Shown here piece after piece: positions 1-64,000 of a stretch of DNA of 64,000 bases. The notes beneath the pieces were generated by a model. The model saw only the letters and a program-made list of their open reading frames with translations. It did not search any database and had not been told where the DNA came from. Source of the stretch: Arenicola marina. Its lineage: Eukaryota; Annelida; Polychaeta; Arenicolidae. Numbering within the stretch: position 1 is the first letter of the stretch; the number at the start of each line of letters is the position of its first letter. The position numbers were made by a program, and so were the translations under genes. The DNA lies in contig OZ025248.1 in the NCBI GenBank assembly GCA_964019135.1, positions 49,903,670 through 49,967,669 of the forward strand, given 5' to 3'.

Positions 1-480
1 GATTAGGGGAAATAACTTTAATATGGATTATTTTTTTGGCGCGTAGGAAAAAATTTTAGCGCAAAATGATGTCATAGTTTACCTTGTCCTTATGTTCAAA
101 CTAGATGCACTTTGTTTTCCCACTTTAACTTACTCAATCTTCGTCAACCTCCAACGATGTATTAAGAAAGTCGGTATGACCCATTTCCCGAAGAAAAATT
201 CGCCGTCACATGGCGCAAAAAAAATGAAATATTTAAATACGAAGTAAATTCACTGCATAATTAATATTAGGAATAGAGAGATCGGATTCGGGTCACAGAA
301 CGTCTAATTTTACCGCCTAGTTGTTTTTTAGTTTAAAAAAGATACTTTCTATTTTACTTTTCCCGCTAGAGGGCCAAACATTCCTTATGGGGATTCCCAT
401 GTTAAAGTCGGCGCCGGAGCTGGGGATGGCAGTGAGTGAGCGGTTCGCGATAAGGCACCGTTTTGTTGATATATTGTGAT
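1..480. other. No recognisable feature
   Basis: AT-rich DNA with no convincing coding frame, RNA gene or repeat. Nothing identified. Confidence 0.5.
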
Positions 481-677
481 TTGATATATTGAGAGAGGCG
501 GGAGGGGGGGCACAGTCGTGGAAAGGGGGAAGAACAGAAACCAGGAATGAATTGCCCCCGCAGCCGCCCACCAGCCTCACGAACTCCTGTCCCTCCTCCC
601 CACTGCCATCCACCAGGCTCCTGCAGTCATTCCTCCCACTTTCTTCACCCTCACTCGTCAGAATCATACACTACAGA

Positions 678-1182
678 CCTGGGGCCGTGTTCACAAATAT
701 TCCTTATAAAGAATTCCTTATTTTTATTAAAGCAAAAAATTTTGCACACTAAAAGTTTGGTAAAGTCGAAATTAGTGAAATAAACATGAGACTCTTCAAA
801 GCTATGGTTTTGACGTTGTACTGCCTCGAATATGTTACGCTCCATATGCAAGAAAACAATAACTGCCGCGTCGATTTCTATAATATTCGGCATGTCACTC
901 CTTCGTGGCAATTTCCGCAAAAATCGAAGCAACAGTTTCTGCGTAATGATTGATATTATATCGCCATGTCTTCAAATTATCAACTTATGACACTTGAAAG
1001 AATTCTCAGGACACCTTTAACTTTTCCTTATTTTTTGCTCTAATAGAGTAAAACATTTTACTCAAGAATTTTCGAGAAACACTTTTAGAATTCTTAAGCA
1101 ACTTATTGAGAATTCTTGAAAATTCTTAAGAATTTGCTTAAGAATTTACTTAAGAATCTTTGTGAACACGGCCCCAGGTAGA
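678..1182. mobile_element. MITE-like element with GGGGCCGTGTTCACAAA inverted ends
   Basis: The left end starts CCTGGGGCCGTGTTCACAAA and the right end is its reverse complement, closing near 1180. Inside the ends both arms run into A+T-rich stretches built on AATTCTTAAG-type words. The roughly 500-bp length and lack of coding capacity fit a non-autonomous DNA transposon. I could not fix a target-site duplication, so the superfamily is open. The small frame inside it (651-932, minus) is not considered a gene. Confidence 0.7.
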
Positions 1183-1291
1183 GGGGGTGAGTTGGCTGGT
1201 GGCGGAATCCAGGCCGCGCAAAACCAACCCACTGTCAACCAGGTGGTATCTTCTCAAGGCGACGCAGGCACGCACCGTGGTCGCCTTTATA

Positions 1292-2026
1292 CTGTGGCCC
1301 ATAGGTACAATGGTTGCGCTGAGGGTATTGCTCCGCTCCGCGAGGTGAAACGGCTCTGCGGAGGTCATTTCTTCGCTCTGCGCGGTACATTTCTTTGCTC
1401 CGCGTGTACAGTTCTTCGCTTCGCGTGCACATTTCTTCGCTTCGCGCAGTACATTTCTCCGTTCCGCGCAGGATATCTTTCCGCTCCACGCAGTATATTT
1501 CTCCGCTCCGTGCAGTGAAACGGCTCTGCGGAGGTCATTTCTCCGCTCCGCGCGGTACATTTCTTTGCTCCGCGTGTACAGTTCTTCGCTTCGCGTGCAC
1601 ATTTCTTCGCTTCGCGCAGTACATTTCTCCGTTCCGCGCAGGATATCTTTCCGCTCCACGCAGTATATTTCTCCGCTCCGTGCAGTGAAACGGCTCTGCG
1701 GAGGTCATTTCTTCGCTCTGCGCGGTACATTTCTTTGCTCCGCGTGTACAGTTCTTCGCTTCGCGTGCACATTTCTTCGCTTCGCGCAGTACATTTCTCC
1801 GTTCCGCGCAGGATATCTTTCCGCTCCACGCAGTATATTTCTCCGCTCCGTGCAGTGAAACGGCTCCGCGGAGGTCATTTCTCCGCTCCGCGCAATACAT
1901 TTCTTCACTCCGCGCAGTCTATTTCTCCGCTCCGCGCGGTAAATTTCGCCAGACCTCCGCGGGGCCGTTTCACCTCGCGGAGCGAAGAAATAACCTCAGC
2001 GCCACCGTTGTACTTATGGGCCACAG
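1292..2026. mobile_element. Inverted-repeat element with an internal 170-bp tandem array
   Basis: Arms of about 80 bp face each other: 1292-1365 starts CTGTGGCCCATA and runs through GCTCCGCGAGGTGAAACGGC; 1953-2026 is its imperfect reverse complement. TA dinucleotides flank both ends (1290-1291 and 2027-2028), compatible with a TA-targeting Tc1/mariner or pogo type, although TA could also be part of the repeat. The interior consists of tandem copies described separately. No transposase frame is present, so it is non-autonomous. Confidence 0.7.
1363..1955. repeat. Tandem repeat, 170-bp period with about 28-bp subunits
   Basis: Three near-identical 170-bp units start at about 1363, 1533 and 1703, followed by a partial unit. 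Each unit is made of roughly six related subunits of the form ACATTTCTTCGCTTCGCGCAGT. The array leaves open frames on both strands that repeat every 170 bp; these are by-products of the repeat, not genes. Confidence 0.9.
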
Positions 2027-2235
2027 TACTATCACAGACAGACGGCAAAGCGACGGGCATAACCACACAACAATATGTCTTTTGGGAAAACCCAAACAAT
2101 ACTCCCTCTGTCAGCTCCACGCCCCCTCCCCCCTCATGTCAATACTCCTCCGGTCAGCCCCATGGTATCTGGTATGTTAGAGTACATATGGATGACATGG
2201 TATTCCATTGGTGGACTTTAACGAATAATTGCGTG

Positions 2236-2288
2236 AAACTGCAATCTGCCGATCTGCAATCTGCCGATCTGCAATCTGTCAATCTGTG
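2236..2288. repeat. 15-bp tandem repeat, about 3 copies
   Basis: GCAATCTGCCGATCT is repeated about three times, the last copy with two changes. Confidence 0.9.
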
Positions 2289-2319
2289 TCTTAAAGACGC
2301 CCTCCCTACCGGCTGAATT

Positions 2320-3610
2320 ATCCCAGAACCACTGCCCCCCCCCCCACCCCAGGCAAATCCCCACAATTCCCTCACAGACCACATGCCCCCCCCCCCCACG
2401 CCCCCCACACCCACACACCATACTTCCTACCGCCACTCCCCTCCTCTTTGACAATCACCCTGTCCCCTTCATGACAATTCTCCCTCGATCAGCCCCATGC
2501 CTCATACCCCCCCCTCCCCGCCCCCCAAAGCTATGCCCCCTCGATCCGCCCCACGCCCCTCCTCCCTAATGGCAATACTCCCTCGGTCAGCCCTATGTCC
2601 CCTTCCCCCATGACAATACTCCTGACAATCAGCCCCAATGCTTCATCCCGCCCCACCCGCCAAGGCTATACTCCCTGGGTCAGCCCCATGCCTCCTCCCT
2701 CCTCATGACAATACTTCCTCGGTCAGCCCCATATCCCCTCCCCCCGTGATAATACTCACTCGGTCTGCCCCATGCCCCCCCCCCCCCCCACACACACACA
2801 CACAATGCTTCCTACCGCCACTCCCCTCCCCTTTGACAATCACCCTGTCCCCTTCATGACAATACTCCCTCGATCAGCCCCATGCCTCATACCCCCCCCG
2901 CCCCGCCCCCCAAAGCTATGCTCCCTCGATCAGCCCCACGCCCCTCCTCCCTCATGGCAATACTCCCTCGGTCAGCCCTATGTCCCCTTCCCCCATGACA
3001 ATACTTCTGACAATCAGCCCCATGCTTCATCCCGCCCCACCCCCCACGGCTATACGCCCTCGGTCAGCCCCATGCCCCTTCCCTCCACATGACAATACTT
3101 CCTCTGTCAACTCCATGCCCTCTTTCTCCATGAAAATATTCCCTCGGTCAGCCCGATGCCTCCTCCCTCCTCATGATAATACTTCCTCGGTCAGCCCCAT
3201 GTCCCCTCCCCCCATGACAATACTCCCTCGGTCTGCCCCATGCTCCGCGATCCCCAAGACCCTCGGGCAGCCCCCCCCCCCCCCTCGAGACAATACACCT
3301 TCGGTCAGCCCCATTCCCACTCCCCCCGAGACAATACTCCCTCGGGCAGCCCATTCCCCCTCCTCCCTCATGGCAATACTCTCTCGATCAGCCCCATGCC
3401 CCCTCCCTCCACATGACAATACTTCCTCGGTCAGCCCCATGCCCCCTGCCCCCCATGACAATACTCCCTCGATCAGCCCCATGCCCCCCCCCACCCCCCC
3501 CAAGACAAAACACCCTCGGTCAGCCCCATGCCCCCTTTCCCCCCCAAGACAATACTCCCTTGGTCAACCCCATGCCCCCACCCCCTAACACAATGCTTCC
3601 TCGGTCAGCC
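2320..3610. repeat. C-rich imperfect minisatellite
   Basis: Irregular units of about 35-45 bp share the core ACTCCCTCGGTCAGCCCCATG followed by C-runs of variable length. A longer segmental copy is also visible: the 2420-2650 stretch recurs about 385 bp downstream (2808-3035). The proline-rich open frames here result from the base composition and are not called as genes. Confidence 0.85.
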
Positions 3611-3614
3611 TGGG

Positions 3615-3985
3615 CTAGGAGCTTGGGCTAACGGTTTAAGCTAGCGGCCTGGCCTAGCAGCCTGGGCAAAGCAGCCTGGGCTAGGGGCATGGGCTAGCGG
3701 CCTGAGGTAGCGGCCTTGGCAAGGCCTAGATTGAAGCCCTGGCTAGCCGCCTGGGTTGGCGCCCTGGCTAGCGGCCTGGGTTAGCATACTGGGCTAAACC
3801 TGGGTTAGCATACTGGGGTAAACCTGCGCTAGCGGCCTAGGCTAGCAACCTAAGGTAGCTTACGGGGGTAGCGGCCAGAGCCAGCATCCTGGACTAGCGG
3901 CCAGGGCTAGGCCTGGTTTAGGGGCCTCGGCTGGTGCCCTGGGCCAGCGGCATGGGCTAGTAGCCTCCTGAGCTAGCTCAGGCCC
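3615..3985. repeat. Degenerate GGCCTGGGCTAGC repeat
   Basis: Short, imperfect direct repeats of about 18-22 bp with the core AGCGGCCTGGGCTAG, including two close copies of TTAGCATACTGGG. Non-coding in appearance. Confidence 0.75.
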
Positions 3986-4051
3986 CTGAACGACAAAAAA
4001 AAAACACATTTCTCGTGGATCTAGGAGGAACCCCTCCGCCATTTTCCAATA

Positions 4052-5007
4052 GGGCTATACAGTTCTCGCGATCGGGCCGCGAGACTTCAGTTTTGGGGAC
4101 AAACAAACACACGTGCTCCATGTTGAAGTATAGGCAGCTATAAGTCAATTTCTTTCCAGGTTTATTCTAAAGACTATGAGTACCATTTCACTAAACATGG
4201 CCATGGGAGATATACGTTAAAATATTTGGAGGCGATGAAGCGCAGAACTTTGGGAATATACAAGGAAAAATCCGTCTTCAAAACACTCGGAAGCCAAAAA
4301 TAACGTTATAAATTTAGCCCTGCACCCGGGCTTTCGCAAGTTCACCAAGCAAAGAGTGACGTCACAGAGTTTCGCGTGCCTCCGCGGTAACAAAAATGGC
4401 GAGAGCAAGTGATCGACTTAACCATTCCGCTGTCAAAATGTGCAGTGCATGGAGTAACAACACACGGGTGCGTCATTAAACCACATGGTAAAGATAAAAT
4501 AAGTATCCAGTTGGATGTTTTCGTATCACTCTTGGATCACGAAAAGACAAAGTTTCTTCATTTTTGTTTTCTGTTTGAAGCGTTGCGCCAACGTTGTCAC
4601 CGGGGAGAATCCGTGTGACATCATAATGCCTCGTTTTCGTAGTGATTGCAAAAAAAATGTTATTTTCTCAGTCGTATTGTCCCGTCGTAACCAATATTCG
4701 TCATTGTGATGGCGCAAACGAATAAAAAATATGTCATGTATCCGTTTTGTGAAGCAATATTTCTTAAATATTCTTAATCATAGCGCTAGGCCTTCCGCAA
4801 TGGACCCACCCCTCGGCGCCTGGCTTTTGCGCAGGTGGTCTGGTTCCCAGTCTCTCTCTTTGCGTAACATACACGTCACGCCTATGTCACAGATAGTCAG
4901 GACACCAGTGTGCGCAGGGATTCTAAACTCGTTCCGAACACGTGTTTCGTTTGTTTGTCCCCAAAATGAGTAAACCGGAAGTCTAATCGAACGAGACTTT
5001 ATAGCTC
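4052..5007 (+). mobile_element. TA-flanked non-autonomous DNA transposon, copy 1 (956 bp)
   Basis: One end reads GGGCTATACAGTTCTCGCG and the other is the reverse complement of GAGCTATAAAGTCTCG. TA lies immediately outside both ends (4050-4051 and 5008-5009). About 45 bp in from each end lies TTTTGGGGACAAACAAAC in inverted orientation. The same element recurs at 27962-28907 and 53840-54703, both in the opposite orientation. No transposase frame is present. Confidence 0.9.
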
Positions 5008-5009
5008 TA

Positions 5010-6910
5010 TATGACGAACCAGGCCAGCAAAATATATCGATTTTTCAAAATGGCGGACAAGACCACGAAAATACTCAATTGTTGGAAAATTACCACTGAT
5101 GATTTTTATGTTTATGTAAGACTTATACTTTTTTGGGAATAAAGACGTGCTACGTGTAAGTTGGGGCAACGCATCTGCCATTTTTCCAAGATGGCGGATA
5201 CGGTCTGTAACAGTACACAACATCTCCAAAACGAAGTGGGATCATTCTATATAACTCTATGTATTGGTTTTCGTGGTCAAAGAATTCAACAACTTGTCTT
5301 CAGGAGCAAGGCGTCTTTAGTTTGCCATAATGACGGCTATTTCAACAATAATACACAATATCTGTAAATCTAAAAGGTGCAGGGGCGTCATTGTGAGGAT
5401 AACCATATGTACCGTGGTCACAGATCTACAAACAATAGGTCACAGATTTCGAGATCTAGGATAATTTTGCTCGTATCTCGTAGCTTTGCTCGCAAAAATG
5501 CGTGTCAAGTTCGCAACGGAAACCTGAAAGACTTACTCTCTCATTGAGAATCATCCGCGCCCGCCATCACTACGAGTAAATGTAATGGGGTGACTAAAAG
5601 TAGAACGCCATTCCAGCCAATTGGAGAAATTCTCTGGTGACAAGGCAGAACCTTCTGAGTGAGAATGTTTAGGCTATAGATACAAGGTTTAGGCTACAGA
5701 GAAAAAAGTCATCCATAATGGTTCATGAGGCATACTTCGAACCTGAATGAAGCTTCGAAGCCATGAATAGACATCAGAATTGAACATTTTTATCCTGGTC
5801 CTTGTCAGTTTCCAAGATACTATGGAAATGGCTGCCATAGACGTCAGGTGTCAAATCTAATTTGACACTATAGCTCAATTTGATTCGCCATTGTAGAATT
5901 TCCAACATGTGTGCCAAATTCATACTTTTCCCACAACATGCACGATTGTTTCGCATATGCGCGGCACTATCAGCTATTATACGGTAGGGTGGCTTCCGGT
6001 GTATTTTACGTTACACGTGGTCTTCAGAGACACCTTATGGCGAGGGGGCTAAGTGTGCGTCAATGTCATAGCTAACGTTTTCCTACGAAAGATTGGGCCT
6101 GCTTGATGTTCAGCCAATTTGGCAATAGCTAACATCACCCATAAGTTCATGAGTTCACCCATAAGTTCATAAGTGGGAATATTTAATAAAAAAGAAGCTA
6201 TCGCGAATATTGTCGTGACCGTCAAATGACGTCATGTGAAGTCACGAAGACATAATAAATAAAAGGTACGAAAGTACCGTTAATAATGATTCAAGAGAAG
6301 CGCTCTTGGCTTCAAACTGGATGTTCATTTAAGCTCCGCCTACAGTGCCCACACTGCTTGTCGAAGGCAGTATTTAGCCCAAATTGCGCTTAAAAGGCCC
6401 TTTAGCCGAAATTGGCCCTGACGACTCGTAACGTCGCCATTATTACAGCTTCCAAAATTACTTATGGATTTTCGTCCTCGACCTATGGTCGAATATCTCT
6501 TGTTTGTTTGTCAGCTTTGTTGTCCGCTCGATACAGGTCGTAATTCGACAGCTACGGTCATCGGTCTTGACCAAAAGGTAGATTGGTAAAATTGCTCGGT
6601 CGAGTTCGTTAATGGCATATGTAGGTCAAAGGTCAAGGTCACAGCGTTTTTTTATACAAAAAGTTAACAACGCATATATCTCCGTTAATATTAAAGATAC
6701 AGATCCCGGGTAAGTTTCAGAATGTGCTGCCCATCAAGGGGCACCTTTCATATATTGTTCACTTTTTGACCCGTCATATTCATTTTCGAGCAAAATGAGA
6801 TAATAGGTTTTTCGAAAAAGGCACTAAATCACCTCTGTCAGTTTTTTGGCTTTTAGACACATTTAAAACCAAGTTATCGCTATAAGGTTCTGACATGTCA
6901 AAGAAATCTG
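5010..6910. other. No gene seen
   Basis: Non-coding by inspection, with frequent stops in all frames. Visible details: a CAAAATGGCGGAC/CAAGATGGCGGAT pair (5046 and 5187), and AGGTCAAAGGTCAAGGTCA at about 6624. The 6480-6780 stretch has the look of an interspersed repeat, but I cannot delimit it. Confidence 0.5.
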
Positions 6911-6914
6911 TTTT

Positions 6915-8722
6915 TGTTTGGGTTTTTTTCATTTCATCCGCAGCAGGTATCGAGTACAAATATTTCAAGGCACAGGCATACAAATATACAATAAACTATA
7001 AAACTGCGCATTCAAATATTGGTCTGAGTGGGCCCCACTTTCTATAAAATTTACACAAACTGGATCCCCCCGTTACTGTACCCAATACATCGCTCTGTGA
7101 AATAATTGGACTTAATAACCCTATGACATACTTGGAGGTTTGGTGTCTTCCCTTTCCATTTACATATGTAAATGTGTCTTTTTACAATAAGTATTAAGTG
7201 ATTAAGTAAACTACTACACCGTGTGTCGGAAATCCCGAAAATTATACTAATTATAGACAATAAAGGTGTTGTACTCACTTGTATATATGGTTCTAACCAA
7301 TTAGCAAAAACTATCCATACACCCTTAACATACGGACAGTCCCAGAAGAGATGGGTGATGGATTCTGGGGCCTTATTACCAAATGTACAAACATCCGTGT
7401 CTTTCAGCTTACAATTTTTCAAATAGACATTAGTCGCGATCACCCTATGCAATATCTCAAACTGGAAACTTCTAAGCTTTTCATTTACCGTGGCGTCATA
7501 CGACAATTCATAGTGACGTTGCCATTGATCAGGTGACCACGTGCATTCTAGCTCACTTTCCCATTTCCCTTCATTAACATTATTCCTTAATGAAATTGCG
7601 CACCTTTATTTTACTTTGTAATTCCTGTAATGCACAGGTTCGTCTTTTAATAAAAAGCTCCGTATCAATAGGCTTAGCATAGACAGCTTTCCACTCTCGA
7701 GGAAGCGAATGTATCAAGCTATAAAAGTCAGCGAAGTTAACATCAATCTGGTACCGATCCCTGAATTCTGACCAACCCAATAAAGTTCTGTTTTCGTCAA
7801 ACAGGTCTTGTACATATATGACACCTTTCTGAATAATTTCTTTTTTTCTTATAGTTTGTAATAAAGTATTTCCAGATAGGGTACCCGGGAAGATCCGCGT
7901 TAACGCTTTCTTCTGTTTTTCTATATTCATACCACGCTTTAAACACGTCGGCCCAAAAGGGGTTAGACACACTAGAATATGCTTTCAGTGACTGAAGGTC
8001 AAGGTCCCAACACAACTGTCTTTCTTCGCAAATAGTATCACAAAAGAGTTGTTGCCATTTGCCATCCGTTTTTACAATACGGTTTATCCACGAGATTTTT
8101 AACGCTTTCTGAAACGATTCAATATGTGTCAGACCTAAGCCACCATTTTTAACAGTCTGACATACCCTAGTCATAGAGACTTTCGCCTTTCCACTTTTCC
8201 AGATACAATTTCGTACCAATTTAGTCAATTTGTCAAAAACAAATTTTCCTGGTGTAGGCAAAACTGACATAACATGTACAAATTTGGGTAGTGCCAGAGA
8301 TTTCAAAACTGTCACTCTACCCCTGTATGACAGGTGTCCGTATGCATTCAAAGTTCGTCAAATTCAACAACTTTACTGTCATAATTTAGGGCCGACATTT
8401 GTCCTAAATCTGTAGAGAACTTAATACCAAGCAAAACAAATTCATTAACCCATTCAATTGGAATGCCCGTAAATGATGTGGTATCACACGGTTTCCCTAA
8501 ACACACAGCTTTTGTCTTCTCTACATTCATACGCAAACCTGATGCAACACCAAAATCCTTCATGATCTTTAACACCCTTCTTAACGATAATTTACGGCCA
8601 TCTAGTAGTAGGAAAGTGTCATCCGCATATTGACCTATCAAATATTCAACCTCATTTATAAAAATCCCTATAACCAAACTGTCCTTCTTGAGGTGCATGC
8701 CAAGTGGCTCTATGGCTAATAT
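6915..8722 (-). pseudogene. LINE ORF2, 3' half (reverse transcriptase from YADD onward)
   Basis: Read on the minus strand from 8722, the frame opens with ILAIEPLG and continues to GQYADDTFLLLDG (the RT catalytic YADD box, about 8625-8640). Thumb and connection segments follow, including WINRIVK and NGGLGLTHIESF. Near the end is a cysteine/histidine segment, VCTFGNKAPESITHLFWDCP. That is the C-terminal motif of L1/Tx1-type ORF2 proteins, with one expected Cys apparently replaced. The frame is broken near 8350, 7800-7970 and 7510-7580. A-rich sequence near 6920 may be the 3' tail. The 5' part of this RT is found at 25633 and above, on the same strand. Confidence 0.85.
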
Positions 8723-8724
8723 GG

Positions 8725-8745
8725 GGAATTATGTGCCATAATTCC
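8725..8745. repeat. Perfect palindrome at the left insertion junction
   Basis: Arms GGAATTATG (8725-8733) and CATAATTCC (8737-8745) flank a 3-bp centre, directly inside the left junction with the LINE. Inverted arms around a short spacer are the usual layout of tyrosine-recombinase core sites. That this is such a site is inference. Confidence 0.5.
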
Positions 8746-8746
8746 A

Positions 8747-9699
8747 TTTGTTGAGTAGCGGCGGCGCTGACTGGCGATGACCGGGGTGAACATGCACGGG
8801 GTCGCTATGACGAGTGCACCCGGGCCTTGGCATCAGTCACGTGACCCACGCGCGCGTCCTTAGCTGATGCCATATATTTTTGCCTCCGCGCACAATTGCT
8901 CAAAGAAAAAGCTCACAGCTCTTTTTACATCTTTTGGCGGCCTCGGCAACGTACAACGGCCATCACTCATTAGAAATATTTCCCAAGGTGCGTAGCATCA
9001 AAGAATGTCATATACGTTACTGTGCACGGGACATTCGTTCGCTCCGGTACGGAAGCCGGCTAGGTATTTGGAAACTCCGCGGACAGTGCCACGGAGCGCC
9101 ATGGCCACCAGTCGTGCGGGGTTACCGAGTCCGCTTCCCGGGTTCACATGCTAAGCTCGGCATTGACTTCACCCAGGCGAACCACTTGTCAGTTGTATCT
9201 CTGCTATGTGCTACCTTGTGAATGCGTAGGCCTATTAAAGATATTACTCTCTGTTATTATGAGGTATCATAACTGTGATAAGCTTATTATATAGGCCTAG
9301 TACTAGTAGATCTACCCTTACACACTGCAATTGCAGCCTTTACTTGTTTTAGCCTCAGGTCATTTTTACACCCATGTATTAATTGTGAGGTATAATAACA
9401 CACACTATTACGGGCATAGTCTATATACTTCGGCAGCTAGTCACAGGTCAAGTGGCGCACAGTTGTCCGAAATCGCTTTTTTAGATAGTTGTAAGCCAGT
9501 CACATAAACCGGGTGATGCATTGTTTCCACGTATCGGCTATGCCTAGTCACAAGTAAAGTTATCTGGTTATGTGGCGCACATCTATCACTTTGTGACACC
9601 AATGGGTCATGTGACTGGTGCTAGTGCCTAGAGGAAAGACACTCAGCCGTCATAGCGACCCCGTTCATGGTTCCGCTTTTGGCGGCTCTGCTCAACAAA
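8747..9699. repeat. Segment bounded by inverted repeats at the element's left side
   Basis: The left arm holds TTTGTTGAG (8747-8755) and ACGGGGTCGCTATGACG (8796-8812). The exact reverse complements lie at 9691-9699 and 9648-9664. A 17-bp and a 9-bp match in mirrored order show a genuine inverted repeat, about 950 bp end to end. It may be an internal terminal structure of the large element or a separate small transposon inside it. Confidence 0.65.
8828..8880 (+). promoter_or_regulatory. Possible promoter-like hairpin with E-box
   Basis: TGGCATCAG (8828-8836) and CTGATGCCA (8864-8872) form a perfect 9-bp inverted repeat. The loop contains the palindrome GTCACGTGAC (8836-8845), which includes the E-box CACGTG, and CATATATTTT follows at 8871. 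The layout resembles a small promoter, but no transcript start can be shown. Confidence 0.25.
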
Positions 9700-9717
9700 C
9701 AGCAACATGACCTATCG
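9434..9717 (+). repeat. Degenerate relatives of the 62-bp satellite, left flank
   Basis: Three to four diverged units share AGCTAGTCAC...TGGCGCAC with the satellite but differ in spacing and intervening sequence (for example at 9435, 9546 and 9711). They resemble the degenerate units at 23150-23400 more than the homogenised array. Confidence 0.75.
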
Positions 9718-12700
9718 GCCAGCCAGTCACATGTGCGTGGCGCACGGCTACCCTTACTAAGTTTAGTATGTCTTTACATTAGGCCTACTCAGCTAGTCAC
9801 TCATGTGGCGCACGGCTACCCTTACTAGTATGTCTTTGCATTAGGCCTACTCAGCTAGTCACTCATGTGGCGCACGGCTACCCTTACTAGTATGTCTTTG
9901 CATTAGGCCTACTCAGCTAGTCACTCATGTGGCGCACGGCTACCCTTACTAGTATGTCTTTACATTAGGCCTACTCAGCCACTCACTCATGTGGCGCACG
10001 GCTACCCTTACTAGTATGTCTTTACCTTGGGCCAACTCAGCTAGTCACTCATGTGACGGACGGCTACCCTTACTAGTATTTCTTTACATTAGGCCTACTC
10101 AGCTAGTCACTCATGTGGCGCACGGCTACCCTTACTAGTATGTCTTTACATTAGGCCTACTCAGCTAGTCACTCATGTGGCGCACGGCTACCCTTACTAG
10201 TATGTCTTTACATTAGGCCTACTCAGCTAGTCACTCATGTGGCGCACGGCTACCCTTACTAGTATGTCTTTACATTAGGCCTACTCAGCTAGTCACTCAT
10301 GTGGCTACTAATATTTCTTTACATTAGGCCTACTCAGCTAGTCACTCATGTGGCGCACGGCTACCCTTACTAGTATGTCTTTACATTAGGCCTACTCAGC
10401 TAGTCACTCATGTGGCGCACGGCTACCCTTACTAGTATGTCTTTACATTAGGCCTACTCAGCTAGTCACTCATGTGGCGCACGGCTACCCTTACTAGTAT
10501 GTCTTTACATTAGGCCTACTCAGCCAGTCACTCATGTGGCGCACGGCTACCCTTACTAGTATGTCTTTACCTTGGGCCAACTCAGCTAGTCACTCATGTG
10601 ACGGACGGCTACCCTTACTAGTATTTCTTTACATTAGGCCTACTCAGCTAGTCACTCATGTGGCGCACGGCTACCCTTACTAGTATGTCTTTACATTAGG
10701 CCTACTCAGCTAGTCACTCATGTGGCGCACGGCTACCCTTACTAGTATGTCTTTACATTAGGCCTACTCAGCTAGTCACTCATGTGGCGCACGGCTACCC
10801 TTACTAGTATGTCTTTACATTAGGCCTACTCAGCTAGTCACTCATGTGGCTACTAATATTTCTTTACATTAGGCCTACTCAGCTAGTCACTCATGTGGCG
10901 CACGGCTACCCTTACTAGTATGTCTTTACATTAGGCATACTCAGCTAGTCACTCATGTGGCGCACGGCTACCCTTACTAGTATGTCTTTACATTAGGCCT
11001 ACTCAGCTAGTCACTCATGTGGCGCACGGCTACCCTTACTAGTATGTCTTTACATTAGGCATACTCAGCTAGTCACTCATGTGGCGCACGGCTACCCTTA
11101 CTAGTATGTCTTTACATTAGGCCTACTCAGCTAGTCACTCATGTGGCGCATGGCTACCCTTACAAGTATGTCTCTACATTAGGCCTACTCAGCTAGTCAC
11201 TCATGTGGCGCACGGCTACCCTTACTAGTATTTCTTTACATTAGGCCTACTCAGCTAGCCACTCATGTGGCGCACGGCTACCCTTACTAGTATGTCTTTA
11301 CATTAGGCCTACTCAGCTAGTCACTCATGTGGCGCACGGCTACCCTTACTAGTATGTCTTTACATTAGGCCTACTCAGCTAGTCACTCATGTGGCGCACG
11401 GCTACCCTTACTAGTATGTCTTTACATTAGGCCTACTCAGCTAGTCACTCATGTGGCGCACGGCTACCCTTACTAGTATTTCTTTACATTAGGCCTACTC
11501 AGCTAGTCACTCATGTGGCGCACGGCTACCCTTACTAGTATTTCTTTACATTAGGCCTACTCAGCTAGTCACTCATGTGGCGCACGGCTACCCTTACTAG
11601 TATGCCTTTACATTAGGCCTACTCAGCTAGTCACTCATGTGGCGCACGGCTACCCTTACTAGTATGTCTTTACCTTGGGCCAACTCAGCTAGTCACTCAT
11701 GTGGCGGACGGCTACCCTTACTAGTATTTCTTTACATTAGGCCTACTCAGCTAGTCACTCATGTGGCGCACGGCTACCCTTACTAGTGTGTCTTTACATT
11801 AGGCCTACTCAGCTAGTCACTCATGTGGCGCACGGCTACCCTTACTAGTATGTCTTTACATTAGGCCTACTCAGCTAGTCACTCATGTGGCGCACGGCTA
11901 CCCTTACTAGTATGTCTTTACATTAGGCCTACTCAGCTAGTCACTCATGTGGCGCACGGCTACCCTTACTAGTATGTCTTTACATTAGGCCTACTCAGCT
12001 AGTCACTCATGTGGCGCACGGCTACCCTTACTAGTATGTCTTTACCTTGGGCCAACTCAGCTAGTCACTCATGTGGCGCACGGCTACCCTTAGTAGTATG
12101 TTTTTACATTAGGCCTACTCAGCTAGTCACTCATGTGGCGCACGGCTACCCTTACTAGTATTTCTTTACATTAGGCCTACTCAGCTAGTCACTCATGTGG
12201 CGCACGGCTACCCTTACTAGTATGTCTTTACATTAGGCCTACTCAGCTAGTCACTCATGTGGCGCACGGCTACCCTTACTAATATGTCTTTACATTAGGC
12301 CTACTCAGCTAGTCACTCATGTGGCGCACGGCTACCCTTACTAGTATGTCTTTACATTAGACCTACTCAGCTAGTCACTCATGTGGCGCACGGCTACCCT
12401 TACTAGCATGTCATTACATTAGGCCTACTCAGCTAGTCACTCATGTGGCGCACGGCTACCCTTACTAGTATGTCTTTACCTTGGGCCAACTCAGCTAGTC
12501 ACTCATGTGGCGGACGGCTACCCTTACTAGTATTTCTTTACATTAGGCCTACTCAGCTAGTCACTCATGTGGCGCACGGCTACCCTTACTAGTATGTCTT
12601 TACATTAGGCCTACTCAGCTAGTCACTCATGTGGCGCACGGCTACCCTTACTAGTATGTCTTTGCATTAGGCCTACTCAGCTAGTCACTCATGTGGCGCA

Positions 12701-15700
12701 CGGCTACCCTTACTAGTATGTCTTTGCATTAGGCCTACTCAGCTAGTCACTCATGTGGCGCACGGCTACCCTTACTAGTATGTCTTTACATTAGGCCTAC
12801 TCAGCCACTCACTCATGTGGCGCACGGCTACCCTTACTAGTATGTCTTTACCTTGGGCCAACTCAGCTAGTCACTCATGTGACGGACGGCTACCCTTACT
12901 AGTATTTCTTTACATTAGGCCTACTCAGCTAGTCACTCATGTGGCGCACGGCTACCCTTACTAGTATGTCTTTACATTAGGCCTACTCAGCTAGTCACTC
13001 ATGTGGCGCACGGCTACCCTTACTAGTATGTCTTTACATTAGGCCTACTCAGCTAGTCACTCATGTGGCGCACGGCTACCCTTACTAGTATGTCTTTACA
13101 TTAGGCCTACTCAGCTAGTCACTCATGTGGCTACTAATATTTCTTTACATTAGGCCTACTCAGCTAGTCACTCATGTGGCGCACGGCTACCCTTACTAGT
13201 ATGTCTTTACATTAGGCCTACTCAGCTAGTCACTCATGTGGCGCACGGCTACCCTTACTAGTATGTCTTTACATTAGGCCTACTCAGCTAGTCACTCATG
13301 TGGCGCACGGCTACCCTTACTAGTATTTCTTTACATTAGGCCTACTCAGCTAGTCACTCATGTGGCGCACGGCTACCCTTACTAGTATGTCTTTACATTA
13401 GGCCTACTCAGCTAGTCACTCATGTGGCGCACGGCTACCCTTACTAGTATGTCTTTACATTAGGCCTACTCAGCTAGTCACTCATGTGGCGCACGGCTAC
13501 CCTTACTAGTATGTCTTTACATTAGGCCTACTCAGCCAGTCACTCATGTGGCGCACGGCTACCCTTACTAGTATGTCTTTACCTTGGGCCAACTCAGCTA
13601 GTCACTCATGTGACGGACGGCTACCCCTACTAGTATTTCTTTACATTAGGCCTACTCAGCTAGTCACTCATGTGGCGCACGGCTACCCTTACTAGTATGT
13701 CTTTACATTAGGCCTACTCAGCTGGTCACTCATGTGGCGCACGGCTACCCTTACTAGTATGTCTTTACCTTGGGCCAACTCAGCTAGTCACTCATGTGGC
13801 GCACGGCTACCCTTAGTAGTATGTCTTTACATTAGGCCTACTCAGCTAGTCACTCATGTGGCGCATGGCTACCCTCACTAGTATGTTTTTACATTAGGCC
13901 TACTCAGCTAGTCACTCATGTGGCGCACGGCTACCCTTACTAGTATTTCTTTACATTAGGCCTACTCAGCTAGTCACTCATGTGGCGCACGGCTACCCTT
14001 ACTAGTATGTCTTTACATTAGGCCTACTCAGCTAGTCACTCATGTGGCGCACGGCTACCCTTACTAATATGTCTTTACATTAGGCCTACTCAGCTAGTCA
14101 CTCATGTGGCGCACGGCTACCCTTACTAGTATGTCTTTACATTAGGCCTACTCAGCTAGTCACTCATGTGGCGCACGGCTACCCTTACTAGTATGTCATT
14201 ACATTAGGCCTACTCAGCTAGTCACTCATGTGGCGCACGGCTACCCTTACTAGTATGTCTTTACCTTGGGCCAACTCAGCTAGTCACTCATGTGGCGGAC
14301 GGCTACCCTTACTAGTATTTCTTTACATTAGGCCTACTCAGCTAGTCACTCATGTGGCGCACGGCTACCCTTACTAGTATGTCTTTACATTAGGCCTACT
14401 CAGCTAGTCACTCATGTGGCGCACGGCTACCCTTACTAGTATGTCTTTGCATTAGGCCTACTCAGCTAGTCACTCATGTGGCGCACGGCTACCCTTACTA
14501 GTATGTCTTTGCATTAGGCCTACTCAGCTAGTCACTCATGTGGCGCACGGCTACCCTTACTAGTATGTCTTTACATTAGGCCTACTCAGCCACTCACTCA
14601 TGTGGCGCACGGCTACCCTTACTAGTATGTCTTTACCTTGGGCCAACTCAGCTAGTCACTCATGTGACGGACGGCTACCCTTACTAGTATTTCTTTACAT
14701 TAGGCCTACTCAGCTAGTCACTCATGTGGCGCACGGCTACCCTTACTAGTATGTCTTTACATTAGGCCTACTCAGCTAGTCACTCATGTGGCGCACGGCT
14801 ACCCTTACTAGTATGTCTTTACATTAGGCCTACTCAGCTAGTCACTCATGTGGCGCACGGCTACCCTTACTAGTATGTCTTTACATTAGGCCTACTCAGC
14901 TAGTCACTCATGTGGCTACTAATATTTCTTTACATTAGGCCTACTCAGCTAGTCACTCATGTGGCGCACGGCTACCCTTACTAGTATGTCTTTACATTAG
15001 GCCTACTCAGCTAGTCACTCATGTGGCGCACGGCTACCCTTACTAGTATGTCTTTACATTAGGCCTACTCAGCTAGTCACTCATGTGGCGCACGGCTACC
15101 CTTACTAGTATGTCTTTACATTAGGCCTACTCAGCCAGTCACTCATGTGGCGCACGGCTACCCTTACTAGTATGTCTTTACCTTGGGCCAACTCAGCTAG
15201 TCACTCATGTGACGGACGGCTACCCTTACTAGTATTTCTTTACATTAGGCCTACTCAGCTAGTCACTCATGTGGCGCACGGCTACCCTTACTAGTATGTC
15301 TTTACATTAGGCCTACTCAGCTAGTCACTCATGTGGCGCACGGCTACCCTTACTAGTATGTCTTTACATTAGGCCTACTCAGCTAGTCACTCATGTGGCG
15401 CACGGCTACCCTTACTAGTATGTCTTTACATTAGGCCTACTCAGCTAGTCACTCATGTGGCTACTAATATTTCTTTACATTAGGCCTACTCAGCTAGTCA
15501 CTCATGTGGCGCACGGCTACCCTTACTAGTATGTCTTTACATTAGGCATACTCAGCTAGTCACTCATGTGGCGCACGGCTACCCTTACTAGTATGTCTTT
15601 ACATTAGGCCTACTCAGCTAGTCACTCATGTGGCGCACGGCTACCCTTACTAGTATGTCTTTACATTAGGCCTACTCAGCTAGTCACTCATGTGGCGCAC

Positions 15701-18700
15701 GGCTACCCTTACTAGTATGTCTTTACATTAGGCCTACTCAGCTAGTCACTCATGTGGCGCATGGCTACCCTTACAAGTATGTCTCTACATTAGGCCTACT
15801 CAGCTAGTCACTCATGTGGCGCACGGCTACCCTTACTAGTATTTCTTTACATTAGGCCTACTCAGCTAGCCACTCATGTGGCGCACGGCTACCCTTACTA
15901 GTATGTCTTTACATTAGGCCTACTCAGCTAGTCACTCATGTGGCGCACGGCTACCCTTACTAGTATGTCTTTACATTAGGCCTACTCAGCTAGTCACTCA
16001 TGTGGCGCACGGCTACCCTTACTAGTATGTCTTTACATTAGGCCTACTCAGCTAGTCACTCATGTGGCGCACGGCTACCCTTACTAGTATGTCTTTACAT
16101 TAGGCCTACTCAGCTAGTCACTCATGTGGCTACTAATATTTCTTTACATTAGGCCTACTCAGCTAGTCACTCATGTGGCGCACGGCTACCCTTACTAGTA
16201 TGTCTTTACATTAGGCATACTCAGCTAGTCACTCATGTGGCGCACGGCTACCCTTACTAGTATGTCTTTACATTAGGCCTACTCAGCTAGTCACTCATGT
16301 GGCGCACGGCTACCCTTACTAGTATGTCTTTACATTAGGCCTACTCAGCTAGTCACTCATGTGGCGCACGGCTACCCTTACTAGTATGTCTTTACATTAG
16401 GCCTACTCAGCTAGTCACTCATGTGGCGCATGGCTACCCTTACAAGTATGTCTCTACATTAGGCCTACTCAGCTAGTCACTCATGTGGCGCACGGCTACC
16501 CTTACTAGTATTTCTTTACATTAGGCCTACTCAGCTAGCCACTCATGTGGCGCACGGCTACCCTTACTAGTATGTCTTTACATTAGGCCTACTCAGCTAG
16601 TCACTCATGTGGCGCACGGCTACCCTTACTAGTATGTCTTTACATTAGGCCTACTCAGCTAGTCACTCATGTGGCGCACGGCTACCCTTACTAGTATGTC
16701 TTTACATTAGGCCTACTCAGCTAGTCACTCATGTGGCGCACGGCTACCCTTACTAGTATTTCTTTACATTAGGCCTACTCAGCTAGTCACTCATGTGGCG
16801 CACGGCTACCCTTACTAGTATTTCTTTACATTAGGCCTACTCAGCTAGTCACTCATGTGGCGCACGGCTACCCTTACTAGTATGCCTTTACATTAGGCCT
16901 ACTCAGCTAGTCACTCATGTGGCGCACGGCTACCCTTACTAGTATGTCTTTACCTTGGGCCAACTCAGCTAGTCACTCATGTGGCGGACGGCTACCCTTA
17001 CTAGTATTTCTTTACATTAGGCCTACTCAGCTAGTCACTCATGTGGCGCACGGCTACCCTTACTAGTGTGTCTTTACATTAGGCCTACTCAGCTAGTCAC
17101 TCATGTGGCGCACGGCTACCCTTACTAGTATGTCTTTACATTAGGCCTACTCAGCTAGTCACTCATGTGGCGCACGGCTACCCTTACTAGTATGTCTTTA
17201 CATTAGGCCTACTCAGCTAGTCACTCATGTGGCGCACGGCTACCCTTACTAGTATGTCTTTACATTAGGCCTACTCAGCTAGTCACTCATGTGGCGCACG
17301 GCTACCCTTACTAGTATGTCTTTACCTTGGGCCAACTCAGCTAGTCACTCATGTGGCGCACGGCTACCCTTAGTAGTATGTTTTTACATTAGGCCTACTC
17401 AGCTAGTCACTCATGTGGCGCACGGCTACCCTTACTAGTATTTCTTTACATTAGGCCTACTCAGCTAGTCACTCATGTGGCGCACGGCTACCCTTACTAG
17501 TATGTCTTTACATTAGGCCTACTCAGCTAGTCACTCATGTGGCGCACGGCTACCCTTACTAATATGTCTTGACATTAGGCCTACTCAGCTAGTCACTCAT
17601 GTGGCGCACGGCTACCCTTACTAGTATGTCTTTACATTAGGCCTACTCAGCTAGTCACTCATGTGGCGCACGGCTACCCTTACTAGCATGTCATTACATT
17701 AGGCCTACTCAGCTAGTCACTCATGTGGCGCACGGCTACCCTTACTAGTATGTCTTTACCTTGGGCCAACTCAGCTAGTCACTCATGTGGCGGACGGCTA
17801 CCCTTACTAGTATTTCTTTACATTAGGCCTACTCAGCTAGTCACTCATGTGGCGCACGGCTACCCTTACTAGTATGTCTTTACATTAGGCCTACTCAGCT
17901 AGTCACTCATGTGGCGCACGGCTACCCTTACTAGTATGTCTTTGCATTAGGCCTACTCAGCTAGTCACTCATGTGGCGCACGGCTACCCTTACTAGTATG
18001 TCTTTGCATTAGGCCTACTCAGCTAGTCACTCATGTGGCGCACGGCTACCCTTACTAGTATGTCTTTACATTAGGCCTACTCAGCCACTCACTCATGTGG
18101 CGCACGGCTACCCTTACTAGTATGTCTTTACCTTGGGCCAACTCAGCTAGTCACTCATGTGACGGACGGCTACCCTTACTAGTATTTCTTTACATTAGGC
18201 CTACTCAGCTAGTCACTCATGTGGCGCACGGCTACCCTTACTAGTATGTCTTTACATTAGGCCTACTCAGCTAGTCACTCATGTGGCGCACGGCTACCCT
18301 TACTAGTATGTCTTTACATTAGGCCTACTCAGCTAGTCACTCATGTGGCGCACGGCTACCCTTACTAGTATGTCTTTACATTAGGCCTACTCAGCTAGTC
18401 ACTCATGTGGCTACTAATATTTCTTTACATTAGGCCTACTCAGCTAGTCACTCATGTGGCGCACGGCTACCCTTACTAGTATGTCTTTACATTAGGCCTA
18501 CTCAGCTAGTCACTCATGTGGCGCACGGCTACCCTTACTAGTATGTCTTTACATTAGGCCTACTCAGCTAGTCACTCATGTGGCGCACGGCTACCCTTAC
18601 TAGTATTTCTTTACATTAGGCCTACTCAGCTAGTCACTCATGTGGCGCACGGCTACCCTTACTAGTATGTCTTTACATTAGGCCTACTCAGCTAGTCACT

Positions 18701-21700
18701 CATGTGGCGCACGGCTACCCTTACTAGTATGTCTTTACATTAGGCCTACTCAGCTAGTCACTCATGTGGCGCACGGCTACCCTTACTAGTATGTCTTTAC
18801 ATTAGGCCTACTCAGCCAGTCACTCATGTGGCGCACGGCTACCCTTACTAGTATGTCTTTACCTTGGGCCAACTCAGCTAGTCACTCATGTGACGGACGG
18901 CTACCCCTACTAGTATTTCTTTACATTAGGCCTACTCAGCTAGTCACTCATGTGGCGCACGGCTACCCTTACTAGTATGTCTTTACATTAGGCCTACTCA
19001 GCTGGTCACTCATGTGGCGCACGGCTACCCTTACTAGTATGTCTTTACCTTGGGCCAACTCAGCTAGTCACTCATGTGGCGCACGGCTACCCTTAGTAGT
19101 ATGTCTTTACATTAGGCCTACTCAGCTAGTCACTCATGTGGCGCATGGCTACCCTCACTAGTATGTTTTTACATTAGGCCTACTCAGCTAGTCACTCATG
19201 TGGCGCACGGCTACCCTTACTAGTATTTCTTTACATTAGGCCTACTCAGCTAGTCACTCATGTGGCGCACGGCTACCCTTACTAGTATGTCTTTACATTA
19301 GGCCTACTCAGCTAGTCACTCATGTGGCGCACGGCTACCCTTACTAATATGTCTTTACATTAGGCCTACTCAGCTAGTCACTCATGTGGCGCACGGCTAC
19401 CCTTACTAGTATGTCTTTACATTAGGCCTACTCAGCTAGTCACTCATGTGGCGCACGGCTACCCTTACTAGTATGTCATTACATTAGGCCTACTCAGCTA
19501 GTCACTCATGTGGCGCACGGCTACCCTTACTAGTATGTCTTTACCTTGGGCCAACTCAGCTAGTCACTCATGTGGCGGACGGCTACCCTTACTAGTATTT
19601 CTTTACATTAGGCCTACTCAGCTAGTCACTCATGTGGCGCACGGCTACCCTTACTAGTATGTCTTTACATTAGGCCTACTCAGCTAGTCACTCATGTGGC
19701 GCACGGCTACCCTTACTAGTATGTCTTTGCATTAGGCCTACTCAGCTAGTCACTCATGTGGCGCACGGCTACCCTTACTAGTATGTCTTTGCATTAGGCC
19801 TACTCAGCTAGTCACTCATGTGGCGCACGGCTACCCTTACTAGTATGTCTTTACATTAGGCCTACTCAGCCACTCACTCATGTGGCGCACGGCTACCCTT
19901 ACTAGTATGTCTTTACCTTGGGCCAACTCAGCTAGTCACTCATGTGACGGACGGCTACCCTTACTAGTATTTCTTTACATTAGGCCTACTCAGCTAGTCA
20001 CTCATGTGGCGCACGGCTACCCTTACTAGTAGGTCTTTACATTAGGCCTACTCAGCTAGTCACTCATGTGGCGCACGGCTACCCTTACTAGTATGTCTTT
20101 ACATTAGGCCTACTCAGCTAGTCACTCATGTGGCGCACGGCTACCCTTACTAGTATGTCTTTACATTAGGCCTACTCAGCTAGTCACTCATGTGGCTACT
20201 AATATTTCTTTACATTAGGCCTACTCAGCTAGTCACTCATGTGGCGCACGGCTACCCTTACTAGTATGTCTTTACATTAGGCCTACTCAGCTAGTCACTC
20301 ATGTGGCGCACGGCTACCCTTACTAGTATGTCTTTACATTAGGCCTACTCAGCTAGTCACTCATGTGGCGCACGGCTACCCTTACTAGTATGTCTTTACA
20401 TTAGGCCTACTCAGCCAGTCACTCATGTGGCGCACGGCTACCCTTACTAGTATGTCTTTACCTTGGGCCAACTCAGCTAGTCACTCATGTGACGGACGGC
20501 TACCCTTACTAGTATTTCTTTACATTAGGCCTACTCAGCTAGTCACTCATGTGGCGCACGGCTACCCTTACTAGTATGTCTTTACATTAGGCCTACTCAG
20601 CTAGTCACTCATGTGGCGCACGGCTACCCTTACTAGTATGTCTTTACATTAGGCCTACTCAGCTAGTCACTCATGTGGCGCACGGCTACCCTTACTAGTA
20701 TGTCTTTACATTAGGCCTACTCAGCTAGTCACTCATGTGGCTACTAATATTTCTTTACATTAGGCCTACTCAGCTAGTCACTCATGTGGCGCACGGCTAC
20801 CCTTACTAGTATGTCTTTACATTAGGCATACTCAGCTAGTCACTCATGTGGCGCACGGCTACCCTTACTAGTATGTCTTTACATTAGGCCTACTCAGCTA
20901 GTCACTCATGTGGCGCACGGCTACCCTTACTAGTATGTCTTTACATTAGGCCTACTCAGCTAGTCACTCATGTGGCGCACGGCTACCCTTACTAGTATGT
21001 CTTTACATTAGGCCTACTCAGCTAGTCACTCATGTGGCGCATGGCTACCCTTACAAGTATGTCTCTACATTAGGCCTACTCAGCTAGTCACTCATGTGGC
21101 GCACGGCTACCCTTACTAGTATTTCTTTACATTAGGCCTACTCAGCTAGCCACTCATGTGGCGCACGGCTACCCTTACTAGTATGTCTTTACATTAGGCC
21201 TACTCAGCTAGTCACTCATGTGGCGCACGGCTACCCTTACTAGTATGTCTTTACATTAGGCCTACTCAGCTAGTCACTCATGTGGCGCACGGCTACCCTT
21301 ACTAGTATGTCTTTACATTAGGCCTACTCAGCTAGTCACTCATGTGGCGCACGGCTACCCTTACTAGTATTTCTTTACATTAGGCCTACTCAGCTAGTCA
21401 CTCATGTGGCGCACGGCTACCCTTACTAGTATTTCTTTACATTAGGCCTACTCAGCTAGTCACTCATGTGGCGCACGGCTACCCTTACTAGTATGCCTTT
21501 ACATTAGGCCTACTCAGCTAGTCACTCATGTGGCGCACGGCTACCCTTACTAGTATGTCTTTACCTTGGGCCAACTCAGCTAGTCACTCATGTGGCGGAC
21601 GGCTACCCTTACTAGTATTTCTTTACATTAGGCCTACTCAGCTAGTCACTCATGTGGCGCACGGCTACCCTTACTAGTGTGTCTTTACATTAGGCCTACT

Positions 21701-22349
21701 CAGCTAGTCACTCATGTGGCGCACGGCTACCCTTACTAGTATGTCTTTACATTAGGCCTACTCAGCTAGTCACTCATGTGGCGCACGGCTACCCTTACTA
21801 GTATGTCTTTACATTAGGCCTACTCAGCTAGTCACTCATGTGGCGCACGGCTACCCTTACTAGTATGTCTTTACATTAGGCCTACTCAGCTAGTCACTCA
21901 TGTGGCGCACGGCTACCCTTACTAGTATGTCTTTACCTTGGGCCAACTCAGCTAGTCACTCATGTGGCGGACGGCTACCCTTACTAGTATTTCTTTACAT
22001 TAGGCCTACTCAGCTAGTCACTCATGTGGCGCAGGGCTACCCTTACTAGTATGTCTTTACATTAGGCCTACTCAGCTAGTCACTCATGTGGCGCACGGCT
22101 ACCCTTACTAGTATGTCTTTACATTAGGCCTACTCAGCTAGTCACTCATGTGGCGCACGGCTACCCTTACTAGTATGTCTTTACATTAGGCCTACTCAGC
22201 TAGTCACTCATGTGGCGCACGGCTACCCTTACTAATATTTCTTTACATTAGGCCTACTCAGCTAGTCACTCATGTGGCGCACGGCTACCCTTACTAGTAT
22301 TTCTTCACATTAGGCCTACTCAACTAGTCACTCATGTGGCGCACGGCTA
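9718..22349 (+). repeat. 62-bp satellite array with higher-order structure (about 204 copies)
   Basis: The monomer is 62 bp, with segments CTAGTCACTCATGTGGCGC, ACGGCTACCCTTACTAGTA and TTTACATTAGGCCTA in order. Variant monomers are a 49-bp form lacking 13 bp (for example at 10301, 10846, 13127, 14912, 15457, 16126), a TTACCTTGGGCCAA form and a GTGACGGAC form. The variant order repeats with a 5,280-bp period: for instance, the 10846, 13127 and 15457 short monomers recur at 16126, 18407 and 20737. That equals 86 monomers including four short ones. Copies differ by only a few substitutions. No coding capacity. Confidence 0.97.
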
Positions 22350-23140
22350 CTTATTGCTACAGTCAAAAAGGAAATTCTCCGGACATCGAAATTCGCGAAT
22401 TATTTGTTTACTCTACGAGTTGAGGACGAATTCTATGCATATTCCTTACCCATGAACTGGGGCCTGTCTGAACAATTGTTTTTCCGATCTGTAGTTCGAT
22501 TCCTATCCTCACAATACATGACCTGCCATGCTATTTAATAGATCAGACGATGTTGTTTTTATCGTTCTCTTGTCAGTCGCGCAAATGTAAAGGTCATCCA
22601 ACTGCCACTTGATTGGTTCAAAATCTAGGTCAGGTTGGCAAAGTCCATCGCGTCATTTGACGAGGGTACCGAGGTTGAATGCAATGGTCAGGGGGTAATG
22701 GTTGATCTGTTGTACCCACTTTTGCATGAGGCGCAATGAATCTAAGTTTAGCCTCAATTGATACTAAACTGATTTCAAGTAAAACTATATAAAACACTAT
22801 AAAGGAATTCAAACATATGACCCCTTACAAAGATGTAAATGGTATCGCCCAGTGACGTCACAGTAAACAGTGAATGGCGCCATCAAGCCGGCTGCTTCGA
22901 AGTGCAGCAAAGCAACATTTGCTTATAGTTTATTTGCAAGTGTCTCAGGAAACGTGAGTTGACACACACTTATTAGGCCCCGATTTGAAGTTCACACAGA
23001 AAATATTTTCTTTTCCTCGAATCAGTGAATATTTTCTTGTAAACAGGAAATTTCATTGTCCGGATAGTTTCCGTTGCGACTACACAGTATTCGGCTAGTA
23101 ACCAACCTTTGTTCCAGCGCATGATTACCAATGATTAACT
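22350..23140. other. Unique segment between satellite and leader repeats
   Basis: No gene is seen. The last satellite monomer stops after GGCGCACGGCTA and continues into unrelated AT-rich DNA. Degenerate satellite-like units resume near 23150. This is probably either an insertion or original leader sequence of the element. Confidence 0.45.
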
Positions 23141-23149
23141 ACGCCTCAC

Positions 23150-23400
23150 AGCCAGTCACATAAATGTTTGGCGCACGGCTGTCTCTTTCCGTACATGCAA
23201 CGTTATTTGCTAGCAGCTAGCCACATTTTATGGCGCACGGCTAGCACATTGATCAGTCAGTCACAAACGCGTAATGCACGGCTGTCGCCATGTTAAGTAC
23301 ATGTCTGATTTTGCTGCCAGCTAGTCACACTTATGTGGCACACAGCTAACACCACAGTCACTCACAACCATGTGACGCAAGACTGTCGCCATCTTAAACT
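23150..23400 (+). repeat. Degenerate relatives of the 62-bp satellite, right flank
   Basis: About five diverged units contain AGTCAC...(A)TGGCGCACGGCT at 23152, 23215, 23260, 23320 and 23350, with spacings of roughly 35-65 bp. They lie directly upstream of the gag-like ORF, with CTATAAACATTTATAT (about 23456) between them as a TATA-like stretch. This places satellite-type motifs in the ORF's 5' leader. Confidence 0.75.
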
Positions 23401-23525
23401 TTCATTTTACCATCTTATATATTTTGCCTGCCCCTCAAACGTTACATAGAGCATGGCTATAAACATTTATATCTACCTGCACCACTGGTGTGGAATACCT
23501 TGCTCTTTCGCTTCAGACCGTCATA

Positions 23526-24005
23526 ATGCAACCCAAGCGATCCAGGAGCAAGCCTAATCGGCTGGTGGAGGCTGCTGAGGCTGTGCCTAAGCCTAAGAGG
23601 GGGTGCTCCAGTCAGATGCCACCAGATACCACCGACACTACAACCGATGATACTTCCCACGACCTCCTCCAAAAGACATCACAGGCGATGTCCCAGTTAA
23701 ACAAGTGCATGGAGCAGATGTCGTCACTGGCTGCGGCGATGACCGCGGCACACACCCTGCAGCACCCTGTACGCCCCTCGCAGGCTCCAGCTACGACCAC
23801 CGCTGATCTGCGCGGGTTGGCTGAACAAATCACTGTTGCACAGCCGCTGTCCGCTGACGCTGACACCACTCCCAACCCTCTGCTTGGTGACGGACCCGCC
23901 GCGTGGAACGTCGATGACATTTTGGGTGGTTGCCCAGCTGACAAGCAAGGTCACTCCACAACTGCTGAGCGAGTACGGGATGAAGCCTCAGCCGCACAAC
24001 TATAG
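23526..24005 (+). CDS. Gag-like or N-terminal ORF of the recombinase element
   Basis: A 159-residue frame from the ATG at 23526; the frame stays open upstream to about 23490 without an ATG. The N-terminus is very basic (residues 3-10 contain PKRSRSKP and KPKRG follows), then a Thr/Asp-rich stretch, then a Met/Gln/Leu segment that could form a short coiled coil. The remainder is Ala/Thr/Pro-rich. I recognise no enzymatic motif. Position and composition fit an accessory or gag-like ORF just upstream of the recombinase. The junction at about 23960-24030 reads better in another frame, so the two may once have been one protein. Confidence 0.45.
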   Translation: MQPKRSRSKPNRLVEAAEAVPKPKRGCSSQMPPDTTDTTTDDTSHDLLQKTSQAMSQLNKCMEQMSSLAAAMTAAHTLQHPVRPSQAPATTTADLRGLAEQITVAQPLSADADTTPNPLLGDGPAAWNVDDILGGCPADKQGHSTTAERVRDEASAAQL

Positions 24006-24008
24006 CAC

Positions 24009-24778
24009 AACTATAGCATAGCAGCCTTCATAGCTTCTCTTCATTCCGCGGGGAAGAAACACTCAACCATACTCACTTACGTGTCTGCCATTGCATTCGC
24101 TCACAAAATAAGATCCCTCAATGACCCCACTGCAAACTTCCTCATTAAACGCATATTAATGGGGATCAAAAAGTGCGCCCAGCCTACCTCACAGCTACTG
24201 CCCATCACACACAATATTCTGCTATTACTCCTTAACCAAATACAATACGCAGCGGTCTCCCCCTTTGAGATCCGACTCTTTAAGGCTGTTTTCTCATTGG
24301 CATTCTCTGCTTGCTTACGAATTGGAGAGCTGTCACGGTTTCCAACAACAACTCAGATAATATCATTAAACGCGAACAAATCTCTGTCACATCGCTTGCC
24401 GATGGCACTCAACTTCTCCACATTACATTTCACAAATATAAACACAGGACAAACCACCAATCCCACTGTTCAACCCCACCCGTCAGTAACATGTCCCGTT
24501 GCAAACTTGCAGGCTTACCTACATGTTCGGCCTCCCACCCCAGGCCCTATCTTCCTCACACTCGACGGCCCACCACTTAATAGGCACTTCAGCTTGGAGG
24601 TTTCTTCGAGCGGCGTTACAATACACATTCATTCCGCATTGGACGGGCCACCCAGCTTGCAGAGGACAACTGTTCAGCTGACTCAATCAGACAGGCAGGC
24701 CGTTGGAAGTCCGACGCCTTCCACTCCTACATCAGGCCCTCCAGCTTTGTCCTCCCAGCACCATCCACCTCAAATTAG
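24009..24778 (+). pseudogene. Tyrosine recombinase, decayed by frameshifts
   Basis: The N-terminal core-binding part reads STILTYVSAIAFAHK and NDPTANFLIKRI, typical of invertebrate transposon tyrosine recombinases. The first catalytic Arg lies in ACLRIGELS (codon 24318-24320). The HxxR box is HSFRIG (24626-24637), GRWKSDAF follows, and the nucleophile Tyr lies in HSYIR (codon 24728-24730). A stop ends the gene at 24776-24778. These boxes lie in different frames, with shifts near 24340, 24470, 24580 and 24615, so the copy is inactive although the catalytic set R-H-R-Y can still be read. It would cut and rejoin DNA through a Tyr-DNA intermediate. Confidence 0.8.
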
Positions 24779-25019
24779 TCAACCCGCACCACCCTCACTT
24801 AGCCCCCCCCCCCCCCCCCCCCACCACATCTATGCCCCTTCCTGCCTCTTTCTTGGGTGCCGGGTGTGGCCCTGCGGACCCTATGGCGCTCATTGGCATG
24901 AGGGCACCCAATGGCTCCCACTCAAACATGTCATCATTACGTATCATCTCCTCCAGCCATATCTCCCATGTACCATATCCTCTGTACGTCCGGAGATGGC
25001 GTCAGCCGACCGGAACTAA

Positions 25020-25632
25020 TGATGTCTAAGCAGCGCTACGCGTCGACAGCGTTGGCAGGTGCCCGGTAGCGTTGCACAATTAGTATATATTTACTCGGGT
25101 TATCGTAGATAGCAAGTACTCTATCACAACGTTTGTACTCTCGCGTTAACGGATATAGCTTGTAACCTAGGATGATATTTACTAGTTTTTTACTTTATAG
25201 TTTGTACTCGAGAGTATGTAGGCAAGCAACTGTTTGAGCTTACCGCTTACATTTGTTCAAGGTTCTTAACGAGGCAGCTGTTACGCCATCCGCCTTGCAT
25301 ATAAGAAACGTCATCGCGCGCGGTTATGCTCGCAATGGAAAGTGTTAATTCTGGTTTTAAATGTAGTAACTTGAATGGGTTGATGTCGGTTTTTGATTTG
25401 GTAACCTAAGTGTTAACTTTGGTTTTACTCTTGGTAACTTAAGGGTTAACTTTGGTTTTAATTGCGGTAACCTGCTGATGCGAATGTTGAATTAGTGGGG
25501 TGCTCACGTAGCAGCGGATCATGGTTACAAGATGACACCTGCGTGTGTCAGAGGCTGCTGCGTGACACCACTCCTGAGTTTATAAGGCAGCACTCGGGGG
25601 GATTATGTTTACCTCCTAGTGCATGTCTAATA
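25020..25632. repeat. 3' region of the recombinase element with short direct repeats
   Basis: Imperfect units of about 35 bp with the core GGTAACTTAAGGGTTAACTT repeat three to four times between 25340 and 25475. The rest shows no gene. The far right end, read inward on the minus strand, is TTGTCTCGTTAGCGGCGAC. It partly matches the left-end TTGTTGAGTAGCGGCG (8748-8763) in inverted orientation. Confidence 0.55.
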
Positions 25633-27660
25633 ATAAAATTATAAACCCAACTTCTCGAGTTGTTGTCGCCGCTAACGAGACAAATAAAAACATATGGCGA
25701 TAATGGATCACCCTGTCGACACCCTCTACCAATAGTAAATTCTTCTGAGAGATTACCGTTATTCACAACACTGCTCTTAGGTTCTTTATAAACAATATTA
25801 AACCATTTTATAAATGACGGGCCGAATCCATATGCTTTAAATACACTATTTATATATTTCCAGCTTACCGTGTCAAACGCTTTCACGAAGTCTATTAAAA
25901 GTAGCATACCGGCCTTCTTTCTATCCTGCACATAATGCATTATGTCATACACCAGCCTTGTGCTTTCACCGATGAATCTTCCCTTTAGAAAACCTTTTTG
26001 ATCGTTACTAATAATGTTTGGTAATACTTGTTTCATCCTATTAGCTAATACCCCAGTTAATATTTTCAAATCTGCGTTTAATAAGGATATAGGACGCCAG
26101 TTTTTTATGTATTCCCTAGGCTTATCGCCCTTCGGTAAACATGTAATTATCCCCAACCTGTGGGTTACTGATAGCGACTCAGATGTATATGCCGTTTGAA
26201 GGCTGCGATACAAATAGGTTCCAATGTCATTCCAGAAAAAATTATAAAAATCTATGGGAAAGCCATCAATTCCCGGTGACTTATTATTTTTTATCTCCTT
26301 AATGACCAATTTAATTTCATGTAACGTAATGTTACCTTCACATAGATCTCTCTGTTTTTCATTTAAGCGCTTGATGTTTGCTGGTTGTAAAAAGGTCTGA
26401 GTGTATCTTTCTGCCCTAGTATGATTACAATTTGCATACAGGTTACAATAATAGTTCCTAATTTTGCGGCTGGTTCCCCGATTTCTACGTCATCGATCAC
26501 AAGTTTACTAATCAATTTGCATACATAGTTTCTCTTTTCTAGACTACAAAAATAATGACTAGATATCTCACCTTCTTCATACCACCTAGCTTTTGATCTT
26601 AGGATACTACCTTTGACTTTAGATATACGTATCGTTTCTAATTCATCGTTTAATGAGTCTAAAAAAACGGCATTTCTGATAGTTGACCCTGACTCAATTT
26701 GTGAGATTTGTATTTCAATGCTCCTTTCCCTCGCCATTTGACATTTTTTCTTGTAACTACTATAGCTAATTGTATGACCCCGAATCTCTAGTTTTATCAT
26801 TTCAAACAGTTTCTGGTCGTCTAAGGTATTGCCATAAAAAAACAGCTAAACGTTAATGCATTGTTTGACTATCTTTACATATTCCGGGTCAGTTAATAAG
26901 TCAGTGTTAAATGTCCAATAACCTTTGCCCCTTGCCGCGAGGAAAAAATCTAATTTTACCAAAACCAATAAGTGATCCGTTCTATATCCCGGTCTAATAT
27001 CACAAGCCCAAAGTATCCCAAATATCAAAGCGTTTATGTCATTTGAGGTCAAAAAAAAGTCTAATCTTGCCCTTTGGGTTTTACGTTGTTGGTTAGTCCA
27101 AGTAAATCTCCTCGTCTTTGGGTGACAAATCCGCCAATAGTCTGATAGTTCTAAACTTTCTAACAACTCATATACAGCCGTTCTTGCCTTAATATTATTT
27201 TCCCGTTTATATCCAATTGTATCATTTTTTTGGGATAACACCAGGTTCCAGTCTCCACATATTATTATGGCTGAATTTTCAAAAGTCCTAATTTTGTCAT
27301 TGAATTCCTTATAAAAAAACAGGGTTATCTTTGTTTGGCCCATATATATTACATAGGGTAAGCCTGTAACGACATATAACTATTTCAACGATCAACATAT
27401 TACCCTCTTCGTCTTTAACCACCCTATGTACAACGTATTCAAAGTTGTTTCTTAACATTATGACGACTCCGCGGGCTCGGGAGGATGGCGAGTATGCTAA
27501 GAACCTAGCGTCATACTCATCCTCCAACTGTGTAAGTGTGCAACGATCAAAATGCACGTCCTGTAGGCAACATATTGATAACTGTTGATCTTCGAGCCAG
27601 CTCATTACATCCTCGCGTTTCAGCGGGGAACCAAGTCCCCGAACATTTAAACTGCAAATT
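25633..27660 (-). pseudogene. LINE ORF2, 5' half (endonuclease and reverse transcriptase up to the split)
   Basis: Read on the minus strand from about 27660, the N-terminus is SLNVRGLGSPLKR, then CLQDVHFD, IYGPNKDN, GDWN, RLDFFL and TDH. These are the landmarks of an APE-type endonuclease. The CLQDVH box carries Asp where the usual CLQETH catalytic Glu sits. The RT part starts near 26330 with NNKSPGIDGFP, LLNADLKIL and LLIDFVKAFDTVSW (catalytic Asp), then GCRQGDPLSPYVFI, where homology stops at the inserted element. Frameshifts or stops near 27330, 26830 and 26400 inactivate it. With 6915-8722 it makes one L1/Tx1-like ORF2. Confidence 0.85.
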
Positions 27661-27961
27661 GAAATAGACTCAAAGAAGGTACCACATAATTATCTGCAGT
27701 GGTCTTTACATTTATATTGCGCCTTACATGTACTAGATCCAGCTGTTTCAACAATATTCGAACTGCGGTATAGTGAATAGTGATATACTTGTATATAAAT
27801 ATTAAATAAACTTTGTAGAATAATATAGAAGTATACAAAGTCCACCAGAGACCGTGTGGTCTTGAACAGGTCGAGAAACCTACAACAAATACATATTATC
27901 CGGCCGGCCGATCGCGTCATCGCACCAGCATTGTTTACAACCATAATGACTCATGTGTATA

Positions 27962-28907
27962 GGGCTATAAAGTCTCGTTCGCTTAGACTTCCGGTTTACT
28001 CATTTTGGGGACAAACAAACGGAGCACGTGTTCGGAACGAGTTTAGAATCACTGCGCACACTGGTATCCTGACTATCTGTGACGTGTGTGTTACGCAAAG
28101 AGAGAGACTGGGAACCAGACTACCTGCGCAAAAACCAGGCGCCGAGGGGTGGGTCCATTGCGGAAGGCCTAGCGCTATGATTAAGAATATTTAAGAAATA
28201 TAGCTTCACAAAACGGATAGATGACATATTTTTAATTAGTTTGCGGCATCACAATGACGAATATTTGTTACGACGGGACAATACGACTGAGAAACTAACG
28301 TTTTTTTGCATTTCTTACAAAAACGAGGCATTATGACGTCACACGGATTCTCTCCGGTGACAACGTTGGCGCAACGCTTCAAACAGAAAACTTACAAAAA
28401 TGAAGAAACTTGGTCTTTTCGTGATCCAAAAGTGATACGAAAACATCCAACTGGTCTTCTTGTATCTTTACCATGTGGTTTAATGACGCACCCGTGCGTT
28501 GTTATTCCATGCGCTGCACATTTTGACAGCGGAATGGTTTAGTCGATCACTTGCTCTCGCCATTTTTGTTACCGCGGAGGCACGCGAAACTCTGTGACGT
28601 CACTCGCTATTTGGTGACCTTGCGAAAGCCCGGGTGCAGGGCTAAATTTAGAACGTTATTTTTAGCTTTCGAGTGTTTTGAAGACGGATTTTTCCTTGTA
28701 TATTCCCAAAGTTCTGCGCTTCATCGCCTCCAAATATTTTAACGTATATCTCCCATAGCCATGTTTAGTGAAATGATACTCATAGTCTTTAGAATGAACC
28801 TGGAAAGAAATTGACTCGTAGCTGCCTATACTTCAACATGGAGCACGTGTGTTTGTTTGTCCCCAAAACTGAAGTCTCACGGCCCGATCGCGAGAACTGT
28901 ATAGCCC
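27962..28907 (-). mobile_element. TA-flanked non-autonomous DNA transposon, copy 2 (946 bp)
   Basis: Reverse-orientation copy of 4052-5007. The ends are GGGCTATAAAGTCTCGTTC and the complement of GGGCTATACAGTTCTCGCG, with TA at 27960-27961 and 28908-28909. It sits between ORF1 and ORF2 of the LINE, so it inserted after the LINE did. Best preserved of the three copies. Confidence 0.92.
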
Positions 28908-29033
28908 TATATAGCTGCCCTGCTCACACCGCAAGAACAACTCACACCGAACCGATAACCTGCAAAACAACCCGTTCAACCAAGGGGGTGGTCTCAAAGG
29001 GCAAACCGCAATTTTTAACATCTTGTAAATTGA

Positions 29034-29913
29034 CTATGTTACATTACCGTGTTTCTCCCAACCTTCTGGAAGTGAAGTGAGAGTCACCAGTCCGTATTTT
29101 TTCCCGTTAACCAACAACATATTCCCCTTAGCGCGTGCGCCATCTGCCCTAGCGGCCTTCATGACAGAAAGTAAGCGTTGTCGCTGCTCCTGAATGGCTC
29201 TTGGGAAGTCTTCCTCGATGAAGATGTTACTCCCGCGAAGTTCCTTCTTTTTCTGCCACACTCTCTGGCGATCCGTGAAAAAGGCAAACCGTGCGATGAT
29301 TGGCCTCGGTCTGACACGGGACGTTCCTGCCGCTGGTTTCTTTCCTAACCTGTGGCAGCGCTGCAGCTTCATATCGGCTACATCCTCGATGCCTAGCTTC
29401 GTCTTGACGATTTCCATTATCGCCCGGGTACAATCTTCTTGGTCCCACGCCGCCTCCTGGATTCCGTGGAAAACAAGGTTTTCTCGACGGCTGTATGTTT
29501 CCAATTATTTCTTTGCGCACCCGTGCATTCTCCTCTTGTATCCCCTTGATGTTTATATCGACGTTGCACTGTTCAAGTCTCTTAACTTTATCTCTCACAA
29601 TTGCATGTTCTTTCTCCAGAGTGTCAATCCTGCCACTGTTAAATTGAGAGATATCTTTCAAGTCCTGTATTTCCTTCTTCAGTAAGGCTACAGTTTCTCG
29701 CACTTCTGGGAGGCAAGAGACCAGTTGTATACTGTCCAGTTTTCTGGTCTTTTCTGCGTTTGCCATCGTATTATCCTTACTGGTGGCTGCAATGTCATTA
29801 GTGTTTACCTCACAATCTTCAAACCAAGCAGCAAGTGTCCTTTGTTTCTTCTCTCTATCTGCCTCTATCTTGGAACCGCTGCTATTCCTACGGCGCTTGC
29901 GTTTGCTCGGCAT
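29034..29913 (-). pseudogene. LINE ORF1 (L1 ORF1p-like RNA-binding protein)
   Basis: The protein starts MPSKRKRRRNSSGSK at 29913, a basic nuclear-type N-terminus. A Leu/Glu/Lys-rich coiled-coil stretch follows (LLKKEIQDLKDI, LEKEHAIVRDKVKRLEQ, about residues 75-115). After one frameshift near 29495, the RRM/CTD-like part follows: YSRRENLVFHGI, KLQRCHRLGKK, RPRPIIARFAF and NIFIEEDFP, ending with NGKKYGLVTL. This order is that of L1-type ORF1p, which coats LINE RNA. The single frameshift is the only major lesion noticed. It belongs to the same element as the split ORF2. Confidence 0.85.
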
Positions 29914-30210
29914 GGCACATTTTGAGACACCCCCCAGGACCGCTTGACCGGCGAGTCTCGGTAAATGCCGGACGATAATACGTCTCCTCGAATGTCTGCG
30001 TCGTTTTCTCCGTGGTTTTTCCTCTAAACCACTGAGACAGATTGGTATATGGTATCTTCATGGACTCCTACCATGTTCCCTGAGTTTGTTACCAACTGTC
30101 GACCGGTAAGTGTTTCAGCTAACTCATTTAAACTGCGTTTCTCGGACCCACGCAGACTAGAACGTCCACTCACACGCGGCCATGTTGGACCAACCCCCTG
30201 TCATAGAAAT
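29914..30210 (-). other. Probable LINE 5' untranslated region
   Basis: Sequence upstream of ORF1 with no coding frame. GGGGTTGGTCCAACATGGCC on the minus strand near 30200 may be the LINE 5' end. The boundary is uncertain. Confidence 0.4.
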
Positions 30211-31110
30211 ATGAATAAGAATAACCTCTGTATAATCTTAAGTCTTTCCAGTGCGTCACGTGACGTCACGATGACGTCACTTTCGGTACATACAAAAAAT
30301 TGTTAAAAATCGAAAACAAATGCAAAAAATGCTGGACTGGCGTCATATTGTATGGAAAGTGATCTCCTGTACAGCTGGATAGTAAAAACAATACGTTCCA
30401 ATCTTACTTCCGGTTCCAGAGCGGCGGGAAGTTGTCTATGGGACTTCCCATGTTAAAGCCCTCCATCTCTCAAGCTGGGAAAACTGTTTTGTCGCATATT
30501 TCACAAGTGCCTTCGTCGAACACTACCAGGATTTTTTTTTGGTTAAATATGGAGCCTAGTAGAAACAATGGATACCATATGGTATTTGAATAAGAAATGA
30601 CGTCACAGGAATTGTTTGAAATTTTGCCAATGGTAAAAGATGGGGATTTTTAGCGCTGGCAATGGCTCCCACGGGCGACCTATGCCAGCTATCGTTCTAT
30701 GCTTGCAGTTCTGGATGGACCGGACCGAGATGAGCCACCAACGGTAAACATGGTGACATAACATACTAACTTTTCGGTATATAGTCGAAAAAGTTTAACA
30801 TGGAACCCTATGGGGAAAATCTAATTTCATTTAATTTGACATACTTTCGTTTGAGCGATCTCACTTTGCTTTACCATTGTGAGAGATGTGGACGAGTCCA
30901 AGAGACTCATGGTAGGCTGACCGCAAACGCGTGTCTCAGTTTCGTTTCCATGGCAACCGAAGATGTTCCCAATGATGAAGAATAGCAATTTTCGGTAATT
31001 AGGTAAAGCTATATCTCATAATGACGTCACGAGCGCAACCACGCTTTAACGACCAATTCCGTACATATCGGGTAATAGATTACGCCCAATGCTACAGATA
31101 GCAGTCGCCG
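30211..31110. other. No gene seen
   Basis: Unique-looking DNA with several short open frames, none with recognisable features. CACGTGACGTCACGATGACGTCAC-like CRE words lie near 30256-30280. Confidence 0.45.
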
Positions 31111-31134
31111 CGCGCAGATTCCTCTACATAAGGC

Positions 31135-32050
31135 CTATACTACCCGTTGAATGTGCCATTGGCCCGAATTGCCCGTTGAATGGGCTATATAGCCAAAATT
31201 GCCCGTTCTACGCACTATGTGGCCTGAATTGCCCGTTGAACGCGCTATATAGCCAAAATTGCCCGTTGAAGGCGCTACATAGCCCAAATTGCCCGTTGAA
31301 GGTGCTTTTTAGCCCAGATTGTCCGTTGAAGGTGCTATATAGCCCAAATTGCCCGCCCAATGCGCTATATAGCCAGAATAGCCCGATAAAGAATCTGTAT
31401 AGCCCAACTTGCCCGTCCAGGTCGCTATATAGCCCAAATTGCCCGTTGAAAGCGCTAGATACCCCAAATTGCCCGTTGAAGGCGCTATATAGCCCAAATT
31501 GCCAGTTGAAGGCGCTATATAGCCCAAATTGCCCGTCCAATGCGCTATATAGCCAGAATTGCCCGACAAAGGGGCTATATAGCCCAATTGCCCATTAAAG
31601 GCGCTATATAGCCCAAATTTCCCGTTGAAGGTGCTATATAGCCCGAATTGCCCGTTGAAGGCGCTATATAGCCCAAATTGCCCGTTCAATGCGCTATATA
31701 GCCCAAATTGCCCGTCCAATGCGCTATAAAGCCAGAATTGCCCGACAAAGGGGCTATGCAGCCCAAATTGCCCGTTGAAGACCCTATGTAGCCCGAATTG
31801 CCCGTTGAAGGCGCTATATAGCCCAAATTGCCAGTTGAAAGCGCTAGATACCCCAAATTGCCCGTTGAAGGCGCTGTATAGTCCAAATTGCCTGTTGAAG
31901 GCGCTATATAGCCAGAATTGCCCGTCCAATGCGCTATATAGAAACGGGCTATATAGGCCAAATTGCCCTTCCAGGGCGCTATATAGCCCGAATTGACCGG
32001 TGAAGGCGCTATATAGCCCGAATTGACCGTTGAAGGCGCTATATAGCCCT
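31135..32050. repeat. 30-bp minisatellite (about 30 copies)
   Basis: The unit contains GCGCTATATAGCCCAAATTG followed by CCCGTTGAAG, 30 bp in all, with 10-20% variation and one TCCAA/TTGAA alternation. Because 30 is a multiple of 3, long open frames occur on both strands (31089-31598 plus, 31309-31929 minus) encoding decapeptides such as LYSPNCPLKA. I treat these as by-products. Confidence 0.93.
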
Positions 32051-32540
32051 AAGATCCAGAATTAACCTATCAGATCCAGATTTGACCCCTCAGTTCTAGA
32101 TTGACCCCTCAGATCCACATTTGCCCCTTAGATCCAGATTTGACCCTCATACCTCGAGATAACCGACTATATCCTGATTTGACCCCTCAGATCCAGATTT
32201 GACCCCTCGGATCCAGATTGACCCCTCAGAGCCAGATTTGACCCCTCAGATCCACATTTGCCCCTAAGAGCCAGATTTGACCCTTCAGATACAGATTTAT
32301 CCCCTCAGTTCCAGATTGTCCCCTCAGATCCAGATTTGACCTCTCAGATCCAGATTTGACCCGTCAGATCCACATTTGCCCCTTAGATCAAGATTTGACC
32401 CTCAGACCTCGAGTTGACCCACTATATCCTGATTTGACCCACTATATCCTGATTTGACCCACTATATCCTGATTTGACCCACTATATCCTGATTTGACCC
32501 TTCAAATCCAGATTTGAACCGTCGGATCCAGATTTGAACC
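32050..32540. repeat. 20-21-bp minisatellite
   Basis: Units built on AGATCCAGATTTGACCCCTC, with four to five consecutive copies of ACTATATCCTGATTTGACCC at about 32405-32500. It follows the 30-bp array directly. Confidence 0.9.
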
Positions 32541-32910
32541 CACGGAACCAGAGTTGACCCGTCCGATCTGGATTTCACGCTTAGGATCCACATTGACCCC
32601 GCAGAGCCGTCGGATAGACAGTTTGCCCCTTACATGCAGAATAACCCGTCGGATCCCGTTGTCACCCTTCAGATACCGATTCAAGCGGTTATCCTGATTA
32701 GTCCAGTCTAATCCCGATTGGATCCCAAAGCAAGAATCTACCTATCCTATTGGGATTGGTCCCAAAGATCCCGCTTCGAACTTTCGCGTCTCGGTCCGAC
32801 CCCGCAGATTCCCATTTATCCCACGCAACGACATCCATTCGATCCCGATTGTCCCACGCATCCCGATTCGAGGCCCCGTATCCCGATTCCATCCACCGTA
32901 AGGATCCCAT
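32541..32910. repeat. Degenerate GATCC/CCCGATT repeat
   Basis: Strongly diverged units (GATCCCGATT, ATCCCATTT and similar) continue the preceding minisatellite. No gene. Confidence 0.5.
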
Positions 32911-35900
32911 TTTCTGAGGCATCAGCGCTACACGCCATGTCACCTGCGCACTTCGGTTTGTCCGCCCATATATCAATGGCCAGTGGCCATGCCCTGCACT
33001 GCCAGCTCATAAACCCAGGAAATTCCCGATCCGGAATTGGGAAAAATGTCGCAAAAATGTCATGCTGCGACAAAGTGGGAGACGACCTAAGACCTCAATA
33101 CACACCATTTAGCCCGACAACTTTTCACCTTTTTTTTTTTAAAGTCCACACTAGGTCGGCACTTGGCGCAAGCCCGCTTTCTGGGGGCACAACGGTGTCC
33201 ATGCAAAGTTCTTTAGACGCCAGTCGGGAATCGACTGTTACAGTAGCTTTTATCATAATGTGTGCGCGTACAATCATAGCTCCTACGTATTCTATATACC
33301 TTGTTTTATCTTCTGACATCAAAAAAAGTGTGTCAACACTAGGGTGTTTTAGTTAGATTTTCACGAAGAAATGTTGGAGCATACGACTTTTCCCGACCAA
33401 CCGTCCGCCATATTTGTTTTTGGCGGATGCCGGTACCTGTGAATGCAACTTGGTTCCCCGCTCCGTTAGCATATGATTCTCCGCTAGAGGGCGTTGTCAG
33501 TCGCTCACTTTGAACTTGACGACAACAGCAGCGCCCTCTGTCACAGGTAATTCACGGTTACAACGTTTGGGACCCAGGCTACAAATGACTCAAATGATGT
33601 ATTGCAATCTAGAAATGGCCCTCATTTCCTTAATAATCATCGTTGTTTAACCCAATCTGCCCACTGAAGGCATCATGTCTAGCCAGCATGAGGCAGGAGC
33701 AGCTTATTATGGCGAAAATTGCCATCATGTCAGTCAGTTCTGTTTGTTATGGCGAAAATCGCCATCATGTGAGTCAGTCCTGTTTGTGTGTGTGTGTGTG
33801 TGTGTGTGTCTGTCTGTGAGCACGATAACTGTCGAAAACTTGCAGCTATCGTTGTCAAACTTCGCCAACAGATGACAGAAGTGTAATCTCAGGTCAAGTT
33901 CGTTGCCGGGTGAAATCGGTCAAACGTCAACGTCACCGGGACGTTATACGTCCAAAACATATTTTCAAATTTCACGTAGGAGCAATAGTTTTCACGCTGC
34001 AGGCTTTGGAAATTTCAAAATTTTCGTCACAATTGTTTTTCCTTAAATCTCAAAGCGATTGCGACGAGACTTTGAAGGGACATTTGACGAAATCAAGAAC
34101 TTTGAAGTAAGGCCCAAGTACGTATTGGTCAGAAAAGTAGTAATTCGCGCATGTGTATCAGACCCAGATTCTCACTCTCCACATCATTTGGCCCGCCTTC
34201 ACCAGATCTATGGTAATTAGCCCCCCCCCCCCCCCCCACACACACACTTCAGAAAATCTGCACTAATGATGCAAAGTTAGAATAAATTAGTGGATATGAA
34301 ACAATAAGTCCAAATTCAAATCGCCGATTCCAGATTAGGGGTTATACTGGCCTTATCTGCTATTTATCAATCCCAAAATTGAGCAGCGTGGGCCTTAACG
34401 CTTCTCTTTTGGCTTTATGTTGTGTGTTTTTTGCGCAAAACACCACGTTGCACGCGAGTTGCTCAGCAAGGGCAATACTGCATTCATTCGTGGTTCTATA
34501 TGACCTGATATATGACGCGCCCATACAACGATGTCTGAACTTTATCCGGCGTGAGGTTTTACCAGGAAAATAAAGACAATTGTTAAAAATTAGCTTGGAA
34601 AGCAGCATGTGAATAATTGAGGGGGGGGGCACAAAGATACCCGTGCCCCCCCCCCCCCATATCTTGATCGGGGTGGGGGGGCACGTGCCCCGGATGCCCC
34701 CCGGGTCCTCCGCCTATGCATTACAGGTGGTCCCCCGCCCGGGGGTTACTGCTCAGGTACTGTTCATGGTTGACACTATGGAGGCCATCCGTCCTTTGGT
34801 TTCTTGCCGCGTGCTTCAAAACTAACCTCTTTACGAGTCCATATATATAACAGCGCCTCACAAACGGCAACCTCGGACTGAGCCAGAGTAAACAAGCTGC
34901 CATGGGAGGGCGTGGGAGGCTGGTGCGGGTGGGTTGTGTGTGCGTGGCTGAGGTGTGTGGGTGGAAGGCGGGCGTGACTGCGAGGCCAGACAACTGTTGG
35001 CTGAAGCTCACATTCATGTGGGCCGTACGACAGGCGGACGTTACACTGGCTGTGGTGTACCCTTCAAACTGGGCCAACGATATACTTCAACTACTTATGC
35101 TCGACAGTCCTGGGCCATAGGCATGTCAGGTACGTCCTCACAATTGAATTGAGTTGGTATTATTCTCTTTAATGCATGGTAAGAATATACTGTGGCGCGT
35201 TTAGCTGTTGAAACCGGGAGGAGGCTTAATATATTCAGGGACGCAATCTGGGGACGCAACATACTGCCAACGTTGCAGTCGTAAAGGTATATTTTCTGAC
35301 GAAGAAAATTTCCACTTTGTGTATCTTTGTGTATCTTTATACCGATATTCGTAAGAAGGGTCAGAAATGCATTTCAGACTTCATATTCCCAATGAAGTCG
35401 AGCAGTGACGAAACACTGCGTTATCAGCTGGCTCAGTTTATCTTCAATGCAGGGAGGCAAAGGGAAATAATTGTCTGTATGTTTTATACCATAGGCCTCA
35501 GACATTTTAAACTTATTATAAATATATTGTGATATTGTAGCGATATATGAGAGTGTATATGGGAGTGTTTATAATTTGCATTTGAAATTGGGCTTGCTAT
35601 TTATAAATGGGCTAAGAATATATTAGCTTGGTGTGTGTGTGTGGGAGGGGGGGGGGATATGATATATATGGCATGTAAATTTAAATGTGTAAACAAGTCG
35701 CTGTTAAAGTTACTTATCGAGCTGTTTCGGCCAATACTAAAGAGGTCAAAATACAAATAAGAATCAGTCCTTGAATCGTTCCAGATTTGTTTTGTCTATG
35801 CTCCACGCATGCTAGACTGCCAAATGGAGTCTCTTAGCCTTGACCGTGATATCAATTTACCGCAAGTTTTCATTTTAGTGGTAAAAGTCATCAGTTTGTG

Positions 35901-36165
35901 TGCTTCGCGATGCTTTGTTATAAGTAGCAGTGCCTAGACAGAGTGCTGTGGTGTCCCGGGATAGACACGTTTGCCACATCACAGCCGATGTTTATCAGGT
36001 TTATAAATTTATAGAGTAAAACAAACGGGTTTTCTGCAAATTTTGATATAAATTTCGTCTGGGCTTAGTTTTGGCGGGAAAGAGCTCGACATGCAACTTT
36101 AATATCGCGTCCCGTTCCACGCCGACAGTGATCCGGTGGTAGACACACAGACAGACTGACAGACC
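32911..36165. other. Intergenic region upstream of GMC-1
   Basis: No gene recognised. Contents: two copies of TATGGCGAAAATCGCCATCATGT-like sequence about 50 bp apart (33708-33770), a (TG)n tract at 33785-33808, C-runs at 34210-34236 and 34650-34665, and a G-run near 35645. A 90-residue minus-strand frame (34360-34632) has no recognisable motif. The last 100-200 bp before 36166 should be the GMC-1 promoter and leader, but no clear TATA box is placed. Confidence 0.45.
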
Positions 36166-38397
36166 ATGTGGAAGACTGTCCTCTTCACCTGTATGCTGGC
36201 CTACCTGCCCTACATCGCCTGGGTCTGGGCCAGATCCAGGGCCCCGACCCCTAAAGCCACCCGGATCAGAGACACCCCGGAGGCCGAGTACGACTACGTG
36301 GTGGTAGGGGCGGGGTCAGCGGGGTGCGTGCTGGCGGCCAGGCTATCGCAGGACCCTGGGCGGACCGTCCTGCTCCTGGAGGCCGGCGGGGACGACGCCG
36401 CCTTCCCGGAGCTGCACGTCCCCATCAACGCCTACGGCACGTGGGGCGACCCCCGTTGGGACTGGGCCTACAAGACCGAGCCCCAGCAACAGGCCTGCCT
36501 CTCGATGAAGGTGAGGCGGTGACGCGGCGTAGAGGTGGGTGGGGGGGGGGGGGTCATTACGTTATTTGATAATTAACTAATGTAATTAGGGTTTGCGTCA
36601 AATTAAAGAATATCATGACGTGATGATTGCAGCTTCATTTACATTACACTAAATAGATAACTGATTAAACTAATTAATTAATTAGGATTCCAACGTAATT
36701 AGGCAATAATCCAGGTACTTTTTCATCGCAGACAAGTTGGGCATTGTTTACTGGAATATGTTTATCAGTTATATTAGAACTAAAGCCCTTCCAAGAATAT
36801 ATATTATATTTATCATATTGAGTAACATATAGTAGGATAAATGTTATGTGAACTGATCACCCAAATTCAGATGCCAAGCATAATAGGAGAGGAAGAGTTA
36901 GACATGACATTAGTTTTCTGTGTTTAGGACAAGCGCTGCGGCTGGCCACGTGGTAAAGTGCTGGGCGGAAGTGGGTCCCTCAACACCATGATATACATCC
37001 GGGGCAGTCGCCATGACTACGACCGCTGGGAGGCGATGGGGGCCAAGGGCTGGTCCTATGAAGACGTCCTACCTTACTTCAAGAGGGCAGAAACCAATCG
37101 CAGCCCCGCCATGCTCGCGTCGGGTTACCATGGCGACAGCGGTCCCGTGGTCGTGTCCGACGTCAACGCGACTATACTGGGGGAGCGTTTCGTGAGAGCC
37201 GGAGAGGAGTTGGGTTACCAGGGCGGCGACGTCAACGGCGAAACCCAGGAGGGCAAGTTCATGCATATGCAGTCCACGATTAAAGATGGCGCCCGTTGGT
37301 CTGTGGCTTCGTCCTACCTCAGGCCAGCCCAGCACCGTCCCAATCTTCATATCACCACACGGGCGCACGTTTCCAAGGTTGCGTTCGCCGGCAAGCGCGC
37401 GGTGGGGGTGATCTTCCGCCTGGACGAGGAGATTGTGACGGTGCGAGCCCGGAAGGAGGTGATTCTATCGGCGGGGGCCGTCGGGTCGGCGCAGCTGTTG
37501 TTGCTATCCGGCGTGGGCCCGCGACAGCATCTGGAGGAACTGGGCATCCCGGTCGTGGCCGACCTCCCCGTCGGGGAGGCCGTTGAAGACCACATGATGG
37601 TGTTCGCCCCCGAGTACACGCTCTCCCAGCCGGTCAGCCTGACCCAGGCCGGGCTGGACTCGACGTGGACCGACCTCCAGTACAAGCTGTTCCGCAGCGG
37701 GCTTCACGCCACAGCAGGGTTAGACGGCAACGCCTTCCTGCGGGTGCCTCACCAGCCGGACCGCGACCCGGCCGCTCACCTCCAGGTCATGATGGTGGCC
37801 TACCTGGAGGGGCTGAGTAACGCCACCCTCGACACGTGGACCCGCAACCTCAACGGCCGGCCGCGCGAGTTCCACCACATGTCTGGCGGGGTGGAGGGGC
37901 TCGCCGGTCTGACCTTCCTTCCGGTACTCCTCCACCCGAGGTCGACCGGCACCATCCGCCTTCGGACAAAGTTCGCCAAGGACTCGCCTCTCATCGACCC
38001 CAAGTACCTGTCCCACGGTGATGATGTCGCGACGCTGGTACACGGCATCCGGGTGGCGCAGAAACTGGCCGCCACCGAGGCCTTCCGCAGCCTGGGAATC
38101 CGGCTTCTGGAGCGCGTCCACCCGGCCTGCACCGAGCCGGACTTCGACAGCGACGAGTACTGGGAGTGTTTCGTCCGCCAGATGGCCACCTCCATCTTCC
38201 ACCCGACGGGCAGCTGTAGAATGGGGGCCGAGGGGGACCCGGAGGCCGTGGTACACCCCAGCCTCACCGTCCAGGGCCTTCAGGATCTCCGCGTGGTCGA
38301 CGCTTCCGTCATGCCCTCAGCCATCTCCGGAAACACGGAGGCGGCCACCATTATGATCGCCGAGAAGGCAGCAGATCTTATAACATGGGCCAAATAG
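36166..38397 (+). CDS. GMC oxidoreductase (choline/glucose dehydrogenase-like), GMC-1
   Basis: Two exons, 36166-36510 and 36928-38397. The donor is AAG|GTGAGG, the acceptor TGTTTAG|GAC, phase 0, with a 417-bp intron. The joined protein has 604 residues, usual for the family. Residues 5-22 form a hydrophobic membrane anchor or signal. The FAD-binding Rossmann motif is [16 protein letters not shown] (45-60). GMC signature 1 is [12 protein letters not shown] (124-135), and signature 2 is [13 protein letters not shown]. The C-terminal HPTGSCRMG contains the catalytic His (540). The second catalytic position lies in SGNTEAAT, where Glu586 replaces the usual Asn. The enzyme should oxidise an alcohol with FAD; the substrate is unknown. 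Its closest neighbour is convergent paralogue GMC-2. The ATG at 36166 is chosen because it gives the same N-terminal layout as GMC-2. Confidence 0.94.
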
Positions 38398-40124
38398 ATC
38401 AGTAGATTGTTATTTAGGGAAAACAAAATAGATGAAATATACAATCATTCTTTCCTCAAGCAATGGTGCTAGACTGAAACCAGATAGTTTGTTAGTAACA
38501 GTAATGTAGATTGTAAATTACATAGAAGTAAAAGCTACGTAATGTATAGTATAGACCATGTAGAACGCGCCGAAGTAGATAATGATAAACTTGAACTAGC
38601 CCAGTCTTCTTACATGGGCACAATAGGTGTAGCATTTGGAAATCAAACACATTAGATTACGTTATATACTATATTCATATTCGAATTGCCTAATTTTAGT
38701 CGCATATTTGCCCTATGTCTTTCGTCGATAAAAGTAGAAGTATAAACACATTTTTCAACAATTAATCTTCGTTTATTATGTGTTCACCCCCCAAGCGCCC
38801 CCATCACGGAAGAGTGGGCGAGGGAGGGAGAGGGAGTGGGGGGTGGCTTGCTTTCTAGGGAGCGATGACTCGATTGAATTGGGAAATTGATCATACCCAC
38901 CAAGTAGAACGACTGTAAACATATATGCATTTCATATTTGCCTGAAAATACTTTTATAAATGGAAGACAAAAGTGGTGCAAATATCTAATCAAGATCTTT
39001 GATTAGGTGCAGGTAGACACCGGCTGCAAACATGCGCTCAAATATGTTTATAGTCGACCATGTTCACTTTCCCTTAAGCGTGTTTGTACAATGACGAGAA
39101 TTCACGTGACGTGGTACGGAGTGATTAAGGGTCGTTATTACACGTGGCGCGGTTACTGCTAGACCCGGGAGGGGAGTGGAGCACTTCGCCCCCCCCCCCC
39201 CCCCCACCCAAACCCAGGAATGTATTCAGTACCCGGGCTCCTAGGTCACTGTGATCATGATTTGCATGTGCAAGTCATCCTCTCCCCAACAACTGCAGTA
39301 TAATGTACGGCTCGGAGGAGAGCACCGCAGGACTATTTCGGGTGGGGGGGGGGGCACTACCTTACTACAGTGGTGGGGTATGCCATGCATATAGGCCGGG
39401 AGGGGTGGGGAGGGGTAACTAGACAAATGCATTAGGTGCCAGTGGCAGCCCTAAAACCTTACCCGTCCAAGCACCAAGATCTGTGTAAAATTAAGGCCCA
39501 TCCAAGTACCAACTGAGAAAGTTTGGCAAAATCGACGAAACTTCTTAGGATTGCATACTTTATATACAAGAAATTGGTTTAGCATTTGCCTCCTTTGACC
39601 TTCATCCTGCAAGGCGCAATCGACAATAGCCGAACGTCTACACCAGTGACGGATCCAGTAAAAGCCAGAGCCCGTGCAAGAAGATTTTATATAAACAACT
39701 AATTTTTTTCTCAAAAATCTGACTTTAACAGTGCTTAGCTCATTCCTGATAATCGTCCGCCCCCAGCGCCCCCACCCCCCCCCCCCCCATCCCTCCCGGC
39801 CCCGCCCCACTGGATCCGCCACTGTACTCTCTAGGTCAGGTAATGCCACCCCGTCCCCGCCACCCCGCGACTGGTAAATATTGAATACATTGCTTGGGCT
39901 TGTGATCCATTTCAACGACGGCGTTATCGCGGGCTGTGAACACTTGCACTTGGATGAGCGTACCAGGTAGGTTGGTGGTGCGCGGGGAGGTGAGGAGGGG
40001 GAGAGCCCCGTTGTACACACAGGCTTATCTTACATGGTTTTCTCACGAACGCGCTGCAACAGAGGTCAACCCTGGTCCAACTGTTGGTAGGATACAGTCC
40101 TGACCTACATTTTGTTAACGACTG

Positions 40125-40247
40125 GTCAATGTTTACCCAACCATTCATAGCTACAACCCTGACCCAACCATTCATAGCTACAACCCTGACCCAACCATTC
40201 ATAGCTACAACCCTGACCCAACCATTCATAGCTACAACCCTGACCCA
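40125..40247. repeat. 27-bp tandem repeat (about 4 copies)
   Basis: Four near-perfect copies of CCAACCATTCATAGCTACAA plus CCCTGAC. On the minus strand this leaves a nonapeptide repeat, VRVVAMNGW, inside a 115-codon open frame. Not considered a gene. Confidence 0.93.
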
Positions 40248-40929
40248 ATTAACCGTTGGCTGACTACACATCTTCGTAATAGCGAACGCCTATTTATGTT
40301 GCAACGGTGCAAAACCCGCGTGTTAGCGGAGTAATCGTCTATTATTACTCACAAACTAGGCCGCAGTCCGCTCGTCAGGTGTCCAATTAACATAACAGCC
40401 GCCAGGTGGCACCGCCCGCCACTCCATCTTGTCTCTGAGCACCGCAAAATATTGTCAACTAATCCGGAAGTTGATATTATATCGACTTACAGCTTACTTA
40501 AAGCAATATATTCCGTAATGTTTTGTATTACCAACCTCGTCCCCATTTCAAATAAGTATATTCTCTCCTGAATTTGAATCCTGAAAGCCTGTGGGCTAAC
40601 CGGAGAGAAGCAATTTGGTCACCGGAGCAGAAGTTTGTGGCCGGCTTTATATCCCTGCGACCCGGTTCGCGGTTCGGTATGTTGTGTATGATGTCGACCG
40701 CCGCTCGCTATCACGTCCGCGCGCGATATAAATGAAGTGCAGTTTTATGTTGAAATTGTTGTTTTACAGACTCTCAGAGATATGAAACATATAGGCATCA
40801 TCATTTTGAGATACTTTTAGTCTTGATGGTGAAATGTAAAAAATCTAAGATGGGGCATCTAAGTATATTGCTATAAGATGTTTGTGACATACGGCAAAGT
40901 CTAGGCAGTAAAACGAGAAACCTTTACAA

Positions 40930-41133
40930 CTTCAACTGGGCGCATTTCTTTGGTAACCTGGGTGTATCCCTACGGTGGACCGAATATGCACATTACGCAT
41001 CGGTACACCGCCCGACACTTCTTTCACCCGGGTATAGGTGCGCGCGCATTTCATTGGAAAAGGCATATCCCTGTCGGCACACCCGGGCGGGCGGGATACC
41101 GAACCTGGCCCAAAGAAATGCACCCAACTTAGG
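40930..41133. repeat. Palindromic MITE-like hairpin (about 200 bp)
   Basis: The left arm begins AACTGGGCGCATTTCTTTGG and the right arm ends CCAAAGAAATGCACCCAACTT, its imperfect reverse complement. Pairing continues inward imperfectly through ACCTGGGTGTATCCC and GGGATACCGAACCTGG. No coding capacity. Confidence 0.75.
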
Positions 41134-41203
41134 CGATAGAGGCACTAGGAGACAATTTGGGACTACAACGATAGAGGCACTAGGAGACAATTTGGGACTG
41201 CAA
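41134..41203. repeat. 35-bp direct duplication
   Basis: GATAGAGGCACTAGGAGACA plus ATTTGGGACTACAAC occurs twice in tandem with one base change, immediately after the palindromic element. Confidence 0.95.
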
Positions 41204-41646
41204 CGTCTTGTCCCATTTTTACCATCCTGAATGTGTTAAAACATCTATTTGCTCACCGCCATTAACTACAGTACATGTTCATTTTAATAAACCCTGGACG
41301 GGACAGGATCGGGAAACCGAAGAAAACTCAAAACATAACTCAATTCCATATTGTAGACTGATTTACTTCGAGACAATAAAATGTTGTCATAGTCTGATTA
41401 GAATTCATTTTGTATTCATGCAACGACACGTGATCAACCTTCGCTCTATAGAATTAAGGGTCCTTAGACATGCGATGTAATATAATATAATAATGTAATG
41501 AATGGAAGTTCTTTCAGAACTAAATCAATGTTAACCGATGCATTTTAAACAAGGAACGCAGGCCAATCCACACCTCCTACACAGCATATAACTTCCTCAT
41601 GATGCGTCAATAGTAAACCAATAGTTTCAACCCCGGGCACGGGGTA

Positions 41647-42533
41647 CAGTAAAACCTCTCTAAGTCGACCGACGATGGGACTGCCACTGATCGATCGACT
41701 TAGGGAGGTGGTTGGGTTACAGAATATCCTTCCGATACTTTACTCGGGGCAAAAAAAACAGACAAAAATATGTTTTCACAATACAATGTAGTTTTTGTTT
41801 ATCTGGAAAGTCTGATATTCAAATATACATGTACAAGTAATCACTTTTGCAAAAATGTCTTTATCGAAACTTGCTTGGCTGTTGCTTTAGCTAAAATGCA
41901 ACATTTCTGTAGTTGCTCTTTGCCTCTCGTTCCTTCGTGCCGCTGAGCTCTACCTTCCGTGAAAGTGGAAGCTTTGCATTTTTCCGTGTTGCTGCCATGA
42001 CGCTCAGTGAGATAATGATTCATAAGACCAATATCCATACCTTATATAGCCCCTACTTCTATGTTACGTGTGTGTTTTAACAAGAGGGAGTTGTGATCAA
42101 GATCATCAAAGCTCACGCCGTTCACAGGTGTATCGCTCGATTGTATGTGTTCTAAAGGTAGCGAGTTTTGTGATCCAGATTACCAAAGCTTCAATCCATA
42201 CTCTAACAACCCATAACAACACGCAAACATGTTTCACACATTTTAACGGTGCTATCCAGTCCACTGGCGTTATCGCCTGTGTGTGTGTGTTCTGCTAATT
42301 GCAATCAACCGATGACACTAATCCTTCCGCTAACCGACAACCGATCGACTTAGGGAATATGAAATGGGCGCTGGGACCAAAATAATCGATCGACTTACAG
42401 AGTAGGGAGGTGATCGGGTTAGAGAATACTGTTACAATGCTAAAGTATAGGCCGACCGTCGGGACTGGAAAAAATCGATCGAGTTAGGGAGGCGATCGGG
42501 TTAGGGAGGTGGTCGGGCAGGGAGGTTTTGCTG
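41647..42533. mobile_element. Pogo/Tigger-like non-autonomous element (887 bp)
   Basis: The ends are CAGTAAAACCTCTCTAAGTC and the complement of CAGCAAAACCTCCCTGCC, each flanked by TA (41645-41646 and 42534-42535). CAG(T/C)(A)AAACCTC is the characteristic terminal word of pogo/Tigger elements of the Tc1/mariner superfamily. Internal stretches repeat the subterminal words ATCGATCGACTTAGGGAGGT in both halves. No transposase frame is present, so it is a deletion derivative or MITE. Confidence 0.82.
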
Positions 42534-42842
42534 TACTATATTTCAAAGCGCCAACCATATTTACATTAAATGAAATGATAATGGAATTATCTCATTATCT
42601 AACTTTACTTTATGCAATATGAATCCGCATTACACTCACCACATCTCCGCAAATGATTAATTAAGCAGCTCACTCTCTACGTGAACGTTACTATAGTAAC
42701 CGCAGGAATTCGTTGCGCAATTGCACGTCATAAGCATGTAAACTGTGATATATGCGAATAGGTATCCATTGACTACACATGTATATACTTTTCTGCACGA
42801 TTTGTTGGTGTGTAACCTACAGCTAAATTCATACAAGCTAAT

Positions 42843-44660
42843 TTACGCGCCTTGTAGAATCATGTCGGCACCCTTTTCGGCTATCATGATGGTCGGGGCG
42901 TTGGTGTTTCCGGACATGAGAGTGGGCATGACGGACGCGTCCACCACCCGGATACCGTCCAGGCCACGGATCCGGAGCTTGGGATCCACAACAGACTGTG
43001 GATCGTCGGGAGATCCCATCTTACAGGTGGAGGTCGGGTGAAATATGGTGGTGGCCATGTTACGCACATAACACTCCCAGTATTCGTCGCTGTCGAATGG
43101 CGCGTCCTTGCACTCCGGGTGAACACGCTGGACCATCTTGACACCGATCTTCTGGAATGACTCCGTGGCCGCCAGCCTCTGTGCCATCCGGATCCCCTCC
43201 ACCATGGTTTGAACGTCCTCCGCCTGGGATAAGTAGTTGGGTTCTATTTCCGGATAGTCGAAGGGGTCGGTGGAGATCAGCCGGATGTGTCCTCTGGATT
43301 TGGGGTGGGTGAGGACCGTAAGCAGGATCATGCCTCCTCGGCCTTCCATCCCGCCGTGGAGAGCTTCAAAGACGTCGTCGCGCACGTTCATGAAGTACTT
43401 GAACGTGTCGAAGCGGCGCTGGTTCTCGCCGATCAGGAGACCGAACATCTGGTGCTGGAGATGCGGGAATTTATCGGCCTTGGGTTGATCCGGAAGCTCG
43501 TAGAAGGAGGTGCCGTCCATGGCGCACGGGGTCGCCTTAATTCCGGTGCCGAACATGCGGAATTTCAGGTCCTCCGCCCACGACTCCATGAGGCTCTCCG
43601 TGACCCCGCCCAGTCCTGAGAACGTGAATTCGGGGGCGAACAGCATCATGTGATCCTGAAGATTATTCCCGACCGGCAGATCCGCGACGACGGGGATGTG
43701 ATGCTTCTCGAGCTGCTCCTGTGGGCCCACTCCGGAGAGCAGCAGAATGTGGGGGGATCCCACGGACCCGGCGGAGAGGATCACTTCCGTCCTGGCGCGT
43801 GCCACCTGCTTCCTGGCGTTCCGGACGAACTCGACCCCGACGGCCCGCTTGCCCTGGAACAGGACACGCGTCACCTGGGCGTCCGTTGTGATGTGGAGGT
43901 TCTTGCGCCGCTGGGCGGGCCGCAGGAAGGCGGTGGCCGTGCTCCACCGCGCCCCGTTCGTGCCGATGTTCGCCTGGGGCTGCATGAAGACGCCCTCCTG
44001 CTTGGCCCCGTTGGCGTCGTCCACCCGGTACCCCAGTTGCTCGCCGGCCTCCAAGTAGCGATCTACCAAGGCCGTGGAGTTGGCGTCGATGATGGTCAGC
44101 GGGCCGCCTTCCCCGTGGTGCCCGTTGGCCACCATTCGAGGGTTCTGGTTGTCCTCGGACTTCTTGAAGTACGGCAGCACATCGTCGTAGCTCCATCCAT
44201 CCGCTCCCATCTCCGCCCAGCGGTCGTAGTCATGGCGGCTGCCGCGCACGTAGAGCATGCAATTCACCGAGCTGCAGCCGCCCAAAAGTTTGCCGCGCGG
44301 CCACAGACACCGGTTATTGTTCATCGAGAGACACGCCTGCTTCTGCGGGGTCGTGCTGTACACCCAATCCACATCCGGTCTCGCCCACGTGTTCATGGCT
44401 TCCACAGGGACGTGGACGTCCCAGAACTTGGCGTCGTCGGGCCCGGCTTCGAGGATGAGCACCTTGTGGTCGGGGTTGGCGGAGAGCCTGTTGGCCAGAA
44501 CGCACCCGGCCGACCCGGCCCCGACCACGATGTAGTCGTACTCGGCGTCTGTGTTCTCGCGGATCAGGGTCGGCGCCGGGACCTGCGAGTAGCGCCCCAG
44601 CCAGCGGTGAAGCCAATAGGCCGCGATGGCGACCATCACAACGGTTTTCAGCGACGGCAT
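42843..44660 (-). CDS. GMC oxidoreductase (choline/glucose dehydrogenase-like), GMC-2, intronless
   Basis: A single uninterrupted frame of 605 residues, with the ATG in good context (AAAATGCC). An N-terminal hydrophobic segment (residues 5-17) is followed by FAD motif [17 protein letters not shown], signature 1 [12 protein letters not shown] and signature 2 [13 protein letters not shown]. The C-terminal HPTSTCKMG has the catalytic His (541), and SGNTNAPT has the conventional second catalytic Asn (587). All expected residues for an FAD-dependent alcohol dehydrogenase or oxidase are present. It aligns end to end with GMC-1 but lacks that gene's intron after the ACLSMK segment (here ACLSMN). The genes are convergent, 3' ends 4.4 kb apart. 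The substrate cannot be read from sequence. Confidence 0.96.
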
Positions 44661-45325
44661 TTTCTCACGAGATTATATTATTATTAATAAAACGTTGTGA
44701 ATATCAATAGCATTAATATATATATATATGCGTAGAGATTACCATTGAGGCAGTTATGCAGACATAGTCGGGCCCTACAGCACGTCAACCAGTCGTGTTG
44801 GTGGTCTGTCTGTCGTATGGACTGTGGACTAGTACAGGCCTGAGTACCTTATAATGCCCGCAGTCTGTCGTTACAGCACAATGAACGTCAAATCAGAACG
44901 ACGATACCCTTAGCGAGACATAGAGAGCAAGATAAGGGGGCAACAAAAATGGGGAAAAAATATGTGGTTTGTTCAGGGACATATGTTAATGTTCTCACTT
45001 GCTCAGTGTAATACATTGTTTATTTCATTTGTGCTTGGGTGGATATGCAAGTGCGGATCCAGGGAGGGGCAGTGGGTCTCTGGTGAAGCGAGGATGCTCT
45101 TTTTCAATGGTAACGGCACGCCATCTAACATGTACCCTGGGCCCCCATGTTATCGTGTGAATATTGCAATGATCCAAAGCCCCCCTCCGCTGGGTCGCAA
45201 AATTGACAAACTGAAAGTGCACCCCCCGCCCTCCTCCCCAAATTCTTTATACGAGCCTGGTCGTGATGCCAATGGGCGGAGGGGCGGGGTGGGGGGTCTG
45301 GGCGCAAGTGCGCTTCAGGGGGGGG
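44661..45325. other. Upstream region of GMC-2, no further gene
   Basis: A (TA)n run at 44719-44730 lies about 60 bp upstream of the GMC-2 start and could serve as its TATA region. The rest shows no recognisable gene; it ends in a G-run (about 45318) at the border of the minisatellite. Confidence 0.45.
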
Positions 45326-45329
45326 GGCG

Positions 45330-48000
45330 ACTTAATATCTAGGGGGATCGACTTATTATCTAGGGGGACCGACTTAATAGCCAGGGGGGTCGACTTAATA
45401 TCTAGGGGGGTCGACTGAATATCTAGGGGGGTCGACTTAATATCTATGGGGGTCGACTGAATATCTAGGGGGATCGACTTAATATCTAGGAGGGTCGACT
45501 TGGTATTTACGGGCCCCGACTTAATATCTAGGGGGACCGACTTCATATCTAGGGGGGCCGACTTATTATCTAGGGGAACCGACTTATTATCTAGGGGGAC
45601 CGACTTATTATCTAGGGGGAGCGACTTATTAACTAGGGAACCGACTTATTAACTAGGGGAACCGACTTATTATCTAGGGGGAGCGACCTATTATCTAGGG
45701 AGACCGACTTATTATCTAGGGGGAGCGACTTATTATCTAGGGGGAGCGACTTATTAACTAGGGAACCGACTTATTAACTAGGGGAACCGACTTATTATCT
45801 AGGGGAACCGACTTATTATCTAGGAACATTGAGTTATTTTCTAGGGAGACAGACTTATTATCTAGGGGGAGCGACTTATTATCTAGGGGGAGCGACAATA
45901 CCTAGGGAGATCGAGTTATTATCTAGGGGGACCGACTTATTGTCTAGGGGGGCCGACTTATTATCTAGGGAAAGCGACCTATTATCTAGGGGGAGCGACT
46001 TATTATGTAGGGGGAGCGACTTATTAACTAGGGGAACCGACTTATTATCTAGCGAGACGGACTTATTATCTAGCGAGACCGACTTATTATCTAGAGGGAG
46101 CTACTTATTATCTAGGGGAAGCGACTTATTATCTAGGGGAACCGACTTATTATCTAGGGACATTGAGTTATTATCTAGGGACATTGAGTTATTATCTAGG
46201 GGGAGCGACTTATTATCTAGGGGGAGCGACTTATTATCTAGGGGGAGCGACTTATTATCTAGGGGGAGCGACTTATTATCTAGGGGGAGCGACTTATTAT
46301 CTAGGGGAAGCGACTTATTATCTAGGGGAACCGACTTATTATCTAGGGACATTGAGTTATTATCTAGGGGGAGCGACTTATTATCTAGGGGGAGCGACTT
46401 ATTATCTAGGGGGAGCGACTTATTATCTAGGGGGAGCGACTTATTAACTAGGGGAACCGACTTATTATCTAGGGGAACCGACTTATTATCTAGGGACATT
46501 GAATTATCATATAGGGAGACCGACTTATTATCTAGGGGGAGCGACTTATTATCTAGGGGGAGCGACTTATTAACTAGGGAACCGACTTATTAACTAGGGG
46601 AACCGACTTATTATCTAGGGAAAGCGGCCTATTATCTAGGGGGAGCGACTTATTATCTAGGGGGAGCGGCCTATTATCTAGGGGAACCGACTTATTATCT
46701 AGCGAGACCGACTTATTATCTAGAGGGAGCTACTTATTATCTAGGGGAAGCGACTTATTATCTAGGGGAACCGACTTATTATCTAGGGACATTGAGATAT
46801 TATCTAGGGACATTGACTTATTATCTAGGGGGAGCGACTTATTATCTAGGGGGAGCGACTTATTATCTAGGGGGAGCGACTTATTAACTAGGGGAACCGA
46901 CTTATTATCTAGGGGAACCGACTTATTATCTAGGGACATTGAGTTATTATATAGGGAGACCGACTTATTATCTAGGGGGAGCGACTTATTATCTAGGGGG
47001 AGCGACCTATTATCTAGGGGGAGGGACTTATTAACTAGGGGAACCGACTTATTAACTAGGGGAACCGACTTATTATCTAGCGAGACGGACTTATTATCTA
47101 GCGAGACCGACTTATTATCTAGGGGGAGCTACCTATTATCTGGGGGGAGCGACTTATTATCTAGGGGGGTCGACTTATTATCTAGGGGAACCGACTTATT
47201 ATCTAGGGGGAGCGACTTATTATCTAGGGGGAGCGACTTATTATCTAGGGAGATCGAGTTGTTATCTAGGGGGACCGACTTATTGTCTAGAGGGGCCGAC
47301 TTATTATCTAGGGACATTGAGTTATTATCTAGGGGGGGCGACTTATTATTTAGGGGGAGCGACTTATTATCTAGGGGGAGCGACTTATTATCTAGGGGGA
47401 CCGACTTATTATCTAGAGGGATCGACTTATAATAGGGATATCAAGTTATTATCTAGGGGGAGCGACTTATTATCTAGGGGGAGCTACTTATTATCTGGGG
47501 GAACCGACTTATTATCTAGGGGAACCGACTCATAGTCTAGGGGGACCGACTTATTATCTAGGGGGACCGACTTATTATCTAGGGGGACCGACGTATTATC
47601 TAGGGGAACCGACTTATTATCTAGAGGGATCGACTTATAATAGGGATATCAAGTTATTATCTAGGGGGAGCGACTTATTATCTAGGGGGAGCTACTTATT
47701 ATCTGGGGGAACCGACTTATTATCTAGGGGGACCGACTCATAGTCTAGGGGGACCGACTTATTATCTAGGGGGAGCGACTTATTATCTAGGGGGAGAGAC
47801 TTATTATCTAGGGGGACCGACTTATTATCTAGAGGGATCGACTTATAATAGGGATATCAAGTTATTATCTAGGGGGAGCGACTTATTATCTAGGGGGAGC
47901 TACTTATTATCTGGGGGAACCGACTTATTATCTAGGGGGACCGACTCATAGTCTAGGGGGACAGACTTATTATCTAGGAGGACCGACGTATTATCTAGGG
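45330..48000 (+). repeat. 21-bp minisatellite (about 127 copies)
   Basis: The unit is CTAGGGGGAGCGACTTATTAT (21 bp), with variants GGGAACCGAC, GGACATTGAG, GGAGACCGAC and GGAGCTACTT. Early units (45330-45540) have TTAATATCT instead of TTATTATCT. Higher-order repeats occur: the odd unit TTATAATAGGGATATCAAG recurs at 208-bp spacing (about 47431, 47639, 47847). Since 21 is a multiple of 3, open frames run on both strands (heptads LLSRGSD and SLPLDNK). No gene is claimed. Confidence 0.97.
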
Positions 48001-48083
48001 CGCATGACCCAGCGCCTGGAACCAAAGCCTTAGCCCGGAGCCATAGTTCAGCGCTCAAAGCCATGAGCCAGAACTATAGCTAG
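48001..48083. other. Spacer between inverted minisatellite arms
   Basis: Non-repetitive 83-bp stretch rich in GGAGCCATAGTTCAGCGC-like words. It separates the forward 21-bp array from its inverted arm. Confidence 0.7.
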
Positions 48084-48410
48084 ATATTAACTCGATTTCC
48101 CTAGATATTAAGTAGGTCGCTCCCCCTAGATAATAACTTGATATCCCTATAATAAGTCGATCCCTCTAGATAATAAGTCGCTCCCCCTAGATAATAAGTC
48201 GGCCCCCCTAGATAATAAGTCGAACTCCTAGATAATAAGTAGGGCCCCCTAGATATTAAGTCGGCCCCCTAGATAATAAGTCGGTCCTCTAGATAACAAG
48301 TCGATCTCTCTAGATAATAAGTAGGGCGCCCTAGATAATAAGTCGATCTCCCTAGATAACATCTCGGTCCCCCTAGATAATAATTCGACCCTCAAGATAT
48401 TAAGTAGAAG
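48084..48410 (-). repeat. Inverted arm of the 21-bp minisatellite (about 15 copies)
   Basis: Units are the reverse complement of the main array, CCCTAGATAATAAGTCGCTCC, including the TTGATATCCCTATAATAAG variant. Head-to-head with the long arm this gives a perfect substrate for a long hairpin. Confidence 0.95.
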
Positions 48411-49206
48411 TTAGCAGTAAATGCTCTCATTAGTACAGCAGAACGTCACTATTCCGCGCATCTATTTGTATTAATCTGACAGAAGATGCTTCCAAAACTA
48501 AAGTATAATGTTTCCAGTTATTGTACAAATACAAGTGTGGTGGTCCGTGTGTGTGGAGGGGGGGGGGGGGAGATATGGACTCCCGTCCTTGCCCTACCCA
48601 TGTACCCATCCGGGTCCGCGGATGTTGGCGTTCACATCGTAACACGTTTATTATTTGCAGCGATAAATTTTATTTTCTAAGAACAATTGTCACGCCCGGA
48701 CACTACACAATAACTACTTCAGGCAGTAAAGGCTTTCCATTGTCACATATTTCTCATGGGAAAACATATTACAGGTGCAGCTGAACTAAAGTATAATAAC
48801 AAACAGGCTGATGTCGGGCCAACATAATTGTCCTACATCACCATGCAAACTCTCGCCACTAATATACCACTAATGTACTGCACAAGGAAAACCCCTTGGC
48901 TTCCCACGACAACTGACAAATTCAAAGCACGTCACTGGAAGAAGCCGTTGCTGGTCGTTCAAATAACCACTTATATATAAGCACTGCGTTATTTATATTA
49001 CTGAGATTAATAAAATGGTTAATTTAACTAACCTGACAACCCATGGACGTATTCGTTGAGAGAATATTATAATCCATTTTCTTTATATTCGTTGCGAAAA
49101 CTATATTCCCCAGTCTAGGAGATCGCTATCTTGATAGAGTCGCTGGCATGGCGATGGCCACCTCCACGAAAAAACCAGCTGAGCTAGGGAGACACCTGGG
49201 TCATGG
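48411..49206. other. No gene seen
   Basis: AT-rich sequence downstream of the GPCR stop, with a G-run near 48560. On the minus strand this would include the 3' untranslated region of the GPCR gene. Confidence 0.5.
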
Positions 49207-50909
49207 TCAGGTTGTGGGACTGCGACAAGTCAGTCTGGCGCGCTGTTTGAGCAGGAAGTCGCGCAGGTCGGCCTTGAAGTTACTGCTGGCGAGGGTGTAG
49301 ATTACCGGGTTGACGGCGTTGTTAAGGTAAAACGTGTGGTGCAGCAAGACGAGACAACGTCTTCGGAATTGCCGAGGTTGATCCATAGATCCGAGTAGAG
49401 GATGACGGAGATTTTGAGGATCCAGAAGGGGAGCGAAGAGAGGAAGAAGACAGCGGTCACCACGGACAGCATCTTGGCCGCCTTAATGCCTGGCACCGGG
49501 ATCTTCGTCTTCTGGAGAGCGTTGCATCGGATGTCCAGCGGAGGAGGAGGCGCTGTCCGGATACGGGTCTCGGCAGGCGCTCTCGCTCGCCCCTCGACCA
49601 GGTCACGAGATTGTCCAGGCAGCGTGGTATCCCCGTCCCCTACGGTCTGGTGGCCTTGGTAGACTGCGCTCTGTGTACCACCCGCCTTTTGCCTCGTGAT
49701 GTGAGTGGAGGCCATGCCATTACTTCGGGCGCAAAATGTTGATGCGCGCGCCTCTAGCATTCTCTGGGCGATAATAGGGTCCGCCGGCTTCGGGAATGTT
49801 GCCCCGATGAAGGACGCGCCCTGCACGAGGTAACAGGGCGCCACGCGGCGCTGGTGGAGGTAGGCTTTGCGCGCCACCTGGCAGTAGAGAGCCACCAGTG
49901 TAATGAGCGTCGTCACCAGCCCAACCACCGTAAACCCGCCGAAGACCGCGTGGTACAGCGAACCGTCGTACCGATCGCTGCAGTGACACATAGCGGTGAT
50001 GACGTCAGTCACACAGGGAACGCTGCCGACGGTGACTTTGGTCGATTTTTGGCCGTAGAAGACGAGAAGCGGCGTGCTCACGGCCACACCCCAGATAAAG
50101 GACATGACAATGGGAAACTTAGCACTGCGTTTCAAGGTGGTGAAGGCGATGGGCTTACATATGGCGTAGTAGCGGTCCACGGCCACAGCCACCAGCAACG
50201 TCGTCTGTACGCCTCGGCTGGCGTGCACCAGGAACTCAAATATCTTCAATTGAATGGACAAATATAATAGTTAGAAAGATGGCGTGCACTTGGAACTCGA
50301 ATATCTACAATTAAACGATAAATTATAATATAATGTATATAAGGGCGGGCGTGCACTAGGCATTCGGATATCTACAATTCAAATGGACCATTATACACCA
50401 GCAACTCGAATATTTTACATGAAATGGACAAATATAAAAGTTAAAGGATGGCGTGCACCAGCAACTCGAATATCTAACTTGAATGGGCAATTATAATAGT
50501 TACAAGGACATAGAGCACAGATCGAATAGAACTAGGGACAAATAAAATACAGCACACACAGTGAGATGTCCAGGGTGTCTGCCCCCCGCACCTCCCACCT
50601 GGCCCTCTTTTAACTCCCCTTAATGGCTCCCTGTTGATGTGTCTTACTCCCTTACTCCCAGGAGATGGGCAACAAGATCCCGTTGCTTAGCGCCCCGACC
50701 ACCATCAGAGAGGTCATGAAGACAACGACTGGCGTCATGGCAATGCGGTGCTTCCGGTTCATGGCGTCAAGGAGCTCCGTCTTAGGGACTTCGTTGCGGC
50801 GAATGTACGCGTCGCTGTTGTTGTCCGCAGAGATACAGTCCACAGTGGAAACATTCCCAGGCCTGGTGGGACCGATTGGCGGACCGCGCCCGAAGGATGC
50901 CAGCCCCAT
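49207..50909 (-). pseudogene. Class A (rhodopsin-like) GPCR, apparently broken
   Basis: Exon A (about 50909-50656) starts MGLASFG, has N-glycosylation sites (NVS, NNS) and TM1 ending GALSNGILLP; its likely donor is GGA|GTAAGG. Exon B (about 50243-49207) runs from TM3 (VQTTLLVAVAVDRYYAICKP, containing DRY) through TM4, an extracellular loop with Cys, TM5, a long third intracellular loop and TM6 (MLSVVTAVFFLSSLPF). TM7, FYLNNAVNPVIYTLASS, is NPxxY-positive but lies in another frame, with the shift near 49350; the stop is at 49207-49209. No TM2 segment is visible between the exons and their phases do not match. Missing TM2 plus a frameshift suggest a pseudogene or an assembly error. The ligand is unknown. 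Confidence 0.75.
50225..50505. repeat. Tandem copies of a GPCR exon edge (about 5 units of 50-65 bp)
   Basis: Units share GCGTGCACCAGCAACTCGAA followed by TATCTACAATTGAATGGACA and an AT-rich tail. The first unit (50221-50280) is the authentic 5' edge of GPCR exon B with its acceptor. The others start near 50282, 50348, 50396 and 50451 within the intron. Confidence 0.85.
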
Positions 50910-50959
50910 TGCCCGTCCTATAGTTAGGTCCCCGCTGGCGATGGAAAAGGACAGATAGA

Positions 50960-53839
50960 GACACGTAAGCTGGCGGTAACGTCATTATCAAGGCCTCATT
51001 ACATGAAAATTCATCTTTCTCTTTATTACTATTCAATCAGTGGATAATATGGGGTTCGAACCACGTACCGACCGCTTGAGATGACTTTGCAGAGTTCATT
51101 CGCTACGGGGTGTCCCCTGGAGAAACTTGTAGCAAGCATGAATTTATCCGCGTAACAAAAATATCCGCAATGCGGAACTAATCCTCTGTGAACATCCTGG
51201 AGATATACATTGCTCGTCTATGACGGGAGGTGGTTAGAGGCGGGTGAGCGGACCCGTCGCGGGACTGGCATATATATGTTCATCGGGGCCCCAAGCCGCT
51301 GTTATTTATAGCAGCTTGTTGCCCAGCAACCGGACAAGTATCGACGTGACAGTGAGAGACAAAATAACCACTAGGGCGGGGCGCGAAAGAGATGCGGTAG
51401 GTGGGGGGGGGGGGTGTTTGATGCCAGTGCCTAAGATAAGAGTAGAGACTGAGATGCTGACCCCGACATTAACAGTAACATTAACGTTTCTTGGTTTATG
51501 ACATTGGCATCGCTGATTGATATTTGACGCTTGCAAATCGCTATGGTCGCCCTTCACGCGTGCTCATTGGACGGTTAAAAAATTGTGTGACGTCACGCCT
51601 TCGTCTTTTGCATTATCTTGATAATGAACAGTTGTTGTTAATATTGACTCCGCTAAGTTTCACGGTGCAATCAGCCGAGCCGAGCTGCCAATTCCAAGAC
51701 AAACAATGGAATGCATAGATCAATGTTAAGCTACATATATATCCACATTCGACAGTTATGGAATGCATGTTTCTCATGCTGTCTAGAACTGGGGGACCGT
51801 CTGACATTGTCAGGTCATGTCATTGCTACAGCAGGTGTCACATGTGCTTAATGGCGCAGGATCAATATTACAAAATACGACACATAAATTAAATATAATT
51901 TAAAGCAGAAGTGTTAGATCCCTCATATGGCTTTTCGGGGGGCGATGTTTTCAGGAAAGTTAGACGTAATGACTCGACCCTTTTGTGGCGACTTAGAAAA
52001 CAAGACTTCCAAAATGTCTACTTCCTCCACGCCTTCCCACCCCTACCCACCCCCCTGGGGTTCACAATAACGAACAGTATCATAGAGAACAGTAGAAGGT
52101 AGGTTAGTTTTATTCATAGAAAAAAGAAAGCTACAAAAAACGTATAAGGATATACGGTAAAGTGATAACAAAATGAAATAACAGCACTATAAAAAAATTT
52201 GACATAACGCTACATGAATCATCTTGGCTTGATTATACCAATGACCTGACATGGTTTGATTTGAGTTCGTGTGTAGCCTTAGAAAGAGCTGATGCATGTG
52301 GTTTGATCGTGTTACATTATAATATAGCCGTGCTCATGGAATGATGTTGGGCACATGGTATCAAGCAACGTTACAATAGCAGAGGAAAATATGCTCCATC
52401 TTTCAAAAACAATTGAGTGCCGGATACATTTCTGGGAAATATCTTTTCTTTTATAATTCCTACACAGATGCATAACCAGTTTCAAGGGCAATAAATTTGA
52501 CGGTGTAACATGTCAAAGTTACGACCAGCAAAATCATCTTTTCCTTTACATGGGAGAATGTTTGTTTGAGTAACATGTCACATCTTGACGTTATGTAAAG
52601 ACCAAAACAGAATGCATTGCACATACACTGGCGCCTAAGTAATCTGAACTACGATTTTCGAAGTCGTCTGTAAGACTAAACAATAATCAATAGTCTAATT
52701 CACCAGACACAAGTTAAGGTAGCAGCTGCCGCATTTTGATTTCCATAGGATGTGTTCACAAAAAAAATCCACCACCAAACAGTGAATCGTTGCACGTTAT
52801 ATCAGATCTACATAAACAAAATACCCGCTTGAGTTTTAATAGTGAGTACATAGCAACAACTCGTGGTCATGTTATGTTGACAGTGATATCAAGGTATCAA
52901 CAGAAGCATTTTCCCTAACCAGTTGAAACGTGAAGTAAAACAAAGGGTGCAACTCTTTTTCTGACGACAACCTACATTGCTAAATCTAAATAAAGCTAAT
53001 TAGCTAAATAAAGCTAAATACAACTAATAAAGCTCTACGCAATTCACAATGATTGGGATCCACAGGGTGCTGTAGACAACTGGGGCGGCGACCACATTAA
53101 GACTGAGACGATATTATGACATAGGCGATACGATCCTATATGACAGACGACCATATTGATATACAATACAGACGATATTATAAGACACATGACAACATAC
53201 GATATACTATATTATACAATAGGCTATAATATAAAACAGACGATCATATTGATATAAAATATAGACGGTAAGGAACAACAGATGGTATTATACGCTACAC
53301 GATAATATAACATGGATGATAGTATGTGCTAGACAATAATATACAGGAATATCTGTATATATCTTCATATATTACCATAGAGTTCGGTATGTAATATATT
53401 CGATAGTTGACAAGATACAATAGACGATAACGAAAGCCAGAATACATTTGAATAATTACACCTTTACCATACGAATGATTCAGCACATTGGTGTTTAGTA
53501 CATCAGGTTAAACATCACCAACATAACTACCTCGAAAGTATACATATCTCAAAGGCATGATTAATTACCCGAACTACCTCAATATACACAATAAGTAGCA
53601 CTTACTGTGGCCCATTACGGCCTTAAACTCACATTCATACAACAGGATACAATTTAAGACAAAATAACAATTCTTCACGAATGACACAGCGGCTCATGAA
53701 ACGACGTAAAGAGGCCACCATAAGGCCATCGTTTGGCTTAGATGACCTCTATATCAAGCCTAAGTGCCCCCCGATAAAGTTGGTTGGCCAGTCCACGTCT
53801 TGCAAACCCGACAACCCGAAAGCCCAAGCGTGTTCGATT
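50960..53839. other. No gene seen
   Basis: No coding frame with recognisable content. A G-run lies near 51403. An AT-rich, irregularly repetitive tract built on GACGATATTAT words covers about 53090-53440. GGTTCGAACC at 51053 matches a tRNA-type B box in isolation only. Confidence 0.5.
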
Positions 53840-54703
53840 GGGCTCGTTCGCCTGGACTTCCAGTTTACTCATTTTGGGGACTAACAAACGAAGCACGTTT
53901 TCGGAACGAGTTTAGAATTTCCAGACTACCTGCGCAAGAGCCAGGCGCCGAGGGGTGGGTCCATTGCGGAAGACCTAGCGATATGATTAGGAATATTAAA
54001 AAAATATAGCTGCACAAAACGGATAGACATATTTTTTTATTAATTTGTGCCATCACAATGACGAATATTTGTTACCACGGGACAACACGGCTGAGAAACT
54101 AACGTTTTTTGCATCTCCTACGAAAACGAGGAATTATGACGTCACACGGATTCCCCCCGGTGACAACGTTGGCGCAACGCTTCAAACAGAAAACTTACAA
54201 AGAATGGAGAAACTTTGTCTTTTCGTGATCCAAAAGTGATACGAAAACATCCAACTGGTCTTATTTTACCTTTACCATGTGGTTTAATGATGCGTGTTGT
54301 TACTCCATGCACTGTAACGTTTGACAGCGTAATGGTTTTAAGTTGACCACTTGCTCTCGCCATTTTTGTTAGCGGGGGCGCGTGAAACTGTGACGTCACT
54401 CGCTGTTTTGGGAACTCGCGAAAGCAAGGGCGTAGGGCTAAATTTAGAACGCTATTTTTAGCTTTTGAGTGTTTTGAAGACGGATTTTTCCTTGTATATT
54501 CCCAAAGTTCTGCGCTTCATCGCCTCCAAATATTTTAACGTATACCTCCCATAGCCATGTTTAGTGAAATGGTACTCATAGTTTTTAGAATAAACCTGGA
54601 TAGAAATTGACTTATAGCTGCCTATACTTTAACATGGAGCACGTGTGTTTGTTTTTCCCCAAAACTGAAATCTCGCGGCAAGTTCGCGAGAACTGTATAG
54701 CCC
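53840..54703 (-). mobile_element. TA-flanked non-autonomous DNA transposon, copy 3 (864 bp)
   Basis: Same orientation as copy 2. The right end GAACTGTATAGCCC with TA at 54704-54705 is intact. The left end has lost the ATAAAGT stretch after GGGCT, and about 60 bp are missing near 53925 compared with copy 2. The most diverged of the three copies. Confidence 0.88.
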
Positions 54704-55045
54704 TATTAACTCTAGTATTACAGTAACGTTATGTTCTACAAAAAAACATTTTAAACTGCCAACGTTGAGTCCCGGTTGGGTAATAATATCAACGTTACTC
54801 ATTCCTATCATCAACCGATAATTACAGAGAATGTTCTTTCCCCCGTCCGCAGAGTTAAGCTAGGGGCGCGTCTTCCAACCAAATAATCTCATCGGGCCGT
54901 CCGTTACCCTGTAGTCGCTAACTAAGCTTACCAGCCTACGTAGTAACTACCAGACTAAACTCCATTATCCAATAATTAACCGCAGCCATTGTTATCGACC
55001 AAGCCATCATGATAAACCTACGAGGAAGATCTTTTACGCTATGGT

Positions 55046-55267
55046 CTACAGATCCGAGCTGTTGGTAGTGACCCCCCCGAGGTGTGTGACGGAGGTGTCC
55101 AGCTCCTCCCCCACCGGGTGTTCCACGACGTACTTCAGAATCAGCTCCCGGGTCTCCCCCGCGCCGATCTCCAGATCCCACTCGATGTTATTCATCCTGT
55201 TGACACGGATCGGTTTAGTCAAGTCGTACTTCTCCGGGTGCTTGATTACTGGCTCCTGTACCGTCAC
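55046..55267 (-). CDS. DUF4139 gene, last constant exon
   Basis: The acceptor is CACACAG|GTGACG. It encodes VTVQEPVIKHPEKYDLTK through VEHPVGEELD to the TAG stop, the conserved C-terminal end of DUF4139 proteins. 222 nt including the stop. Confidence 0.92.
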   Translation of the reverse strand: MTVQEPVIKHPEKYDLTKPIRVNRMNNIEWDLEIGAGETRELILKYVVEHPVGEELDTSVTHLGGVTTNSSDL

Positions 55268-58200
55268 CTGTGTGTACCGTACCGGTAGTGGGTGGAGAGG
55301 AATTGCGATTCAATCATTTCTAGATAGTTAAAATTGCAGACTCTTATTTCTTCACGTATACCGTCAATCTATAATCATGTGATTGTGTTTCACAAGAAAC
55401 ACGTTAACTTGATATATGTAATCATGTATTTAACCGAGATTGTTCGGATAGTTAACCGATGTACACGCAAATTTGACTCTATTGTCCTATTCTTCTTGAC
55501 GCTTTTAGAATGTGTGAGGTGAGCACTATTGGCATGATATGGGTCAAGGAGTTACGTGGGGAGGGGGTGGGGGAATTGCAGCTACAAAGACTAGTGCTTT
55601 GAAAATTAACCCATTTCACTTGAAGATTACGAGCTTGCTTCTGCCTGAAGTTGCTCGTTGGTTTTCCCTGCCGTTTAGAGAGAGCCCCAGTGAATTAAAA
55701 CGTATCAACCTGTGGAGCCTTACCTTAATCTTCTCCTCCGTGCTGAGCGGCAGCTGGTCCACAACGAGGATCTTCACCAGGTCCTTGTGTGTGTTCTTTA
55801 TCTCGATCAGCTGTTTGTACGTGGTGGACATCCACTTGGAGATGAGGCCGGACTGCTCGCGAAACTTGTTCACGGGCTTGTAGGTGACCTTGACCGCCGG
55901 GTCGACCCCCAGCGAGCAGGTGAAGTCCTCCTGGGGACTCACGGCCTTCAGTTCAGCCTGTAAGACATGACGAGATACGGGTCCTTACAGATTAGAGTGA
56001 TAGGACAGCCTTTTGTTTGACTTGCTGAATTTGTCAGATTCAAGGAGCTGGATTCATGGAGGAGCTGGGTACATGGAAGTGATGGATTCATGGGGGTGAT
56101 GGATTCATGGAAGTGATGGATGGTAGAGATGGTATATATGCAGGGGCGCCAATGGAAGCTGCTAACCTTGGCGATGAAGTTGTTGTCGAGGAAGATGTTG
56201 GTGGGCCCGGCAAGCAGGGCGTAGGGCGAGGTGTTCTTGACCTTGGCCTTGAGGAAGGCGTTGCAGATCTTCTTGGGGACCGTCTCGTACTCGAAGGTCG
56301 GTTTGAGGTCGATGATGGCCACGGAGACCTTGTGGCTCACGTTGTCGGCGGGCACCGTGGACCGCCGGGCGATCTCGTACATGGTCGTGGCGATGCTCTC
56401 CTTCACCTGCAGAGGATCCTCTTCCACGTTAGCCACCCCACAGCCCTCCTTAAATATGTACGTCACCTATTTCACGTGGTTCTCAACAACCGCATGCACA
56501 TATATATAAGATCTTAACCAAATACCGTAATCAAAATAACTCTTGTTTCAGCATAGCTCACGTATATACTCACGCCCAGTATATAATACAGTAATAATAA
56601 ATGTCGTGGGCATCTAATATGGCAGACGAACACCTAAAACAGTCGACCCAGCGATTAATTCAGGGTTAACTCCCAGTCACTCTCAGTCCTCAGTTTGCCA
56701 TCGCCTGAAGCATTAAGCCAAGTTGCCAAGGGTCAACCTAACCGTCTCGCAACTGTTATCTTTCCGTCAGCAGCCCATTCCATTAGGTCATTTCGGGCGT
56801 TTTATCAGATAAATAAGTCATTTTCTGTAAAGATTGTTCATGTTCCAACCAATGCATGGATTTAATCTGGCCTTTCAAACAAAGAGCGACTAAATGGCAA
56901 ATTAACCGGGTTCTAATCAATGAAACGCCAAGTGAGACCAAGGCGCAATAGCGGAAAAGGTCGGAGAACAATGGAGACTTTACAACAACGACCCGTTGTT
57001 AATCAACCAAAGAATTTCCACACTAAAGGCCGACTAGGATTTTACAACATAAGGCGGCTTGCGTGACAGCCCCAAATTATCGTGACATCAACAAGATTAA
57101 TAACACAAATTATCGTGACATCAACAAGATTAATAACACAAACATGCACAACAACTTCAAAATGCCTAATGAGACAGTCAAGAAATTAGTCCCAATACAG
57201 AAGTGAGGTAACACAAACATGAAAACCATCGTATCACACGTTGCATGCGAGGCAGTCGTTAAGCCCTTCCAAGGCTACCATGCACCAACAAAGGCAAGGA
57301 CGAACAAAAGGGGAAAATAACTAAATGTTCCATTCAGCAAGCTCAGAATGTAACCGAGTAACACATAAGAGACAATCTCATAAATCAAGACAAGAATGGA
57401 ACACAAGATGATACATCAAGTACAGGTTTAGCAAAGTATTCCATCAAACTAGACGCACAGATAGTTTCCAGGAGGGAAAAGCTGAAAAACAGAAGTTGGC
57501 AAGTTAGAAGTATGATGGTAAGAGGATCTATAGAACCGAACGTCCTCCTTTCCCACTCCAGTGTGTGTGTGTTAGTAACCTAGAGTCTGGCTCCCAAAAC
57601 GCCATAACGACACAGCGTAAGCTATTAGCCCTTAAACTTACGATGTAACTAACCATAACCTGTCCATGATCTGTGTTCCCAACAAAGTTTCCTATTTTAC
57701 ACAGACGGAGATTAGGCAGCCAGGTCCAGTCCAGTATGTACAACAGGTAGTCCCTTCCCTTATCATTTCCTGGACCCATTAACCATAGGAGCCCCCCCTC
57801 CCACCCACACACACACACCTCGCGAAGGATTAGTAAGCCTATGTGGTGAGGGTCTAGCCTAAGCGGTGAGGCGCTAACCTCGGCGGTGGCTATGTCCATC
57901 TCGGGCATGGGGGGCGCCACGACATCCATGGCCGGGGCCATACTCATCATCATCTCAGCGGGCGCGGCGCAATACGCCATCATGGCCGCGGGCTCCTGAC
58001 GATTACTCTTCGCCCTGAAGACGCTGCTACGAGATCTCTGTGGCGGCCTGTATTCATGGCAACAGAAAACATACAGAGAACAGGCTAGAAAGAAAAGCTC
58101 GACCGAGGCAAGCCGTGCATCCATCCGCTAAGGAATCAAGAAGAAATTTCAGTTGATGGTTTATGGTTTCATAAAAAAGTACATGTGGATCTGGGGAGTT

Positions 58201-60440
58201 GCCGTGCAGTGCAATCTGAAAGGAAATCGACGTCTACACACTGAGGTGTTGATTGGTCTGTTGGTTGGAGATTCACTGAAGGGACACTGATCAGTAAAGT
58301 GATTTTGTAAGGTGCGGGAAGGACCAAGGGTAGGGAGGAGTCCTGTCCGCCGGGTGTAGCCCATCACCAAGGACCACGAGGCCTCCCGGGATCTACACAC
58401 CCCGGATATCGAGGTAACTATACCAGGTTTCCAAACCTTAACAAAAACAGCTGCACAGAAAAAAAAAAAAGAGAGACAAGAGACAAAAAACCCGGTGCCG
58501 CATTGGTTGGCCATGATTATTCTGTATCTCATTCGGTCCTCATCGCTGTAATTGATCACCGCATAACAATTAGACGTGATTATGCCGGCTATATGGCTGC
58601 CCCACACCCCCTCCCCCTCCCATTTCCATCAGTTCTGTTCGACCAGTCTGACCTCGGTCGCGGAATGCTCCATGTTAAGAGGGGGTGAGGCGGCCATCCC
58701 CGGCATGTCCTTATCGTCGTTGTCGCCCTCCATGTCGTAGGTCCCCAACACGGGGGCGACGTCCATCTTGTACTTGGACAAGCGGCGGAACGACCGGCGC
58801 CCGAGCTTCTTAAACTTTCTGCGCGCGCATGATATAAGCAGACATAGATTATGCAACAACGAACAAAACCGCAAGACACAGAAACACGATACACATATGC
58901 CAGACAAAAGTGACATAGCAATGGCGATCTACTTTGGAAGGCTGCAGTGTGAACGTTCTGTGTTGCCACAGGAAAGAGTGTTAGAATTGGCGGCAGATAA
59001 GCCATTCCGCCATGCAAATATATGCGTATGAAAGTCCAACCGGAGATTAAGGCATGAATCGCCAAGGCAACGCCGCAGGAGAGAAAGGCAATCCCGACCT
59101 TTGCTAATCCCCCCCCCCCCCTCGATTGCATGATCATTGTTGGCAGCCAAATCTGGAGAGTGCTTTACATAACATTCATCTCATTTCCTTCGCACACTTT
59201 AGCCTTAAAAAAACAATTTATCAAAATCTTACTACTTAATAAATACCAAGTAACGAACACACCACACCATATGACCAAAATCAGTTAACTCAAATGTAAA
59301 CACGTTAGAGCAATAATTTTGTCACAACACTGAGACAAACAAACGCCGAGCAGCAAACAGCATAAGTGGCATGCCCGAAGATACCTATGTGTATACATTT
59401 ATCTGATAATGAAACAACAAAAGGCATAAATAGATGGTATAAATGGTAAACTATACACTTGAACACAATGACACGCGCCCCTGAATAATAAAAGGTTACT
59501 AACAGTTAGGCGTGCAAGGACCTTCACGAAGACAAATTAGAATATTATCATATCGAACTGAATGCTAAAAAAGAAAGACAAATGTTACAATGCACAGCCG
59601 ACAAACCTCGTGGGCCGCTATAACTTCCACTTCCGTCTGGGAGGACGCGACTTCTGGGAGCGCTCTTAAGTTATTTAGGGATTCCGACGGGAGAGCGGGG
59701 GCGTCATTTGTGACGTCACAGACAGGGACCTCCGCGTTCCCCGCCACGCCACTGTCACTCTCGTCGTCGCGGACAGAGAAAGATTGTGAGCGAGGAGGCA
59801 TTTTGCGCGCGGCCATGGGAGCGCGGCGTCCCAGTCCACTGGGACGCCGCTTGGAGGAGCTGTATGTACCGGGCGGCCATTGCCCGCTGGTGAGTCAAGA
59901 CAAAGACCCAGATAAGAGGTCATCCAAGAAGGAAGTCTGTGATGAAAAGGACTGATATTTCTGACCATAAGAGGATCATCGAGGGGCGAAAGTGACACGG
60001 CGATAGAACAAGTTGAAACAGACATTTCAACATGCGACTAACAAAGGAAGAAAAATGCATATCCAAGTCATGCAGAGCAACAAATCCAAACTCAAAATAT
60101 CAAAATGCCATTCTCAATCTAGCGTCTGTCAGGGCGGCATCGAGGACCAAAACTTAAATTGAAAGTATACCCTAAAAAGTCCCACATCACAAGTCAAATA
60201 AAACATAACATCTATCACCGAAAAAAATTGGGTACAGTGCACCTTTAAGAGACTGAGATCTAAAAATGTTAGTTAACCTCCGTGGGGACGTCAGTGAACT
60301 CTGCAGACTCTTCCTTGAACCAGCTGCCCAGGCGCACGGCCCCCAGAGCCTCGTTCTGGGAGACTGCCCGGCGATCAGAGGGAGGGTGGGAGCGGACAAA
60401 CGTACCGGAAGTTGTGCGCCGACGCTGACGCCGACTGCCT
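55046..60440 (-). CDS. DUF4139 (F37C4.5-like) protein gene, 3' part, with variant exon cluster
   Basis: The constant 3' exons are 56406-56167, 55957-55724 and 55267-55046 (80 + 78 + 73 codons, all phase 0, TAG stop). They encode a DUF4139 domain: MYEIARRSTVPADNVSHK, NTSPYALLAGPTNIFLDN, then CSLGVDPAVKVTYKPVNK, ILVVDQLPLSTEEKI, NIEWDLEIGAGET and YVVEHPVGEE. Upstream lie four variant exons that all end in Glu before a GT donor and all begin with one codon-completing base. The 5' exons, expected to encode the DUF4140 N-terminal domain and coiled coil, are outside the window beyond the 44-bp satellite. The biochemical role of the family is unknown. The phase structure implies mutually exclusive splicing (see the exon entries and findings). 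Confidence 0.87.
55724..55957 (-). CDS. DUF4139 gene, second constant exon
   Basis: The acceptor is TTACAG|GCTGAA and the donor AAG|GTAAGG; 234 nt, phase 0 at both ends. It encodes AELKAVSPQEDFTCSLGVD to STEEKIK. Confidence 0.92.
56045..56125. repeat. Short intronic repeat (about 18 bp, 4 copies)
   Basis: Imperfect copies of GGATTCATGGAAGTGAT in the intron between the first two constant exons. Confidence 0.8.
56167..56406 (-). CDS. DUF4139 gene, first constant exon after the variants
   Basis: The acceptor is CCTCTGCAG|GTGAAG and the donor AAG|GTTAGC; 240 nt, phase 0. It encodes VKESIATTMYEIARRS to IFLDNNFIAK. The frame stays open further upstream to 56466, but the acceptor at 56407 has the better pyrimidine tract. 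It also gives the family-like join ...AE/VKES. Confidence 0.85.
57073..57140. repeat. 33-bp direct duplication in intron
   Basis: CAAATTATCGTGACATCAAC plus AAGATTAATAACA is repeated twice in tandem. Confidence 0.93.
57879..58047 (-). CDS. Variant exon V1 of the DUF4139 gene (169 nt)
   Basis: The acceptor is GAATACAG|GCCGCC and the donor GAG|GTTAGC. After one codon-completing base it encodes PPQRSRSSVFRAKSNRQ, then a Met/Ala/Pro-rich linker, and ends DIATAE. The Met-rich linker is the form typical of the family, so V1 may be the ancestral choice. Read in phase 0 it stops at its seventh codon (TAG). Confidence 0.78.
58653..58818 (-). CDS. Variant exon V2 of the DUF4139 gene (166 nt)
   Basis: The acceptor is GCGCGCAG|AAAGTT and the donor GAG|GTCAGA. 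After one base it encodes KFKKLGRRSFRRLSKYKM, an acidic middle (EGDNDDKD) and the end MEHSATE. A basic head and acidic or neutral tail resemble the other variants. Read in phase 0 it stops at the third codon (AAA GTT TAA). Confidence 0.75.
59607..59859 (-). CDS. Variant exon V3 of the DUF4139 gene (253 nt)
   Basis: The acceptor is GTACATACAG|CTCC and the donor GAG|GTTTGT. It encodes SSKRRPSGLGRRAPMAARK, SFSVRDDESDSGVAGN and the end VEVIAAHE. It is the longest of the four, with 84 codons after one base. Read in phase 0 it meets a TGA at about codon 35. An internal ATG at 59816 also opens the frame but is not needed if the exon is spliced. Confidence 0.7.
60278..60440 (-). CDS. Variant exon V4 of the DUF4139 gene (163 nt)
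   Basis: The acceptor is GTGCCTTCAG|AGGC and the donor GAG|GTTAAC. It encodes GSRRQRRRTTSGTFVRS, then LGSWFKEESAEFTDVPTE. It is the most 5' exon visible in the window and shares the basic start, Glu end and phases of V1-V3. Confidence 0.7.
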
Positions 60441-60950
60441 CTGAAGGCACTTCGGCCGCCAATGTCAGGGTCACACACGACCACGTGGTTAGTCCTAGCA
60501 TAGCCACAACAGTCATAACTTAACATGCGTGTTAGTAAAAAAAAAGTTTGGTCGAAAAACACTTTGATTAAAAAACGGTCAGTTCCTTTGGATATCGTGG
60601 GTTGCTGTTTTTCTATTGACATACATGTATGTGTCTATGTCATTTGCACAAAACTGAATAAATGTCTTGATAGTTATTTGCGCAAACAGAAACTGGTCAC
60701 AACAAAGAGTAACATCGACAAATCAAACATGGAACTCTTTTACATTCGTTGACAAAAACTAGATACTAAGCGATAATCCAGCCGAGTTCATAACGTGAAA
60801 CAAATATATATGGTACATATGAAATGCATCTAAAAATGATCTTGTCTACATGCGAACGAACAGGACAACAAAACAACCTATATATAAGGACATGGCGGGT
60901 CAGACAGACTGTGGAACTCTGACAAACATCGGCATTCGTCAGTAACTAAA
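60441..60950. other. Probable intron upstream of V4, no gene
   Basis: AT-rich with no recognised exon of the DUF4139 gene in any frame. Confidence 0.5.
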
Positions 60951-60954
60951 GCCA

Positions 60955-63900
60955 CATTTCAAATATCAGCGACGCCTCCGTAATAACCAAATCAATAAGC
61001 TTATGTATCATAGACGCACGTCCGTATTAACCAAAACAGTCAGCTTATGTATCATAGACGCACGTCCGTAATAACCAAACCAGTCAGCTTAAGCATCATA
61101 GACGCACGTCCGTAATAAACAAAACAGCCAGCTTATGTATCAGACGCACGTCCATAATAACCAAACCAGTCAGCTTATGCATGATAGACGCACGTCCGTA
61201 ATAACCAAAACAGCCACCTTATGTATCATAGACGCACGTTCGTAATAACCAAAACAGTCAGCTTATGTATCATAGACGCAAGTCCGTAATAACCAAAACA
61301 GCCAGCGTATGTATCATAGACGCACGTCCGTAATAACCAAAACAGTCAGCTTAAGCATCATAGACGCACGTCCGTAATAACCAAAACAGTCAGCTTATGC
61401 ATCATAGACGCACGTCCATAATAACCAAAACAGCCAGCGTATGTATCATAGACGCACGTCCGTAATAACCCAAACAGTCAGCTTAAGCATCATAGACGCA
61501 CGTCCATAATAACCAAAACAGCCAGCGTATGTATCATAGACGCACGTCCGTAATAACCCAAACAGTCAGCTTAAGCATCATAGACGCACGTCCATAATAA
61601 CGAAAACAGTCAGCTTAAGCATCATAGACGCACGTCCGTAATAACCAAAACAGACAGCTTATGCATCATAGACGCACGTCCGTAATAACCAAAACAGTCA
61701 GCTTAAGCATCATAGACGCACGTCCGTAATAACCAAAACAGACAGCTTATGCATCATAGACGCACGTCCGTAATAACCAAAACAGTCAGCTTAAGCATCA
61801 TAGACGCACGTCCGTAATAACCAAAACAGCCAGCTTAAGCATCATAGACGCACGTCCGTAATAACCAAAACAGACAGCTTATGCATCATAGACGCACGTC
61901 CGTAATAACCAAAACAGTCAGCTTATGTATCATAGACGCACGTCCGTAATAACCAAAACAGTCAGCTTAAGCATCATAGACGCACGTCCATAATAACCAA
62001 AACAGCCAGCGTATGTATCATAGACGCACGTCCGTAATAACCCAAACAGTCAGCTTAAGCATCATAGACGCACGTCCATAATAACGAAAACAGCCAGCGT
62101 ATGTATCATAGACGCACGTCCGTAATAACCAAAACAGTCAGCTTAAGCATCATAGACGCACGTCCGTAATAACCAAAACAGTCAGCTTATGCATCATAGA
62201 CGCACGTCCGTAATAACCAAAACAGTCAGCTTAAGCATCATAGACGCACGTCCATAATAACCAAAACAGCCAGCGTATGTATCATAGACGCACGTCCGTA
62301 ATAACCAAAACAGTCAGCTTATGTATCATAGACGGACGTCCGTAATAACCAAAACAGTCAGCTTAAGCATCATAGACGCACGTCCATAATAACCAAAACA
62401 GCCAGCGTATGTATCATAGACGCACGTCCGTAATAACCAAAACAGTCAGCTTATGTATCATAGACGCACGTCCGTAATAACCAAAACAGCCAGCGTATGT
62501 ATCATAGACGCACGTCCGTAATAACCCAAACAGTCAGCTTAAGCATCATAGACGCACGTCCATAATAACCAAAACAGCCAGCGTATCTATCATAGACGCA
62601 CGTCCGTAATAACCAAAACAGTCAGCTTAAGCATCATAGACGCACGTCCGTAATAACCAAAACAGTCAGCTTATGCATCATAGACGCACGTCCGTAATAA
62701 CCAAAACAGTCAGCTTAAGCATCATAGACGCACGTCCATAATAACCAAAACAGCCAGCGTATGTATCATAGACGCACGTCCGTAATAACCAAAACAGTCA
62801 GCTTATGTATCATAGACGGACGTCCGTAATAACCAAAACAGTCAGCTTAAGCATCATAGACGCACGTCCATAATAACCAAAACAGCCAGCGTATGTATCA
62901 TAGACGCACGTCCGTAATAACCAAAACAGTCAGCTTATGTATCATAGACGCACGTCCGTAATAACCAAAACAGCCAGCTTATGCATCATAGACGCACGTC
63001 CGTAATAACCAAAACAGTCAGCTTAAGCATCATAGACGCACGTCCATAATAACCAAAACAGCCAGCGTATGTATCATAGACGCACGTCCGTAATAACCAA
63101 AACAGTCAGCTTATGTATCATAGACGGACGTCCGTAATAACCAAAACAGTCAGCTTATGCATCATAGACGCACGTCCGTAATAACCAAAACAGACAGCTT
63201 ATGCATGATAGACGCACGTCCGTAATAACCAAAACAGCCAGCTTATGCATGATAGACGCACGTCCGTAATAACCAAAACAGACAGCTTATGTATCATAGA
63301 CGCACGTCCGTAATAACCAAAACAGTCAGCTTATGTATCATAGACGCACGTCCGTAATAACCAAAACAGACAGCTTATGTATCATAGACGCACGTCCGTA
63401 ATAACCAAAACAGCCAGCTTATGCATGATAGACGCACGTCCGTAATAACCAAAACAGCCAGCTCATGTATCATAGACGCACGTCCGTAATAACCAAAACA
63501 GTCAGCTTAAGCGTCATAGACGCACGTCCGTATTAACCAAAACAGACAGCTTATGCATGATAGACGCACGTCCGTAATAACCAAAACAGACAGCTTATGT
63601 ATCATAGACGGACGTCCGTAATAACCAAAACAGACAGCTTATGTATCATAGACGCACGTCCGTAATAACCAAAACAGTCAGCTTATGCATCATAGACGCA
63701 CGTCCGTAATAACCAAAACAGTCAGCTTAAGCATCATAGACGCACGTCCATAATAACGAAAACAGCCAGCGTATGTATCATAGACGCACGTCCGTAATAA
63801 CCAAAACAGTCAGCTTAAGCATCATAGACGCACGTCCATAATAACCAAAACAGCCAGCGTATGTATCATAGACGCACGTCCGTAATAACCCAAACAGTCA

Positions 63901-64000
63901 GCTTAAGCATCATAGACGCACGTCCATAATAACCAAAACAGCCAGCGTATGTATCATAGACGCACGTCCGTAATAACCCAAACAGTCAGCTTAAGCATCA
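60955..64000. repeat. 44-bp satellite (about 69 copies, continues beyond the window)
   Basis: The unit contains CATCATAGACGCACGTCCGT followed by AATAACCAAAACAGTCAGCTTAAG (44 bp). Two main types alternate, CTTAAGCATC...CCATAATAACC and GCGTATGTATC...CCGTAATAACC, giving stretches with an 88-bp period. The rare GACGGACGTC variant recurs at 62331, 62815, 63123 and 63607, spacings of 484, 308 and 484 bp (11, 7 and 11 units). The array lies upstream of V4, probably within an intron of the DUF4139 gene. Confidence 0.97.

What the first reader, a model, noticed from the sequence alone, without database searches (positions are those of the whole stretch)
57879..60440. Phase-locked cluster of four mutually exclusive exons in a DUF4139 gene
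Seen: four tandem exons (V4 163, V3 253, V2 166, V1 169 nt; all 1 mod 3) share one acceptor phase (one codon-completing base) and one donor phase (phase 0, ending GAG). They encode different peptides with a basic head and a Glu end. Joining two of them shifts the frame: the second stops at codon 3 (V2), codon 7 (V1) or about codon 35 (V3). If the upstream constant exon ends with two leftover bases, as the acceptors imply, skipping all four reads xxG TGA at the first constant exon, an immediate stop. Only single inclusion keeps the frame. Inference: the gene switches the linker before its DUF4139 domain by mutually exclusive splicing enforced by nonsense-mediated decay. I know of no such system in this family.
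Basis: partly seen in the sequence, partly recalled or inferred. Interest (0 to 1): 0.92.

Follow-up and report, generated by a model that had tools for sequence, protein, structure and literature searches.

The report
Frame-locked choice of linker exons
An animal gene of unknown function appears to carry four interchangeable exons of which only one at a time keeps the reading frame, and related genes in several animal groups show a similar choice at the same place, so the switch looks old.

Summary
Four open blocks (V4, V3, V2, V1) on the minus strand share one acceptor phase and one donor phase, upstream of three constant exons of an F37C4.5-like (MuiA/DUF4139) gene. If the upstream exon, which lies outside the window, ends with two leftover bases, the 4 single inclusions of 16 combinations read through and the other 12 stop early, 473-960 nt before the last junction. 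Codon use supports V1 and V2; it does not separate V3 or V4 from random DNA of like G+C.

The best support is comparative: in 17 of 25 multi-member groups of relatives, wholly different linkers sit between matching flanks at the same place, in annelid, nemertean, mollusc, hemichordate and cnidarian. Two unnamed pairs lie on contigs too short for introns. In Patella and Clytia every alternative starts with Ser or Arg, as a shared AG plus one base would give.

Corrections: the linker lies inside DUF4139, not before it; databases already list such isoforms. NMD, regulation and use of all four exons in this animal are inferred; no RNA evidence was available. Verdict: a new variant of mutually exclusive splicing.

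The parts
60278..60440 (-). Alternative exon V4 (163 nt); in-frame longer form 60278-60494
   Evidence: Phase, stops and borders; best local match to relatives' linkers reached by 0 of 100 shuffles; codon use not above random
59607..59859 (-). Alternative exon V3 (253 nt); in-frame longer form 59607-59886 with the better acceptor
   Evidence: match to linkers reached by 2 of 100 shuffles; codon use not above random
58653..58818 (-). Alternative exon V2 (166 nt)
   Evidence: codon use 0.42; GC3 0.89 against 0.56 and 0.40 in the other frames; match to linkers reached by 5 of 100 shuffles
57879..58047 (-). Alternative exon V1 (169 nt), Met/Ala/Pro-rich; in-frame longer form 57819-58047
   Evidence: codon use 0.15; match to linkers reached by 6 of 100 shuffles
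56167..56406 (-). Constant exon C1 (240 nt, phase 0 in and out)
   Evidence: codon use 0.79; with C2 and C3 matches PF13598 profile positions 78-204
55724..55957 (-). Constant exon C2 (234 nt)
55046..55267 (-). Last coding stretch C3, ends at the stop codon
60977..64000 (.). 44-bp minisatellite, about 69 copies, that fills the window up to its end; the upstream constant exon must lie beyond it
   Evidence: no further exon of this gene was recognised in the window

Best explanation
This is the 3' half of an animal F37C4.5-like gene (MuiA family: DUF4140, coiled coil, DUF4139). A tandem set of four alternative exons supplies a disordered insert inside the DUF4139 domain. Each exon enters in phase 2 and leaves in phase 0, so one and only one can be used: skipping all, or joining two, three or four, gives an early stop upstream of the last two junctions. 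Shown: coordinates, open frames, shared phases, stops, and matching alternative linkers in relatives. Inferred: that the upstream exon ends in phase 2 here, that all four blocks are spliced in this animal, that mis-spliced RNA is removed by nonsense-mediated decay so that the frame acts as a filter behind an imperfect splice choice, and that the choice swaps binding motifs on a flexible loop between two folded parts.
For: 4 of 16 combinations are full length, 12 stop early. Seven such donors on the minus strand, 0 on the plus strand, mean 0.37 in shuffles. Alternative linkers between matching flanks in 17 of 25 multi-member groups; two unnamed pairs on short contigs and the Arion pair have flanks identical but for 1 residue. 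First residues share AG in Patella (5) and Clytia (4) and AT in Owenia (2). 44 of 49 linkers of those groups end in Glu, Gln or Lys before the constant part, as AG-ending donors in phase 0 would give. Linker below pLDDT 50 between confident strands in the P0001 model.
Against: No RNA for this species; upstream exon not seen (genome search did not complete). V3 and V4 lack codon-use support and splice sites are weak. V peptides resemble relatives' linkers only weakly: 0, 2, 5 and 6 of 100 shuffles do as well for V4, V3, V2, V1, and 3 of 100 for the long V4. 12 of 17 sets are silent on the upstream phase. 4 of 6 Biomphalaria models (two species) join two or more blocks, Lottia P0103 and Lymnaea P0113 are long models too, and Lineus has extra pieces. 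Branchiostoma shows one block with varying 5' ends. Most named relatives are computed gene models.
Confidence: 0.7

Rival explanations
1. Only V1 and V2 are exons here; V3 and/or V4 are chance open frames in G+C-rich stretches. The gene would still choose between two or three linkers.
For: Codon use does not separate V3 or V4 from random DNA of like G+C; their GC3 does not single out the frame used; their splice sites are among the weakest.
Against: Both are open in the needed frame with the needed phases and lie in G+C islands like V1 and V2; their peptides match relatives' linkers better than 100 of 100 (V4) and 98 of 100 (V3) shuffles.
Confidence: 0.15
2. The exons are loosely controlled, and the frame mainly serves to lower the amount of protein: wrong combinations are made often as a shut-off by unproductive splicing, rather than to choose linkers.
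For: 12 of 16 combinations give early stops far from the last junction. Non-triplet splicing coupled to NMD is common in worm and human (PMC13247117, abstract and passages).
Against: Relatives keep several full-length alternatives with quite different sequences, which a shut-off alone does not need.
Confidence: 0.1
3. Exclusion is set by competing RNA structures (one docking site, one selector for each exon), with the frame only a by-product.
For: The best site in the V1-C1 intron pairs with all four upstream introns at -27.9 kcal/mol or better, against a mean of -25.8 and a best of -27.0 in 15 shuffles.
Against: The site is a TG- and G-rich simple stretch, and the real scan had twice as many positions as the shuffled ones. 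The intron upstream of V4 is only partly in the window.
Confidence: 0.05

Closest known systems
FGFR2 IIIb/IIIc exons with NMD clean-up (Jones et al. 2001, seen only as cited in PMC6071210, passage)
   Same: Mutually exclusive exons; transcripts with more than one meet early stops and can be degraded.
   Different: Two exons there; four here, with unlike sequences and lengths. [quoted passage not shown] here the quadruple still stops, because the second block is read out of frame.
Dscam-type exon arrays with docking and selector sites (PMC6071210, passages)
   Same: Tandem array from which one exon is taken.
   Different: No convincing docking site found; the frame lock is the feature seen here.
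Mutually exclusive exons of C. elegans and human (PMC13247117, passages)
   Same: Single choice among exons.
   Different: In that worm study mutually exclusive exons were 100% triplet; some NMD-sensitive non-triplet ones were reported in human. The whole set here is non-triplet.
F37C4.5-like isoforms in NCBI records (Patella, Gigantopelta, Clytia, Owenia and others)
   Same: Same gene family, same place, alternative linkers.
   Different: Annotated without comment; the phase rule has not been described in the papers searched. Linker sequences differ between species.

Membership tests
MuiA / F37C4.5 family (TIGR02231; DUF4140 + DUF4139) | DUF4139 domain | tested here: met
   Spliced C1-C3: PF13598, E 6.2e-28, profile 78-204; C2 frame alone E 1.2e-15; the C1 frame and the C3 frame alone gave no family
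MuiA / F37C4.5 family (TIGR02231; DUF4140 + DUF4139) | N-terminal DUF4140 and coiled coil | not testable with these tools
   Upstream of the window; present in relatives P0001, P0029, P0066, which also match TIGR02231
Mutually exclusive exon cluster | Tandem exons with the same entry and exit phases | tested here: met
Mutually exclusive exon cluster | Exactly one exon in each mature RNA | not testable with these tools
   No RNA of this species. In relatives, one block in each model in 15 of the 17 groups by my reading; not in Lineus and Biomphalaria
Mutually exclusive exon cluster | Exons alike in sequence and length, from tandem duplication (usual, not required) | tested here: not met
   Lengths 163-280 nt; 5 of 6 peptide pairs no better than shuffles, V3-V2 reached by 3 of 300
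NMD-policed mutually exclusive exons | Wrong combinations give an early stop more than about 55 nt before the last junction | tested here: met
   12 of 12 wrong combinations, 473-960 nt, given an upstream exon in phase 2
NMD-policed mutually exclusive exons | Wrong products rise when NMD is blocked | not testable with these tools
   Needs RNA from NMD-blocked animals
Docking/selector exon arrays (Dscam type) | Docking site complementary to a selector at each exon | tested here: inconclusive
   Slight excess in simple sequence

The most novel reading that the evidence does not exclude
A frame-locked array of non-triplet linker exons arose before cnidarians and bilaterians parted and has been kept in this gene family, while the exons themselves turned over so freely that the alternatives hardly resemble each other. 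The choice moves short binding motifs in and out of a flexible loop. One of them closely copies the switch I stretch of Ras/Rap (EYDPTIEDSY; 8 to 10 of 10 residues identical); it lies in 1 of 5 Patella alternatives and, in full length, in 1 of 4 Clytia alternatives, so that splicing would turn a Ras/Rap look-alike on and off. The window's own four exons lack that motif.
Probability: 0.28. Interest if true: 0.82.

Novelty: new variant of a known kind. Interest (0 to 1): 0.62.

Why it matters
A paper on exclusive exons states that NMD cannot police clusters of more than three (PMC6071210, passage), and a worm survey found only triplet ones (PMC13247117, passage). This gene would be a natural counter-case with four, similar in kind in relatives from five animal phyla, in a family that has bacterial members and whose worm member is called uncharacterized (PMC6470173, passage). 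It also points to the disordered loop as the regulated part of a protein of unknown function, which can be tested.

Tried and rejected
Own-genome search for the upstream exons: the genome search did not answer in 9 tries. Ordinary in-frame cassette exons: rejected on frame. Crowding or mixed spliceosomes: introns between V exons are 391-788 nt, and the GT donors do not look U12-type (the U12 consensus is recalled). Recent tandem duplication of one exon: not supported. RBFOX-type TGCATG: 5 on the minus strand of 56407-61000 against 1.3 in single-base shuffles, but 36 in the window against 36.8 in dinucleotide shuffles; left open as weak. Docking site: weak, in simple sequence, unequal control. 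Fold of the P0001 model in the PDB: 0 matches at E 0.001 or better, best 1.2e-3 with TM 0.12; C1-C3 against PDB sequences: 0 at E up to 1. Strict splice-score scan: 1 candidate only, the long V1, because the matrix rejects most sites of this gene. Ras-like motif in the window: none in the V exons; one partial, unrelated match at 6267 on the plus strand. KRI-1/KRIT1 link: F37C4.5 was pulled down with KRI-1 in C. elegans, but its RNAi did not change radiation-induced apoptosis (PMC6470173, passages), and CCM1/KRIT1 binds Rap1 (PMC6663315, passages); none of the three nematode proteins looked at (P0055, P0126, P0140) has the motif and the C. elegans protein was not on file, so this stays a lead. 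F37C4.5 in the SIMR-1 paper (PMC7255803, passages) and the NMAD-1 paper (PMC6638966, passage) gave no splicing information.

Full report
What was claimed and what is there. The four exons were recomputed and are present at the stated places; the constant acceptor is 56406, not 56407. All four are 1 mod 3, take one base to finish a codon and end GAG before a GT. With the unseen upstream exon written as ending in two leftover bases, the 4 single inclusions of 16 combinations read to the normal stop. The skip, 6 pairs, 4 triples and the quadruple stop early, 473-960 nt before the last junction. Longer in-frame forms exist for V3 (acceptor 59886), V4 (acceptor 60494) and V1 (donor 57819). The lock held in the 2 single forms and 5 pairs tried with the first two and in the 8 combinations that contain the long V1.

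Is it more than chance? Open frames of this kind close at 7 donors on the minus strand of 56407-61000 (four of them V1-V4), at 0 on the plus strand and at a mean of 0.37 in 500 block shuffles, of which 1 reached four. The V blocks have 61-66% G+C in flanks of 35-52%. Codon use separates V2 clearly and V1 modestly from random DNA of like G+C and does not separate V3 or V4; one antisense frame of V1, with a stop, scores higher than its sense frame. Splice sites are weak on a generic matrix, but so are the acceptors of C1 and C3. The peptides run from a basic head to an acidic end (net charge of thirds: +7/0/-3, +8/-6/-4, +10/-6/-2, +5/-1/-4 for V4, V3, V2, V1).

What gene it is. Spliced C1-C3 match PF13598; the C1 frame and the C3 frame alone did not. 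Relatives P0001, P0029 and P0066 are TIGR02231 (MuiA) proteins with DUF4140 and DUF4139. In the AlphaFold2 model of the annelid relative P0001 (26 sequences, mean pLDDT 72.1, pTM 0.50) residues 332-427 are below pLDDT 50, between confident strands 320-328 and 430-439, while the Pfam domain runs from 279 to 630. So the V exons code for a disordered insert within DUF4139. No solved structure matched at E 0.001 or better.

Relatives. Three protein searches (the first two scored only the 7996 candidates sharing most words, and one search listed 120 of 186) put 226 proteins on file. Of these 204 had both anchors; they formed 149 groups with flanks at least 97% identical, 25 with more than one member. 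In 17 of the 25, linkers that differ wholly sit between the same flanks: Owenia, Lineus, Tubulanus, Glandiceps, Ptychodera, Patella, Liolophura, Arion, three Haliotis groups (one mixes two species), Clytia (with one unnamed near relative), Gigantopelta, Biomphalaria (two species), Aplysia and two unnamed pairs. The other 8 are three Branchiostoma groups, one Haliotis group with identical linkers, one Schistosoma group and three unnamed groups. Most named members are computed isoform models. The pairs P0040/P0046 and P0073/P0168 lie on contigs of 1.9-2.4 kb that have room for the coding sequence but hardly for introns; their flanks are identical but for 1 residue (283/283 and 206/206; 318/318 and 219/220), so each pair is likely two transcripts of one gene. 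The Arion pair has identical flanks as well (288/288, 216/216).

Phase in relatives. If the upstream exon ends with two leftover bases, the first residues of the alternatives must come from codons that share two bases. Patella (S, R, R, S, S) and Clytia (S, S, R, R) fit AG; Owenia (M, I) fits AT; Ptychodera and Glandiceps (N, K) fit AA. The other 12 of 17 sets are silent: their first differing residues share no two bases, so the junction would lie in the last shared residue (residues entered by hand). In those 17 groups 44 of 49 linkers end in Glu, Gln or Lys before the constant part; the 5 others are two of Lineus, one of Tubulanus, P0061 and P0168. In the window all four end in Glu (GAG). 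No genomic DNA of relatives was available, so exon lengths there are inferred.

Likeness of the V peptides to relatives' linkers is weak: the best local score is reached by 0 (V4), 2 (V3), 5 (V2) and 6 (V1) of 100 shuffles, and by 3 of 100 for the long V4 (113 linkers). By eye the V4 tail EFTDVPTE resembles the tails of one alternative in Owenia (QYAEIPTE), Tubulanus (EYQDMPLE) and Lineus (EYKDLPLE), which suggests that alternatives can be old; this was not tested by itself.

Results that do not fit. Four of six Biomphalaria models join two or more blocks, and Lottia P0103 and Lymnaea P0113 have long linkers. In P0107 and P0117 the blocks are bridged by residues that look like intron reading or by a shortened second block, as a gene finder would need to keep the frame; this is my reading and was not tested. 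Lineus has extra pieces. Branchiostoma has one block with varying 5' ends.

Mechanism. Crowding and mixed spliceosomes do not fit. A docking site was not convincingly found. The frame filter applies by arithmetic. [quoted passage not shown] Here four exons of 1 mod 3 do return to the end frame of a single one, but the second block is read out of frame and meets a stop. So the statement is not general, if this cluster is real. That NMD acts here, and what selects the exon, is inferred.

A second finding. A stretch like EYDPTIEDSY occurs in 11 of 226 proteins on file with 8 to 10 of 10 residues equal to the Ras stretch: P0059 and P0168 (10), P0130, P0172 and P0193 (9), P0029, P0065, P0066, P0076, P0082 and P0103 (8); partial forms lie in P0068 and P0069. 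They include three sponges (Dysidea P0076, Ephydatia P0082, Halichondria P0130), Patella, Lottia, Clytia and a rotifer (Didymodactylos P0172). For P0172 and P0193 I did not check that it lies in the linker. The P0059 piece aligns with K-Ras residues 30-42 with EYDPTIEDSY identical; the E-value of so short a match is 0.033, and the 60 of 330 matches shown are Ras and Rap chains. In Patella it is in 1 of 5 alternatives, in Clytia in full length in 1 of 4 and partial in another. The window's exons lack it. One paper search for YDPTIEDSY with mimic listed 3 papers, none of which concerns this family by title and start of abstract.

Literature. DUF4139 (2 papers), F37C4.5 (6 papers, 5 listed), mutually exclusive exons with mucoidy inhibitor (0) and mucoidy inhibitor with alternative splicing (0): none that I saw describes this switch (listings, and passages of three papers). 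One search was mostly off topic. Most subscription journals are not in that library.

Verdict. The anatomy is confirmed, single choice of a linker is well supported by relatives, NMD as the enforcer is plausible and untested, and V3 and V4 need RNA. The species of the window was not identified.

Noticed in passing
Relatives P0029, P0059, P0065, P0066, P0076, P0082, P0103, P0130, P0168, P0172, P0193: A stretch like EYDPTIEDSY, 8 to 10 of 10 residues equal to the switch I stretch of Ras, in animal DUF4139 proteins; in Patella and Clytia only in some of the alternative linkers.
   Followed up: partly
Owenia P0002, Tubulanus P0004, Lineus P0006 and P0007: One alternative linker looks alike in annelid and nemerteans (KKRPQS ... 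DEAL ... tail EYxDxPLE or QYAEIPTE), so single alternatives may be old (by eye).
   Followed up: partly
60977-64000: 44-bp minisatellite of about 69 copies within this gene's upstream intron, running to the window's end.
   Followed up: no
9737-22350: 62-bp satellite array of about 205 copies.
   Followed up: no
45321-48000: 21-bp repeat array of about 128 copies with long open frames of a seven-residue repeat such as LLSRGSD.
   Followed up: no
36928-38397 (+) and 42843-44672 (-): Two long open frames that look like GMC oxidoreductases, apparently without introns; named by eye, not by a search.
   Followed up: no
49302-50270 (-): Rhodopsin-type receptor frame, PF00001, E 8.8e-18.
   Followed up: no
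24006-25019 (+) and 25548-26489 (-): Frames that look by eye like a tyrosine recombinase-type element and a LINE-type reverse transcriptase.
   Followed up: no
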